DNA of 48,265 nt from Methanomassiliicoccus sp. (GTDB lineage Archaea; Thermoplasmatota; Thermoplasmata; Methanomassiliicoccales; Methanomassiliicoccaceae): contig JADFDJ010000016.1 of assembly GCA_018262895.1 (NCBI GenBank), positions 1 to 48,265 on the forward strand. The letters are read 5' to 3'. The stretch's first letter is position 1, and every line of letters begins with the position of its first letter. Below, one piece after another: positions 1 to 48,265 of this stretch. The position numbers and the translations under genes are program-made. Below the pieces are notes generated by a model. The model saw only the letters and a program-made list of their open reading frames with translations, was not told the origin of the DNA and searched no databases.

Positions 1-385
1 CTACTGTCCAGCGCTTCGATGATAACTTCCTGGAGAGCGTGGAATGGTCCGGAACCCGACCCAGACGGTAGTACGAGCCGACCATCCTCAGCACGCCCTC
101 GGTCTCGCGGAAAGTCAGACCGAGAAGCTGCTGTACGAGGAACGAGACGAGGAGCGTGCGCTCCTCGTACGCCGGTCGCCCCATGCGTCTTTGACGCTGC
201 CAGTACGCGAAATCATCCGTCCTCTTTCGTATCGCTTCCAGCGATAAGCGCAGCGAGTTAACCGCCACGTCGTCGTAGCGGTCGAGGTCGACCGCCACGC
301 GCTCGAGCTCGAGCGCGTATGTGTCCAAGTGAACTTGCCCGGAAAATTTGAATACGTCACTAGGTATCTCTGTAATCGTGGACAC
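1..385 (-). CDS. IS5-like transposase, N-terminal part, cut by window edge
   Basis: The minus strand reads as one open frame of 128 codons from a GTG at 385 to the window edge, so the C-terminal part is missing. A ribosome binding site (AAGGAGAT, 393-400) lies 7 nt before this GTG, which decides the start. The protein begins VSTITEIPSDVFKF. Residues about 66-120 contain MGRPAYEERTLLVSFL, then LLGLTFRETEGVLRMV, and then VPDHSTLSRKL. This is the usual N-terminal layout of IS5/IS4-type DDE transposases: a conserved GRP-Y box, a helix-turn-helix-like stretch and the PDHSTLSR box before the first catalytic aspartate. The catalytic region is outside the window. No terminal inverted repeat can be assigned from one end alone. 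The gene lies beyond the 3' end of cheR and marks the edge of the chemotaxis locus. Family assignment to IS5 rather than another DDE group is from motif memory. Confidence 0.75.
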   Translation of the reverse strand, partial: MSTITEIPSDVFKFSGQVHLDTYALELERVAVDLDRYDDVAVNSLRLSLEAIRKRTDDFAYWQRQRRMGRPAYEERTLLVSFLVQQLLGLTFRETEGVLRMVGSYYRLGRVPDHSTLSRKLSSKRWTV

Positions 386-631
386 TGACCTATCTCCTTT
401 CTAAGCAACTGGCAATAGGTCAGACCACACTTATTTATTTTGATAACAGTATTGGTAACAGACCATAATTATATGTCAGAAGCTGTCAACTGACTTTTGC
501 AACAAGACCTATAAAAAGTACTGGCTGCCCAATATGATGTTGTCCACCTTTGAGGTTTTAACACAGCGACCCTAACCTCTCGTTGATGGGTGAGATCAGC
601 ATTATCTGACCGATGATAGGTGATTATTATG
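386..631. other. non-coding stretch between transposase and cheR
   Basis: No convincing frame is present. The stretch is more AT-rich than its surroundings, especially 425-520. An AT-rich run at 429-441 (minus strand, TATA-like) lies about 45-55 bp before the transposase GTG and could be its promoter. A TATA-like CTATAAAAAG near 510 faces rightward but no gene follows it. The outer inverted repeat of the insertion sequence should lie here but cannot be set without the other end. Confidence 0.4.
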
Positions 632-1465
632 TTATTCAACGATCTTTTGGTACACCCTTTCCCGGCTCTTTATGGAGGTCAGATGCCTAGTGGCCTCCCC
701 GACCAAGGTCTCGGTGTTGCCCATGATGAAATATCCATCCGGGTTTAGGGCCTTGTAGAACTTCATGTAGAGGCGTTCCTGCATGTCCTTGGTGAAGTAG
801 ATGACGACGTTGCGGCAGAGGATCACATCATAACCGGTACCCGCGGTGGAGGAGAACAGGTCCACGTTCTTGAACTCCACCATGTCCATGATCTCAGGGC
901 ATACCTGGTACATCTGACCATCGAAGCTGAAATATTTTTCGAGGTATGGTTTGGGGACATTGACAACCTGGCGTGGTAGATACCTGCCCTCCCGCGCAGC
1001 CATAAGGCACTCCTCATCGATGTCGCTGCCTACTATAGATATTGTAAAAGAGTCAAACTCCTCCCCCAGGAGCTCCCTCAGAATGATGGCGATGGAGTAA
1101 GGCTCCTCCCCGCTGGAACAGCCAGCGCTCCATATCCTTATCCGGGGAGTGTTCTTGATGACCTTACGGTAGATCATAAGAGGGAAGAGCTCGTCCTCTA
1201 TCGCCTTGAAGACCGGTATGTCCCTGAAGAACTGAGTGACATTGATGGTGAGGTCCCTCATGAGCTCCTCGCACTCATCCCTGTTCGAGCATAGTAAGGA
1301 AGAATAATCAGAATACCTCTGAAGGCCGTGGGCCCTCATCCTGACCCCGAAGCGGCGCTGCAGGTAAGGGTCCTTGTATTGGTTGCAGTCTAAGGATGTC
1401 TTCTTGAATATGGTGTTCTTAAGGGCTATGAAATCCTTATCGGTGCAAACCTTCTCGACTGACAT
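632..1465 (-). CDS. cheR: chemotaxis protein methyltransferase CheR
   Basis: CheR transfers methyl groups from S-adenosylmethionine to receptor glutamates during sensory adaptation, opposing CheB. The 277-residue length is normal. Residues 8-80 are the helical N-terminal domain. NVTQFFRD (75-82) is the conserved Arg/Phe box that precedes the methyltransferase fold. WSAGCSSGEEPYS (112-124) is the SAM-binding loop, DID (148-150) the acidic residues expected to bind the ribose, and CRNVVIYF (217-224) the conserved CRN-IYF motif. No extra beta-subdomain insertion or TPR tail is seen. It is transcribed away from the receptor gene; a TATA-like AATATATTTATT at 1494-1505 lies about 30-40 bp before the ATG and no clear ribosome binding site is present, so the leader is short or absent. 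The product should act on the receptor encoded at 1678-4653. Confidence 0.97.
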   Translation of the reverse strand: MSVEKVCTDKDFIALKNTIFKKTSLDCNQYKDPYLQRRFGVRMRAHGLQRYSDYSSLLCSNRDECEELMRDLTINVTQFFRDIPVFKAIEDELFPLMIYRKVIKNTPRIRIWSAGCSSGEEPYSIAIILRELLGEEFDSFTISIVGSDIDEECLMAAREGRYLPRQVVNVPKPYLEKYFSFDGQMYQVCPEIMDMVEFKNVDLFSSTAGTGYDVILCRNVVIYFTKDMQERLYMKFYKALNPDGYFIMGNTETLVGEATRHLTSIKSRERVYQKIVE

Positions 1466-1677
1466 TGATTATAACCATCAGAATAAACTTAATAAATATA
1501 TTAGCTTCTTAATAATCAGGGATGATAAATACTATGATGCCAGCATCATTTCTCTCGTTTTTTTTCCCGTAATCACAGACGATAGCAAGCTCTTAACGCA
1601 TAAATACTCATCAATTTTTTCATTTCTATAAAATTGAGCTCATCATCAGAGCATCAGCAATCTTTGGAGGAGACACT
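1466..1677. promoter_or_regulatory. divergent promoter region cheR / receptor
   Basis: This AT-rich 212 bp stretch separates cheR (leftward) from the rightward chemotaxis run. The leftward TATA-like box is at 1494-1505. For the rightward genes, CATAAATAC near 1600 or CTATAAAAT near 1626 could serve, followed by a strong ribosome binding site (GGAGGAG, 1665-1671) 6 nt before the receptor ATG. Which rightward box is used is not resolved. Confidence 0.5.
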
Positions 1678-4653
1678 ATGGACGCACAATCTGAAGGGTC
1701 TGTGAGCGAACAGATGGTCGCCGCGATGCCTATGGCCGCTTATGTTGCAGATGAGAATACGAAGATCACGTTCTTCAATAAGGGCGCCGAGGAGCTGACG
1801 GGAATCGCCGCCAGCGAGGCCGTTGGGATGAGGGTCCGGGACGTATTCAACGGCTCTCTGGGAAGAAAGGGGTGCCCGGTGTACGACGCCATGGCAGAGG
1901 GTAAATCAGTGAACGACGTAGAGGTCAAGTTCGAGGACAGCCACGAGAACGAGGTGGCTTGCCTCGTCTCCGCCACGCCCCTTCTGAAGAACGGAAAGCG
2001 TGGCGGATCCATGTGTTTCCTTAGAAAGATCGAGAAGCAGAACGGTGCAGCCTTCGACTACCTCAACAGCCTGCCCATCCCCATCCTGGTGATGGACAAG
2101 AGCTTCAAGATCTCCTACATGAACGGAGCCGCCTTGCGGACCGTTGGCAAGTCCTTGGACCAGGTCAAGGGCAAGCCCTGCTATGAGTTCATGAACACCA
2201 ACAAGTGCAAGGACGGTAACTGCGCCACCCGAAGGGCCATGAGCGAAGACAAGGTCCTCATCGGCGATGCCGTCGCCCACCTCCCCACAGGCGACCTGCC
2301 GGTTCGAGGGATGGTGGGGCCCCTGAAGGATTCCCAGGGGAACGTCGTGGGCGCCGTGGAGGTGCTCATGGACATCAGCAAGGAGACGGAGATAACCAAG
2401 GAGGCCCTCAGGCTGGTCGACGCGACCCTGGCCGGAGATCTCAAGGCTCGGGCCGATGCCTCCAAGTTCGAGGGTAACTACCGTTCCATAGTATTGGCCC
2501 TCAACGGCTGTCTGCAGGCCCTCACCAACCCCATGATCACCGCCGCTGCTTCCATAGAGAAGATCGCCAGGGGAGATCTCTCCCAGAAGATCGAGGCCGA
2601 GTTCAAGGGGGACATGAACACCCTGAAGAACAACATCAACGCGTGCATCGAGAACATCGGTGCCATGGTGGATGATGCCAACATGCTGACCATGGCGGCA
2701 GCGAAGGGAGAGTTCTCCAAGCGCGCTGACCTGTCAAGGCATCAGGGAGAGTACCAGCAGATAATCGCCGGCGTCAACAAGACCCTGGATGTGGTTGTGG
2801 AGAAGATGTTCTGGTACGAGCAGATCCTTGATGCCGTGCCCTTCCCCCTGTCCGTTACCGACATGGACATGAACATGACCTACCTCAATAACTCCTCCAT
2901 CAAGATCCTGAAGAAGGACCGCAAGGACCTCATCGGCAAGCCCTGCCACGAGTGGAACGGACCCATATGCAGAACCAAGAACTGCGGTATCGTCCGGTTC
3001 AGGCAGGGAGAGTGCAGCACCACCTCTGATAGAGATGGAAAGGCCCTCCAGGTCGATGTGAGCTACATTCGGAACGCCAAGGGAGAGCCCATCGGGCACG
3101 TCGAGGTCATCCAGGACGCGACGGCAAAGGTCCGCGAGGCCAAGTTCCGTCAGTCTGAGTTCGCAAAGGTAACGCATAACATGGCCCTCATGGCCGAGGG
3201 CAATCTGAACTTCGAGGCCGACATCGCCGAGGCTGACGAGTACACCAAGGCCGTTCATCAGATGTACGTCGACCTCAACAACAGCGTGATGCAGGTCCGG
3301 GACTCCATCAAGGCGCTTGTCGATGACACCAAGATGCTGGCCCTCGCCGGCGTAGATGGCCGCCTGGAGACCAGGGCCGACGCCTCCAAGCACAAAGGCG
3401 AGTACCGCAACATCGTCCAAGGCGTGAACAACACCCTCGATGCGGTCATAGTGCCTATAAACGAAGCGATGAGGATTGCCGACTCCTACGCGAACGGGGA
3501 CCTCACCGCCAGGTTCGCCATCGAGACCAAGGGTGACTTCACGAAGTTCGCTAACTCCCTAGATTCTATAGGCGAGAACCTCACCAGCCTGCTCAAGGAG
3601 GTCAACAACTCCATCGAGACCGTTTCGGCCACGTCGCAGGAGCTCGCCTCCTCCGCAGAGGAGATGAACGCCTCCACCGAGCAGGTGTCGGCGGCCATCC
3701 AGCAGATCAGCAAGGGCGCGCAGAGCCAGGCCGCGCAGGTCGATGAGACCGCCAAGATCATGGCCAACATGTCGACCTCCGTCATCCAGGTCGTGGACAA
3801 GACCCAGTCCGCTACCACCTCCGCCAAGAAGGGTGAGGAGAGCGCTGCTAGGGGCAAGGGCGCGGTCGACAACACCGTAAAGAAGATGCAGGAGATAGCC
3901 AAGGTGGTGGAGGAGTCCGCCAAGGTCATAGAGACCCTGGGCAAGCGGTCCGAGGAGATCGGAGAGATCGTCGGTGTGATCACCGGAATATCAGATCAGA
4001 CCAACCTACTCGCTCTGAACGCCGCCATCGAGGCCGCCAGGGCGGGAGAGCAGGGGCGTGGGTTCGCTGTCGTCGCCGAAGAGGTCAAGAACCTCGCCGA
4101 GGACAGCCGCGAGGCGGCCGAGCGCATCGCCAAGATGATCAAGGAGGTGCAGCTGGAGACCAACAAGGCCGTGGAGGCCATGAAGGTCGGGACCAAGACC
4201 GCCGCCGAAGGCATCCAGATAGTAGACCAGACCGGTGCGGCCTTCCAGGACATCCTGCAGGCCGTCGTCCATTCGTCCACGGAGATGAAGGCCATCGCTA
4301 GCCTCATGGACAGCCAGAAGGAGGGCACGCAGACCGCCGCCAAGGCCGTGGACGGCATCGCCTCCATAGCTGAGGAGACAGCCTCCGCGTCCGAGGAGTC
4401 CGCCTCCTCCACCGAGGAGCTGACGGCGAGCATGGAGGACATGACCGCCCGGGCCCAGTCCCTCTCCGAGATGGCCATCAACCTCAAGAAGATGACCGCT
4501 CAGTTCAAGATAGACGAGTTCCAGGCGCAGGCCGAGACCGAGGCCGCGCCCGTCCAAGCGAAGAGGATGGAAAAGAAGAAGGCCTCCTCGGACGCCAAGG
4601 TCCCCTCCAAGGTCAGGGAAGCCCTTGCCAAGAGAGGGATAGAAGCGATCTGA
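1678..4653 (+). CDS. soluble methyl-accepting chemotaxis protein, PAS and HAMP repeats
   Basis: A 991-residue chemoreceptor with no transmembrane segment, so probably a cytoplasmic sensor of redox, energy or a diffusible ligand. Three PAS-like domains lie at about 10-115, 125-235 and 380-485. HAMP-like repeats, each with an R/K-AD-S-hydrophobic pattern, fill about 240-375 and 490-630. The C-terminal half is the signalling coiled coil, with the hairpin tip [18 protein letters not shown] starting near residue 767 and the conserved segments after it. PAS2 and PAS3 each hold a cysteine triad (C168/C177/C182 and C423/C431/C436, plus C446), which suggests a metal, heme or thiol redox sensor; that is inference. 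Heptads rich in E, Q and A either side of the tip provide likely methylation sites. It heads the operon with cheW, and a good Shine-Dalgarno sequence supports the ATG. Confidence 0.95.
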
Positions 4654-4666
4654 AGGAGGAGATCCC

Positions 4667-5212
4667 ATGGCCCGTAAGAAGCGAGAGAAGGTGGAGATAT
4701 CCGGGGACGAAGAGCAGATCGTCTCCTTCAAGCTAGGCAAGGAGACCTTCGCCGTCAACGTCTCACAGGTCCGCGAGATCGGCAAGGTCGAGGACATCAC
4801 CCGGATACCGAAGATGCCGGACTTCATCGAGGGCGTCATGAACCTCCGCGGTCAGATCACCACCGTGATCGACCTCAAGAAGAGGTTCGGCATCCCCGCC
4901 GGCACGGGCCGTACCGCTCAATCCCGGATCATCGTCGCCGAGATAGGCGACAGCCAGCTGGGTATAATCGTGGACGCGGTAGAGGATGTCAAGCGCATCT
5001 CGCGCAGCAACATATCCCCCCCGCCCAAGACCCTCAGCGCCGGGGTGGAGGCGAACTCCCTCACTGGCATATGTAAGCTTGGGGACAAACTAGTAATGAT
5101 GCTTGACCTCGGATGTATCATGTCCGAGGGTGAGAAGGCAAGACTGGGCATCGGCGAGGCCGCGCCCCATACGACATCTAATGCGATGGCAACAGCAGAG
5201 GTATCAAAATGA
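4667..5212 (+). CDS. cheW: chemotaxis coupling protein CheW
   Basis: CheW bridges the receptor tip and the P5 domain of CheA. This 181-residue protein has a short basic N-terminal tail, then the double SH3-like fold from about residue 17 to 150. The family hallmark is at about 59-71 (MNLRGQITTVIDL), preceded by a proline-rich RIPKMP loop and followed by LGIIVDAVEDV. A short C-terminal tail rich in A, T and S follows and looks unstructured. It starts 13 nt after the receptor stop, with GGAGGAG just upstream. Its stop overlaps the cheY start (ATGA, 5209-5212), so the two are translationally coupled. Confidence 0.97.
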   Translation: MARKKREKVEISGDEEQIVSFKLGKETFAVNVSQVREIGKVEDITRIPKMPDFIEGVMNLRGQITTVIDLKKRFGIPAGTGRTAQSRIIVAEIGDSQLGIIVDAVEDVKRISRSNISPPPKTLSAGVEANSLTGICKLGDKLVMMLDLGCIMSEGEKARLGIGEAAPHTTSNAMATAEVSK

Positions 5213-5577
5213 GCAACCCGAAGAAGGTAATGATCGTTGATGACTCGATGGTCATGAGAGCGATGATCAAGGACGTCCTGACCAAGGAAGGTTTCGAGGT
5301 CGTGGGACAGGCAAAGAACGGAAAGGAAGCGTTGGAGCAGTATCCCAAGCTGAACCCGGACCTGGTCACGATGGACATCATCATGCCCGGAGAGCATGGG
5401 ACCGACGTGGTCAAGAAGATGATAGAGCTCGACAAGGACGCCCGGATCATCATCGTCAGCGGACTGAACCAGAAGAACCTGGTCATGCAGGCCATGGACA
5501 ACGGCGCCAAGGAATTCCTCGTGAAACCGTTCGAGAACAAGGAACTGATCGAAGCAGCCATGAAGACCGCGAGATGA
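5209..5577 (+). CDS. cheY: chemotaxis response regulator CheY
   Basis: A stand-alone receiver domain of 122 residues. The acidic pair D11/D12, phospho-acceptor D56 (in LVTMDIIMP), S84 in place of the usual Thr/Ser, and K106 (in LVKPF) are all present, so it should be a working receiver. F108 follows K-P, where many CheY proteins carry an aromatic switch residue. In archaea phosphorylated CheY acts on the archaellum motor through CheF, which is not encoded in this window. The ATG lies inside the cheW stop overlap. cheB follows after 5 nt. The receiver domain of the next gene (cheB) is closely similar in sequence, suggesting a shared origin within the operon. Confidence 0.96.
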   Translation: MSNPKKVMIVDDSMVMRAMIKDVLTKEGFEVVGQAKNGKEALEQYPKLNPDLVTMDIIMPGEHGTDVVKKMIELDKDARIIIVSGLNQKNLVMQAMDNGAKEFLVKPFENKELIEAAMKTAR

Positions 5578-5582
5578 ACTAA

Positions 5583-6611
5583 TTGACCAAACATACTGTG
5601 CTTGTTGTCGACGACTCTATCGTGATGCGGCGCATCATCACCGACCTCCTGTCGTCCGATAAGGACCTGGAGGTGGTAGGCGCGGCCCGCAACGGGCTAG
5701 AGGCCTTGGAAAAGGTCCGCACCCTGAACCCGGACGTGGTCACGATGGACATCGAGATGCCCGTCATGGACGGGCTCACGTCGCTGCAGCACATTATGGC
5801 CGAGTTCCCGCGACCGGTGGTCATGCTCAGCTCCATGGACAAGCGGCAGGCCGACATTACCTTCAAGGCCCTTGAGATGGGAGCGGTGGAGTTCATTCCC
5901 AAGACCTCGGGGTCCCTGTCGCTGGACCTGGAGAGGGTGGGGGACACCATCGTGGAAAAGGTCAAGGCCGCCGCCCGAGCGAGGGTCCACCACTCACGTC
6001 CATCGGTCAGGAACATTCAACCTACCATCATCCCCACTCTGAGCGGGGACTGGGTGGTAGTAATAGGCTGCTCCACAGGAGGACCGAAGTCCCTTCCGGA
6101 GGTGCTCTCGCGGTTGCCGGGGAACCTGCCCGCGCCTGTGCTGGTGGTACAGCACATGCCTGAGGGGTTCACCAGGTCCTTCGCGGAGCGGCTCAACATG
6201 ATATCGCCCCTCGAGGTGAAGGAGGCCGAGGACGGGGAAGAGATCCACAAGGGCCATGTGTACCTTGCACCGGGCAACAGGCATCTACTGCTCAACGGCC
6301 GCAGGCTGTTGCTGGACGACGGGCCCAAGGTGAACTACGTTCGTCCCGCGGTGGACGTGCTGATGAACACGGTCGCGCCCATATACGGTCCCAGGACGGT
6401 CGGTGTGATACTGACGGGGATGGGCTCGGACGGAGCGGAAGGGATGAAGCTCATCAAGCGCAACGGCGGCAAGACCGTCGTTCAGAACGAAGAGACATGC
6501 GTGGTCTACGGCATGCCCAAGGCTGTTGTGGACCTCGGGGCGGCGGACCGCATAGTCCCGCTGGAAGATATCGCCAAGAACATCGTACTTATGCTTAGCA
6601 CGGGGATGTAA
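5583..6611 (+). CDS. cheB: chemotaxis methylesterase/deamidase CheB (TTG start)
   Basis: CheB removes receptor methyl groups and deamidates receptor glutamines when phosphorylated by CheA. The 342-residue protein has an N-terminal receiver (D10/D11, D56 phospho-acceptor, K107) and a C-terminal esterase domain from about 155. The catalytic triad is visible: S164 in GCSTGGP, H191 in VVQHMPEGF, D283 in GMGSDGA. The only start that keeps the first receiver strand is TTG at 5583; the ATG at 5574 is out of frame and stops at once. Use of TTG and a weak ribosome binding site 5 nt after the cheY stop suggests lower translation than its neighbours or coupling by re-initiation. Confidence 0.96.
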   Translation: MTKHTVLVVDDSIVMRRIITDLLSSDKDLEVVGAARNGLEALEKVRTLNPDVVTMDIEMPVMDGLTSLQHIMAEFPRPVVMLSSMDKRQADITFKALEMGAVEFIPKTSGSLSLDLERVGDTIVEKVKAAARARVHHSRPSVRNIQPTIIPTLSGDWVVVIGCSTGGPKSLPEVLSRLPGNLPAPVLVVQHMPEGFTRSFAERLNMISPLEVKEAEDGEEIHKGHVYLAPGNRHLLLNGRRLLLDDGPKVNYVRPAVDVLMNTVAPIYGPRTVGVILTGMGSDGAEGMKLIKRNGGKTVVQNEETCVVYGMPKAVVDLGAADRIVPLEDIAKNIVLMLSTGM

Positions 6612-6612
6612 C

Positions 6613-8577
6613 ATGGACAGCTCAAAATATATTGACGTTTTCATCGAGGAGACCCGGGACCAGCTCCAGACGGTCAACAGCGTGCTGCTGAGCCTCGAGG
6701 AGAGCGGCTTCAACGAAGAGCAGATGAACGAGGCCTTCCGCGTGGTCCACACCGTTAAGGGATCGGCGGGGGTCATCGGCGTCAGCCATATCTGCGAGCT
6801 GGCCCACATCATGGAGGACCTCTTTGATATCCTGCGCAAGCGGAAGGAGGTGCCTGAGAAGTCCATGATCCAGCTTCTCTTCACTGGCGTGGACAAGATA
6901 GAGAAGATGCTGACCCAGCTGGAGAAGGACGGGACCACCCACCTTGACGTGACGGAACTCATCGCCAAGATGAAGCAGGCCCGTGACAGCACCAGTGCCG
7001 CTGCCAAGCCCACGGCGGACAAGGCCAAGGAGATCAACACCATCCAGATACTGCCGGTCCAGAGGACCCAGGTAGAAGAGGCCGTAGCCCAGGGCAAGAG
7101 ACCAGTGCAGGTCAAGATCACATTCTCTCCCGAGCTCAGGTTCAGGGAGGGGCGCGCCTACCAGGCGGTGCGCAACCTTTCCAATGTAGGCATGGTCGCC
7201 GCAAGCCAGCCTTCGGTCACGGACATGCCGGACGATACACCCTTCTTCCTCAATCTGCTCCTCACCGACAAGAGCGATGAGATGATCATACAATCGGTGA
7301 ACGGGGTCACGGGGGTGGCCCTGGTCGAGGTGGCACCATGGACGATGAACGTCGCCGCTCCGGCAACGACGGAGGCGAAGTGCGAGGTCAAGGAAGAGGC
7401 CTCCGGTGCCGAGGACAAGTCATCGTCGGGGCTATCCACTGCATCCACCATACGCGTCCGCAGCAAGCTGCTCGACCAGCTGCTGGACCTTGTGGGTGAG
7501 ATAGTCATAAACAACATCCGCGTCAATCAGATCGCCATCGACCTTAAGCACCGCGAGCTCAAGCAGACCCTGCAGAACAACACCCGCCTTATGGGGGAGA
7601 TGCAGGACGTGGTGCTGCGGACCAGGATGGTCCAGGTCGACTTCATATTCAAGCGCTTCCCCCGCATCGTGAGGGACCTGGCCCAGGCCAACAACAAGGA
7701 GATCGAGTTCCTCATGCGCGGCACCGACATCGAGATCGACCGCAGCCTGCTGGACGAGATCGGTGATGCCCTGGTGCACCTCCTCCGGAACGCCGTTGAC
7801 CACGGCATAGAGGAGAAACAGGACCGCATCGCCAAGGGCAAGAAGCCCCAGGGCACCATCATACTGTCCGCCTTCCAGGAGCAGGGGAACGTGGTCATTA
7901 CCGTCGAGGACGACGGAAAGGGAATGGACATTAAGAAGATCACCGCCAAGGCCGTCTCCAAGGGCCTCATAAGCGCCGATGAGGCGGAGCGCATGGACGA
8001 CCGGTCCAAGATGCAGTTCATATTCCTGCCCGGCTTCAGCACCGCGGACAAGATCAGCGACCTCTCCGGAAGGGGAGTGGGCATGGACGTGGTGAAGACA
8101 AAGATCGAGGGGCTGGGAGGAACGGTCCGACTGGACTCCACCTACGGTAAGGGAAGCAAGATCACGCTCAAGCTGCCGCCCAGCATGTCCATCATACGGG
8201 CCATGCTGGTGGAGGTGAACTCGGAGAAGTACGCCATCCCCCTGGAGAACGTCAGAGAGACGGTGAGGGTGCCGATGGAAGCTGTCCACACCATTGCAGA
8301 CAATGGGGTGTTCAAGCTGCGGAACGAGGTACTGCCGATACTGAACATCCATAACGAGTTCGGTGGCAGCAGCGAGGTCGTCCGGGAGATGCCGGCGATC
8401 ATCGTGGAGAAGAACGAGAACCGGGCATGCCTGCTGGTGTCCCGTTTGATAGGTCAGCAGGAGATAGTGGTGAAGAACTTAGGGAAGGACCTGAGGCAGA
8501 CCGGGTACTTCTCGGGAGCGACCATCCTGGGAGATGGTAAGGTAGCTATGATCCTCGATGTGGGGGCTTTCATATGA
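6613..8577 (+). CDS. cheA: chemotaxis histidine kinase CheA
   Basis: The 654-residue kinase phosphorylates CheY and CheB in response to the receptor. P1 (1-120) has phospho-acceptor H46 in VVHTVKGSAG. P2 (about 155-245) begins near RPVQVKITFSPE and is the CheY/CheB docking domain. P3 (about 275-345) is the dimerisation helix pair. P4 is the ATPase: N-box HLLRNAVDHG at about 389-398, G1 box DDGKGMD near 436-442, and GRGVGMD near 486-492. P5 (about 520-654) is CheW-like. Linkers flanking P2 are rich in A, K, S and T. It starts 1 nt after the cheB stop, and its own stop overlaps the start of the first cheC (ATGA). All key residues are present. Confidence 0.97.
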   Translation: MDSSKYIDVFIEETRDQLQTVNSVLLSLEESGFNEEQMNEAFRVVHTVKGSAGVIGVSHICELAHIMEDLFDILRKRKEVPEKSMIQLLFTGVDKIEKMLTQLEKDGTTHLDVTELIAKMKQARDSTSAAAKPTADKAKEINTIQILPVQRTQVEEAVAQGKRPVQVKITFSPELRFREGRAYQAVRNLSNVGMVAASQPSVTDMPDDTPFFLNLLLTDKSDEMIIQSVNGVTGVALVEVAPWTMNVAAPATTEAKCEVKEEASGAEDKSSSGLSTASTIRVRSKLLDQLLDLVGEIVINNIRVNQIAIDLKHRELKQTLQNNTRLMGEMQDVVLRTRMVQVDFIFKRFPRIVRDLAQANNKEIEFLMRGTDIEIDRSLLDEIGDALVHLLRNAVDHGIEEKQDRIAKGKKPQGTIILSAFQEQGNVVITVEDDGKGMDIKKITAKAVSKGLISADEAERMDDRSKMQFIFLPGFSTADKISDLSGRGVGMDVVKTKIEGLGGTVRLDSTYGKGSKITLKLPPSMSIIRAMLVEVNSEKYAIPLENVRETVRVPMEAVHTIADNGVFKLRNEVLPILNIHNEFGGSSEVVREMPAIIVEKNENRACLLVSRLIGQQEIVVKNLGKDLRQTGYFSGATILGDGKVAMILDVGAFI

Positions 8578-9233
8578 GCACAGAAACGAACGAGATAGAG
8601 ATTGACGAACTGCAGATGGACGCTCTCAGGGAACTGGGCAATGTCGGGGCCTCTCACGCCTCCACTGCCCTGACCGAGCTGGTGAAGACCGACATCCTCA
8701 TCGATGTCACAGAATGCCGGGTACTTCCCATGGATTCCCTCCCCAACCGTTTCGGTGAACTGGGAACACATCTGGCCACTGTTAAGATCGAGATCGGCGA
8801 CAGCAAGAGCTGCCTGTACATGATCTTCCCGGAGAAGATCGCCACCTACCTATCGGACCTGCTCCTGGGACGTCCCCATGACCCCAACAGGGCCATGACC
8901 GAGGAGGACCACGAGGTGATGGTGGAGATGGGCGACATATGCATCCGCCGCTACCTCATACCCCTGTCCAAGTTCCTGTCCATTGACCTGATCCCCAACT
9001 CGCCCACGGTGTCCGTGGACAAGCTGGAGGACCGGTTGAAGTTCCCGGAGGTCCTCAAGCACCTCCACGAGTCCAAGGTCGTCAGGATCGAGACCAACTA
9101 CGTTGACAGCAACCAGAAGTTCCAGGGAGCCATCATCTACGTTCCCGATCCCAAGACCCAGAACCTCACCTTCAAGCGCTTTGGTGTGGACTCCGAGTCG
9201 CAGATGGCGACCTTCTCCAAGTTCGGGTTGTGA
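8574..9233 (+). CDS. cheC: CheC-family CheY-P phosphatase, second site altered
   Basis: CheC proteins dephosphorylate CheY-P and bind CheD. The fold is an internal repeat, each half bearing D/S-x3-E-x2-N. Here the first site is intact (D16, E20, N23, in DALRELGNVG). The second keeps E118 but has D121 in place of Asn (VEMGDIC); P144 lies at the expected spacing after it. The asparagine is needed for catalysis in studied members, so only the first site looks active. Length is 219 residues, slightly longer than the usual 200 because of a C-terminal extension. ATG overlaps the cheA stop. The next gene is a second cheC with the opposite defect, so the pair may act as a heterodimer; that is inference. 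Confidence 0.95.
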   Translation: MSTETNEIEIDELQMDALRELGNVGASHASTALTELVKTDILIDVTECRVLPMDSLPNRFGELGTHLATVKIEIGDSKSCLYMIFPEKIATYLSDLLLGRPHDPNRAMTEEDHEVMVEMGDICIRRYLIPLSKFLSIDLIPNSPTVSVDKLEDRLKFPEVLKHLHESKVVRIETNYVDSNQKFQGAIIYVPDPKTQNLTFKRFGVDSESQMATFSKFGL

Positions 9234-9859
9234 GCTCCTTGACCTTGACCGAGAGCCGGGAACAGAACGAGATGATCATGGACGGTCTCAGGGAGATCGG
9301 CACCATCGGCGCCGCTCATGCCTCCACCGCCCTCTCCGAGCTGGTGCACAAGGACATCATGATCGAGGTTTCGGACTGCTTCGTCTGCAGCACCCAGGAG
9401 CTGCCCACAGCGTTCTCCACCACCGAGGAGACGGTGGTCGCGGTGTTCCTCGAGGCCATCGGTAAGAGCAGAGGAGGGATCATGCTAGTGGTCAGCCAGA
9501 AGATGGCCATTGAACTGACGGACCTGGTCCTGGGGCGGGAGTACGACGAGAACCACTGCTTCGATGAGATGGACGCGGATGCCATATGTGAGATCGGCAA
9601 CATCTGTGCCTCTGCATATCTGAACGCGGTATCCCGCTTCACCAACATCACCATGATGCCCTCACCCCCTGGCGTGGCCGTGGACATGCTGCGGGCCATC
9701 CTGCAGTTCCCCGCCGCCCTGGTGGAGGCGGACTCCGACTCCTCCGTGGTGATCAAGACCATGTTCAAGTACGGCAAGAACGTGGGCTTTGGCTTCATGC
9801 TCTACATTCCAGACCGCGAATCCCAGCTGGTACTGATCGAAAAGTTCGGCTCGATGTGA
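9230..9859 (+). CDS. cheC: second CheC-family protein, first site altered (GTG start)
   Basis: A 209-residue paralogue of the preceding protein. The first repeat has D18 and E22 but T25 replaces the catalytic Asn (GLREIGTIGAAH). The second repeat is intact: D117, E121, N124 in AICEIGNICAS, with P147 at the expected spacing. This is the mirror image of the preceding CheC. GTG at 9230 overlaps the previous stop (GTGA), and no better start lies downstream before the conserved helix. Its own stop overlaps the cheD start in the same way. It should share partners with cheC1 (CheY-P and CheD). It could instead serve a CheX-like or regulatory role. Confidence 0.94.
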   Translation: MSSLTLTESREQNEMIMDGLREIGTIGAAHASTALSELVHKDIMIEVSDCFVCSTQELPTAFSTTEETVVAVFLEAIGKSRGGIMLVVSQKMAIELTDLVLGREYDENHCFDEMDADAICEIGNICASAYLNAVSRFTNITMMPSPPGVAVDMLRAILQFPAALVEADSDSSVVIKTMFKYGKNVGFGFMLYIPDRESQLVLIEKFGSM

Positions 9860-10443
9860 AAGTTATGATAGAACGAAGGGCCGAAGGCCTAGTAACAGAT
9901 GAGGATAAGAGGGTGACTCTCGCCCGCCGTGTCGACGAGGACCAGGTATGCCAGGCACACTACGTCGATGGGGATGCGGTGGTGGGCGTGGGCGAGTACC
10001 ATGTCGTGCACGCACCGGAGAAGCTGGTATGCCTAGGATTGGGATCCTGTGTGGGCATTGCCATCTTCGACCTTTCCACGCAGATAGGTGGTCTCATTCA
10101 TGCCATGCTTCCAAAGTACGAGGAGGGAAGGGACAAGACCAACGCTTCCAAGTACGCGGATTCTGCGATCATGCTCATGGTCGACGAGCTGGTAGAAATG
10201 GGAGCCCGCAAGCCCCTGCTGAAGGCCAAGATCGCGGGGGGTGCCCAGATGTTCTCTTTCATCTCATCGGACACGCTCAACATCGGGCTGAGGAACTCTG
10301 CGGTCGCCAAGGAGACCCTCAAGAAGGAGAACATACCCCTACTGGCTGAGGACGTGGGAGGCACCAAAGGCCGGACCATCTTCTTCAACTCCTCCGATGG
10401 GAGCATACGCATCCAGAAGAACGGAGAGGTCAGCCAGATCTGA
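9856..10443 (+). CDS. cheD: chemoreceptor glutamine deamidase CheD (GTG start)
   Basis: CheD deamidates receptor glutamines and is bound and controlled by CheC. The catalytic triad is visible: C65 in LGLGSCVGIAIFD, H82 in GGLIHAMLP, T95 in DKTNASKYA. The 195-residue length includes an N-terminal extension of about 40 residues, charged and without a clear fold, before the usual start of the family near residue 45. GTG at 9856 overlaps the second cheC stop; an in-frame ATG at 9865 is an alternative. It is the last gene of the run and is followed by T-rich DNA, then by the converging end of arlJ. Confidence 0.95.
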   Translation: MKVMIERRAEGLVTDEDKRVTLARRVDEDQVCQAHYVDGDAVVGVGEYHVVHAPEKLVCLGLGSCVGIAIFDLSTQIGGLIHAMLPKYEEGRDKTNASKYADSAIMLMVDELVEMGARKPLLKAKIAGGAQMFSFISSDTLNIGLRNSAVAKETLKKENIPLLAEDVGGTKGRTIFFNSSDGSIRIQKNGEVSQI

Positions 10444-10614
10444 TCTCCCAACCTTTTTCATCAATTATCCCTGCTTTTTTATTAATTTTTCCCCTTTCCT
10501 GGAGCGTCCATGGAATATTAGGCGGTTAGAACAAGCGCTCCTGCCTACAGGTCCATGTGAACGATGACCCCATCTCCGTGCTCGAAAATGGACATTCTGA
10601 CTAAGGATGATATC
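10444..10614. terminator. convergent intergenic region with T-rich tracts
   Basis: Between the 3' ends of cheD (rightward) and arlJ (leftward). On the plus strand three T-rich runs occur within 10453-10495 with no stem-loop, which matches archaeal T-tract termination of the chemotaxis transcript. No matching T tract is obvious for the leftward transcript in this stretch. Confidence 0.5.
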
Positions 10615-12297
10615 TCAACTGCCGCCCATCAGTCCGCCGATCATCATCTGGGCCATGAATCCACCCACCGAGCCGATCCACATCATGGCGATGAAATGGA
10701 TGATCGATCCCGCCAGATGACCTCCTTTCAGCATGGGGAGCATGATGGAGGAGAACAACGCGTGAATGAAGATCACGCAGAAGGTCATCAGCTCTATGCC
10801 TGCCGTAGAGTACGAGGCCGAAAATATATTTGTGAGGAAACCACCGGAAACGAAGTCGGGATTGCTCACGGCCAGATCACCCATCACCTGACCCATGTAG
10901 TCAACTATGCCGACCGTCACATAGAGGGTGACCGACAGGGACACCATTATGCCGTAGAGCAGGCCGACGAAGGACGAGCCGATCGTCTGGCGGCGCTTCC
11001 TTATCGTTAGGACCTTGAACATGTTGTTGCTGATGAAAATGCTCGTCGCCTCAGGCTTGGAACCGTTCTGGATGCACAGGACGTACATCTCCCCGAACCT
11101 TTCGATGAGGCTGCTGGAGGTCTCCGCCGAGAAGTGCCTCCAGGACTCCGTGGCATTGATGTGCATGGCCAGCCTCTTGGAGAGGTTCTTGATCATGTCG
11201 GTCAGCGGCCCGAACTTGTGCATTGCCAGCTTTTTCACGCCATCCGCCATGGTGGTGCCGCTCACCTCCGATGAACGGCCGAGGGAACGGATGAAGGCCC
11301 CGTACAGGTTGTCCCTCTTCTCTATCTTCCTCTCCTCCCGCATGATGAGGACCCCTGGGAACAGAGCGGGAAGGAATATGGTCGACGCGACGAAGGTCAG
11401 GGGGAAGCCCGAGGGCAGCATCACGAACGACAGGAGGATTATCCCGAATATCGCGACCAGCGTGGCCGTGAAGATCATGCGGTCGGTATCATTGATCAGT
11501 CCTCGTTTCATCTTGACCCGCCAACCGTACCAAATGCACTCCTTGGGCAGCTTGGTCTTGAGGAAGAAGATGAAGAACGCCTCCATGGCCACGAAGGACG
11601 CCACCACGCCGAACAGGAGCATGTCGATGTCGGTGCCTCCCAGCACAGGGGTGATGGCCACGAACACGGCGGTGAAGATGAGGGATGTGGTGATTCCCGT
11701 GTAGATGTCCTTGACGAACTCCAGGTCCTTGAGGGCGGAATCGGACTTGAGTATGAACTCGTCCATCATGACGTCGTGCTCGTTCTTCATGAACCGGTCA
11801 AGCTTCTCACCGACGTCCAGCGAGTGGGACAGCCTCTGGAAGAAGTCGCCCTCCAGCTGGCTGGAGGTCCTCTGGGCAACGAAACGGCAGGCCTCGGCCG
11901 CGCCCACGCTATAGTGCTTCAGAAGGCGATAGACCTGCTTGGCATCCTCGGCCAGCTGTCCGAACTCCTTCTTCTCGGACAGGATGTAGAACACCTTGTC
12001 GAAGGACATGTCGGACGTGGACAACGCCGCCATGGTGGTCACGAACATAGGCATGTTGCTGTCCACGTTGGTCTTCCGCTTGCCGGTGTACACGGCAGGC
12101 AGAAGGAGGATGACGATGACCGCGAAGATGGGAAGGACGTACATTATGTAGATGGTGGGGGACCCCACGATGTCCGCCAGCAGCAGGGTCATCATCATGG
12201 GGACGACCAGGCCGAACATCACCACTGAGATAAGCACCAGCCGGAAGTAGGCCTCCTTGCTCATCTTGAGGTCGCGCAGCCAAACGTCGATCTTCAT
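10615..12297 (-). CDS. arlJ: archaellum membrane platform protein ArlJ (FlaJ)
   Basis: ArlJ is the polytopic membrane platform on which the archaellum filament is assembled and rotated by ArlI. The 560-residue protein has paired N-terminal membrane segments (about 18-68), a cytoplasmic T2SSF domain with the conserved acidic and basic helices (about 90-195), a membrane block (about 205-245 and 275-325), a second T2SSF domain (about 340-430) and C-terminal membrane segments (about 440-555). The size and two-fold repeat are typical. It is the last gene of the operon, starting 9 nt after the arlI stop. The final 20 residues are rich in Gly and Met. Confidence 0.95.
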   Translation of the reverse strand: MKIDVWLRDLKMSKEAYFRLVLISVVMFGLVVPMMMTLLLADIVGSPTIYIMYVLPIFAVIVILLLPAVYTGKRKTNVDSNMPMFVTTMAALSTSDMSFDKVFYILSEKKEFGQLAEDAKQVYRLLKHYSVGAAEACRFVAQRTSSQLEGDFFQRLSHSLDVGEKLDRFMKNEHDVMMDEFILKSDSALKDLEFVKDIYTGITTSLIFTAVFVAITPVLGGTDIDMLLFGVVASFVAMEAFFIFFLKTKLPKECIWYGWRVKMKRGLINDTDRMIFTATLVAIFGIILLSFVMLPSGFPLTFVASTIFLPALFPGVLIMREERKIEKRDNLYGAFIRSLGRSSEVSGTTMADGVKKLAMHKFGPLTDMIKNLSKRLAMHINATESWRHFSAETSSSLIERFGEMYVLCIQNGSKPEATSIFISNNMFKVLTIRKRRQTIGSSFVGLLYGIMVSLSVTLYVTVGIVDYMGQVMGDLAVSNPDFVSGGFLTNIFSASYSTAGIELMTFCVIFIHALFSSIMLPMLKGGHLAGSIIHFIAMMWIGSVGGFMAQMMIGGLMGGS

Positions 12298-12306
12298 TGG
12301 TCCGCC

Positions 12307-13953
12307 TCATACCGTGAACGGTAGGGAATTCGGGCCATACTCGTAGTAGTCGCTTAAAATCTTGTTGACCTCATGATATCCTGTGATATCCAGGTCCACC
12401 ATCTTTTGGATGATCTTCTCCCTCTGTCGCAGGTCCTTGTAGATGTCCTTTGGCTCGCTGTAACCGTGCTCAGCGGCGATCCTCTTCTCCAGGATGTAGC
12501 TGTTGTTGTTGCCGCGGAAGTAGAGCTTGTCTGTGGCCGAATCCCACTTGAAGACGTTCCTGGTCAGAACGCCCCCGTCCTCCTTGGAGTATCCCATGAA
12601 CTCCTCCACGTTGGTCACTCGCCTCAGGAACCTGCGGTTGACGTTGACCGCGGACTGGAATATGATCACGTTGACGTTGTCGATGAAAGACATGGGGATG
12701 TTGATCGGCTGCCCGGTCATTCTCTGGATGAACTTGGTGGCGTTGGAGGCGTGGAAGGTGGCCATGACCGGGATACCGGTCTGCATGCATTGGAAGGCGA
12801 CACGTCCCTCCTCACCTCTGATCTCACCGATGACGATGTAGTCCGGACGCGACCTCAGGGCCGCACGCAAGAGATCGAACATCGTGACCCTGGCCTCCTC
12901 CGGACCCGATTCCCTGGTGACGCAGCGCTGCCACCCCTTCTGGGGAGGCTTGACCTCTGGAGTATCCTCGACGGAGTAGATCTTTCCGCGGTGGTCGATG
13001 AAGGACAGGATGGCGTTGAGAGCAGTGGTCTTTCCGGACGCGGTCTCTCCGGAGAGGATGACGTTCATCTTGTTCTCCAGGCACAGCCATATGTACGCCA
13101 CGAACTCGGGGGAGAAGGTACCGAACTTGATGAGCTGGATAGGCGAGATGGGCTCGGCGCTGAACTTACGGATGGTACAGGACGAGCCCCTGGCGCTGAT
13201 GTCGTTGGAGTAGATCATGTTGATACGGGACCCGTCCGGCAGCGTTCCGTCGACGATGGGCTTGGACGCGCTGACCGGCCGGCCCATGCGCTCGGAGATG
13301 GAGATGAAGAACTCGTTGAGGGAGACGTCATCATCGAACCTCACGTTCGTCTCCAGACCGTATTGGAACGCCTTGTGGGATACCCTGACCTTTCCCGTAC
13401 CTATGAGGTGAACATCCTCGATGTACGGATCAAGGATGAGAGGCTCGATGGGCCCATAACCGACAATATCCCTATTGATATAGTATTTTAGGATCTCGTA
13501 CTCCTTTTGGTTGACCTGGACCTTGCCGCTGGTCTTCTTGGCCTTCTTGTTCCTGCCGCTCACAACCTCCACGGACATGTCGAAGAGCTTCTCCAGGATA
13601 CGTATCAGGTCCTCCTTGGTCTCCACGGACTCCTCGTGCGTGGCCTTTTCCAAGATGGAATCCTTGATTATGCGGAGCTTTTCCTTCTCCTCCATGTCCA
13701 ACTTGTGCTCTATGCTCACATAGCGTGAGCGCAGGGCATCGATATGGATGTGGCCGTTACCTATCTTGTAGATGACGTTCGCTGAATTGGGGTCAAGTAT
13801 GGCGTTCTTCCTGATCTCCGCGAGGTCCTTCACCGAGAGGTTCTCATAGTACTTCGGAAGGATGTTGGTGACCTTCTGCAGCTCATCGATGTACTCGCGA
13901 AGGTATATGTTCCCCTTGGCCGCCTTTTCCAGGGCAGGATCTATGACGACCAT
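12307..13953 (-). CDS. arlI: archaellum motor ATPase ArlI (FlaI)
   Basis: A hexameric secretion-type ATPase that powers both filament assembly and rotation. The 548-residue protein has an N-terminal domain (1-260) and a RecA-like domain. Walker A is near 299-308 (SGETASGKTT), the Walker B-type motif is in YIVIGEIRGEEGR near 371-383, and the histidine box is in ATFHASNATKF. All catalytic residues are present. Its ATG overlaps the arlH stop by 1 nt, and arlJ follows after 9 nt. A second, divergent ATPase of this superfamily lies at 37686-39413; only this one sits in an archaellum operon. Confidence 0.96.
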   Translation of the reverse strand: MVVIDPALEKAAKGNIYLREYIDELQKVTNILPKYYENLSVKDLAEIRKNAILDPNSANVIYKIGNGHIHIDALRSRYVSIEHKLDMEEKEKLRIIKDSILEKATHEESVETKEDLIRILEKLFDMSVEVVSGRNKKAKKTSGKVQVNQKEYEILKYYINRDIVGYGPIEPLILDPYIEDVHLIGTGKVRVSHKAFQYGLETNVRFDDDVSLNEFFISISERMGRPVSASKPIVDGTLPDGSRINMIYSNDISARGSSCTIRKFSAEPISPIQLIKFGTFSPEFVAYIWLCLENKMNVILSGETASGKTTALNAILSFIDHRGKIYSVEDTPEVKPPQKGWQRCVTRESGPEEARVTMFDLLRAALRSRPDYIVIGEIRGEEGRVAFQCMQTGIPVMATFHASNATKFIQRMTGQPINIPMSFIDNVNVIIFQSAVNVNRRFLRRVTNVEEFMGYSKEDGGVLTRNVFKWDSATDKLYFRGNNNSYILEKRIAAEHGYSEPKDIYKDLRQREKIIQKMVDLDITGYHEVNKILSDYYEYGPNSLPFTV

Positions 13954-14675
13954 TAACCAGACACCTCCGTGATCTCGATCACCAAGCCAATGCCTGGCTC
14001 GATCCTGATCTTCATCTGGTCATCGACCTTGTGCTTGGCCCTCTGGTACCTCATGATGTTGACCATGCGCACCATTCCCTGGCCGGACGGCTTCATTTTG
14101 ATGGACATGTAGATGTCCGACGCCTGGCGGAGGGGATCGACGGCCTTGCAGGTCTCATCGGTGGTCATCAGGATGGTCTTATCGAGCTTCATCTGCTTCT
14201 TGAGGAAGCCCATGTACTGGATGCAGTTGCGCTCGTCCAGGCTATCCTTGGTAAGAGTGGAGAAGGAATCTATGATGAGGACGTCCTTGCTGTACAGCTG
14301 AGGGGAGGTCATCAGCTTGAGCAGGAAGTCGCTCCGGTTGCGGGATTTTCCCAGCAGGGGGTAGACGGGGAAGTACTGGAATGCGCCGCTGAGCAGGTAC
14401 TTGTCGACCTTGTACTCCAGGGAGTACATCTGGTCTATGAAGTCCCGCATGGTCATTTCCGTGCTCACGTAGGTGGCGGTATGCCCGTTCGCGAGGAGCC
14501 CGTAAAGGATGCGCTGGCTGAGAACGCTCCTTCCTGAACCTTCCCCTCCTTCGATGAGCATGGTGCTCCCCCGGGGTATTCCACCCCCCATCTTGAGGGC
14601 CAGCTCGTCCTGTTTGAGATGAATGCTGTATAGGTCCTGACGAGCTGCACCGGCCTCCAGTAATGCTCCGCTCAT
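13953..14675 (-). CDS. arlH: archaellum ATP-binding protein ArlH (FlaH)
   Basis: ArlH is a KaiC/RecA-like protein that forms a ring beneath ArlI/ArlJ. Nucleotide binding, rather than strong hydrolysis, is thought to control that contact. The 240-residue protein shows a Walker A loop at 43-50 (GGEGSGRS) in which R49 replaces the invariant lysine, and a Walker B at 132-136 (VLIID). The Lys-to-Arg change is directly seen in the codon AGG. It may weaken ATP hydrolysis while keeping phosphate contact; this is inference. The start has GAGGTGAG just upstream. It lies between arlG (35 nt gap) and arlI (1 nt overlap). Confidence 0.95.
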   Translation of the reverse strand: MSGALLEAGAARQDLYSIHLKQDELALKMGGGIPRGSTMLIEGGEGSGRSVLSQRILYGLLANGHTATYVSTEMTMRDFIDQMYSLEYKVDKYLLSGAFQYFPVYPLLGKSRNRSDFLLKLMTSPQLYSKDVLIIDSFSTLTKDSLDERNCIQYMGFLKKQMKLDKTILMTTDETCKAVDPLRQASDIYMSIKMKPSGQGMVRMVNIMRYQRAKHKVDDQMKIRIEPGIGLVIEITEVSG

Positions 14676-14710
14676 CCCTCATCTCACCTCGTACGCTCAT
14701 CAATGTTCCA

Positions 14711-15148
14711 TCAGATGCGGAAGGACATAGTATCGGACACGGCGTTGGGCATGACCGCCTTGATCTCGTGGTCCCCAGCGTTTAGTGCCACCACTATATG
14801 CATCTCCACAGTCTTTCCGACAACCCATAAGCCGCCGGTATATTCGTTCACTACGGACGTCTCATTGACGTACTGGCCATCTATAAGGATTGCGATGTTA
14901 TTATATTTTAAAGTAATATCACCCACGTTCTTCAGATATATCGTGAGATTACCGTCAGCGTAAGGAACCCTTCTGGGATCGTTCACGATCTCGATGTCCG
15001 TGCCTATCTCCGTCTCCAGGGCGTTGGTCTTGACCTTGAGCTCCTGCACCATGGAGTTGGAGATGCCGATGATGACCCCCGACACCGAGACCGCTACCAC
15101 TATGGCAGCGATGAAGAACAGCGAGTGGGTGAACGAACTGTCGGCCAT
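14711..15148 (-). CDS. arlG: archaellum stator protein ArlG (FlaG)
   Basis: A 145-residue protein with one N-terminal membrane helix (about 9-30) and an outward-facing beta-sandwich domain. ArlF and ArlG form the pseudo-periplasmic stator that anchors the motor to the S-layer. The segment after the helix (SNSMVQELKVKTNALETEI) is typical of the family, as are the beta-rich pieces LTIYLKNVGD and IAILIDGQYV. Two likely N-glycosylation sequons occur (NLT, NET). It is 9 nt after arlF and 35 nt before arlH, which supports the assignment. Confidence 0.9.
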   Translation of the reverse strand: MADSSFTHSLFFIAAIVVAVSVSGVIIGISNSMVQELKVKTNALETEIGTDIEIVNDPRRVPYADGNLTIYLKNVGDITLKYNNIAILIDGQYVNETSVVNEYTGGLWVVGKTVEMHIVVALNAGDHEIKAVMPNAVSDTMSFRI

Positions 15149-15157
15149 GTTCGTGCC

Positions 15158-15574
15158 TCAGTGATAGGCGGCCACGCCATTGGCGTCCACCACTCGGATG
15201 AGGGTGTCGTTCAAACTGACGTTGACAGTGATGACCAAGGTCTCCAGGGGGAACCAGATGTTGGTGCTGGTGCTGCCGTCCACGGACGTCGATACTATGG
15301 CGTCGCCGCTGAGCGTTCCGTTCAGGAACAGATCGAGAGAGCTGATGGATAAGGTCTCGGTGCCCTCATTGAGGAGGGTCACGGTGCGGTTCTCAGCATC
15401 CACTGCGGTTATGGATATGCGATCATGCAGGACCCCGTCCTGGCGGTCCTGAGACTCTCTCCGCGCATCGACCAGGGCCTGTTCGAAATTATCGAACGCT
15501 GCGAGGAGGTTGCTGAACACGATGACCGATGCGACGAAGATAATGGCAGCAGAAGCTGAGATGCTCAGCCCCAT
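15158..15574 (-). CDS. arlF: archaellum stator protein ArlF (FlaF)
   Basis: A 138-residue protein with an N-terminal membrane helix (about 5-28, beginning MGLSISASAAIIFVAS) and an extracellular beta-sandwich containing TVTLLNEGTETLSISSLDLF, a pattern shared by ArlF proteins. In the family it forms a dimer that binds the S-layer and, with ArlG, makes up the stator. The ATG overlaps the end of the arlC/D/E gene by 1 nt (TGATG), so the two are coupled. Sequons NRT, NGT and NVS are present. Position between arlC/D/E and arlG is the canonical order. Confidence 0.9.
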   Translation of the reverse strand: MGLSISASAAIIFVASVIVFSNLLAAFDNFEQALVDARRESQDRQDGVLHDRISITAVDAENRTVTLLNEGTETLSISSLDLFLNGTLSGDAIVSTSVDGSTSTNIWFPLETLVITVNVSLNDTLIRVVDANGVAAYH

Positions 15575-16593
15575 CAGCCGCCCCCTAGGCGCTTGAACTC
15601 GCTCATCCAGCGGTCCAGAGCCTCCACCTCGTCCCGGTCCAGATCTTCCCCGACGAGCTTGGCGCGATACACCTTGCTGAGCTGGTACTCCACCAGCTTA
15701 TGTACCTGCTCCAATGCATAGGGGTCTACAGTGGACGGCATCGAGGAAGGCGTTCTTGCCTGCGGTTTCGAGGGAACGTCGTCCTCCGGTTCCGGGGTCG
15801 CGATGGGCGTCGGAGCCCTCAGGTCGACCTTCCCCAGCACATCCGGTGAGATCTTGATGCTATCCATCCCCTGGATGCTGCCGAAATTCTCCTCCTCTTC
15901 CTCGTCGTCCGGTCTCACCACCCGGTCCAGGGGACCGCAATCATCGACAACGGGAGACGTCATGGTCTTTGCCTCCTTGAGCGTACTAAGGCTTCCCAGG
16001 GAGAGGTTGCCCTCCATGGGAACGTTATCTTCGCCCGCGGACAGGGCGACAGCATCACGCTTGTCATCCTCCACGAACGGGTTGTACTGCCGGCTGACCG
16101 CCTCGTACACGTTCAGCAGGCTCTTGATTGAGTTGTTGATCTCGGACAGGTCCTTCTTCATGGACTCTATCTCGTTCTTCGTAGCTTTGCTGGTGAGATC
16201 TGCGGTCTCCGCCTGCTTCTTTAGGTCGTTGACGCTGGCCTCGATCTCCATGAACTTCTTGTCATCGGCACGGCCCCCGCCCGAGGACAGGCTGGAAAGG
16301 ATATCGTCGCCCAGGCCACCGCCCAGGCTGCCCCCTATGCTTCCGCCGAGACTGCCGAGATCGCCGATCTCGTCCTTTCCCTTCTTCTTGTCCTTCTTGT
16401 CTCCTAGCTTGGAGAGGCTGCCGAGGCTTCCTCCAAGGTCGCTGAGGGACAGGCTTCCGCCCTCCAGGCCAAGGTCGTCCGAGGAGGCGGAGATGCCTCC
16501 CAGGTCGGAGCCCTTGCCGCCCTTCTTCTTGAACGACAGGATGGCCAGGGTCGAGACCAACGGATTGATGGGAACGTTGCGGACAGCCTTCAT
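15574..16593 (-). CDS. arlCE: archaellum switch-ring protein, ArlC/D/E type fusion
   Basis: ArlC/D/E proteins form the cytoplasmic ring that receives the CheF/CheY-P signal and sets rotation direction. The 339-residue protein begins with a short hydrophobic piece, then a low-complexity stretch (about 22-105) of Gly, Ser, Leu, Lys and Asp. A coiled coil follows (about 110-165, with KKDLSEINNSIKSLLNVYEA) and the family signature YEAVSRQYNPFV. After an acidic, proline-rich linker comes the C-terminal ArlD/E domain (about 290-339, ending in LDRWMSEFKRL). It therefore combines the ArlC-like and ArlD/E-like parts in one chain. AGAGGT lies 7 nt before the ATG. Confidence 0.88.
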   Translation of the reverse strand: MKAVRNVPINPLVSTLAILSFKKKGGKGSDLGGISASSDDLGLEGGSLSLSDLGGSLGSLSKLGDKKDKKKGKDEIGDLGSLGGSIGGSLGGGLGDDILSSLSSGGGRADDKKFMEIEASVNDLKKQAETADLTSKATKNEIESMKKDLSEINNSIKSLLNVYEAVSRQYNPFVEDDKRDAVALSAGEDNVPMEGNLSLGSLSTLKEAKTMTSPVVDDCGPLDRVVRPDDEEEEENFGSIQGMDSIKISPDVLGKVDLRAPTPIATPEPEDDVPSKPQARTPSSMPSTVDPYALEQVHKLVEYQLSKVYRAKLVGEDLDRDEVEALDRWMSEFKRLGGG

Positions 16594-16665
16594 CTGGATA
16601 CCTCTGGATAGTGATGTTGTGAAACTGGTGATATGAGCGATCGTGATGGTTGATGTGTGGTGTTT

Positions 16666-16713
16666 AAGATAATAAAAAGAAAGGAGTTTATTACCCTGTT
16701 TAGTTCAGGGTAA
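16666..16713 (-). terminator. hairpin plus T-rich run after archaellin gene
   Basis: On the minus strand, TTACCCTG, a 7 nt loop and CAGGGTAA form a perfect 8 bp stem (16691-16713). The archaellin stop codon TAA sits within the loop. A T-rich stretch follows (16690 down to about 16666). The arrangement looks like a terminator or an RNA 3'-end stabiliser between the archaellin gene and the assembly genes. It would let archaellin mRNA accumulate above the downstream operon. Confidence 0.6.
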
Positions 16714-17329
16714 CCCACTCAATGCCGGGGGTGAAAGCCTCGGAGGTGGTGAAGGTGATCAGGGACAGCTGGCCGTAGGCCGGCATGATCTTGATCACAC
16801 CGAGCTGGTTGAAGCCGATACCCAGAGCGCCATCAGCGTTGGAGACGGTGATCTTAATAAGGTCACCCTGGCCGACCACGTGGGAGGTGGTCATGCTGTT
16901 GTCATCCCAGGTGTTGCCGGAGATGGACTTCTCGACCTCAGCGATGTAGGTCTCATTAGTTATCTCGGTGCTCATGCTCTGGTACAGGTTGGTGGTGTCG
17001 GACAGCAGGGAGATCATGACGTTGTTCATATTGATCTGGGGGCTGCCGGCAGCGAGCCTGACATATATGGTGACGTTGTCAATGTACTGGTAGTTGGTCT
17101 TGTTGACCTGGCCGATGACATCCTGGACGATGAATCCAGAAGCGACGTTGTTGATGGCCTGGTCACCAGTCGACTGGGCCTGCTCCCTAACGGTGTTCGC
17201 GGTGCTGATCAGTACAGACGCGGCGACCGCGGCCACAAGGACCATCGCGATGAAAATGATCATCGTACCGACGCCCATCTCAGCGCGCTTGTCGTTTCTC
17301 ATTTTTACGAACTTCTTGTTCAATCCCAT
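16700..17329 (-). CDS. arlA: archaellin (archaellum filament protein)
   Basis: The filament subunit. The start at 17329 is chosen because GGAGGT lies 6 nt upstream; the longer frame to 17362 would begin inside a hairpin. The 209-residue precursor has a class III signal peptide: a basic leader MGLNKKFVKMRNDKRA, likely cut by the preflagellin peptidase after A16, then the hydrophobic polymerisation helix EMGVGTMIIFIAMVLVAA. The rest is beta-rich and contains three N-glycosylation sequons (N77, N85, N125). No cysteine is present. It heads the archaellum operon with its own promoter and long leader, and is followed by a terminator-like hairpin. A second archaellin-like gene is at 19008-19592. Confidence 0.93.
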   Translation of the reverse strand: MGLNKKFVKMRNDKRAEMGVGTMIIFIAMVLVAAVAASVLISTANTVREQAQSTGDQAINNVASGFIVQDVIGQVNKTNYQYIDNVTIYVRLAAGSPQINMNNVMISLLSDTTNLYQSMSTEITNETYIAEVEKSISGNTWDDNSMTTSHVVGQGDLIKITVSNADGALGIGFNQLGVIKIMPAYGQLSLITFTTSEAFTPGIEWVTLN

Positions 17330-17353
17330 TTCTAGACCTCCATTCGGTTCTTG

Positions 17354-17388
17354 CCCGAACAAGAGTATACCATACTCCTTGTTCCGGG
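17354..17388 (-). promoter_or_regulatory. hairpin in archaellin leader
   Basis: The arms CCCGAACAAGAGTAT and ATACTCCTTGTTCCGGG pair around a 3 nt loop with two bulged bases, making a stem of about 15 bp. It lies 12 nt upstream of the GGAGGT ribosome binding site and 24 nt before the archaellin ATG, inside the predicted leader. It could protect the mRNA 5' region, act as a translational control element, or be a DNA operator. Confidence 0.55.
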
Positions 17389-17454
17389 ACGCTTCGTCTG
17401 CATAGATTGCAACGGGCTACCATCCTAGGGATGTAGCTCGCTCTCATCAGGCAG

Positions 17455-17486
17455 TTAAGTCAAAATTCACCTCCGAGATATATAAA
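17455..17486 (-). promoter_or_regulatory. archaellin promoter (TATA box) with long leader
   Basis: The minus strand carries TTTTATATATC (17476-17486), the best TATA match near the archaellin gene. Initiation about 25 nt downstream, near 17455, would give a leader of about 125 nt, unlike the short leaders predicted for many other genes here. The remaining DNA to 17622 is AT-rich and shows no gene. Confidence 0.55.
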
Positions 17487-17622
17487 AGAAAAGATTTGAA
17501 AATCATAACTGATTTGTATTTTTGATTCCCAGAAATATTAATTATCAAATAAAACTATGAGATCATCTAACATAGCCAGTTCACCCTCGCGCTTATCATT
17601 ATCTGTACTTCTTTCATCTTAT

Positions 17623-18456
17623 TTAGATGGGGAAATAGGCGTACGCGATGATGTCCTCTGTGAACACATACTTGATCTCGACCGACCACTGACCTTCTGT
17701 TAAGGCCCCTGTCCACTTTCTGAGGTCTATGTAGTCCCCAGAGTTCATAAGGCCGTTGCCATCGGCATCCACAATCTTGACCTGGGTGTCGTCGATCAAC
17801 AGCATTATCATAGAGCTGGTATCGTTCAGGTACATGGTCTGAACGGTCATGTCCGGTCCCAGGACATCAATATAACAATAGGTGAGCTCGGTGCTTGGGG
17901 AGATAGTCCCCAGCATCAGCTTTACCTCGCTCTCGGAGACGTCCATAACTGCGGAGATGGAGCCGGTGGGGGCTGTGTCAGTGTCTGGCACGATGATCGA
18001 TCCTTTGGAGACTATGGTGTTGCTGGACCGGTGGACCATCTCGAACAGCCACGGCCCCTTAGTGAGATCCCTATAATTGGAAATGATGAAGTACGATCCC
18101 TTCTCCAGGGTGCCAGTCGAAGAGATAGTGATGTTCGCCAGGCTCTTGGGGTCGTTCGCATCCTCCGGTTCCTGATCGTACACGAGAACATCATCGTGCA
18201 CGTCCGCCGTGCACACATCCCCCAGAGGGGAAACGGTCTTGATCCTTACATCGGTGAACAGGATCGGATTTGAGAAGTTGTTGAACTCCACCTTCATCTG
18301 GGTGGGGCTGATGTACTTCACATTGAACGATACGTTCTGAGGTATACTGGCAGGGGGAGACCCCTGCATTATGGTGAGCGCAAGATAGATACCGCTGATC
18401 ACTATCGAGATGATGAGGACGATGTTGACCCACAGCAGTATCGTTCTTCTCTCCAT
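17623..18456 (-). CDS. membrane-anchored extracellular protein, unrecognised
   Basis: A 277-residue protein with one N-terminal membrane helix (about 7-30) and a large outward-facing region predicted to be beta-rich. I do not recognise the family. Sequons (NVS, NIT, NDT) support an extracellular location. Residues 230-241 (DADGNGLMNSGD) match a calcium-binding loop of the EF-hand/dockerin type, with D230, D232, N234, N238 and D241 as likely ligands. It lies upstream of the archaellin promoter and in the same orientation. A TATA-like TTTTTAT at 18482-18488 is 26-32 bp before the ATG, so its mRNA may be leaderless. It may be a minor surface or filament-associated protein, or unrelated to motility. 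Confidence 0.75.
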   Translation of the reverse strand: MERRTILLWVNIVLIISIVISGIYLALTIMQGSPPASIPQNVSFNVKYISPTQMKVEFNNFSNPILFTDVRIKTVSPLGDVCTADVHDDVLVYDQEPEDANDPKSLANITISSTGTLEKGSYFIISNYRDLTKGPWLFEMVHRSSNTIVSKGSIIVPDTDTAPTGSISAVMDVSESEVKLMLGTISPSTELTYCYIDVLGPDMTVQTMYLNDTSSMIMLLIDDTQVKIVDADGNGLMNSGDYIDLRKWTGALTEGQWSVEIKYVFTEDIIAYAYFPI

Positions 18457-18519
18457 TCGAACGTGGACGGTAGCTAGCTCATAAAAAATGTTTAGGCGAA
18501 GGTATCAAATCGAATAACA

Positions 18520-18912
18520 TTACCGAACGACGATGACAGTGCAGTTGGCGTTCTTGAAGATGGTCTCCGATACGCTTGCGCCCATGATCTTGGCCAGACC
18601 GCTCTTCTCTCCAGATGAGCCCAGGATGATGCAGTCTGCGTCCAGCTTTTCGGCCGCCAGAAGGATAGTGTCCTGAGGTTCCCCCGCCTCCAACAAGGTG
18701 GCGATATCCACACCCACCTCCGAGGCTCTGATCTTGGCACGGCCCAAGACCCTCATGCCGTTCTTGATGTTCTTGTCCTTGTCCTCTTGGGCCTTGGGAC
18801 TTACAATGTACATGATGTATAGAGTGCCGCGGAAAGCCTTGGCATATGCAAATGAGAACTCGACAGCTTTCTCGGAGTGTGGCTTTCCATCTGTGCCTAC
18901 AATGATATTCAT
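18520..18912 (-). CDS. universal stress protein, UspA family
   Basis: A 130-residue single Usp domain. It opens with MNIIVGTDGKPHS, where the aspartate caps the nucleotide-binding site. It ends in GSSGEKSGLAKIMGAS and TVIVV, the family's G-x2-G-x9-G-(S/T) phosphate loop, so it probably binds ATP. The ATG at 18912 is preferred over an upstream TTG because conserved sequence begins there. A TATA-like TTTTAAATAT (18941-18950) lies about 34 bp upstream. It is a lone gene in a row of surface-protein genes, with its own promoter. Confidence 0.93.
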   Translation of the reverse strand: MNIIVGTDGKPHSEKAVEFSFAYAKAFRGTLYIMYIVSPKAQEDKDKNIKNGMRVLGRAKIRASEVGVDIATLLEAGEPQDTILLAAEKLDADCIILGSSGEKSGLAKIMGASVSETIFKNANCTVIVVR

Positions 18913-19007
18913 TGGGACCAAACTAATTATTATTCATACAATATTTAAAAGAAAAGTTTAGGAAATCATTTCTGATTCTAAAACCCTGTCCAGCGTGACA
19001 TCCGGCA

Positions 19008-19592
19008 TCACCGTAGGGACACATATCTGGCCGTCAGGGTGCTGGGCACATCCAGGATAAGGAAGTTGACGAAACCCTCGGCAGGCGTCAGAGACACCCG
19101 GACCTCTTGCCCGCTGGTGACGGCGTTGGGCAGGTCGAACCTCAGCAGGAATATGTCGCCATCTCCGATGATGGAGGTGGAGTTCACCTCCCCGCCGGAG
19201 ATGATGCGATCGCTGCTGAACCCCCCGTCTCCGCTGGTAAGGAAAATGTGGTCCTGGGGTAGCAGGAGCTCGATCACCAAGGAGCTGAGGTTTACAGCCT
19301 GGCTTCCTGGACCTAGGACGACCACTATCTCCAGACCGGTGAGCAGCTCGCGCTCGGTATCACACACCCCCACCACGCTCCTCACATCGAGGTAGTTCAC
19401 GGTGCTCTCCAGCGCATCATCGACCACGTCCTGGGCCTGCTCACCGGTCATGGAAGTGTTGTCGATGACCATGGAGCCAGCTACACCACTGATAGTAATC
19501 AAGGCGACGAGCATGATGGATGTACCGATGCCCGCCTCAGCTTTCCTGCACCTAAGCGTCCTCAATTTTATCGGCTTTATTGTTATAACCAA
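19008..19592 (-). CDS. second archaellin-like (class III signal peptide) protein
   Basis: A 194-residue protein with an archaellin-type N terminus: basic leader ending RCRKA, then EAGIGTSIMLVALITISGVA, cut probably after A18. The next segment (MTGEQAQDVVDDALESTVN) matches the region that follows the polymerisation helix in archaellins. The globular part is beta-rich with sequons NTS, NLS and NST. It is diverged from the archaellin at 16700 and contains cysteines (C15, and another in GVCDTE). The start is uncertain: TTG at 19592 is the longest, but a TATA-like box at 19595-19607 would place initiation near 19573 and favour the TTG at 19565. It could be a minor filament subunit, a cap or hook, or a separate pilin. 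Confidence 0.8.
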   Translation of the reverse strand: MVITIKPIKLRTLRCRKAEAGIGTSIMLVALITISGVAGSMVIDNTSMTGEQAQDVVDDALESTVNYLDVRSVVGVCDTERELLTGLEIVVVLGPGSQAVNLSSLVIELLLPQDHIFLTSGDGGFSSDRIISGGEVNSTSIIGDGDIFLLRFDLPNAVTSGQEVRVSLTPAEGFVNFLILDVPSTLTARYVSLR

Positions 19593-19605
19593 AAGTATAT
19601 AATTA

Positions 19606-19878
19606 TTACCGGGCCCCCTCTAGGGAGGCCTCGCAGAACGGACATTTCTTGAAGATGCGGTTGGTGGTGCGGTCGCAATTGGGGCATTTGACCTCCAGGA
19701 AGGCAGAGCAGTAAGGACAGCGCGAGATCGTGGAATGGAGCACCTTTCCACAAGCTGGGCAACGGATGAAGGCATCGTCGCCATGGGACGGAGGTGGCGA
19801 TGACCTGCTCTTCCCTTTCGAGAACAGGCCGAGCGTGCTGATGGCCGTGATAAGGATGCGGGAGCTCATCGTGATCAT
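19606..19878 (-). CDS. small double zinc-ribbon protein with hydrophobic N terminus
   Basis: The frame is open upstream into the ferredoxin-like gene, but the plausible start is the ATG at 19878: a TATA-like box (19899-19910) lies about 27 bp before it, suggesting a leaderless mRNA. The 90-residue product has a short hydrophobic start, a Ser/Pro linker, and four CxxC knuckles (CPAC, CPYC, CPNC, CPFC), making two zinc ribbons. Such proteins are common in archaea and usually have no known role. A third candidate start is the ATG at 19869. Confidence 0.7.
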   Translation of the reverse strand: MITMSSRILITAISTLGLFSKGKSRSSPPPSHGDDAFIRCPACGKVLHSTISRCPYCSAFLEVKCPNCDRTTNRIFKKCPFCEASLEGAR

Positions 19879-19940
19879 CACGATGGATACCGACAGATTA
19901 AAAAAATTATCGTCCCTGGTGTGCGTTCCCGGAGAACAAC

Positions 19941-20792
19941 TCACTCCTTCCGAACGTCGACCAAGGACTCGATCGTGCTCACTGCTTGGGCGATTGAGAC
20001 ATGGGGATCGATGGTCATGTCGATGGCTTCCTGAGGGCAGTGCTCCACGCACCGTCCGCATCCCTTGCACCGGCCGTCATCTATGATGGCCCTGCCATCC
20101 CTCAGGACGATGGCGTTCACGAAGCACGTTCCGTCGTCTACACACGACCCGCAGCCGACGCACTTATCGGTGACCATCAGGGACACACCCGGCATGCGCA
20201 TGACCCCGCTGCTGATAGATCCTGATAGCTGTGGTAGCATCTTCCACAGGCAGCAGCATTCGCAGCAGTTGCATATCGACAGAAGTTCCTCCTTGGGCCC
20301 GGTGTTCAACCATACGCTGTCTATCTTGTTGCGGCCTATCAGATGAACCAGCCCCCTCTCCCTCCCCTTCCGCATATGCTCCATGGCCTCCTCCACCGTG
20401 GCCATATGCCCCATGGAGGCGGGTATCTTGAGAACACCTGAGCCCAGGAATACGCACCCCAGGTCCTGGGGGTAGTGCTGACAGTGGTTTGAGCGCCGGC
20501 ACATGCAGTGGTTCATGATGAAGATGTACCTTGACTGCTGAAGGAAGTGATCGATCACCTGCGATGGCAGGACGACGTTGCTCTGCGAGACCGGCCTGTC
20601 CACATCTATCGTAGTCAGGCGAGCGGACATGGCCACGGCGTCCTTGGGGAGGTATATCATCTTATCCTCCTCGAAAAAAGCGAACTCCATGGCCCTGCCC
20701 AGGACGGGCAGGCGGGTCATTCTGGCCATCATGAACCGCTGCTGAAATCCGACCTTGATCATGCGGGATGCGATATCCGTTCTCGCGCTCAC
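19941..20792 (-). CDS. cysteine-rich 4Fe-4S ferredoxin-domain protein
   Basis: A 283-residue protein. The C-terminal third holds two 4Fe-4S motifs: C211/C214/C217/C223 and C242/C245/C248/C252 with the usual CxxCxxCxxxCP in the second. Two further cysteine groups lie upstream: C96, C98, C104, C113 (within NHCMCRRSNHC) and C174, C176, C177, C179, C180, C181 (CNCCECCC). Up to 18 cysteines suggest more than two clusters or a metal/corrinoid site. No signal peptide or membrane helix is evident, so it should be cytoplasmic. The specific enzyme is not recognised; electron transfer or reductive activation are possibilities. It is divergent from the histidine kinase at 20931, whose start lies 138 bp away. 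Confidence 0.82.
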   Translation of the reverse strand: MSARTDIASRMIKVGFQQRFMMARMTRLPVLGRAMEFAFFEEDKMIYLPKDAVAMSARLTTIDVDRPVSQSNVVLPSQVIDHFLQQSRYIFIMNHCMCRRSNHCQHYPQDLGCVFLGSGVLKIPASMGHMATVEEAMEHMRKGRERGLVHLIGRNKIDSVWLNTGPKEELLSICNCCECCCLWKMLPQLSGSISSGVMRMPGVSLMVTDKCVGCGSCVDDGTCFVNAIVLRDGRAIIDDGRCKGCGRCVEHCPQEAIDMTIDPHVSIAQAVSTIESLVDVRKE

Positions 20793-20898
20793 GATACCCC
20801 AACAGGATATCCTTTCTTAGCCCTTGTGCCGATGCATGTACATCTTATCAGAAAGGCATCCATGATCGAATGGTTATCTGGAGAATCAGACTCCAAGG

Positions 20899-20907
20899 TT
20901 TATATCC
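20899..20907 (+). promoter_or_regulatory. TATA box of the histidine kinase gene
   Basis: TTTATATCC is centred 28 bp before the ATG at 20931 and no ribosome binding site is present, the pattern of a leaderless archaeal mRNA. This fixes the start of the kinase; the frame is open far upstream across the divergent ferredoxin-like gene. Confidence 0.6.
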
Positions 20908-20930
20908 AACCACCTGGTTTGACAGGCCAT

Positions 20931-22673
20931 ATGATCGACGGGACCTTGCTCTCAGTCCCACTGCTCTTCTCCAGCACACTGTCCGTCGGTCTTGCGGTAA
21001 TAACATGGAGAATGAGCGACCTTCGGACCAAGGGACCGTTCATATGCCTCCTCATCGCCAATGCCTGGCTTTCGGCCACCTACCTCCTGGAGCTGCTCAG
21101 CACCAACATCCAGGAAATGTTGCTCTGGAATGACATGGAGTACATATCCAACGTGTTCATACCGCCGCTGTTCCTATTGTTCACGTTGAGGTTCGTCGGC
21201 CGGGACAGCGCAGTGAACTGGAAGAACATGGCGGCCCTATTCGCCGTCCCCACCCTGGCGCTGGCGATGCTGTGGACGAATGACATTCACCACTCCTTCT
21301 ATTCTTCCATCGCTCTACCGCCTGAATTGTACATGGGGACCTTCGTGCCCACCTATGGCCCTTGGTTCTACATCCTCACAGTATATTCCTTCCTGATAGC
21401 TGCGTTAAGCCTCTACCTCCTCCTCAACGCCTTTGTTCGATCCTCAAGATACCTGCGCCAGAAGGTCTCAATGGTGCTCGCGTCATGCACCCTTCCCATG
21501 CTCGCCTTTATTGTGGGTCTCCTGCAACTAACAGATCTGCCGTTCACATTCCTCATGATCCTGGCATTCGTCGGGTCCATGACCCTCATGTTCGTCGGTG
21601 CTTACCGCTATGAGCTGTTCAGCATAATGCCTCTAGCACTGGACACAGTGGTGGAGAGGATGAAGGACGGGGTGGTGGTGATCGACAACCGCGGACACAT
21701 CATACATATAAATCCCTCCGCAGAGAGGATGCTGGATGCCACCACGGCAGGTAGAAAGGAACGTAGGACAGCGGATTCGCTTCCCTTCCTAAAGAGCGTG
21801 GACCTGGAGGACGCCATCTCCACAGATAGGTCCTTGGAGGTTTCCATCCCCAAGGACGGAGTTGACCATTACTACGATGTCCAGGCTACGGCCATGAGCG
21901 ACCAGAGCGGTGCCCGGACGGGAGTGCAGCTGATCATCAGGGACATCGACGAGGAGAGGAGGATGAAGGACCAGCTCCTCAAGGCGAACACCAAGCTGAG
22001 CATAATGTCCATGGTGGTCCGCCACGACACCATGAACCAGGTGGGAGTGATACACGGTTACAGCGAGCTGATATCCTCCGGACATCTGAAGAGCGAGGAC
22101 ATGTCAAGATACGGCGAACGGATCAAGGAGGCGGTCAAGTACATCGAGCGCCAGTTCAACTTCGCCACCGACTATCAGAGCCTGGGGAGATCGGACCCCG
22201 TGTGGCAGTGGATGCAGCTTGTCCTGGCCAAGGCCAAGACCTCAGGTGCCTCCGAGGGGCTGGACGTGCGCTCCGAACTGGGGCCGCTCAGCGTTCTCGC
22301 CGACCCCATGCTGGAAAAGGTCTTCACCATACTGCTGAACAACACCCGTAAACATGGCAAGAAGGCCTATCAAGTAAACATCGGTTATAAGATCGAGAAC
22401 GGCTCATGCATCGTGTTCTATGAGGATGACGGTGTGGGCATACCGGCGGACGTGAAACCGGCGGTGTTCGACAGGGACTTCAACCCCCATGGCAGCATGG
22501 GGCTCTACGTCGCCAGCCAGATAATGTCCATGTCCGGAGGGGTCATCCGCGAGACGGGCGAGGAGGGGAAGGGCGCTCGCTTCGAGCTGATATTCCCGGA
22601 GGGGAGCTGGAAGGAGGAGAAGTTCGACATGTCGATCACTGCCCGGTCCAACGGCCAGCTGAAGGCCGATTGA
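20931..22673 (+). CDS. membrane sensor histidine kinase, 7TM-PAS-kinase
   Basis: A 580-residue kinase. Seven hydrophobic segments (about 5-245) form a 7TM sensor module of the HisK N-terminal type. A PAS domain (about 252-350) follows, beginning VVERMKDGVVVIDNRG. The dimerisation helix contains the phospho-acceptor H365 in MVVRHDTMNQ, with Asp after His rather than the usual Glu, as in many archaeal kinases. The ATPase domain has N-box NNTRKHG (about 469-475), G1 box D499-D-G-V-G503, and the G2-like GSMGLYVASQI. All key residues are present. No response regulator is adjacent, so its partner is encoded elsewhere or is the chemotaxis CheY. It converges with a zinc-ribbon gene, the ends being 10 nt apart. 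Confidence 0.93.
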   Translation: MIDGTLLSVPLLFSSTLSVGLAVITWRMSDLRTKGPFICLLIANAWLSATYLLELLSTNIQEMLLWNDMEYISNVFIPPLFLLFTLRFVGRDSAVNWKNMAALFAVPTLALAMLWTNDIHHSFYSSIALPPELYMGTFVPTYGPWFYILTVYSFLIAALSLYLLLNAFVRSSRYLRQKVSMVLASCTLPMLAFIVGLLQLTDLPFTFLMILAFVGSMTLMFVGAYRYELFSIMPLALDTVVERMKDGVVVIDNRGHIIHINPSAERMLDATTAGRKERRTADSLPFLKSVDLEDAISTDRSLEVSIPKDGVDHYYDVQATAMSDQSGARTGVQLIIRDIDEERRMKDQLLKANTKLSIMSMVVRHDTMNQVGVIHGYSELISSGHLKSEDMSRYGERIKEAVKYIERQFNFATDYQSLGRSDPVWQWMQLVLAKAKTSGASEGLDVRSELGPLSVLADPMLEKVFTILLNNTRKHGKKAYQVNIGYKIENGSCIVFYEDDGVGIPADVKPAVFDRDFNPHGSMGLYVASQIMSMSGGVIRETGEEGKGARFELIFPEGSWKEEKFDMSITARSNGQLKAD

Positions 22674-22683
22674 GACCGCCCGC

Positions 22684-23127
22684 TCAGATTCTGTCAGAGG
22701 ACGTCCTGTCGATAATCGGCGCGCCGCAGAAGGCGCAGCGATGATCGTTCCTGTGATTTGTGCCCCCGCAGTACTCGCAGCGGACATGCAGGTCCCTCTC
22801 CATGGAGGTGACGCGCCTGCTGGTCCTCCTCCTGACGAACCATGCACCGGCGAACAGGGTTGCGCCGATCAGGAACAGCGGGGCAGAAACCCACAGGAAC
22901 CCCGGCTCCGATAGCACCGCAGGAAGGAAGAACCCGAAGCTGAAGAACAGCAGCATCCCCCCGATGCCCATGAGCACCAGGCTCTTCATCTCCCCGTCCT
23001 CCCGGGCCTTCTTTATGGGGTCCTCGGGAGCGTTGGGATTGACCAAGGCATTGCAGTCTGGACAGTACCTGGTTCTCAGGGGGACCGCGGCCTGGCACTC
23101 AGGACACTGCCGGGTTCTGATGGACAT
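22684..23127 (-). CDS. zinc-ribbon membrane protein
   Basis: A 147-residue protein with two zinc-knuckle pairs at the N terminus (CPEC, CPDC), two membrane helices (about 49-70 and 79-98), and two more knuckles at the C terminus (CEYC, CAFC). A basic RRRTSRR segment after the second helix suggests a hairpin topology with both zinc ribbons in the cytoplasm. Function is unknown. The ATG is followed within 8 residues by the first CxxC, so the start is secure. It shares a divergent upstream region (23128-23306) with the ABC exporter. Confidence 0.8.
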   Translation of the reverse strand: MSIRTRQCPECQAAVPLRTRYCPDCNALVNPNAPEDPIKKAREDGEMKSLVLMGIGGMLLFFSFGFFLPAVLSEPGFLWVSAPLFLIGATLFAGAWFVRRRTSRRVTSMERDLHVRCEYCGGTNHRNDHRCAFCGAPIIDRTSSDRI

Positions 23128-23306
23128 TGCCGGTCAACACCGCGTCAGCGGGCATTTATTCGTAACGCCCTGAGTTCACGTTTCAGATAAGGATGTTGTC
23201 TACGACCTGTTTATGATAAATGACCCGAGGTACCTGAGGCCCCATTAGGGATAATCGCTACCATGTTTTTTTATCCAGCCCCCCCTTGTCGGTGGAAGGT
23301 TACGGC

Positions 23307-24026
23307 ATGTCGATCATCCGCTGCGAGGAGGTCACAAAGACCTATGTCACCGGGGATATCACCGTTGAGGCCCTGAAAGGCATCACCATGGAGATAGATA
23401 AGGGGGAGATGGTGGCCATAATGGGTCCGTCAGGATGTGGTAAGACCACCCTCCTCAACTGCCTCTCAGGCATAGACGATGTTACCTCTGGCAAGATCTA
23501 CATCGAGGACCAGGAGATCACCTCGATGAACGACAACTCCAAGACCAACTTTCGAGCCAGGCGGATGGGCTTCATATTTCAGTTCTATAATCTGCTACCG
23601 GTGCTCACGGCCACCGAGAACGTGGAGCTTCCGCTCCTGATCGCGGGCACGGCCCAACAGGAAGCCCGCAGCAGGGCCTTGGAGCTGTTGAGGACCGTGG
23701 GCCTGTCCCAGAGGGCCGATCTGCGTCCCAACGCCCTGTCCGGGGGCGAGAGGCAAAGGGTGACCATCGCCCGGGCCCTGTCCAACACTCCAGCGATCGT
23801 TTGGGCCGACGAGCCCACAGGGGACCTGGATGTGAGGACCTCGGAGGAGGTGGTGTCGCTGATGCGCCGACTTAACCGGGAGAACGGTCAGACCTTCATC
23901 ATAGTGACCCATGATCCGGAGGTGGGTGCGAAGTGCGACCGCATAATCCATATGCGGGACGGGAACATCGTCACCACCAACGGCAACGTGGACCACATCG
24001 CCGACGAGATAAACCAGCTGGGGTGA
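23307..24026 (+). CDS. ABC transporter ATPase, MacB/LolD type
   Basis: A 239-residue ATPase that should pair with the FtsX-like permease encoded next. Walker A is at 40-47 (GPSGCGKT), the Q-loop in [10 protein letters not shown], the signature LSGGERQRV, Walker B plus D-loop in [11 protein letters not shown], and the switch histidine in IVTHDP. The ATG at 23307 is chosen: GGAAGG lies 8 nt before it and T-rich TTTTTTTATCC near 23265-23275 can serve as TATA. A longer frame starts with TTG at 23286. The stop is 25 nt before the permease start. Family members drive mechanotransmission-type export of lipoproteins, antibiotics or peptides; the substrate here cannot be read. Confidence 0.95.
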
Positions 24027-24051
24027 GGAGATCTCCCTCAGATCGGCGTCG

Positions 24052-27003
24052 ATGGCCATCGTGACGGCCGCCCTGATGGCTGTCGCCCTGGCCATGCTCC
24101 CCCTGACCTATGCCGTGCTGGCCCTGATAGGCCTCATAACGCTCTTCGTGCTCATCGACGCCTTCGGCAACCGCATCCTTCTGACGATGTCCATACGCAA
24201 CGTCATCAGGAGGCCATCCACCACCGCACTGGTGCTGGGCGGTCTGATGGTGGGGACCGCCATAATCTCCGCCTCCCTTGTCGTCGGAGACACCCTCGAC
24301 AACATGATAGTCGGCGAGGTCGTGCAGCGCTATGGAGACATAGATTTCACCGTAAGCGGTCCGGGAGCAGGAGCGAACAGCACCGGTCTTTACGATCTCT
24401 CCGAGGTCACCGCGCTCAGGGACTCGGTCCACGGGCTGGGGTCAGTGGACGGGGCGGAATGGGTCCTCCAGAGAACGATCAGCATCAAGGACACCGCCTC
24501 CAATCTGTCATCGCCCACCATGGACGTCATGGGACTGACGGACGAGGCATTGAGGGACCTCGGGGGGCTCGTGACACTGGATGGGGACGCTATCCGCTCC
24601 GCTCCAGCTGGAGGTCAGGCGTACGTATCTCCGGACCTCGCGGAGAAGCTGGACATCGCCGAGGGCCATACCCTCCTGCTGGTCCATGATCAGTTCCACA
24701 CCATGTTGGTCAATGCCGTGCTGGTAAGGGACGAGGGGCTCGCCGGCCCGGGGGCCGATGTGTTCCTGGACATAGAGGATCTGCAGATGCTAAGTGCCCA
24801 AGAGGGGAAGGTAAGCACGCTTTTGGTGTCCCTTGAGGCGGCCGGTCGCCAGCACGCAGGGGATGCCCGTGCGGACCTGAACTCCACCCTGGGCACGCAG
24901 CCGGAGCTCAACCTGGAGATCAGCGGGGACCGCGATCAGGCCATCGCCGATGGCCGGTCGGCGGTGGCCATGTTCATCTCCCTGTTCTTCGTGTTCGGTT
25001 CGTTCTCGATCATCGCGGGCATAGCGCTCATCATCAACATATTCACGATGCTGGGTGAGGAGAGGAAGGGGGAGATGGGGACGGCCCGGGCGGTGGGCAT
25101 GAAGCGGAGGCACCTTCAGAAGCTGTTCACGTACGAGGGATGGATCTATGCCTCCATAGCATCGATCATCGGCACGATGGCCGGCCTGGTGCTGGCCTAC
25201 GTCCTCATACACGCGGCCACGGCGGTCATCGATATGGGAGGGATGCAGATCAGCAGGTACTTCACGTTCACGCCCCTGTCCCTCGTCCTCGCCTACCTTG
25301 CAGGTTTCACCCTTACCCTGGTCACGGTCTTCCTCGTCACCTTCAGGATTTCCAAGCTCAACATCGTTCGGGCCGTCCGCAACATACCCGAGCCGCCGAG
25401 GCTCAGGGATGACAAGGGCCTCCTGCGTCTCGGCATGCTTATCCTCACCATCGGCCTGGTAATCATGCTCGTGGGCATGGACCGCCAGAACCTGGCGGCG
25501 GCCCAGAGCGGGCTGTCACTGGCCACGCTGTCCGTGGGTCTGCTCCTGCGCAAGTACGCCGGCGATCGCATCGCATGGAGCGTTGCGGGGCTGGCCACCC
25601 TCTTCGTGTGGCTTCCGAAGGGCTTCGAGATATTCCCCTACACCGGCAACATCGAGATGTTCGTGATCGCGGGAGTGTTCATGGTGGTCTCCCTCCTCAC
25701 AGTGGTCATGTTCAACTCTGACATCATCATCCGTATTTTCACCCGCCTTGTGCCCGCCAAGGGGGGCTACGGAGCGGTGATGATGACCGCCATATCATAT
25801 CCGCTGAGGGCGAAGGTGCGCACTGCCCTGAGCATATTCATCTTCGGCCTGGTGATATTCACCATCACCACCCTCTCCATGATCTCGGGGATGCTGGGGG
25901 TGGGCATACCGAAGATAATCGATCAGACCTCCGGCGGCTTCGATGTCCTCGCTTTCTCAGGGGTCCCCCTGGACATGTGGGACAGCATCAACTCCACGGA
26001 TGAGCTGGTGGACGAGGCCAACATCACCAACATCGTGCAGCTGAGCATGGCCCTTCCCAGGGTCACCATAGAGCGCACGGACCCCCTCACCAACGCCACG
26101 GCCGAGGTGGACCTGTTCTACAGCGTCATAGGTATGAACGAGCCGCTGTACACCGTGGGTAACTACCCCTTGAAGGAATGGGACCACGACAGGTACCCAT
26201 CGGAGCTGGAGGTGTGGAGAGCGGTGAGCACAGACCCCTCCTTGGCCATAGTGGACGGGTCCGCGGGAGAAGTGGAGAGCCAGTACGGCATGGGCTTCGG
26301 CTCCCGGAACCTCGCCGGGGTTAAGGTGGGCGACCCGGTGCGCATAGCCGATGGGTCCGGACAGAACGTGACCGTAACGGTGGCGGGCATCATGAAGCAG
26401 AGCTCCTTCAACGGGATCTTCATGGACCAGGACTACGTGAGGGAGGACCTCGGGGTGGAGGGGACCAACCTCTTCCTCATCAAGCTCGCCGCGGACGGGG
26501 ACGCCGACAAGCAGGCGGTCCTGTTACAGAACCAGTTCTGGCAGTACGGGGTGACCACAGTCCCCCTTAAGAGCCTGGCACAGCAAGTGGTCAGCCAGAT
26601 AGACGGCATATTCAACCTCATCAAGGCCTTCCTGGCCCTGGGCCTCATCATCGGCATAACCGGTCTGGGCATCATAACCATACGCTCCATACGTGAGAGG
26701 ACCATCGAGATCGGCATGATGCGCGCCATCGGCTACACCAGGGGGATGGTGGTCACCAACTTCGCCCTGGAGTCCGCCTTCGTGGCCGTTCTGGGCATCG
26801 GTATCGGGACCCTCCTGGGGATCATCGTCGGATATCAGTTATGGGAATCGGGCTTCCGGGACATGGAGTTCGACTTCATCATAGCCTGGGGCCCCATACT
26901 CCTGGTGGGGGGCCTGGCCTTCCTGGCCACGCTTCTGAGCGTCTACCCTGCGGCCAGAGGGGCGAGCAAGGTGTCCCCGGCAGAGGTCCTGCGGTTCGAG
27001 TAG
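24052..27003 (+). CDS. FtsX-like ABC permease (MacB/LolC type)
   Basis: A 983-residue permease with two FtsX modules. An N-terminal membrane pair (about 3-40) and a helix in STTALVLGGLMVGTAIISAS precede a large extracellular domain (about 80-300). The first FtsX block is at about 300-440 (ERKGEMGTARAVGMKRRHL is the cytoplasmic coupling loop). A central set of helices follows (about 455-640), then a second extracellular domain (about 640-840) and the final FtsX block (about 855-983, with RERTIEIGMMRAIGYTRGM). The size and double arrangement fit the long archaeal type. No ATG, GTG or TTG lies between the upstream stop and this ATG, so the start is firm, although GAGGAG is 21 nt away. Confidence 0.92.
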   Translation: MAIVTAALMAVALAMLPLTYAVLALIGLITLFVLIDAFGNRILLTMSIRNVIRRPSTTALVLGGLMVGTAIISASLVVGDTLDNMIVGEVVQRYGDIDFTVSGPGAGANSTGLYDLSEVTALRDSVHGLGSVDGAEWVLQRTISIKDTASNLSSPTMDVMGLTDEALRDLGGLVTLDGDAIRSAPAGGQAYVSPDLAEKLDIAEGHTLLLVHDQFHTMLVNAVLVRDEGLAGPGADVFLDIEDLQMLSAQEGKVSTLLVSLEAAGRQHAGDARADLNSTLGTQPELNLEISGDRDQAIADGRSAVAMFISLFFVFGSFSIIAGIALIINIFTMLGEERKGEMGTARAVGMKRRHLQKLFTYEGWIYASIASIIGTMAGLVLAYVLIHAATAVIDMGGMQISRYFTFTPLSLVLAYLAGFTLTLVTVFLVTFRISKLNIVRAVRNIPEPPRLRDDKGLLRLGMLILTIGLVIMLVGMDRQNLAAAQSGLSLATLSVGLLLRKYAGDRIAWSVAGLATLFVWLPKGFEIFPYTGNIEMFVIAGVFMVVSLLTVVMFNSDIIIRIFTRLVPAKGGYGAVMMTAISYPLRAKVRTALSIFIFGLVIFTITTLSMISGMLGVGIPKIIDQTSGGFDVLAFSGVPLDMWDSINSTDELVDEANITNIVQLSMALPRVTIERTDPLTNATAEVDLFYSVIGMNEPLYTVGNYPLKEWDHDRYPSELEVWRAVSTDPSLAIVDGSAGEVESQYGMGFGSRNLAGVKVGDPVRIADGSGQNVTVTVAGIMKQSSFNGIFMDQDYVREDLGVEGTNLFLIKLAADGDADKQAVLLQNQFWQYGVTTVPLKSLAQQVVSQIDGIFNLIKAFLALGLIIGITGLGIITIRSIRERTIEIGMMRAIGYTRGMVVTNFALESAFVAVLGIGIGTLLGIIVGYQLWESGFRDMEFDFIIAWGPILLVGGLAFLATLLSVYPAARGASKVSPAEVLRFE

Positions 27004-27068
27004 GCTCCCCCTGGAAGTACGGTTGGCAGCGCAGGATTGATGGTGCATGGGCACCGTACAATCAACGG

Positions 27069-27602
27069 ATGATCGACCACCGCGCCCTCCACAAGCTGAC
27101 CTATGGTATGTACATCATCGGAGTTGCGGAAGGGGGCGACGATAACGGGCAGGTATCCAACACCCTCTTCCAGGTGGCCTCAGAACCGCTACTGGTGTCG
27201 GTATGCATTAACAAGGTCAACCGCACCCACGGCATGATCCAGAGGAGCGGTGCGTTCACCGTCTCGGTCCTGAGCACGACGGCACCCATGTCCCTCATCA
27301 ACCTGTTCGGTTTCCATCATGGCTTCGATATCGAGAAGTTCAAGGAGATACCTCACCGATCGGCCGACAACGGCGCCCCCATGGTCCTCTCCCATACCCT
27401 CGCTTACATCGAGGTCTCGGTGAAGTCCTCCCTGGACGCGGTCTCCCACACTTTGTTCCTGGGGCAGGTGACCAACGCCGGGATGCTGCAAGAGGGTGAG
27501 CCGATGACATACGAGCACTACCGAACGGTGCTGAAGGGCTACACCCCTGTCACCGCACCGACCTTCCGGCCGCATGAGCGGCCGCCGGGGATAAAGGGAT
27601 AA
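27069..27602 (+). CDS. flavin reductase-like / flavoredoxin-type protein
   Basis: A 177-residue protein resembling the FMN-binding split-barrel flavin reductases. The N terminus (HRALHKLTYGMYIIG) and the segment SEPLLVSVCINKVNRTHGMIQRSGAFTVSVL, used in the family to bind FMN phosphate and stack on the ring, are present (shown here in part). C-terminal residues include LFLGQVTNAG and YRTVLKGYTP, also family-like. The frame is open upstream into the permease gene, but ATG at 27069 is the first start after the permease stop and begins where homologous sequence begins. In the family such proteins reduce flavin or act as flavoredoxins; which applies here is not known. Confidence 0.85.
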   Translation: MIDHRALHKLTYGMYIIGVAEGGDDNGQVSNTLFQVASEPLLVSVCINKVNRTHGMIQRSGAFTVSVLSTTAPMSLINLFGFHHGFDIEKFKEIPHRSADNGAPMVLSHTLAYIEVSVKSSLDAVSHTLFLGQVTNAGMLQEGEPMTYEHYRTVLKGYTPVTAPTFRPHERPPGIKG

Positions 27603-27635
27603 AGCCCCGAGGCATTATTGTCTCAGGGGTATGTC

Positions 27636-28121
27636 ATGTCAGACGACAGCGATGCTCCGATCTATGAGGAAGGCGACACCATCTCCGTGCTCATGCAGCA
27701 GCTGATGGTGGGAATACCAGAGCTGGCCGGAGGAGGTGCCGAGAGGCAGGCATGGGCCCTGCTGCACCAGGTGAGGGCCGCACTTCCTCCCGAGGGATCG
27801 GGCGATCCCCGGACCTTCGTGGCCAATCTGACAGACATGTCCGCTGGCTTCGTGCACATGGAAGGCGATGAGAGCGAGAGGTACGACCGCCTGCTGGCGG
27901 CGGACCATCTCTTGGTCAACGCTCTCAAGCCCTCCTTCGAGGGCATTGAGGATGATGTCCTGGAGATGCGCTTCGAGGAGCTACGCGACTGCCTTCTCAA
28001 CATAGAGAGGATCAACGGGAGGAACCCTTCGGGGGAGACGCGCCTGAAGGCTATCTACGAAGGCCTCGTCGACCTATCCCAAACCCTGGGCTATGCGGCC
28101 ATAGCACCACCATCGAAATGA
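27636..28121 (+). CDS. conserved-looking protein, unrecognised
   Basis: A 161-residue acidic and largely helical protein with no signal peptide or membrane segment. AGGGGT lies 8 nt before the ATG at 27636; an earlier in-frame TTG at 27618 is possible. Hydrophobic heptad-like spacing (LLHQVRAALP, LLAADHLLVNALK, FEELRDCLLNIERI) suggests a helical bundle. No motif that names a function is visible. Its stop overlaps a possible short downstream frame (ATGA). Confidence 0.65.
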   Translation: MSDDSDAPIYEEGDTISVLMQQLMVGIPELAGGGAERQAWALLHQVRAALPPEGSGDPRTFVANLTDMSAGFVHMEGDESERYDRLLAADHLLVNALKPSFEGIEDDVLEMRFEELRDCLLNIERINGRNPSGETRLKAIYEGLVDLSQTLGYAAIAPPSK

Positions 28122-28351
28122 TGGCAGGGGGCATCACCGCTCCGATCGGAACGCTCGCGATGCCCAGATCGCCCTCCGTGGGCGGGCAGCTCAAGGCTGC
28201 AGAGCGAAAAGATCGGCTCAGCTGGACTGGTGATGCGGTCTCCGAGCTCACGATGAGGAAGGAAGATGACCTGAGGGCCCTGGTGTTTGACGAAGAGGCA
28301 ACCGCATCGTTCCAAGCGCAACGATCACGGGACCGGTCAGTTCCCTCTTGA
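28118..28351 (+). CDS. possible short protein overlapping upstream stop
   Basis: A 77-codon frame whose ATG overlaps the stop of the previous gene (ATGA), as in the coupled genes elsewhere in this window. The second half (LTMRKEDDLRALVFDEEATAS) looks protein-like, but the first half is Gly/Pro-rich and not convincing. No family is recognised. It ends 3 nt before the stop of the opposite gene at 28355. It may be non-coding. Confidence 0.25.
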   Translation: MMAGGITAPIGTLAMPRSPSVGGQLKAAERKDRLSWTGDAVSELTMRKEDDLRALVFDEEATASFQAQRSRDRSVPS

Positions 28352-28354
28352 AGA

Positions 28355-28816
28355 TCAGATAGCCATCTGAGCGCCGAGCTTCTCCGATACCGCGGTCAGT
28401 ACGGCCTCCAGCTGGTCCTTGGAGAAGACGCATTGGAACTTACCGCCTGGCAGTACAAGGTCCGTCTTCCCGCCCCCCAACATGCCTTTTTTGACCACTG
28501 CTCTGGTCACATCGAGGTAGGGAACAAAGAAGTTCTTCTCGTTCAGCTCAAGTATCTGCTTCACCGTCAGGCCCCTGAAGCTATTGCGCAGCTTGTCGTT
28601 GGTCATGGCCCCGGAGAGGAGCGCTCCTGCGGCCCCCAGCCCCTCGATCAGGCCGATCTTCGCGGCCATCTTCAGACCACTGGCCACAACTGCGAAGGCG
28701 ATCCCCGTCTCCGTGAACAGGATATCGTACTGACGTTGTATCCCCGTCATCCCTACCTGACCGGTTGCGTTCACCAGCACATAACGTATCTTCTCATCCT
28801 TTTCGGGTCCGCTCAT
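28355..28816 (-). CDS. conserved-looking protein, unrecognised
   Basis: A 153-residue protein. An N-terminal beta-rich part (IRYVLVNATGQVGMTGIQRQYDI) leads to a Gly/Ala-rich hydrophobic stretch (about 43-68, GLKMAAKIGLIEGLGAAGALL), then a second beta-rich part ending in an amphipathic helix. The layout resembles small PH-like or membrane-peripheral domains, but I cannot name a family. It shares a 103-109 bp divergent upstream region with the gene at 28926; a TATA-like TTTTTAATA near 28858-28868 faces it. Confidence 0.65.
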   Translation of the reverse strand: MSGPEKDEKIRYVLVNATGQVGMTGIQRQYDILFTETGIAFAVVASGLKMAAKIGLIEGLGAAGALLSGAMTNDKLRNSFRGLTVKQILELNEKNFFVPYLDVTRAVVKKGMLGGGKTDLVLPGGKFQCVFSKDQLEAVLTAVSEKLGAQMAI

Positions 28817-28878
28817 CGAATCTCCCCCAAGTATACTTCCCAGTATGGGCCTGAAGATTATTAAAAATGAAACGGTTA

Positions 28879-28893
28879 GCTCCTGCTAGGAGC
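28879..28893. promoter_or_regulatory. palindrome in divergent promoter
   Basis: GCTCCT-GCT-AGGAGC is a perfect 6 bp inverted repeat with a 3 bp centre, lying between the leftward gene at 28816 and the rightward gene at 28926. The position suits an operator. It could also arise by chance. Confidence 0.3.
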
Positions 28894-28925
28894 GCTATTA
28901 TCCTTCCTCCACCCATGCTGTGCTC

Positions 28926-29282
28926 ATGGATGCTGTCATGAGCGCCGGAGCCTCTCGCCTTCATCGTCTCCGGGAAGACTTCCCGGACCTGAGGTTAGAG
29001 GACGACTACATGGACACCGAGGTAGGTACCCGCGGGCTGATACGATGGCTGGACAGCAGGGGAGAGGTCACAGCTCTGGAGTTCATCGAGCCTGAGGCCT
29101 TCTGGGCAGATCCTGACGCCTTAGAGGAGTACTCTGAGACCATGGACCTGGGCATCAAGGTCACGGTCATGGTGCCGTCCTCCGAGGCCCTGGAGGCGGA
29201 GGCCTTCCTGCGTGAGGAGGTTGGTGGCGGGATAACCGTCCTGACATACGATGACGGTAAGCGTTCCGGCAAGGATCGGTAG
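28926..29282 (+). CDS. small acidic protein, unrecognised
   Basis: A 118-residue protein rich in Glu and Asp. Mixed alpha/beta pattern (ALEFIEPEAFW, GIKVTVMVPSSEALEAEAFL, ITVLTYDDGK) suggests a compact cytoplasmic domain. Three starts are possible: GTG 28920, ATG 28926, ATG 28938. A TATA-like stretch near 28894-28901 would favour 28926. It lies just upstream of rfcL and in the same direction, but rfcL has its own TATA box. No function is assigned. Confidence 0.55.
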   Translation: MDAVMSAGASRLHRLREDFPDLRLEDDYMDTEVGTRGLIRWLDSRGEVTALEFIEPEAFWADPDALEEYSETMDLGIKVTVMVPSSEALEAEAFLREEVGGGITVLTYDDGKRSGKDR

Positions 29283-29368
29283 AGCATTCATCGCTATGAT
29301 GGTCCCACATCCCGAACGGCCCACCTGGGGGCAATTATTTATCGAACCTTGGCATCTTTTCACTGACC

Positions 29369-30796
29369 ATGAGCGAGGATTGGACGGAGCTGTACAGGCC
29401 CAAGGGCCTCGATGAGGTCGTGGGAAATCCCAAAGCCGTTCAGGAGCTGAGGGCCTGGGCGGACGCTTGGGAGACGGGAAGGCCGCTGAAGAGGGCCGCC
29501 GCCCTCATCGGCACCCCGGGTACGGGCAAGACCAGCGCCGCCCTCGCCCTCGCCAAAGATTACGGCTGGGACGTGGTGGAGATGAACGCCTCCGACCAGC
29601 GCAACGCCGAAGCAATAAAGGGCATCGCCCTTCGAGGCGCCATGGGGCAGACGTTCTCCTCGACCGGGGAGTACCTGTCCACCAAGAAGGGCCGGCTGAA
29701 GCTCATAATCCTCGATGAGGCGGACAACATAGGCGGCCAGGAGGACCGGGGTGGCATCCCCGCCATGGTGGACCTTGTTAGGTCTACCAAGCAGCCCGTT
29801 GTCCTCATCGTCAACGACTGGTATGGCCTGACCAAGAAGAGCTCTGTTCTCAAGTCCCAGACCGAGCAGGTGAAGTTCTCCCGCATCAAGAGCGTGACCG
29901 TCAGGGGCGTTCTCAGGAAGATAGCCAAGGACCAGGGGGTGAAGGTATCGGACCGTGCCCTGGAGATCCTCGCTGAGAACTCCGGTGGCGACCTGCGCTC
30001 GGCCATCAGGGACCTACAGGCAGTGGCGTTGGGTAAGGAGGAGGTCACCGACCTTAACACCACGGTGGTGTCGGCCAGAGAGGTGGAGGGGACCATGTAC
30101 ACGGTCATGGACGACGTCTTCAAGTCCACCGATGCCCAGGGTGCCCGGCTAAGGATGATGGAGGTGGACGAGACCCCTGAGACCAAGCTGCTGTGGATCG
30201 AGGAGAACCTGCCGATGGCGTACCGGGACCACCTCGATCTCCATCGGGGAATGAAGGCCGTCGCCCGCGCGGACACCTTCCTCGGCCGGGTCCGCAGGCG
30301 ACAGCACTACGGGTTCTGGAGCTACGCCGGGGACCTCTTGTCGTTCGGGGTATGCGCTGCCAAGACCAGGGAGGTCAGGGGCTACCTGCGCTACAGCTTC
30401 CCCATGTACTTGATGAAGATGTCCCGCAGCAAGAGCAATCGGGCGATACAGAACGGCATCTCCGCCAAGCTGGGGGAGGCCACCCATCAGTCCACCGCTC
30501 AGGCCCGGCAGGTGCTGCTCCCATACTTCAGGACCCTATTCCAGAACGACAAGGGGTTCCAGCTAAGGATGGCGATGGAGCTGCAGCTCGAGGATGAGGA
30601 GGTCGCCTTCCTTTTGGGGGAGAAGATCGACTCCAATGCCGTGAAGCATCTGATGAACGACATCAAGAGGGTCCTCGATGCCAAGGAGCAGCGCATGGAG
30701 AGGGCCATCGAGCGCCCGCACCCAGACGTGGAGGCCAAGGCCGAGAAGGCGGAGGTAAGGCCGCAGCCCGCCCCCTCCCAGCGGACGCTGTTCTGA
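29369..30796 (+). CDS. rfcL: replication factor C large subunit
   Basis: The large subunit of the clamp loader that opens and loads PCNA. The 475-residue protein has Walker A at 48-55 (GTPGTGKT), Walker B at 113-119 (IILDEAD), and sensor residues in the AAA+ domain (1-220). A helical collar domain follows (about 230-420), with a charged tail rich in Glu, Lys and Pro. The last residues, QRTLF, are a PCNA-interacting peptide of the archaeal type. TATTTATC at 29336-29343 lies about 30 bp before the ATG and no ribosome binding site is seen, so the mRNA is probably leaderless. The downstream taw1 gene starts 7 nt after its stop. Confidence 0.96.
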   Translation: MSEDWTELYRPKGLDEVVGNPKAVQELRAWADAWETGRPLKRAAALIGTPGTGKTSAALALAKDYGWDVVEMNASDQRNAEAIKGIALRGAMGQTFSSTGEYLSTKKGRLKLIILDEADNIGGQEDRGGIPAMVDLVRSTKQPVVLIVNDWYGLTKKSSVLKSQTEQVKFSRIKSVTVRGVLRKIAKDQGVKVSDRALEILAENSGGDLRSAIRDLQAVALGKEEVTDLNTTVVSAREVEGTMYTVMDDVFKSTDAQGARLRMMEVDETPETKLLWIEENLPMAYRDHLDLHRGMKAVARADTFLGRVRRRQHYGFWSYAGDLLSFGVCAAKTREVRGYLRYSFPMYLMKMSRSKSNRAIQNGISAKLGEATHQSTAQARQVLLPYFRTLFQNDKGFQLRMAMELQLEDEEVAFLLGEKIDSNAVKHLMNDIKRVLDAKEQRMERAIERPHPDVEAKAEKAEVRPQPAPSQRTLF

Positions 30797-30803
30797 GGTG
30801 CCC

Positions 30804-31733
30804 ATGACCGACGATATGAACCGGGCGCGGGAGAAGCAGCAGTACAAGATGCACGGCGGCCACGCTGCGGTCAAGCTCTGCCACTGGATGCAGCAGTCGC
30901 TGCTGAAGGGTCGCCCGTGCTACAAAGAGGAGTTCTATGGCATCCGTTCGCACCGCTGTCTGCAGATGACCCCCGTGGTCAATCAGTGCAGCCACAACTG
31001 CCTGTTCTGCTGGCGGGTGCAAGGGTTCGAGGGCAAGGTGGAGAAATGGAGCGAGCCCGAGGCAATGCTCGACTCGTGCATCGAGGAGCAGCGGAAGCTG
31101 GTCTCCGGGTTCGGAGGGGACGAGCGCTGCTCCCGGGAGATGTGGAAGGAAGCGCGCGAACCGCGGCAGGTGGCCATCTCCCTCTCCGGGGAGCCCACAC
31201 TCTACCCCTATCTGGGCGACTTCATCGAGCTTTGCCACCGGCGGGGTATGACCACCTTCCTTGTCACCAACGGTACCTATCCGGAGGTCCTGGAGAAGCT
31301 GTATCCTCTGCCCACCCAGCTGTACGTGACCGTCGCCGCCCCCAACGTCGAGGTGTACAAGCGCCTGTGCGTGCCCAGGCAGCAGGACGGATGGGAAAGG
31401 TTGATGAGGACCCTGGAGTTGTTCCCTTCTCTGGACACCAGGACGGTGATCAGGCATACCCTGGTCAAGGGATGGAACATGGGCTGGGAGGATGATTATG
31501 CCCGCCTGGACTCCATCGCCGATCCGTTGTTCATCGAGCCCAAAGGCTACGTCTTTGTGGGGGACTCCCGCCGCCGCATGCACATGGACAACATGCCCTC
31601 CCATACCGACATCGTGGAGTTCTCCCGCCGCCTGGGGGAGCGATTAGGCATGGACATGTTGAAGGAGAGGAAGGACAGCAGGGTCCTGGTCCTGGGCAGC
31701 GACGACCACCAGCTCCGCATCCCCGGATCATGA
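30804..31733 (+). CDS. taw1: tRNA 4-demethylwyosine synthase Taw1/TYW1
   Basis: A radical SAM enzyme that condenses N1-methylguanosine-37 of tRNA-Phe with pyruvate to make 4-demethylwyosine. The 309-residue archaeal form lacks the flavodoxin domain of the eukaryotic enzyme. The radical SAM triad is C62, C66, C69 (CSHNCLFC), followed by WRVQGF. Further family marks are ISLSGEPTLYPYLG and FLVTNGTYP. Conserved cysteines upstream of the triad (C47 in GRPCYKEEFYGI-type context and C54-type RSHRC) fit the second cluster of Taw1. ATG at 30804 is preferred to GTG at 30798 because GAGGTG precedes it. It is co-transcribed with rfcL. Confidence 0.95.
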   Translation: MTDDMNRAREKQQYKMHGGHAAVKLCHWMQQSLLKGRPCYKEEFYGIRSHRCLQMTPVVNQCSHNCLFCWRVQGFEGKVEKWSEPEAMLDSCIEEQRKLVSGFGGDERCSREMWKEAREPRQVAISLSGEPTLYPYLGDFIELCHRRGMTTFLVTNGTYPEVLEKLYPLPTQLYVTVAAPNVEVYKRLCVPRQQDGWERLMRTLELFPSLDTRTVIRHTLVKGWNMGWEDDYARLDSIADPLFIEPKGYVFVGDSRRRMHMDNMPSHTDIVEFSRRLGERLGMDMLKERKDSRVLVLGSDDHQLRIPGS

Positions 31734-31765
31734 ACCATAGCTTGACCGATCTGAGGAAAAGGATG

Positions 31766-31862
31766 TAATATAAAGAAAAAGTTCGGGCCAGCCGAGAGGA
31801 GGCTCCAGGACCTCAGCCTTAAGCCTCGCCAAATACCGGAGGCGAGACGGACAGGCGCTGAG
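31766..31862 (+). ncRNA. candidate structured small RNA or 3'-end structure
   Basis: In the short gap between the converging taw1 and aCPSF1 genes, a TATA-like TAATATAAAG (31766-31775) faces right. Starting about 25 nt downstream are nested stems: CTCAGC (31812-31817) with GCTGAG (31857-31862), and inside it CTCGCC (31825-31830) with GGCGAG (31841-31846). A smaller GAGG/CCTC stem lies before them. No open frame explains the sequence. It may be a small RNA of about 60-70 nt, or simply the shared 3'-untranslated structure of the two genes. Confidence 0.3.
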
Positions 31863-31870
31863 CACCTGCC

Positions 31871-33781
31871 TCACTTCATGCGGATGGTCTCGAGGTTCAT
31901 GGGCGCCCGGGTCTCCACGTTGAACTTCTTGTAGATGGAGGACGCCAGGTCAGAGCACTTGTGCTCGTCGCCGTGCCCGATGATGATCCTCTCCGGCTTG
32001 GGGTCCAGGGAGGCGATGTAGGACATCAGCTGCCTCCGGTCGGAGTGACCGGAGAATCCCTCGGCGACCTCGACGTTGAGCCTGATCTTCACGGTGATAG
32101 GCTTCCCCCGCTCGCTGAGCTGCAGCTCGCTCCATCCCTTCTGGATCTTGTTCCCGAGCGTCCCCTCGGCCTGGTACCCGACGAATATGAGCGAGTTCTT
32201 CGGCTCGTCCGCCCAAGCCTTGAGGTACTCCAGGACAGGCCCGCCGTTCATCATGCCTCCCGTTGCCAGCACGATGCAGGGCTCTATATCGTGGCATATG
32301 CGCTCCCTCATCTCCGAGGTCTCCACCCTCTTGAATATGGGCGACAGGAAGGGGTTCTGCCCCATCTGGAAGATCTGGGTGCGCAGCTGGGAGTTGAGGT
32401 ACTCGGGATAAGCGGTGTGGATGGCCGTGGCCTCCCAGATCATGCCGTCAAGGTAGACCGGAACGTTGGGAAGCTTGCTGGTGCGCATCATCTCCTCGAG
32501 GACGAGCATGACCTCCTGAGAGCGGCCGACCGCGAACACCGGAATGAGGGCCTTTCCCCCGTTCTTCATGGTCCGCTCCACTATGTCCTTCAGGGCATTG
32601 CCCGCCTCCACCCTCGAGGGCTGTATGTCGCGGTAGCCTCCGTAGGTGGACTCGATGACCAGCGTCTCCAGGCGTGGGAACTTGTTGACCGTGGGGTTGA
32701 AGAGCCAGGTCCTCTCGAACTTCATGTCACCGGTGAACGCGATGTTGTACAGCCCGTCGCCGATGTGGAAGTGGCACACCGCGGAGCCGAGGATGTGGCC
32801 TGCGTTCTGGAACGTGAGCCTGATGTCCGGAGCGATGTCCGTGGTCTCACCGTACTTTAGGGGGATGCAGTGTGCCACCATCTCCCGGACGTGGGAAGAT
32901 TCGTAGGGCGCTTTCTTACCCTCTCCGAAGGAGACCTTGATGTAGTCCAGCTGCATGAGAGACATGAGGTCCCTGGTCGGAGGGGTGCAGTAGATGGGGC
33001 CGTCGTAACCGTACTTGAACAGCGCCGGCAGCAGGGCGCAGTGGTCCAGGTGGGCGTGGGTGATGACTATCGCGTCAAGGTTTTCCAGCGGCTGTATCTC
33101 GGGGGCGTTGAAGTAGGGTGTGGCGCCCTCCTTGTCCGAGGGGTCCACGCCGCAGTCGATCAGGACCTTGCTCTCCCTGGTGCTCAGCAGGGTGGCGCTC
33201 CTGCCGACCTCGCGGTAACCGCCGAGAGCGGTCATCCTGACCCAGGACTCCCCCTCTATCCGGGGGCGGGCCAGTCGCCTTCCCACCTTCTTCAGGAAGC
33301 TCTTGCGCTCGTCGGATATCTGCCGGAGGTAGTTGCGGATGTCAGAGACCGTCTTCGAAGGCAGGGGCGGGGCGCGCACGACCTTGGGGGCCCAGCCCAC
33401 CTCCTTCTTGATCTCGTTGAGGATGCTTCCATGCTTGCCTATGACCAGGCCGGGGGCGATGGCCTCGATGGTGACCTCCCCGGTATCGTCCTCGAAGTAG
33501 ATATCGGTGATCTGCGCGTCCTCGGGGATGATTTCCCGTATCCGCTTCTCCACCACCTCGGGATCGGCCAGCATTCCGGGGTCAGGGCGAATGGCTACCC
33601 TCCGCCTGAGACCCTGGGCCAGCTGCCTTACGATATCATTGTTGGAGGCGAACTTCTCCATGTCCCGGGTATATATCACTACCACTGGCCCCTCGAACTC
33701 GATGGCCGTGATGTTCACGTCGGAAGGAGCGATCTTCCGTATCTGTTCCTTTGCATCCTCTAAAACTCGATCAGCGCTCAT
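31871..33781 (-). CDS. aCPSF1: aCPSF1 / FttA, KH-domain beta-CASP ribonuclease, transcription terminator
   Basis: This nuclease is the archaeal homologue of eukaryotic CPSF73 and terminates transcription at T-rich 3' ends. The 636-residue length is standard. Two KH domains lie at the N terminus (about 1-70 and 75-145, with VIGKHGS at 113-119). The metallo-beta-lactamase core carries the HAHLDH zinc motif at 242-247, the later histidine in NAGHILGSAV, and TGDMKFE. The beta-CASP insert (GKALIPVFAVGRSQEVM) and final GFSGHSD and IIIGHGDEHK motifs are present, so it should be catalytically active. It converges with taw1 and is transcribed in the same direction as psmB, which is upstream with a 51 nt gap. 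Confidence 0.96.
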   Translation of the reverse strand: MSADRVLEDAKEQIRKIAPSDVNITAIEFEGPVVVIYTRDMEKFASNNDIVRQLAQGLRRRVAIRPDPGMLADPEVVEKRIREIIPEDAQITDIYFEDDTGEVTIEAIAPGLVIGKHGSILNEIKKEVGWAPKVVRAPPLPSKTVSDIRNYLRQISDERKSFLKKVGRRLARPRIEGESWVRMTALGGYREVGRSATLLSTRESKVLIDCGVDPSDKEGATPYFNAPEIQPLENLDAIVITHAHLDHCALLPALFKYGYDGPIYCTPPTRDLMSLMQLDYIKVSFGEGKKAPYESSHVREMVAHCIPLKYGETTDIAPDIRLTFQNAGHILGSAVCHFHIGDGLYNIAFTGDMKFERTWLFNPTVNKFPRLETLVIESTYGGYRDIQPSRVEAGNALKDIVERTMKNGGKALIPVFAVGRSQEVMLVLEEMMRTSKLPNVPVYLDGMIWEATAIHTAYPEYLNSQLRTQIFQMGQNPFLSPIFKRVETSEMRERICHDIEPCIVLATGGMMNGGPVLEYLKAWADEPKNSLIFVGYQAEGTLGNKIQKGWSELQLSERGKPITVKIRLNVEVAEGFSGHSDRRQLMSYIASLDPKPERIIIGHGDEHKCSDLASSIYKKFNVETRAPMNLETIRMK

Positions 33782-33832
33782 GAATTTTTCCAGCTTGGTT
33801 TATATTTATTTACAAAAGAAGTTAAAAGATGT

Positions 33833-34495
33833 TTAAGGGTGTTTGACGAAGCCGACCATCAGCTTCATCTTGGTCGCCCTCTCCATGGTCTCGTCCGGCG
33901 AGAGCTCGCGGAAACCATCCTTGTTGATGACGGCCACCGCATACCCGTCGCCGCTGGCGGAATCCCGCCTCATGGCGGCGTTCAGCGCCCTGATGGCCAG
34001 AGAGACGGCGTCGTCCTCGGACATGCCCTTCTTATAGTGGTCCTCCAGGACACCGTAGGCATAGGGGGACCCGGAGCCTACGGACACGTACTCATCTCGG
34101 ATGGAGCCTCCTGCGGCATCCAGTGAGTAGACATGGCCACCGTTGGTATCGATACCGCCGATGATCAGACCTACGTAGTAGAACCCGTATGAGCCTCCCC
34201 CACCCCTCATGATATTTGAGAGGAGGGTAGCAGCGGAGTTCACGGACATGGGTGCGCTCCTCTTAAGCTTGTAGAGCTCCACCTCCGCCTTTATGTACCT
34301 CGCGAGCAGCTGAGCGTCACCGACCAGACCGGCCACGGTCAGCCCGAGGTTGTTATCGATCTTGAACAGCTTACGGACGTCCTTGTGGGCGATCACATTG
34401 CCCATGGTTGCCCGGTGCTCGGTCGCTAGTACGACACCATCCTTGTAAACTATACCGATGGTGGTTGTGCCTGTTTTCAACTCGTCATTAGCCAT
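33833..34495 (-). CDS. psmB: proteasome beta subunit
   Basis: The catalytic subunit of the 20S proteasome. A short propeptide (MANDELKTG) is cut before T10, exposing the catalytic threonine of TTTIGIVYKDG. Lysine in ATEHRATMGN-downstream context and the conserved GSGSPYAYGVLE and RDSASGDGYAVAVI segments are present. Length after processing is about 211 residues, and the sequence is close to the Thermoplasma enzyme. Starts at 34501 and 34504 are also possible; 34495 gives a propeptide of normal length. A TATA-like TTTTAA at about 34518-34526 would place initiation just before 34495. Confidence 0.96.
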   Translation of the reverse strand: MANDELKTGTTTIGIVYKDGVVLATEHRATMGNVIAHKDVRKLFKIDNNLGLTVAGLVGDAQLLARYIKAEVELYKLKRSAPMSVNSAATLLSNIMRGGGGSYGFYYVGLIIGGIDTNGGHVYSLDAAGGSIRDEYVSVGSGSPYAYGVLEDHYKKGMSEDDAVSLAIRALNAAMRRDSASGDGYAVAVINKDGFRELSPDETMERATKMKLMVGFVKHP

Positions 34496-34592
34496 GACCA
34501 TCAATCCATAAAATTGGTTAAAAGATGGATTCTAACTTGTTGGCTAACAAATGATGGGAGCCGTATTTAAACTTTGCTTATCTGGCCTGATA

Positions 34593-34766
34593 ATGTCGAT
34601 ATCAGTGGGCGATACATATGCTGACGAAAAGCGCAGAGAGGATCGGACCTTGAGGGCCAGCCTGCCGATGGCATACGATGATGGACCGGCACCCCGCTTA
34701 CCTCTGGAACGATTTACGAAGCACATTGCCAGCCTCCGTCACAAAAGGTGTGATTCTAGACGTTAA
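34593..34766 (+). CDS. possible small basic protein, leaderless
   Basis: A 57-residue frame beginning MSISVGDTYADEKRRED. The TATA-like GTATTTAAA (34563-34571) is centred 26 bp before the ATG, as in the leaderless genes nearby. The product is rich in Arg and Lys (LERFTKHIASLRHKR) and soluble. No family is recognised. It lies in the gap between psmB and the DUF2085-like gene; the rest of that gap to 34924 holds another TATA-like TTTTAAAT at 34766-34773 with no supported gene. Confidence 0.35.
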   Translation: MSISVGDTYADEKRREDRTLRASLPMAYDDGPAPRLPLERFTKHIASLRHKRCDSRR

Positions 34767-34924
34767 TTTTAAATCGGTCGACAAAGGTGAAGAATGACGG
34801 GACAGGTAGCGTATAAGACCACTCCTGTGACACGCACTACACATACCGTGTGCTCCAAACTGGAAATGAGGGTGGCCTCGCGTCAGGACTTCCCGTGCCT
34901 GCCTGTCTCACAATTCCTTCCTTC

Positions 34925-35443
34925 TTACGAGCTTGTGCCGGAACCTAATTTTCTATCGGCCACGTGCCCCATGAGGTACGAGCTCCCTACTCCGCCCATG
35001 GCCCCGGTGATCATGCGCACCGCGTTGTTGGACTCGTATAGCCCTACTAGCTGCATCCCCCCGTCCAGGAGGATGGGGAGTACCAGCACGACGAACAGCC
35101 ATATACGGAATCCTGGGCGGAGCACAATGACCATGAGCATCCCCAGGGCCAGACCCAGGAAGATTCCCACATCCCGGGCGCAGAAGGGCATCTCGTTACC
35201 GTTCATCGTGAGCGAGCGGTCCAGCCTCTGATGGCAGTACACATCCCCGATGGCGTACACCGCCGCGGCCAGGGGGTTCATCTCTTCGATGCTGTCCATG
35301 TTGTCCAGGGAACCGGAGCGTCCGCTCAGGTCCGGCACGCTCCCCGCCGGCAAGGTCCAGGGCGCGATGAGAACCACCACGGCCCAGGCTGTGAAGGACA
35401 AAAGGACGGCCCTCTTGGCCCTGAAGGACAGATCGCGATGCAT
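34925..35443 (-). CDS. DUF2085-like membrane protein
   Basis: A 172-residue membrane protein with about four hydrophobic segments (about 12-30, 91-108, 112-130, 140-158). The family signature is seen as C70-H-Q-R73, R76-S77 and then PFCARD around C88, the conserved Cys/His/Arg set that may bind a metal between helices. Function of the family is unknown. It is divergent from the FmdE-like gene at 35530, with 86 bp between them. Confidence 0.8.
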   Translation of the reverse strand: MHRDLSFRAKRAVLLSFTAWAVVVLIAPWTLPAGSVPDLSGRSGSLDNMDSIEEMNPLAAAVYAIGDVYCHQRLDRSLTMNGNEMPFCARDVGIFLGLALGMLMVIVLRPGFRIWLFVVLVLPILLDGGMQLVGLYESNNAVRMITGAMGGVGSSYLMGHVADRKLGSGTSS

Positions 35444-35529
35444 CGACCCTCCATCCTCCTTAGGGAAATAATCGTTTCCCTCCTGCCTGGGAAAAGGGAC
35501 ATAAACGGGGACGGTGCATTCCTGGGAAC

Positions 35530-35952
35530 ATGATCCCGCTCCCCGACGATATGATCGCGCTCAAACGTTTCCACGGCCACCTTGGCCCATATGCGGTCCT
35601 GGGATTCCGCATGGGCCAGCTGGCACGCCGCCGCTTCACCCAGCGTATCTACGCCCGTGTCCACAGCGGCACCGAGAGGCCCCTGTCATGCCTTGCCGAT
35701 GGAATCCAGATGTCATCATGCTGCACCCTCGGCAAGAACAACATCACCCTCCTGGAGGACAGGCAGGCCTGGTCGGAGTTCTCTGACGGTACGGGGCACC
35801 TGGACATCCGGGTCCGACCAGAGCACATAGGGGACATATCAGCACGTTGCCATCATCATAACGAGGAGGAGATGGCCATGCATTTCTACTCCCTCCCGGA
35901 CGACGAGCTGTTCGTCGTCACATCAGACCGATCAGCCCCGTTCGGCAGATGA
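35530..35952 (+). CDS. FmdE-family protein (short form)
   Basis: A 140-residue protein of the FmdE family, named after genes found next to molybdenum formylmethanofuran dehydrogenase. Conserved features are H15 and H17 in FHGHLGPYAVLG, and C54-x2-D57-G58-x-Q60 with C64/C65 in CLADGIQMSSCCTLGKNNI. These cysteine and histidine residues probably bind a metal or cofactor. The C-terminal zinc ribbon of longer members is absent. A histidine-rich CHHHNEEEM segment is notable. It is not in an fmd/fwd operon here. Its 3' end overlaps the converging platform-protein gene by 35 bp. Confidence 0.88.
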   Translation: MIPLPDDMIALKRFHGHLGPYAVLGFRMGQLARRRFTQRIYARVHSGTERPLSCLADGIQMSSCCTLGKNNITLLEDRQAWSEFSDGTGHLDIRVRPEHIGDISARCHHHNEEEMAMHFYSLPDDELFVVTSDRSAPFGR

Positions 35953-37627
35953 CGGAGACCACGACGAAGGTGAGGAATGCTACCGGGGTGCGTGTCGCGT
36001 AGCAGTGCAACACGCCCTTCCAGCTCCTCTCGCCCATGATGAGCACGGTGAAGAAGGATACCAGCAGGGACAGCTCCCCAATGTAAAGCCCGGTCACCAG
36101 CTCAAGGTCTGCGGCCACGCCGTCCATGGAACCGGCGCTCCTCCCTATCAGGGAGAACAGGGCTCCCGTGACCCCCAGGACCATGGGAGCGAAGAACGTT
36201 CCCGTGGACCGCATCATGTCCACTACGCCCCGTAGCCTCTCCTCCACCCTGGCCTGGCAGCCGCGAAGGTCCGACAGCATCTGCGCCAGGTGCAGGGCGA
36301 TCTGGCCGGCATAAACAGGGTCCCTGCGGGCGCATTGAAGGACTGTGGCGTAGGCGTTCTCCGCTACCGGCGACGCCGCCCTCAATACACCGTCTTCGAC
36401 AAGTAGGTCCTCCAGCTTTCTCCCTGTGAGGCGATGCCGGTAGAGCAGGGATGTGATAATATCGACGAACGTCCCCTCCCTCATGTTGAGGGCCACGCTC
36501 TCCAGCGCGCGCTCGGCGGTGCTACCGGAGACCATGCGGTTCCCTGCCTGAAAGAGGGCCGCCGTAGCCTCCTTCTCGAGCCGCCCCTTGATCTTTTGAG
36601 CGGAGGAGTAGGAGCGAAGCTTCCAGTAGAGGAAGGGGCAGGGCGTGAGCACCGCCGCCCCGGATATGGCCAGTGGCCCCATGTGGAGCAGTACGGCAGC
36701 GGTAACGGCGGTCATCCAAACAAGCAGGAGATGCGGCGGGAAAAGGCTCCGCACATCCTCCCCGCCGCTCACCATCCCCAGGGGGTTTCGGGACAGGATG
36801 CTCCAGGCATAGATGATCGCTGATGCCGGGATAACCACCAGGAGTATGAACGTCAGGTAGTGGAAGGGGACGGCGGTGGATGCTGCTTCCATGCTCATCG
36901 AGGTCCCCAGCGATAGCAATGGAAGCAGCGAGAACATCATGATGGGTAGCAAGGTGCCCAGGGAGAACAGCACCATGGTGGGCATGGTCAGGGAGGATAT
37001 GTAATGGTCGACAGCGTCCCGGATGCCGGCCAAGGCCACCGCGTTGGCCTTGTCCAGCAGGCGGTCCATGCCCTCCTTGGTGCGCTCGCAGGTGGCGGAG
37101 ATCACGAGGTGCAGCGACTGCCTCAGGGAATCATTGGCACGCGAGAGCGTGGCCGACAGGTCGTCGAGGGCCTCGTTCAGCGAGCCCTCGGCCCGGGTCA
37201 CGTTGGCCCACAGCGCCTCCTTCAGCCGCTGCGCGAGAACCCCCTCTCCCCGCTCCGCGGCGAAGGTCACCGCCTGCTCCAGAGAGGGGCGCACCTGCAT
37301 GCTCATGGTCATGCAGCCGATGATGGACGGTGACTCCCGGAGCATCCTCCTCTCCTCGGCCTGAGCGTAACTCTCGGGGGAGTTGAGGTACAACGAGGAG
37401 AGTATGATAGGAATCAGCAGGGCAGGGACGAGACCATAGGCGGCTGCTCCCGCTCCCAGCGTTAGGAACATGGCGCCAAAGGACGCCAGAGCCACGATCG
37501 AGGAGATGATGAAGAGGTTCCACCCTCCCTTGGCGAGCACCCCCTCCTCTACCTCATTGCGGAGCATCCAGCGGGCACCGGCGGCGCTCCTCCTTGCATG
37601 CATCAGCCTAGAGAACGACGGAGGCAC
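35918..37627 (-). CDS. type IV pilus/Tad-like membrane platform protein (T2SSF, duplicated)
   Basis: A 569-residue homologue of TadC/PilC/ArlJ with two T2SSF units. Membrane pairs lie at about 38-75 and 215-275, and again at about 300-335 and 480-565; cytoplasmic helical bundles at about 90-205 and 345-470 carry the T2SSF pattern (SIIGCMTMSMQVRPSLEQAV and LFQAGNRMVSGSTAERAL). The GTG at 37627 is the first usable start, 58 nt after the ATPase stop. The frame is open for 24 codons farther up without a start codon, reading plausible protein. It is distinct from ArlJ and pairs with the ATPase upstream, so it belongs to a second pilus or secretion system. Confidence 0.88.
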   Translation of the reverse strand: MPPSFSRLMHARRSAAGARWMLRNEVEEGVLAKGGWNLFIISSIVALASFGAMFLTLGAGAAAYGLVPALLIPIILSSLYLNSPESYAQAEERRMLRESPSIIGCMTMSMQVRPSLEQAVTFAAERGEGVLAQRLKEALWANVTRAEGSLNEALDDLSATLSRANDSLRQSLHLVISATCERTKEGMDRLLDKANAVALAGIRDAVDHYISSLTMPTMVLFSLGTLLPIMMFSLLPLLSLGTSMSMEAASTAVPFHYLTFILLVVIPASAIIYAWSILSRNPLGMVSGGEDVRSLFPPHLLLVWMTAVTAAVLLHMGPLAISGAAVLTPCPFLYWKLRSYSSAQKIKGRLEKEATAALFQAGNRMVSGSTAERALESVALNMREGTFVDIITSLLYRHRLTGRKLEDLLVEDGVLRAASPVAENAYATVLQCARRDPVYAGQIALHLAQMLSDLRGCQARVEERLRGVVDMMRSTGTFFAPMVLGVTGALFSLIGRSAGSMDGVAADLELVTGLYIGELSLLVSFFTVLIMGERSWKGVLHCYATRTPVAFLTFVVVSVICRTGLIGLM

Positions 37628-37685
37628 AGGGACCTTCGGGAACAGGGACGGAAGCCCTGTGAACAGCGCTTCGTGCAGAGGCGTA

Positions 37686-39413
37686 TCAACACCTCCCTTT
37701 CACGAGAGAGCGGAAGTCGTCCACCATCGCTCCGTAGTCCCTCTCCCCCGAATCGATGCGCTCCCAGAAGAAGCGGTTGCACCGCAGCACCCACTCCGGC
37801 TCCAGGAATTGCGGGTTACACGAGGCTGCGGCGTCGAGGAGAACCTGGCGCATGTCCGTCCGAGCCTGGATGTTGGCGATGGCCTCGTCCATGGTCATGT
37901 TCCAGGAGGCGGCGATGCGGCGTACGACCGTGGAACCGCTCACTATGGCCCCAGATGCCGCTCCCTCTCCTGCCAGCAGGTTGTGGAACTGTGCGGCATC
38001 GTTGTGGCGGTGGCACTCGGAGATCTCCACCAGGCGGCGGACGGAGAGCGATGACCCCCCCGGCCGGAACAGCCCCATGGTGAGGACCAGGTCCGTGGCC
38101 AGGAAAGCCTCCCTGGGTATGCCCATGTCATGAACGACCCGCTCGTAAACCGAGCTTGCGGATTCCCCATGTATCGTTCCCAGGACCGATGACCCTGCCT
38201 TTCCGGTGCGCATGCTCTGGTAAAGGGTCTGAGCCTCCTTCCCCCGGACCTCGCCCAGGACTATGGCCGACTCCCCCAGGCGGAGAGATACCCTCAGGGC
38301 TTGATCCGCCATCTCCTCGTTGGTATGCTCCAGGCTGCTCTCCACGAACAGCGACTGGACCTTGTATCCCAAGGCCTGCATCTGCTGGATGGGGAGCTCG
38401 AGGGTGTCCTCGATGGTCAGGATACGCTGTGATAGGGGGAACTCGAACATCATCGCCGAAAGCAGGGAGGACTTCCCGGCCCCACGGGCCCCGCAGATGA
38501 GCATGGCGCTGCGCCCGTCTATCAGGAAGGACAGCAGGCCGGCCATGGATGCGTCGATGGAACCGTTGTGCGCCAGCTTCAGCAGGGTCCACGGCCTTCG
38601 CGAGTGCCTCCGCAGGGCCAGGGCCGTCCCTCCAGGGGACAGCGGTGGCCCGATGACCGTGGCCCGGGACTCGAAACCCTCGACATCGGTCTCCAACACC
38701 GGGAAGGCCTCGGAGAAAGGATGGCCGCTCGACTGCCTGAGCCTCGAGGCCACCTTGTCAACCTCATTGGGGGAGGCAGTTATGTTGGTGAGGCACCGAC
38801 GGACAGCATTGGTACCGTTGACGCCGTTGATGGTTATGTGCACGGGGTTCTCCGAGGACGGGGCGTCCACGTAGACGTCCTCTATGCGGTCGTCAGAGAG
38901 GAGGACCTCGAAGAGGCCGAGACCCACGGTGTAGCGGACCGCGACCTCTGACAAACGGGAGATGTTATCCTCCCTCTCCTCTATCCCCCGGCCCAAATCC
39001 AGCTGTCCCCCGGAGACCATGCTCCGCAGGAGCCTGGAGGAAGAGCTGTGGACATGCGCCCGGAGCTCTGCGGCGGAGGAGATCAGAGTAGGAGGAGGGA
39101 GGAAAGCTATCTTCTGGACGACCCGCGATAGAGCGGAGATCCACGTATCCGGAAGATCATACTCCCAGGGCCGCACATGGTAAAGGAGCCCTCCTCCCTG
39201 CTCCTGGGACACCACCTTCACCGCGGTACCGAGGACCATGTAGCTCTCCAGCACCCGGTGGTTCAGGGGCAGGTCCGAGGTGGTCCAGCAACCGGAGAAC
39301 CCCGGCCTCCTCTTGGCCCTCTCACGCAGCATCCCTGACAGCGCCCGGCTCAGGCCGCCTGCCTCTGGATCCCTGCTAACGCTGTGCGATCGCAGGACTA
39401 TCTTAGTGGTCAT
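37686..39413 (-). CDS. type II/IV secretion (pilus) ATPase
   Basis: A 575-residue assembly ATPase related to TadA/PilB and to ArlI but not part of the archaellum operon. Walker A is at 308-315 (GARGAGKS), the Asp-box in ILTIEDTLELP, Walker B in AIVLGEVRGKEA with E388 and R390, and the His-box at H415 in GTIHGES. An N-terminal domain of about 150 residues of unclear fold comes first. The start at 39413 overlaps the previous cysteine-rich gene by 11 bp. All catalytic residues are present. It should drive a pilus or Tad-like secretion filament together with the platform protein downstream. Confidence 0.92.
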   Translation of the reverse strand: MTTKIVLRSHSVSRDPEAGGLSRALSGMLRERAKRRPGFSGCWTTSDLPLNHRVLESYMVLGTAVKVVSQEQGGGLLYHVRPWEYDLPDTWISALSRVVQKIAFLPPPTLISSAAELRAHVHSSSSRLLRSMVSGGQLDLGRGIEEREDNISRLSEVAVRYTVGLGLFEVLLSDDRIEDVYVDAPSSENPVHITINGVNGTNAVRRCLTNITASPNEVDKVASRLRQSSGHPFSEAFPVLETDVEGFESRATVIGPPLSPGGTALALRRHSRRPWTLLKLAHNGSIDASMAGLLSFLIDGRSAMLICGARGAGKSSLLSAMMFEFPLSQRILTIEDTLELPIQQMQALGYKVQSLFVESSLEHTNEEMADQALRVSLRLGESAIVLGEVRGKEAQTLYQSMRTGKAGSSVLGTIHGESASSVYERVVHDMGIPREAFLATDLVLTMGLFRPGGSSLSVRRLVEISECHRHNDAAQFHNLLAGEGAASGAIVSGSTVVRRIAASWNMTMDEAIANIQARTDMRQVLLDAAASCNPQFLEPEWVLRCNRFFWERIDSGERDYGAMVDDFRSLVKGRC

Positions 39414-40005
39414 CGGAGCTCACCACGTTGACTAAGGTCCTGCTCATGGACGCCTCGGCCTCCTCCAGCAGGAGCCGGGCATGGTCGAGGTTGGTCCGGA
39501 GGTTGTGCACGCATTGCTCGCATGCCCGGCCATGCCCGCCCGAGGGGCGGGGGTTCCGGGTATCCAGCTCCGGGGCGGCGCGGGGAAGGGAATCGACCAC
39601 CCTGCTCACCACAAGGCGGGGGTTGGAGGAACAGGCGGAGCAGTCATCGAAGAGCCGGTCGAACCCCAACCCGTTGCAGAACCGCACGACATCGGCCACC
39701 TTGGACAGCATCTCCACGACGTCCCTTCCGTAGGATATGTGCCAGTCACGCACCAGCACGATCTCCCGGATGTTGGGCGGGTCGGCGGCCATGAGGCGTA
39801 GCACACCCTTGAGGCAGTGCTGGTCTGCCAGGCTCTGCGTCTGGCGGCAGCCTTGGCAATCGACCAAAAGGGTGCTCCCGTCCCTCTTCCCCGAGCAACC
39901 GGCCCGTCTGGGTTGAGGCCTCGTGGGCCGCGCCCTCTCCTTGAGCATAGTAAGAACGTTATTTCTCATGGTCCCGGCCCTAGGAGGCCTCGTGAGGATA
40001 TCCAT
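39403..40005 (-). CDS. cysteine-rich protein coupled to pilus ATPase
   Basis: A 200-residue protein with three cysteine groups: C50, C53, C64 (DCQGCR to QHC), C122 and C125 (DCSAC), and C162/C165 (CEQC). The first group in the context LLVDCQGC-x10-CLKGVL looks like a zinc-binding module. The pattern resembles the cysteine-rich N-terminal domain fused to some archaeal pilus ATPases; a split version here is inference. The gene overlaps the ATPase by 11 bp and the three genes run in one direction, so they form an operon. A weak TATA-like box lies about 30-38 bp before the start. Also possible is the ATG at 39969 (MRNNVLTML). Confidence 0.75.
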   Translation of the reverse strand: MDILTRPPRAGTMRNNVLTMLKERARPTRPQPRRAGCSGKRDGSTLLVDCQGCRQTQSLADQHCLKGVLRLMAADPPNIREIVLVRDWHISYGRDVVEMLSKVADVVRFCNGLGFDRLFDDCSACSSNPRLVVSRVVDSLPRAAPELDTRNPRPSGGHGRACEQCVHNLRTNLDHARLLLEEAEASMSRTLVNVVSSDDH

Positions 40006-40108
40006 GTTAACGCTACAATCAGGCTACATCGTTAACCTTAAAGCGACTGGCTTGGTCGGGGGAAGGGCTGCGAAAGGGATTAAATCCGGGCCCTTCCATT
40101 GAGCGAAC

Positions 40109-42031
40109 ATGGAAGTCCTCGCTCCAGCCGGGTCCAAGGAGACGTTCAAGGCCGCCCTGGCCGGGGGCGCCGATGCCATATACCTGGGAGGGAAGCTTTT
40201 CGGAGCCAGGCGGTTCGCGCACAACTTCTCCGACGATGAGCTGAAGGCAGCGGTGGACATGGCCCACGGTCGAGGGGTGAAGGTGTATGTCACCGTGAAC
40301 ACCCTCATCAAGGAGCGTGAGCTCGGCCTCGCCAACAGTTACCTCGACCTCCTGGACCGCATCGGCGCGGATGCGGTGATCGTGCAGGACCGTGGCCTGG
40401 TCCAGCTCATAAAGGAGCGCTACGGCCTTGATGTCCATGCCTCCACGCAGATGGGGGTACACTCACCGGAGGACGCCCTGTGGGCCCAGAGGCAGGGGAT
40501 CTCAAGAGCGATACTGTCCCGTGAGCTGACCCTCTCGGAGATCGCGCGCATCGCCACCTCCACCACCATCGGCCTGGAGGTGTTCGTCCACGGCGCGCTG
40601 TGCTATGCGTTCTCGGGCCAATGCCTCTTCTCTTCCATCCTGGGAGGCCGCTCGGGGAACCGGGGGATGTGCGCCCAGCCGTGCCGAAAGCGCTACACAT
40701 TAGGCCCCCTGTCCGGTTATCTGCTGTCGACCGCCGACCTGTTCTCGATCGAGGCCCTCCCCCGGCTCATGGAGATCGGGGTGGAGGCCGTGAAGATCGA
40801 GGGACGCCTGCGGTCCCCGGTATACGTGTACCTGGCCACGAAGACATACAAGGCTGCGGTCCAGAGGGCGGAGAGGGGAGAGGAGATCCTCATGACGCCA
40901 AGGGAGAGGGAGATGCTCTCGGTAGCGTTCAATCGCGGCTTCAGTCCAGGGTATCTGCTCACCACCGATGTCATGCAGCGTTCCTATCCCGACTCCCGGG
41001 GCCTGCTGCTGGGACGAGCGAGGTCCGAGGGCCGTAGGGTGAGGGTAAGGGGTGAGCTGGAGGAGGGAGACGGAATAACCTTCTACCGCGGCGACGAGAA
41101 GATCGGAGGATTCGAGGTCCGCTCCCCCATCAGGGAGGGAGATGTCCGCGTCCTCCCCTCCCCGTACCGGCTGGAGATGGGTGATTACACGGCCTACAAG
41201 ACGAAGGACCGGGAGTTCGCGGCCATCGAGGCCGAGATAAATGAGGTCCCCTTCCCCTCATCGCACGTGCAGAGGAGGGAGGTCGCCCTTCCACTGAAGG
41301 AGATGCCACGCAGGTCTCGCCAAGGGGAGCTCTCGTTCTACGTCTCGTCCATCCCCGCCCTGAAGGAGGTTCTGCCGCATGCCAAGAGGGTGTACTTCGA
41401 CCTGGGGCCGCATACCGAAGAGGCCCTAGCGGAGTGCCGGTCCTCCTCCGTGGAGTGCGTGGTGAACCTGCCGCGGATCACCCCCTCCATCCCCGCGGTT
41501 CCTGAAGCCCCCATCATGGTCAACTCCCCCGGTCAGTCCATGGCGTTCCCCGAACGTGCGGTCTACGGTTCCTACTTCATGAACATGTTCAACTCTCTGA
41601 ACCGACCGCAGCTGTACCAGTATACGCTGTCCGTGGAGCTCTCCCGGGACGATATGTGGGACCTCACCCGCCACTATCAGGGTCGTTTGGAGGTCATGGT
41701 CTTCGGGAGGTTGGAGCTCATGGTGACCCGCGACCCTACATTGGCGGAGGGGACCCTGGTGGACGAGAGGGGGGCAAGGTTCCCGGTGATCCGGGACCAC
41801 CAGGGGTACGCTCACATACTGAACTCGGCGGACCTCTTCCTGCTGGACCACCTTGATGAGCTGGAGCGCATGGGCATCGATTCCTATGGCATCGACCTCC
41901 GGAACCGACCTCCGGACCTGTGCTCTATCGTGGCCAGGGCATTCTCACGGCGGGACCTCCGTCAGAAGGACAGGATCAAGCGCCGTGTAGGGGGCATCAC
42001 TGCCGGGCATTTCCTGAGGGGCGTGCAGTAG
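40109..42031 (+). CDS. U32-family peptidase/RNA hydroxylase-like protein
   Basis: A 640-residue member of the U32 family. The N-terminal barrel opens with MEVLAPAGSKETFKAALAGG and VYLGG-like IYLGGKLFGARRFAHNF. The family signature is at about 155-190 (EVFVHGALCYAFSGQC, then LGGRSGNRGMCAQPCR), including the conserved cysteines that may hold an iron-sulfur cluster. Bacterial relatives (RlhA, TrhP) hydroxylate rRNA or tRNA, which argues against a simple protease role. The extra C-terminal region (about 300-640) is like that of long U32 proteins. A TATA-like ATTAAATCC near 40078-40086 is centred 27 bp before the ATG, so it may be leaderless. Pilin-like genes follow in the same direction. Confidence 0.9.
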   Translation: MEVLAPAGSKETFKAALAGGADAIYLGGKLFGARRFAHNFSDDELKAAVDMAHGRGVKVYVTVNTLIKERELGLANSYLDLLDRIGADAVIVQDRGLVQLIKERYGLDVHASTQMGVHSPEDALWAQRQGISRAILSRELTLSEIARIATSTTIGLEVFVHGALCYAFSGQCLFSSILGGRSGNRGMCAQPCRKRYTLGPLSGYLLSTADLFSIEALPRLMEIGVEAVKIEGRLRSPVYVYLATKTYKAAVQRAERGEEILMTPREREMLSVAFNRGFSPGYLLTTDVMQRSYPDSRGLLLGRARSEGRRVRVRGELEEGDGITFYRGDEKIGGFEVRSPIREGDVRVLPSPYRLEMGDYTAYKTKDREFAAIEAEINEVPFPSSHVQRREVALPLKEMPRRSRQGELSFYVSSIPALKEVLPHAKRVYFDLGPHTEEALAECRSSSVECVVNLPRITPSIPAVPEAPIMVNSPGQSMAFPERAVYGSYFMNMFNSLNRPQLYQYTLSVELSRDDMWDLTRHYQGRLEVMVFGRLELMVTRDPTLAEGTLVDERGARFPVIRDHQGYAHILNSADLFLLDHLDELERMGIDSYGIDLRNRPPDLCSIVARAFSRRDLRQKDRIKRRVGGITAGHFLRGVQ

Positions 42032-42081
42032 TCGGCTAACTGTAGTGCATAAGGATTCGGTTCGTAGGTAGTTCTCATAGC

Positions 42082-42555
42082 ATGCACCGCAAGGGAGAGG
42101 ACGATGTGAGGTTGATACGAAGACCCTCTCTTCGTTACGATCGTGACGGGATCGGGGGCTTCTTCGAGGCAATAATGGCGCTGACCATCGTGACCTCGGG
42201 CGTGCTGCTCCTCACCCTGTCCATGACCCTCCTCTCCGTGGACGATGGTGACGGCAGTGAGGACCTGGACCTCCGCTGCGAGTCCGTGCTGGACTCCATC
42301 CTGAAGAATCCCGCCTGGTCACGGGGAAGCATGATCCTCGACCAAAGGGGCCTGGCACGGGCGGACTGGACGTCCTTTTTGGAGGAAGGGGGGGCCAAGA
42401 TCATGCTGACCTACCCTGACGGCACCACGCACGTCCTGCACCAGCAGGGTAACATCACGGACGGGGAGAGGAGCAGCCGCAGCGCGCCCGTGAACATATT
42501 CTTCAATCAGGCGGACGTGAGGGCCGCACTCATCACGGTCTGGGTGTGGGCATGA
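42082..42555 (+). CDS. pilin-like protein 1
   Basis: A 157-residue protein with a short basic leader, a Gly-rich turn (DGIGGFF), and a hydrophobic helix (EAIMALTIVTSGVLLLTLS, about 29-47) followed by a soluble domain. This is the shape of archaeal type IV pilin-like proteins cut by a prepilin peptidase. The acidic E29 near the start of the helix fits the role of Glu+5. A GTG at 42106 with GGGAGAGG before it is an alternative start. Its stop overlaps the next gene (ATGA), which has the same layout. With the pilus ATPase and platform nearby, it is a candidate substrate of that system. Confidence 0.68.
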   Translation: MHRKGEDDVRLIRRPSLRYDRDGIGGFFEAIMALTIVTSGVLLLTLSMTLLSVDDGDGSEDLDLRCESVLDSILKNPAWSRGSMILDQRGLARADWTSFLEEGGAKIMLTYPDGTTHVLHQQGNITDGERSSRSAPVNIFFNQADVRAALITVWVWA

Positions 42556-42995
42556 AAGGGTGCAAGCAGGGTATGGCAGGCATATTCGATGCCTTCGTGT
42601 TCCTGGCCATTGCCTCCCTGGTTTCGGTCTCCATGCTCACGGCCTTCGCTGCCCCCTCCCCGCTGGAGGAGGAGAGGCAGCAAAGGGTCGAGGACTCCCT
42701 CACCGTCCTGCTGCGCACCACGGTTAAGGATGCTGACGGCAACGCCCGAGCCCTACAAGACCTTCTCCTCACCGGCAGAGGCGCGGACGACGGAACGGAA
42801 GAGGAGATAGCCCTGACGCTGGAGCTGCTTCTGCCGGGATGGGAATGGACGTGGTCGGCACGGCGCTCGGGCATTGAGATCGCCGTCGTGTCCACCAGCG
42901 CTGTCGTTCCCGAGGGCACGGTGTACTGCTCCATCGTCCGGGAAACGCTCCAGGGTGAGGTGGTGGAGTACCGCCTGGAGGCATGGCTCACTTAG
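42552..42995 (+). CDS. pilin-like protein 2
   Basis: A 147-residue protein. The N terminus (MKGCKQGMAGIFDAFVFLA) has a basic/polar leader, a Gly before the helix, and an acidic residue (D) near its start, with a hydrophobic helix to about residue 35. The rest is acidic and mixed alpha/beta. The ATG at 42552 overlaps the stop of pilin-like protein 1, so they are translationally coupled and may form a pair in one filament. A GTG at 42546 is also in frame. Homology to a named pilin is not evident. Confidence 0.65.
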   Translation: MKGCKQGMAGIFDAFVFLAIASLVSVSMLTAFAAPSPLEEERQQRVEDSLTVLLRTTVKDADGNARALQDLLLTGRGADDGTEEEIALTLELLLPGWEWTWSARRSGIEIAVVSTSAVVPEGTVYCSIVRETLQGEVVEYRLEAWLT

Positions 42996-43180
42996 TACGC
43001 AAGCGAGGCTACCTTACCTTCTAACAATAACTCCTCCATGCAATTACCTGAGATGAGCAAGGGAGCCGACATAACAGAAGCTGAGGCTTAGGCGACATTC
43101 TTTCCCGTTGGCCTTCCTAAACCTGGACGGTCCGCACGTAGAGTATGATGGAGTGGACCTCGAGAAAGGCTCCCAGGGCA

Positions 43181-43204
43181 TCCGCGGACCCGGAGGTCCG
43201 TGGA
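43181..43204 (+). other. stem-loop, 10 bp with 4 nt loop
   Basis: TCCGCGGACC and GGTCCGTGGA pair around CGGA with one G-U pair on the plus strand. It lies in the 228 bp gap between pilin-like protein 2 and the converging apgM gene. No T tract follows, so it is not a clear terminator. The rest of the gap has no supported gene, apart from a 34-codon frame at 43108-43212. Confidence 0.35.
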
Positions 43205-43223
43205 CGATATAGGGGAAGAGGTT

Positions 43224-44456
43224 TCAGGCCCCGAACTTCTCGGAGCGGTCCGCACGATCATAGAGGATGGGCATCAGGTCCTTACCCCTGATACGTCCCA
43301 GCGCGCCCTTGGCGCAGGAGACCTCGTCGTAGCTCTGCACGCCGTCCTTTATGCTGGTCTCCGAGTAGATGGTCAGGGGCACGGGGTCGCCTGAGTGGTC
43401 GAACCGGCTAACGGGGGTGCAGTGGTCGGCGCAGAATGCGATGACCGCCCCTTCCGGCAGGCCTTCGCGCAGCACCTTGGCCATGCCGTCGAGGCGCTCG
43501 ATGATCTCGACCTTGCGGCGGGCATCCCCATCATGGGACACCACGTCCGAGGCCTTGATGTTCATGAGGACGAAGTCCTTCCGCTCCAGCTCCTTCAGGG
43601 CTATGCGGGCCTTGGCCACCATATCGGTGCTCGTCCCTCCGGAACCTTTTGGCACATCCACGATCTCCAGACCGACCACCCGGCCAATGCCCTTTATGAG
43701 GGACACACCGGCCACACATGACCCCTTCATGCCGTAGCGCTTCTCGAATGGCTCGATGTCCGGGAAAGGACCTCCACCGCGTGGAAGCAGAATGTTCCCC
43801 GGCAGCAACCCTTGTTCCCTTCTCCGTATGTTCACAGGGTGGGCATCGAGGATCTCGAAGGACCTCTTCACGAACTCGTTGACCGCGTCCGCCGTCCTCT
43901 GGGCCTCTGGTACCAATGGCCTGCTCAGCTGCACCTTGGTTATGGCGTGGGGATCGGCGTCGGTGACGTGGGGGTCCAGGCCCTCACCGCGTAGGAGGAG
44001 GACGGCACGGTGCTCGGTGGCGTCCTTGACGACGGCCTCGATCCCGGCGACCTTCAGCCCTTCCAGGGCCTTCACCAGCTCGGTTGTGTCAGGTTCCTTT
44101 ATGCGCCCCGCACGGCGGTCCATGACGTTCATCTTCTGGTCAACCGTGGCGAAGTTGCATCTGAAAGCAATGTCTCCCTTCCTTCCGATAAGCCCGACCC
44201 CGGCGGCCTCGAAGGGCCCGCGGCCGGTGTACACCTCGTAGGGATCATACCCGAGGAGCGCCAGATGGGAGGTGTCCGATCCTGGGCGGATCCCCGGACC
44301 GATGACGTCCATGGACCCGGACGTTCCGTTCTGCGCGAACCAGTCAAGGTTCGGTTTCTTCGCGACCTGCAATGGGGTCTTGTAGCCAAGCTCCTTCACC
44401 GCACGGTCCCCCAGACCGTCCATTACGACGATCATTATCTTCTTGCCCGCTTCCAT
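43224..44456 (-). CDS. apgM: archaeal phosphoglycerate mutase ApgM (cofactor-independent)
   Basis: This enzyme interconverts 3- and 2-phosphoglycerate in glycolysis and gluconeogenesis, belonging to the alkaline phosphatase superfamily. The 410-residue length is normal. Metal-binding D13 (MDGLGD), the probable nucleophile S60 in RPGSDTSHLALLGYDP, and the later metal motifs NIKASDVVSHDGD and FCADHCTP are present. It has GAGGAGAT just before the ATG and a TATA-like stretch at about 44483-44494. No neighbours belong to glycolysis. Confidence 0.95.
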   Translation of the reverse strand: MEAGKKIMIVVMDGLGDRAVKELGYKTPLQVAKKPNLDWFAQNGTSGSMDVIGPGIRPGSDTSHLALLGYDPYEVYTGRGPFEAAGVGLIGRKGDIAFRCNFATVDQKMNVMDRRAGRIKEPDTTELVKALEGLKVAGIEAVVKDATEHRAVLLLRGEGLDPHVTDADPHAITKVQLSRPLVPEAQRTADAVNEFVKRSFEILDAHPVNIRRREQGLLPGNILLPRGGGPFPDIEPFEKRYGMKGSCVAGVSLIKGIGRVVGLEIVDVPKGSGGTSTDMVAKARIALKELERKDFVLMNIKASDVVSHDGDARRKVEIIERLDGMAKVLREGLPEGAVIAFCADHCTPVSRFDHSGDPVPLTIYSETSIKDGVQSYDEVSCAKGALGRIRGKDLMPILYDRADRSEKFGA

Positions 44457-44512
44457 CTTATCTCCTCGGGTTTATGCATGAACGATATAAAAAAAGGTAT
44501 ATGGTGTGGTGC

Positions 44513-44890
44513 TCAGGCAGCGGACCTGGACCACACGTCCTCGGGAAGGGTTTCGTAAAGGCCCGCCTCGATACGGGAATCCTCTGAGGGCGAGACCGCG
44601 TACTGGATAATGCGCTCGGTGTTCAGGTCCCAGTAGAACACCCTCCATATCCTGCCTGAAGGCAGCAAAGCCTCCTCCCAGTGTGTTGTCAGTATCTGCA
44701 TGTCCTGCAGGAAGTAGAACGTCCTGCGGTCATCGTGGTCCAGGACGTTATCAATGATCTCATCACCGAAACCGAAGTAGTTAAGGACCCTGAAGGCCAG
44801 GTCCTGAGCGACATCCTGTGAAACCTCCAATCTGTTCTTGATCGCGCTGGTCAATATCTCATGTGTTACAATCTGTCTTACTGTGCCCAT
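44513..44890 (-). CDS. conserved-looking small protein, unrecognised
   Basis: A 125-residue cytoplasmic protein. The N-terminal half is helical (HEILTSAIKNRLEVSQDVAQDL); the centre contains an acidic stretch (DEIIDNVLDHDDRRTFYFLQDM), and the C-terminal half is rich in aromatic residues (GRIWRVFYWDLN). No family is assigned with confidence. TATA-like TATATAAT at 44926-44932 lies 36-42 bp upstream of the ATG and is flanked by an inverted repeat. It is upstream of apgM in the same direction, separated by 56 bp with a second TATA box. Confidence 0.72.
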   Translation of the reverse strand: MGTVRQIVTHEILTSAIKNRLEVSQDVAQDLAFRVLNYFGFGDEIIDNVLDHDDRRTFYFLQDMQILTTHWEEALLPSGRIWRVFYWDLNTERIIQYAVSPSEDSRIEAGLYETLPEDVWSRSAA

Positions 44891-44918
44891 CTCCTCACTC
44901 TCATAGGTAATCTGTTTG

Positions 44919-44939
44919 CACTACTATATAATGATAGTG
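44919..44939. promoter_or_regulatory. inverted repeat flanking a TATA box
   Basis: CACTA and TAGTG form the ends of an imperfect inverted repeat surrounding the TATA-like box of the gene at 44513-44890. A repressor bound here would block TBP. It is short and could be chance. Confidence 0.3.
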
Positions 44940-45015
44940 AATAATTCGTCCTAAAAAAAGTTGTTTCTCATGCTGTCCAGTGGTCGATGAAAAGGGAGAT
45001 AGGCGAGGGATATCG

Positions 45016-46068
45016 TCAGATGATGATGTCCCCGTCCCTCAGGATCTGTGCGTCATCCACCCAGATCGATGGGCTCTTGACAAGGCAGTCCTGATGTATG
45101 AGGGCGGGCCCGTCGTTGTCATAGTTGAAGCCTATCGCGAAGTGGCAGGTCTTGCCCACCTTCTCATCCTCCAGCATGTTGTTGACCATCTTGGCCTTGT
45201 AGTTGATGCCTATGCCCAGCTCTCCGATGTTGCGGGCGTTGCGCTCCTCCGCCACCAGCCCGTTCTCGCGCGCCCTCTTCTCCCCGCTCTTGATCACGGC
45301 CAGAAGAGCTTCGGCGTCCTGGCCGCCGCTCACCTCGGAGATGTAGCCGTCCTTGAAGTCGACCCTCACCGGCTCCCTGGGCTGCACGCATCTGGGAATG
45401 AGGTCAAGGGTCCCATCGTACACGATGGTCCCCTTGGTCGATCCCACGACAGGAGACACGTAAACCTCTCCGCAGGGGATGTTGCCGCCGCTGCCTGGCA
45501 GGCGGAAATCGCCATCATCGGCGAAGGCCTTCCGGCCCTCGATGGAAATGGTTACGTCCGTACCCGCGGGGGAGGTGACGTGCACCTTTTTCCCAGCGTC
45601 AATGACCCTCTTCAGCTTGGCGGCGTTGGCCCTCATCTCCGCGTAGTCCAGGACCACGCAGCGCTCGAAGGTGTCCCTTGTCAGGGAGGGGGACCAGAAG
45701 GAGCGCATCCTCCTCTCTCCCATGAGGTAGTACTGTATGTGGTCATAGCGCTTGCCATCATGGCCGATGTAGCCTATCTTCTGGCCATAGGGGTCCTTCC
45801 CGGTCTTGAAGTGCGGCACGGATATGAATATGTCCGGGCACTCGCGGATCGCGGCCAGGACCGCGTGCTCGGCGAACTGCAGGATGGTCTTCGGCTCCTG
45901 GACCATCATCACCGGTCTGCCCCCCAGGGCCTTCGTCTGATCGAACAGCGCCCTGGAGATGTCGAAGGCATCCCCTTCGAAGTTGGTCGCTATCAGGACT
46001 TCCTCCCCTGTTCTTAGCCCCATCACGTCGCGCATGGCCACCAAGGCCGCCTCTTCAATGCTGGACAT
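45016..46068 (-). CDS. aminopeptidase, M29-like
   Basis: A 350-residue metallo-aminopeptidase of the AmpS/M29 type. The N-terminal domain begins SSIEEAALVAMRDVMGLRTGEEVLI. Metal-binding residues of the C-terminal domain are seen in order: GGNIPCGEVYVSP, RNIGELGIGIN, KTCHFAIGFNYDNDG, LIHQDCLV and PSIWVD. In this family two glutamates, two histidines, a tyrosine and an aspartate bind two divalent metals. GGAGGT lies 9 nt before the ATG, and a TATA-like ATATTATATG at 46109-46118 is farther up. It probably completes the breakdown of peptides released by the proteasome, which is also encoded here. Confidence 0.9.
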   Translation of the reverse strand: MSSIEEAALVAMRDVMGLRTGEEVLIATNFEGDAFDISRALFDQTKALGGRPVMMVQEPKTILQFAEHAVLAAIRECPDIFISVPHFKTGKDPYGQKIGYIGHDGKRYDHIQYYLMGERRMRSFWSPSLTRDTFERCVVLDYAEMRANAAKLKRVIDAGKKVHVTSPAGTDVTISIEGRKAFADDGDFRLPGSGGNIPCGEVYVSPVVGSTKGTIVYDGTLDLIPRCVQPREPVRVDFKDGYISEVSGGQDAEALLAVIKSGEKRARENGLVAEERNARNIGELGIGINYKAKMVNNMLEDEKVGKTCHFAIGFNYDNDGPALIHQDCLVKSPSIWVDDAQILRDGDIII

Positions 46069-46216
46069 TCAAAAGACCTCCGCTATGCTCGGGCATCTGG
46101 GACCGACTTGAACATATAATATGGTTGTGAGGTGTGATCAATATCAAGGAGAACATTTACTGTCAAAGAACGTATTGGAAAAAGAGGGAAGTAGTTTAGT
46201 TCGAAAAGGTCCTGGT

Positions 46217-46393
46217 TTAGAACCTTCTCTCACTTCGTGCCGGCTTGTGCTTCTGGTAGCATTCCCTGCAGTAGACCGGCCTTCCCTCAGTCGGCTTGAA
46301 TGGGACCTGGGTCTCGGCTCCACAATCGGAGCACTTCGCTGGATGCATTTCACGGGGCTCGTCGCGTCTATATCCGCCTCTTCTGTCGTTCAT
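46217..46393 (-). CDS. small zinc-ribbon protein
   Basis: A 58-residue protein with two cysteine knuckles (CSDC and CREC) spaced as in small archaeal zinc-ribbon proteins, preceded by a basic arm (NDRRGGYRRDEPREM) and followed by a basic tail. It probably binds nucleic acid or ribosomes, but that is inference. ATG at 46393 is taken as start; GTG at 46414 is in frame and possible. TATA-like ATTTTATAC at 46461-46469 would give a leader of about 30-45 nt. Confidence 0.75.
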   Translation of the reverse strand: MNDRRGGYRRDEPREMHPAKCSDCGAETQVPFKPTEGRPVYCRECYQKHKPARSERRF

Positions 46394-46570
46394 ACGATTA
46401 CCTACTGTTGTCACACCTGTTTGTTCAGAACAAGTGCTAACTCTCTCAATTCATATTCTGGTATAAAATAACGCGTATTGGGATAACCGAACAATCAGAT
46501 GGTAATATCTCATGATAATCAGGAACGACGGCGACCTGCCTGTAGGGGCAGATCGGCAGCCTTGATAACC

Positions 46571-46579
46571 TTTATATCT
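46571..46579 (+). promoter_or_regulatory. TATA box of small secreted protein gene
   Basis: TTTATATCT is centred 28 bp before the ATG at 46603 and no ribosome binding site follows, so the gene is probably leaderless. Confidence 0.6.
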
Positions 46580-46602
46580 GAAACTTCTCATCCCTTCTTC
46601 CC

Positions 46603-46836
46603 ATGAAGAAGAACACTCTGTTGGTCCTTGCGGTGATCCTCATCCCCATCATCATCATGGGGTCCTTGGCCATGGCTGGGGCCAGCAACTACCCGCAGCA
46701 TGAAGAGGAGACCGAGGGCACCGGGTCAGAAGATAACACAACGGAGGGTTTGGAGATCATCGTGCCGATAGAGAGCATCAACTCCTTGGCACCCATGACG
46801 TTCGATGCCGTCGAACTCGAACGCATGACATTGTGA
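46603..46836 (+). CDS. small membrane-anchored or secreted protein
   Basis: A 77-residue protein. MKKNTLLVLAVILIPIIIMG is a basic start and hydrophobic helix, acting as signal peptide or anchor. The remaining 50 residues are acidic (EEETEGTGSEDNTTEG) with one sequon and a small hydrophobic C-terminal part. No family is recognised. A TATA box at 46571-46579 supports the start. Confidence 0.6.
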   Translation: MKKNTLLVLAVILIPIIIMGSLAMAGASNYPQHEEETEGTGSEDNTTEGLEIIVPIESINSLAPMTFDAVELERMTL

Positions 46837-47526
46837 TCTAAACCACTTTCGTCTTTTACATTCCATTCTGGTTCTTAATGTTCTGCAACGGCTATGCTAT
46901 ATTTTGCACACTGACCACATTTAGTGATCGGTGAGGGACCGCGTCCACTTCACGGAGATGATAAATGCCCTGGCCCAGTGGGTCCTGGGACCAAAAAACG
47001 GCTATCCCTTGGTCCGGGAGAGCTTGGGTTCACTGGTCATGACTATCCTGACCCTCTTGCCTGGAGGGACGTCGATGACCACCTCGTCCTTTATGCTTCT
47101 TTCTGAGACTTCCTTCTCCTTCCGAACGTTCTTGTTCATCTTTAGCATCTTCTCGCTCGGCTCGTCAAGCAATACAATGCTTAGACGCCGGGGTTCATCC
47201 GATGCTGCCAGTATTAGTTCTCCCAATGAGATCACCCGATGCGGATATGACTATGCCTGTTCACAGGGCCCGGGGACTGTAAGTGGTTATCACTCATCTA
47301 TCCTTCGCCTAAGGAGCAAGCAGACGGCCCTTCCACCGTGTACCCTATCACGCACTATGGGAAATTAGTTTCTGCTGTCCCCCTCGCTTCGAAGGCACAA
47401 ACCGTATTGGTTAGCGTAGCACGAATCCGTTTGATCGCATGTCGAGATCGAATCCTTAGACACTACACCAGTCTAGCATGTTATATCAATATATAATTGA
47501 CCTCTGTTCTCTTCTTGAGGAAAAAC
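46837..47526. other. low-information intergenic region
   Basis: Apart from the doubtful frame at 47002-47235, this 690 bp stretch shows no gene. A TATA-like CTATATTTTG near 46897 faces right, about 28 bp before a GTG at 46931 that begins the doubtful plus-strand frame. The part 47236-47480 has small imperfect repeats only. No tRNA cloverleaf was found. TATA-like AATATATAA (47488-47496) precedes the next gene. Confidence 0.4.
47002..47235 (-). CDS. possible small protein, unrecognised
   Basis: A 77-codon frame from GTG at 47235. The composition is protein-like, with a charged centre (KMNKNVRKEKEVSERSIKDE) and a beta-like end (VVIDVPPGKRVRIVMTSEP). A stop codon lies six codons upstream, so no other start exists. 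No TATA box or ribosome binding site is clear. A longer frame on the other strand (46931-47368) is Ser/Leu-rich and looks like a shadow. It may be a gene or a remnant. Confidence 0.35.
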   Translation of the reverse strand: MISLGELILAASDEPRRLSIVLLDEPSEKMLKMNKNVRKEKEVSERSIKDEVVIDVPPGKRVRIVMTSEPKLSRTKG

Positions 47527-48183
47527 ATGGACGGGACAAATCAGCCATCGATCCCTAAGAAGGGACCATCGAAGATGTTGTTGGTGGGTATCGTCGTCGC
47601 TGTGGTGGCCATAGCGGCGATCGCTGGGGGCTTGGTGCTCCTCAACAACAACGACGGGACAGGCGATACGAACGGTAACAACAACAATAACAACGGCACT
47701 GGTACCACCTACGAGCTCCAGAACGGCCAGTATATGGTCATGGACACGGACTCCAACTTTGGTGGAATGGCCTTCAATAGCACCACCAGATGGGAGGTCT
47801 CAAACGTAACGTCCACCGGATATGACGTGACCCTGACCACCTACAGCAGCATGACCCAGCAGACAACTTCCTTCACCTTCCATGGCGACTACAACACCAC
47901 CCTTGGATCAAGCGAGGATGTGTCCGTTGAGGATATGGCAACGAAGGTCGGGACCGAGCAGCTGGCAACAGCCTTTGGCACAAAGAACGTAGACCATTAT
48001 CGTAACACCACCGTCGATGGGACTGCGACCACCACCATAGATTACTACATCGGGGCGGAGACCCCTGCGATGTACAAGATGGTCATGAACATAACAGATA
48101 CTGAAGACCCCGACTCCACCGGGACCCTGACCACAGTAATCTCAGACACCAACATCGATGCGATAAGGAACGGAAACGACTGA
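47527..48183 (+). CDS. membrane-anchored, Asn/Thr-rich surface protein
   Basis: A 218-residue protein. A short cytoplasmic start, a membrane helix (about 18-40, LLVGIVVAVVAIAAIAGGLVL) and a poly-Asn/Gly linker (NGNNNNNNGTG) lead to an outer domain rich in Thr, Ser and Asn with many N-glycosylation sequons (NST, NVT, NTT, NIT). No family is recognised. GAGG lies 8 nt before the ATG at 47527 and a TATA-like box is about 35 bp upstream; an in-frame upstream ATG at 47497 is too close to that box. It is probably an S-layer-associated or cell-surface protein. Confidence 0.78.
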   Translation: MDGTNQPSIPKKGPSKMLLVGIVVAVVAIAAIAGGLVLLNNNDGTGDTNGNNNNNNGTGTTYELQNGQYMVMDTDSNFGGMAFNSTTRWEVSNVTSTGYDVTLTTYSSMTQQTTSFTFHGDYNTTLGSSEDVSVEDMATKVGTEQLATAFGTKNVDHYRNTTVDGTATTTIDYYIGAETPAMYKMVMNITDTEDPDSTGTLTTVISDTNIDAIRNGND

Positions 48184-48206
48184 TGGCCAAACCTCTATGA
48201 TAAAAT

Positions 48207-48244
48207 GAGGCCTCCCGGCCTCTCCCTTATCATCTTTTTATTTC
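48207..48244 (+). terminator. hairpin followed by T-rich tract
   Basis: GAGGCC and GGCCTC pair around TCCC (48207-48222), and a T-rich run (CATCTTTTTATTT) follows. It lies 24 nt after the stop of the surface protein, so it is the likely end of that transcript. Confidence 0.65.
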
Positions 48245-48265
48245 TTCATCTTTTCTCCGTTCGTC

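Follow-up and report, generated by a model that had tools for sequence, protein, structure and literature searches.

Two adjacent cheC genes in a che operon facing archaellum genes

The window, by which we mean the whole 48,265-nucleotide stretch analysed here, comes from a 2.34 Mb genome (99.7% complete) of the order Methanomassiliicoccales, which belongs to the class Thermoplasmata. Its plus strand carries a che operon in the order receptor-cheW-cheY-cheB-cheA-cheC1-cheC2-cheD (Table 1), and a genome search found cheC1 and cheC2 to be the only two CheC genes. The 4-nt overlap between them that had been noted in a sequence-only reading of this DNA was borne out, the stop codon of cheC1 and the GTG start of cheC2 sharing positions 9230-9233. 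The nearest named relative, and the only one that a contig scan with CheC2 brought up, is Methanomassiliicoccales archaeon PtaU1.Bin030, with a CheC2 identity of 96%. The window also contains a FlaC-like domain at 15574-16593.

Table 1. Genes and sites discussed in the text, with positions in the window.
Feature	Position	Strand	Remark
cheR	632-1465		
receptor gene	1678-4653	+	start of che operon
cheW	4667-5212	+	che operon
cheY	5209-5577	+	che operon
cheB	5583-6611	+	che operon
cheA	6613-8577	+	directly upstream of cheC1, 4-nt overlap
cheC1	8574-9233	+	CheC paralogue, 219 aa
CheC1 site 1, E20-N23 (ExxN)	8631-8642	+	Asn in 15/16 CheC1 proteins
CheC1 converted site 2, E118-R126 (EMGDICIRR)	8925-8951	+	D121 and R125 in 16/16 CheC1 proteins
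CheC1 C-terminal tail, V205-L219	9186-9230	+	V205, D206, K216 and F217 invariant
cheC2	9230-9859	+	canonical-type CheC, 209 aa, GTG start
CheC2 site 1, E22-T25 (ExxT)	9293-9304	+	Thr is confined, in this order of archaea, to G000 (window genome), G003 and G004
CheC2 site 2, E121-N124 (ExxN)	9590-9601	+	Asn in 58/58 non-CheC1 CheCs examined
CheC2 D152 codon	9683-9685	+	column matches Bacillus CheC D149, CheD interface
cheD	9856-10443	+	PF03975, 114 bits; directly downstream of cheC2, 4-nt overlap
arlJ, arlI, arlH, two flagellin-fold genes (arlF/arlG position), arlC-like gene		-	facing che operon

CheC1 and CheC2 each retain one ExxN site

The usual picture of a CheC-type phosphatase shows a pair of equivalent sites. 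Neither protein encoded here is a canonical two-site CheC, as site 2 of CheC1 reads ExxD and site 1 of CheC2 reads ExxT, and each retains one ExxN. The residues given in the sequence-only reading (E20/N23 and E118/D121 in CheC1, E22/T25 and E121/N124 in CheC2) proved correct in the translations, which run ...ALRE20LGN23VGASHAST... and ...MVE118MGD121ICIRRYL... in CheC1 and ...LRE22IGT25IGAAHAST... and ...ICE121IGN124ICASAYL... in CheC2. Both proteins score above the cut-off of 22 bits for the CheC family PF04509 (CheC1 25.2 bits, CheC2 46.2 bits), the match of CheC1 being confined to the first repeat. The CheX family PF13690 gave no match to CheC1 and only 26.8 bits, below its cut-off of 27, for CheC2, which is better fitted by PF04509. 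A FliN-type domain was absent from both proteins in the Pfam search; this, their short length and their CheC-like context next to cheD set them apart from FliY.

When compared with known proteins, CheC2 matches Thermotoga maritima CheC (PDB 1XKR/2F9Z) along almost its entire length (phmmer 1.6e-20) and CheC1, too, matches it over its length, whereas T. maritima FliY (4HYN), which like CheX is of the same fold family, matches both more weakly. With the canonical two-site CheC of T. maritima and Bacillus, CheC2 shares the two-repeat layout, the aspartate of the CheD interface and the cheC-cheD gene order, and differs by the Thr at site 1; CheC1 differs by Asp and Arg at site 2 and by its C-terminal tail. 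AlphaFold2 models built from a four-sequence alignment reached a pLDDT of 54 for CheC1 and 50 for CheC2, and no residue-level claim made here rests on them; a Foldseek search with the CheC1 model matched FliM/FliY-type folds without significance.

Both genes are under purifying selection, with whole-gene NG86 dN/dS values of 0.05-0.19 among the three closest genomes, and when cheC1 and cheC2 were split in halves, pairwise dN/dS revealed no relaxed half. The codons of D121 (GAC/GAT) and T25 (ACC) encode identical residues across these three genomes, and the two changes are therefore not sequencing errors; with the low dN/dS, a pseudogene was likewise ruled out.

The two site changes differ in age and distribution

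We searched whole genomes at three ranks (order, 147 genomes; class, 400; phylum, 390), and a minority of them contain CheC. In these searches Methanomassiliicoccales alone yielded CheC1 orthologues, 16 proteins from 15 genomes; a divergent protein from genome G033, which sits on a very long branch beside CheC1 and has also lost the Glu residues, was excluded from these counts. Site 2 of CheC1 has Asp in all 16 proteins and site 1 has Asn in 15, the exception being CheC1 of G054a, which carries Ser at site 1 and hence has neither Asn and no intact site. In the CheC2 clade of the order, by comparison, site 2 is Asn in 20/20 proteins and site 1 is Asn in 15/20, so that both sites are kept in 15; the other five have Thr (three proteins, from the window genome, G003 and G004) or Ser (the protein of G009 and one of the pair of CheC2-type proteins in G042). 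Beyond the order, site 2 holds Asn in each CheC examined; site 1 does so too, apart from scattered cases of Ser, Thr or Cys. A scan of viral contigs found no CheC, and a plasmid search for relatives of CheC1 returned bacterial CheC/CheX only.

We built a tree of 73 CheC proteins from which both Asn columns had been removed. CheC1 (support 100/100) and the CheC2 proteins of the order (98/96) form sister clades, and on this phylogeny cheC1 and cheC2 are old paralogues that go back to a duplication inside the Methanomassiliicoccales CheC lineage. Parsimony requires at least nine changes at site 1 and one at site 2. As the single site-2 change falls on the stem of CheC1, D121 dates from the base of that clade, and as Thr is limited to the subclade of three genomes, T25 dates from the base of that subclade. 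The branching order of G009 and the window clade within CheC2 is weakly supported (79/9), and the site-1 changes of the two could therefore be one event. The mirror-image pattern seen in the window is thus best read as one ancient and one recent change that arose independently, not as a matched pair. More generally, the CheC sites evolve unequally in this phylum: in ordinary CheC, site 2 is all but invariant whereas site 1 can be replaced, and the CheC1 clade reverses this inequality by fixing a new motif at site 2.

CheC1 has a rebuilt second site, a new tail and a diverged CheD interface

In an alignment of CheC1 proteins (A1), whose members are down to 41% identical to that of the window, E118, G120, D121, C123, I124, R125, Y127 and P130 are invariant (ExGDxCIRxYxxP). 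R125 was found in 16/16 CheC1 proteins and in 0/58 other CheCs, which have Ser, Cys, Gly or Ala there. In addition, CheC1 continues after G204 with a conserved tail some 15 residues long, whereas most other CheCs stop 0-5 residues past that point. Within the phylum searched, the fixed GDxCIR motif appears to be a new part. The second phosphatase site of CheC1 would accordingly have been lost once and permanently, by exchange of Asn121 for Asp and of the residue one helix turn further on for Arg125. Since D121 and R125 lie four residues apart on what is expected to be a helix, an i,i+4 salt bridge between them that closes site 2 to CheY-P is a reasonable inference from this spacing.

To compare the surfaces facing CheD, we mapped both proteins onto Bacillus CheC, fixing the D149 numbering with the B. 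velezensis protein from the plasmid search. D152 of CheC2 and D149 of CheC1 both align with B. subtilis D149, the residue whose exchange in CheC-D149K abolishes CheD binding and chemotaxis and leaves the phosphatase normal (PMC3513319). The equivalent Asp is present in 50/58 non-CheC1 CheCs, where it is mostly followed by Met or Leu, and in 12/16 CheC1 proteins, where Arg, Lys or Glu mostly comes next; it is lost in several f3 members. As CheC2 keeps the interface Asp and the stretch around it has diverged in CheC1, CheC2 is the likely partner of CheD, and the comparison points to a weaker or different relation between CheC1 and CheD. With the Asp retained in 12 of the 16, binding of CheD by CheC1 may persist.

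Taken together, these comparisons lead us to favour, as the probable account of the locus, a model in which roles are divided between two old paralogues. In this model, CheC2 would serve the adaptation loop as its canonical CheC, dephosphorylating CheY-P mainly at site 2 and binding CheD via the D152 surface, and its site 1 would recently have drifted to ExxT in the window subclade, where it is probably weakened, not dead. CheC1 is best read as a distinct one-site form of CheC whose CheD interface has diverged and to which a new C-terminal tail was added; having kept site 1, it may serve as a one-sided phosphatase or reader of CheY-P (or CheB-P), largely apart from CheD. The activities, the salt bridge and the partners are the inferred parts of this model. 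One of the two options in the sequence-only reading was that the proteins share out phosphatase function and control of CheD, and this is supported in outline, with CheC2 canonical and CheC1 converted: the paralogues are ancient and CheC2 keeps both site 2 and the CheD-interface Asp, but the option had to be modified in that site 2 of CheC1 is rebuilt and its interface diverged. The pair offers a natural experiment in which CheD control and the sensing of CheY-P could be told apart from phosphatase action and from each other.

That archaeal CheCs divide their labour is already a known idea, as the CheC paralogues of Halobacterium salinarum differ in their partners: CheC1 was found with CheB and CheC2, CheC2 with CheD and CheF, and CheC3 with CheD (PMC3579733). 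The likeness lies in several CheC paralogues with differing partners in one archaeal system; the Hbt. salinarum CheC1 and CheC2 are, however, single-domain proteins and cheC2 maps to another part of the genome, whereas here both have two repeats and are encoded side by side.

Consequences of ExxD and ExxT

CheC and CheX require both Glu and Asn, and the HisKA phosphatases share an E/DxxT/N motif with either Thr or Asn at the catalytic position; in the HisKA protein CrdS, the N375T variant is partly active and N375D has no significant phosphatase activity (PMC3510030). By analogy with these variants, site 2 of CheC1 is probably inactive and site 1 of CheC2 partly active, HisKA being a different fold. 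This raises the alternative that ExxT in CheC2 is a working substitute, in which case both sites of CheC2 would be active and no loss would have occurred there. The use of Thr by HisKA proteins and the contrast between the two CrdS variants speak for it, as does the conservation of E22 and the surrounding helix across G000, G003 and G004. The need for both Glu and Asn in CheC and CheX themselves argues against it, and so does the occurrence of Ser and Cys in place of this Thr in other CheCs, a pattern suggestive of relaxed constraint. We regard a fully working ExxT as somewhat unlikely; it overlaps with the model of divided roles, from which it differs in degree.

A second alternative is simple decay, in which duplication made sites redundant and the two altered ones persist as neutral remnants, neither with a new function. 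Site 1 varies freely among many CheCs, as the nine changes on the tree illustrate, and the phosphatase activity of B. subtilis CheC has a minor role in chemotaxis (PMC3513319). Decay would account well for T25, but not for residues that stay invariant among CheC1 proteins down to 41% identity, nor for an Arg exclusive to CheC1. Because one specific new motif has been kept, site 2 of CheC1 is unlike a decaying site, and we consider decay of both sites improbable.

CheC1 and the path from CheY-P to the archaellum

CheF has been described in almost all archaeal che regions (PMC2666748). It was not detected with PF04283 in the window genome and 13 other Methanomassiliicoccales, and a profile derived from the phylum's own CheF likewise detected none in the 11 Methanomassiliicoccales tested. 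Canonical ArlD/E (PF04659) were not found in any of 12 members of the order; it is possible that diverged versions of CheF and ArlD/E lie below detection. In these archaea, which bear both archaellum and che genes, the apparent absence of CheF turns the route by which CheY-P reaches the motor into a testable question.

One could imagine that CheC1 fills this gap and, no longer mainly a phosphatase, reads CheY-P and passes the signal to the archaellum in place of CheF. The missing CheF and ArlD/E matches would fit such a role, as would the conserved new tail, the rebuilt site and the CheC1 of G054a that lacks both Asn. However, profile searches of family f8, comprising single-CheC relatives outside the order, found neither CheF nor CheC1, and the absence of CheF is therefore older than, or independent of, CheC1. 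Moreover, G009 kept its che operon after losing CheC1. That CheC1 replaces CheF thus seems quite unlikely to us, and we give equally little credence to the wider proposal that it founds a new Methanomassiliicoccales subfamily whose ExGDxCIRxY surface and docking tail would make it a CheY-P reader or adaptor linking chemotaxis to the archaellum where CheF and recognisable ArlD/E appear to be missing.

The two losses are not correlated

The other option of the sequence-only reading was a heterodimer in which each subunit provides one active site, and in its evolutionary form this means that CheC1 contributes site 1 and CheC2 site 2, each having shed the site made redundant by the other. The idea draws on the overlapping genes, on the exact complementary pattern in the window genome and its relatives, and on the known association of CheC1 with CheC2 in Hbt. 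salinarum, where the two interact physically and the authors argue against stable heterodimers (PMC3579733). In our alignment, however, the paired pattern is not conserved: it is complete in only three close relatives (G000, G003 and G004) of the 15 genomes with CheC1 and recurs in G042 with Ser instead, in one of its two CheC2-type copies. The remaining genomes have a CheC1 with D121 beside a CheC2 with both sites intact. Site 1 is replaced equally often in non-CheC1 CheCs with a CheC1 in the genome (4/19) and without one (7/37; Fisher p=1.0), and since the proteins lack independence and a single event accounts for three of the four, any association with CheC1 is only weaker than these counts imply. 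At site 1, Asn is thus replaced without correlation between the paralogues, the outcome that the sequence-only reading had itself set against pairing.

Individual genomes agree with this. G009 (99% complete) has cheC2 directly after cheA, a whole-genome search found no CheC1, and its sole CheC combines ExxS at the first site with ExxN at the second, so that site 1 is changed in a genome that has lost CheC1. In G054a, CheC1 has neither Asn to contribute. As site-1 loss shows no association with CheC1, and given these cases and the gene order of G027 and G054a described below, a heterodimer with one site each is not what selection preserved; it is unsupported as a claim and, as a co-evolved arrangement, very unlikely. 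The case also cautions that a complementary pattern in a single genome need not mean co-evolution. In G027 and G054a the two genes do not adjoin at all: cheC1 follows cheB, and a receptor gene lies between cheC1 and cheC2.

Variation of the CheC paralogues among relatives

We found that the paired arrangement of cheC1 and cheC2 is altered in several relatives. In G009, no cheC1 lies between cheA and cheC2 and none was detected at any other place in the genome; the remaining CheC carries ExxS at site 1. In G054 and G027, cheC1 instead lies immediately 3' of cheB, apart from cheC2, an adjacency reminiscent of the CheC1-CheB interaction reported for Hbt. salinarum; the G054 CheC1 lacks both phosphatase Asn residues (Ser at site 1, Asp at site 2). 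The gene adjoining arlJ in G033 encodes a highly divergent CheC-like protein in which the two site Glu residues are replaced by Gln and Lys, and which clusters with CheC1 on a long branch.

Elsewhere in the phylum, one family (G461, G503 and G521) carries three tandem cheC genes in the cheA to cheD interval, all of whose products retain ExxN at both sites. The three tandem CheC genes of G619 show Ser or Cys for the site-1 Asn, with site 2 unchanged.

Coordinates of the features discussed
Locus (genome)	Positions	Feature
Window (G000)	1-18500	che and archaellum cluster
Window (G000)	4667-10443	complete che operon
Window (G000)	20547-22673	histidine kinase
L034 (G027)	9678-10373	cheC1
L035 (G054)	4207-4944	cheC1
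L037 (G009)	5163-8202	cheA-cheC2 region
L041 (G033)	2473-3156	CheC-like gene
L130 (G461)		cheC triplet
L131 (G503)		cheC triplet
L132 (G521)		cheC triplet
L138 (G619)	1-2400	tandem CheC genes

CheF and ArlD/E

CheF is credited with connecting CheY-P to the archaellum. Using PF04283 or a profile built from same-phylum CheFs, we detected no CheF, and using PF04659 no canonical ArlD/E, in 14 che-bearing Methanomassiliicoccales genomes (G000, G001, G003, G005, G006, G009, G010, G012, G027, G033, G040, G042, G046 and G054), profile coverage varying by genome as some were searched with only part of the profiles. Both CheF and ArlD/E are present in the family with intact cheC triplets.

Close to the archaellum cluster, the window also encodes a histidine kinase that combines PAS and HATPase domains with a 7TM region (PF16927) at its N terminus. 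The full che operon of this Thermoplasmatota genome stands against a 2022 survey, according to which Candidatus Thermoplasmatota have no chemotaxis system (PMC9680633).
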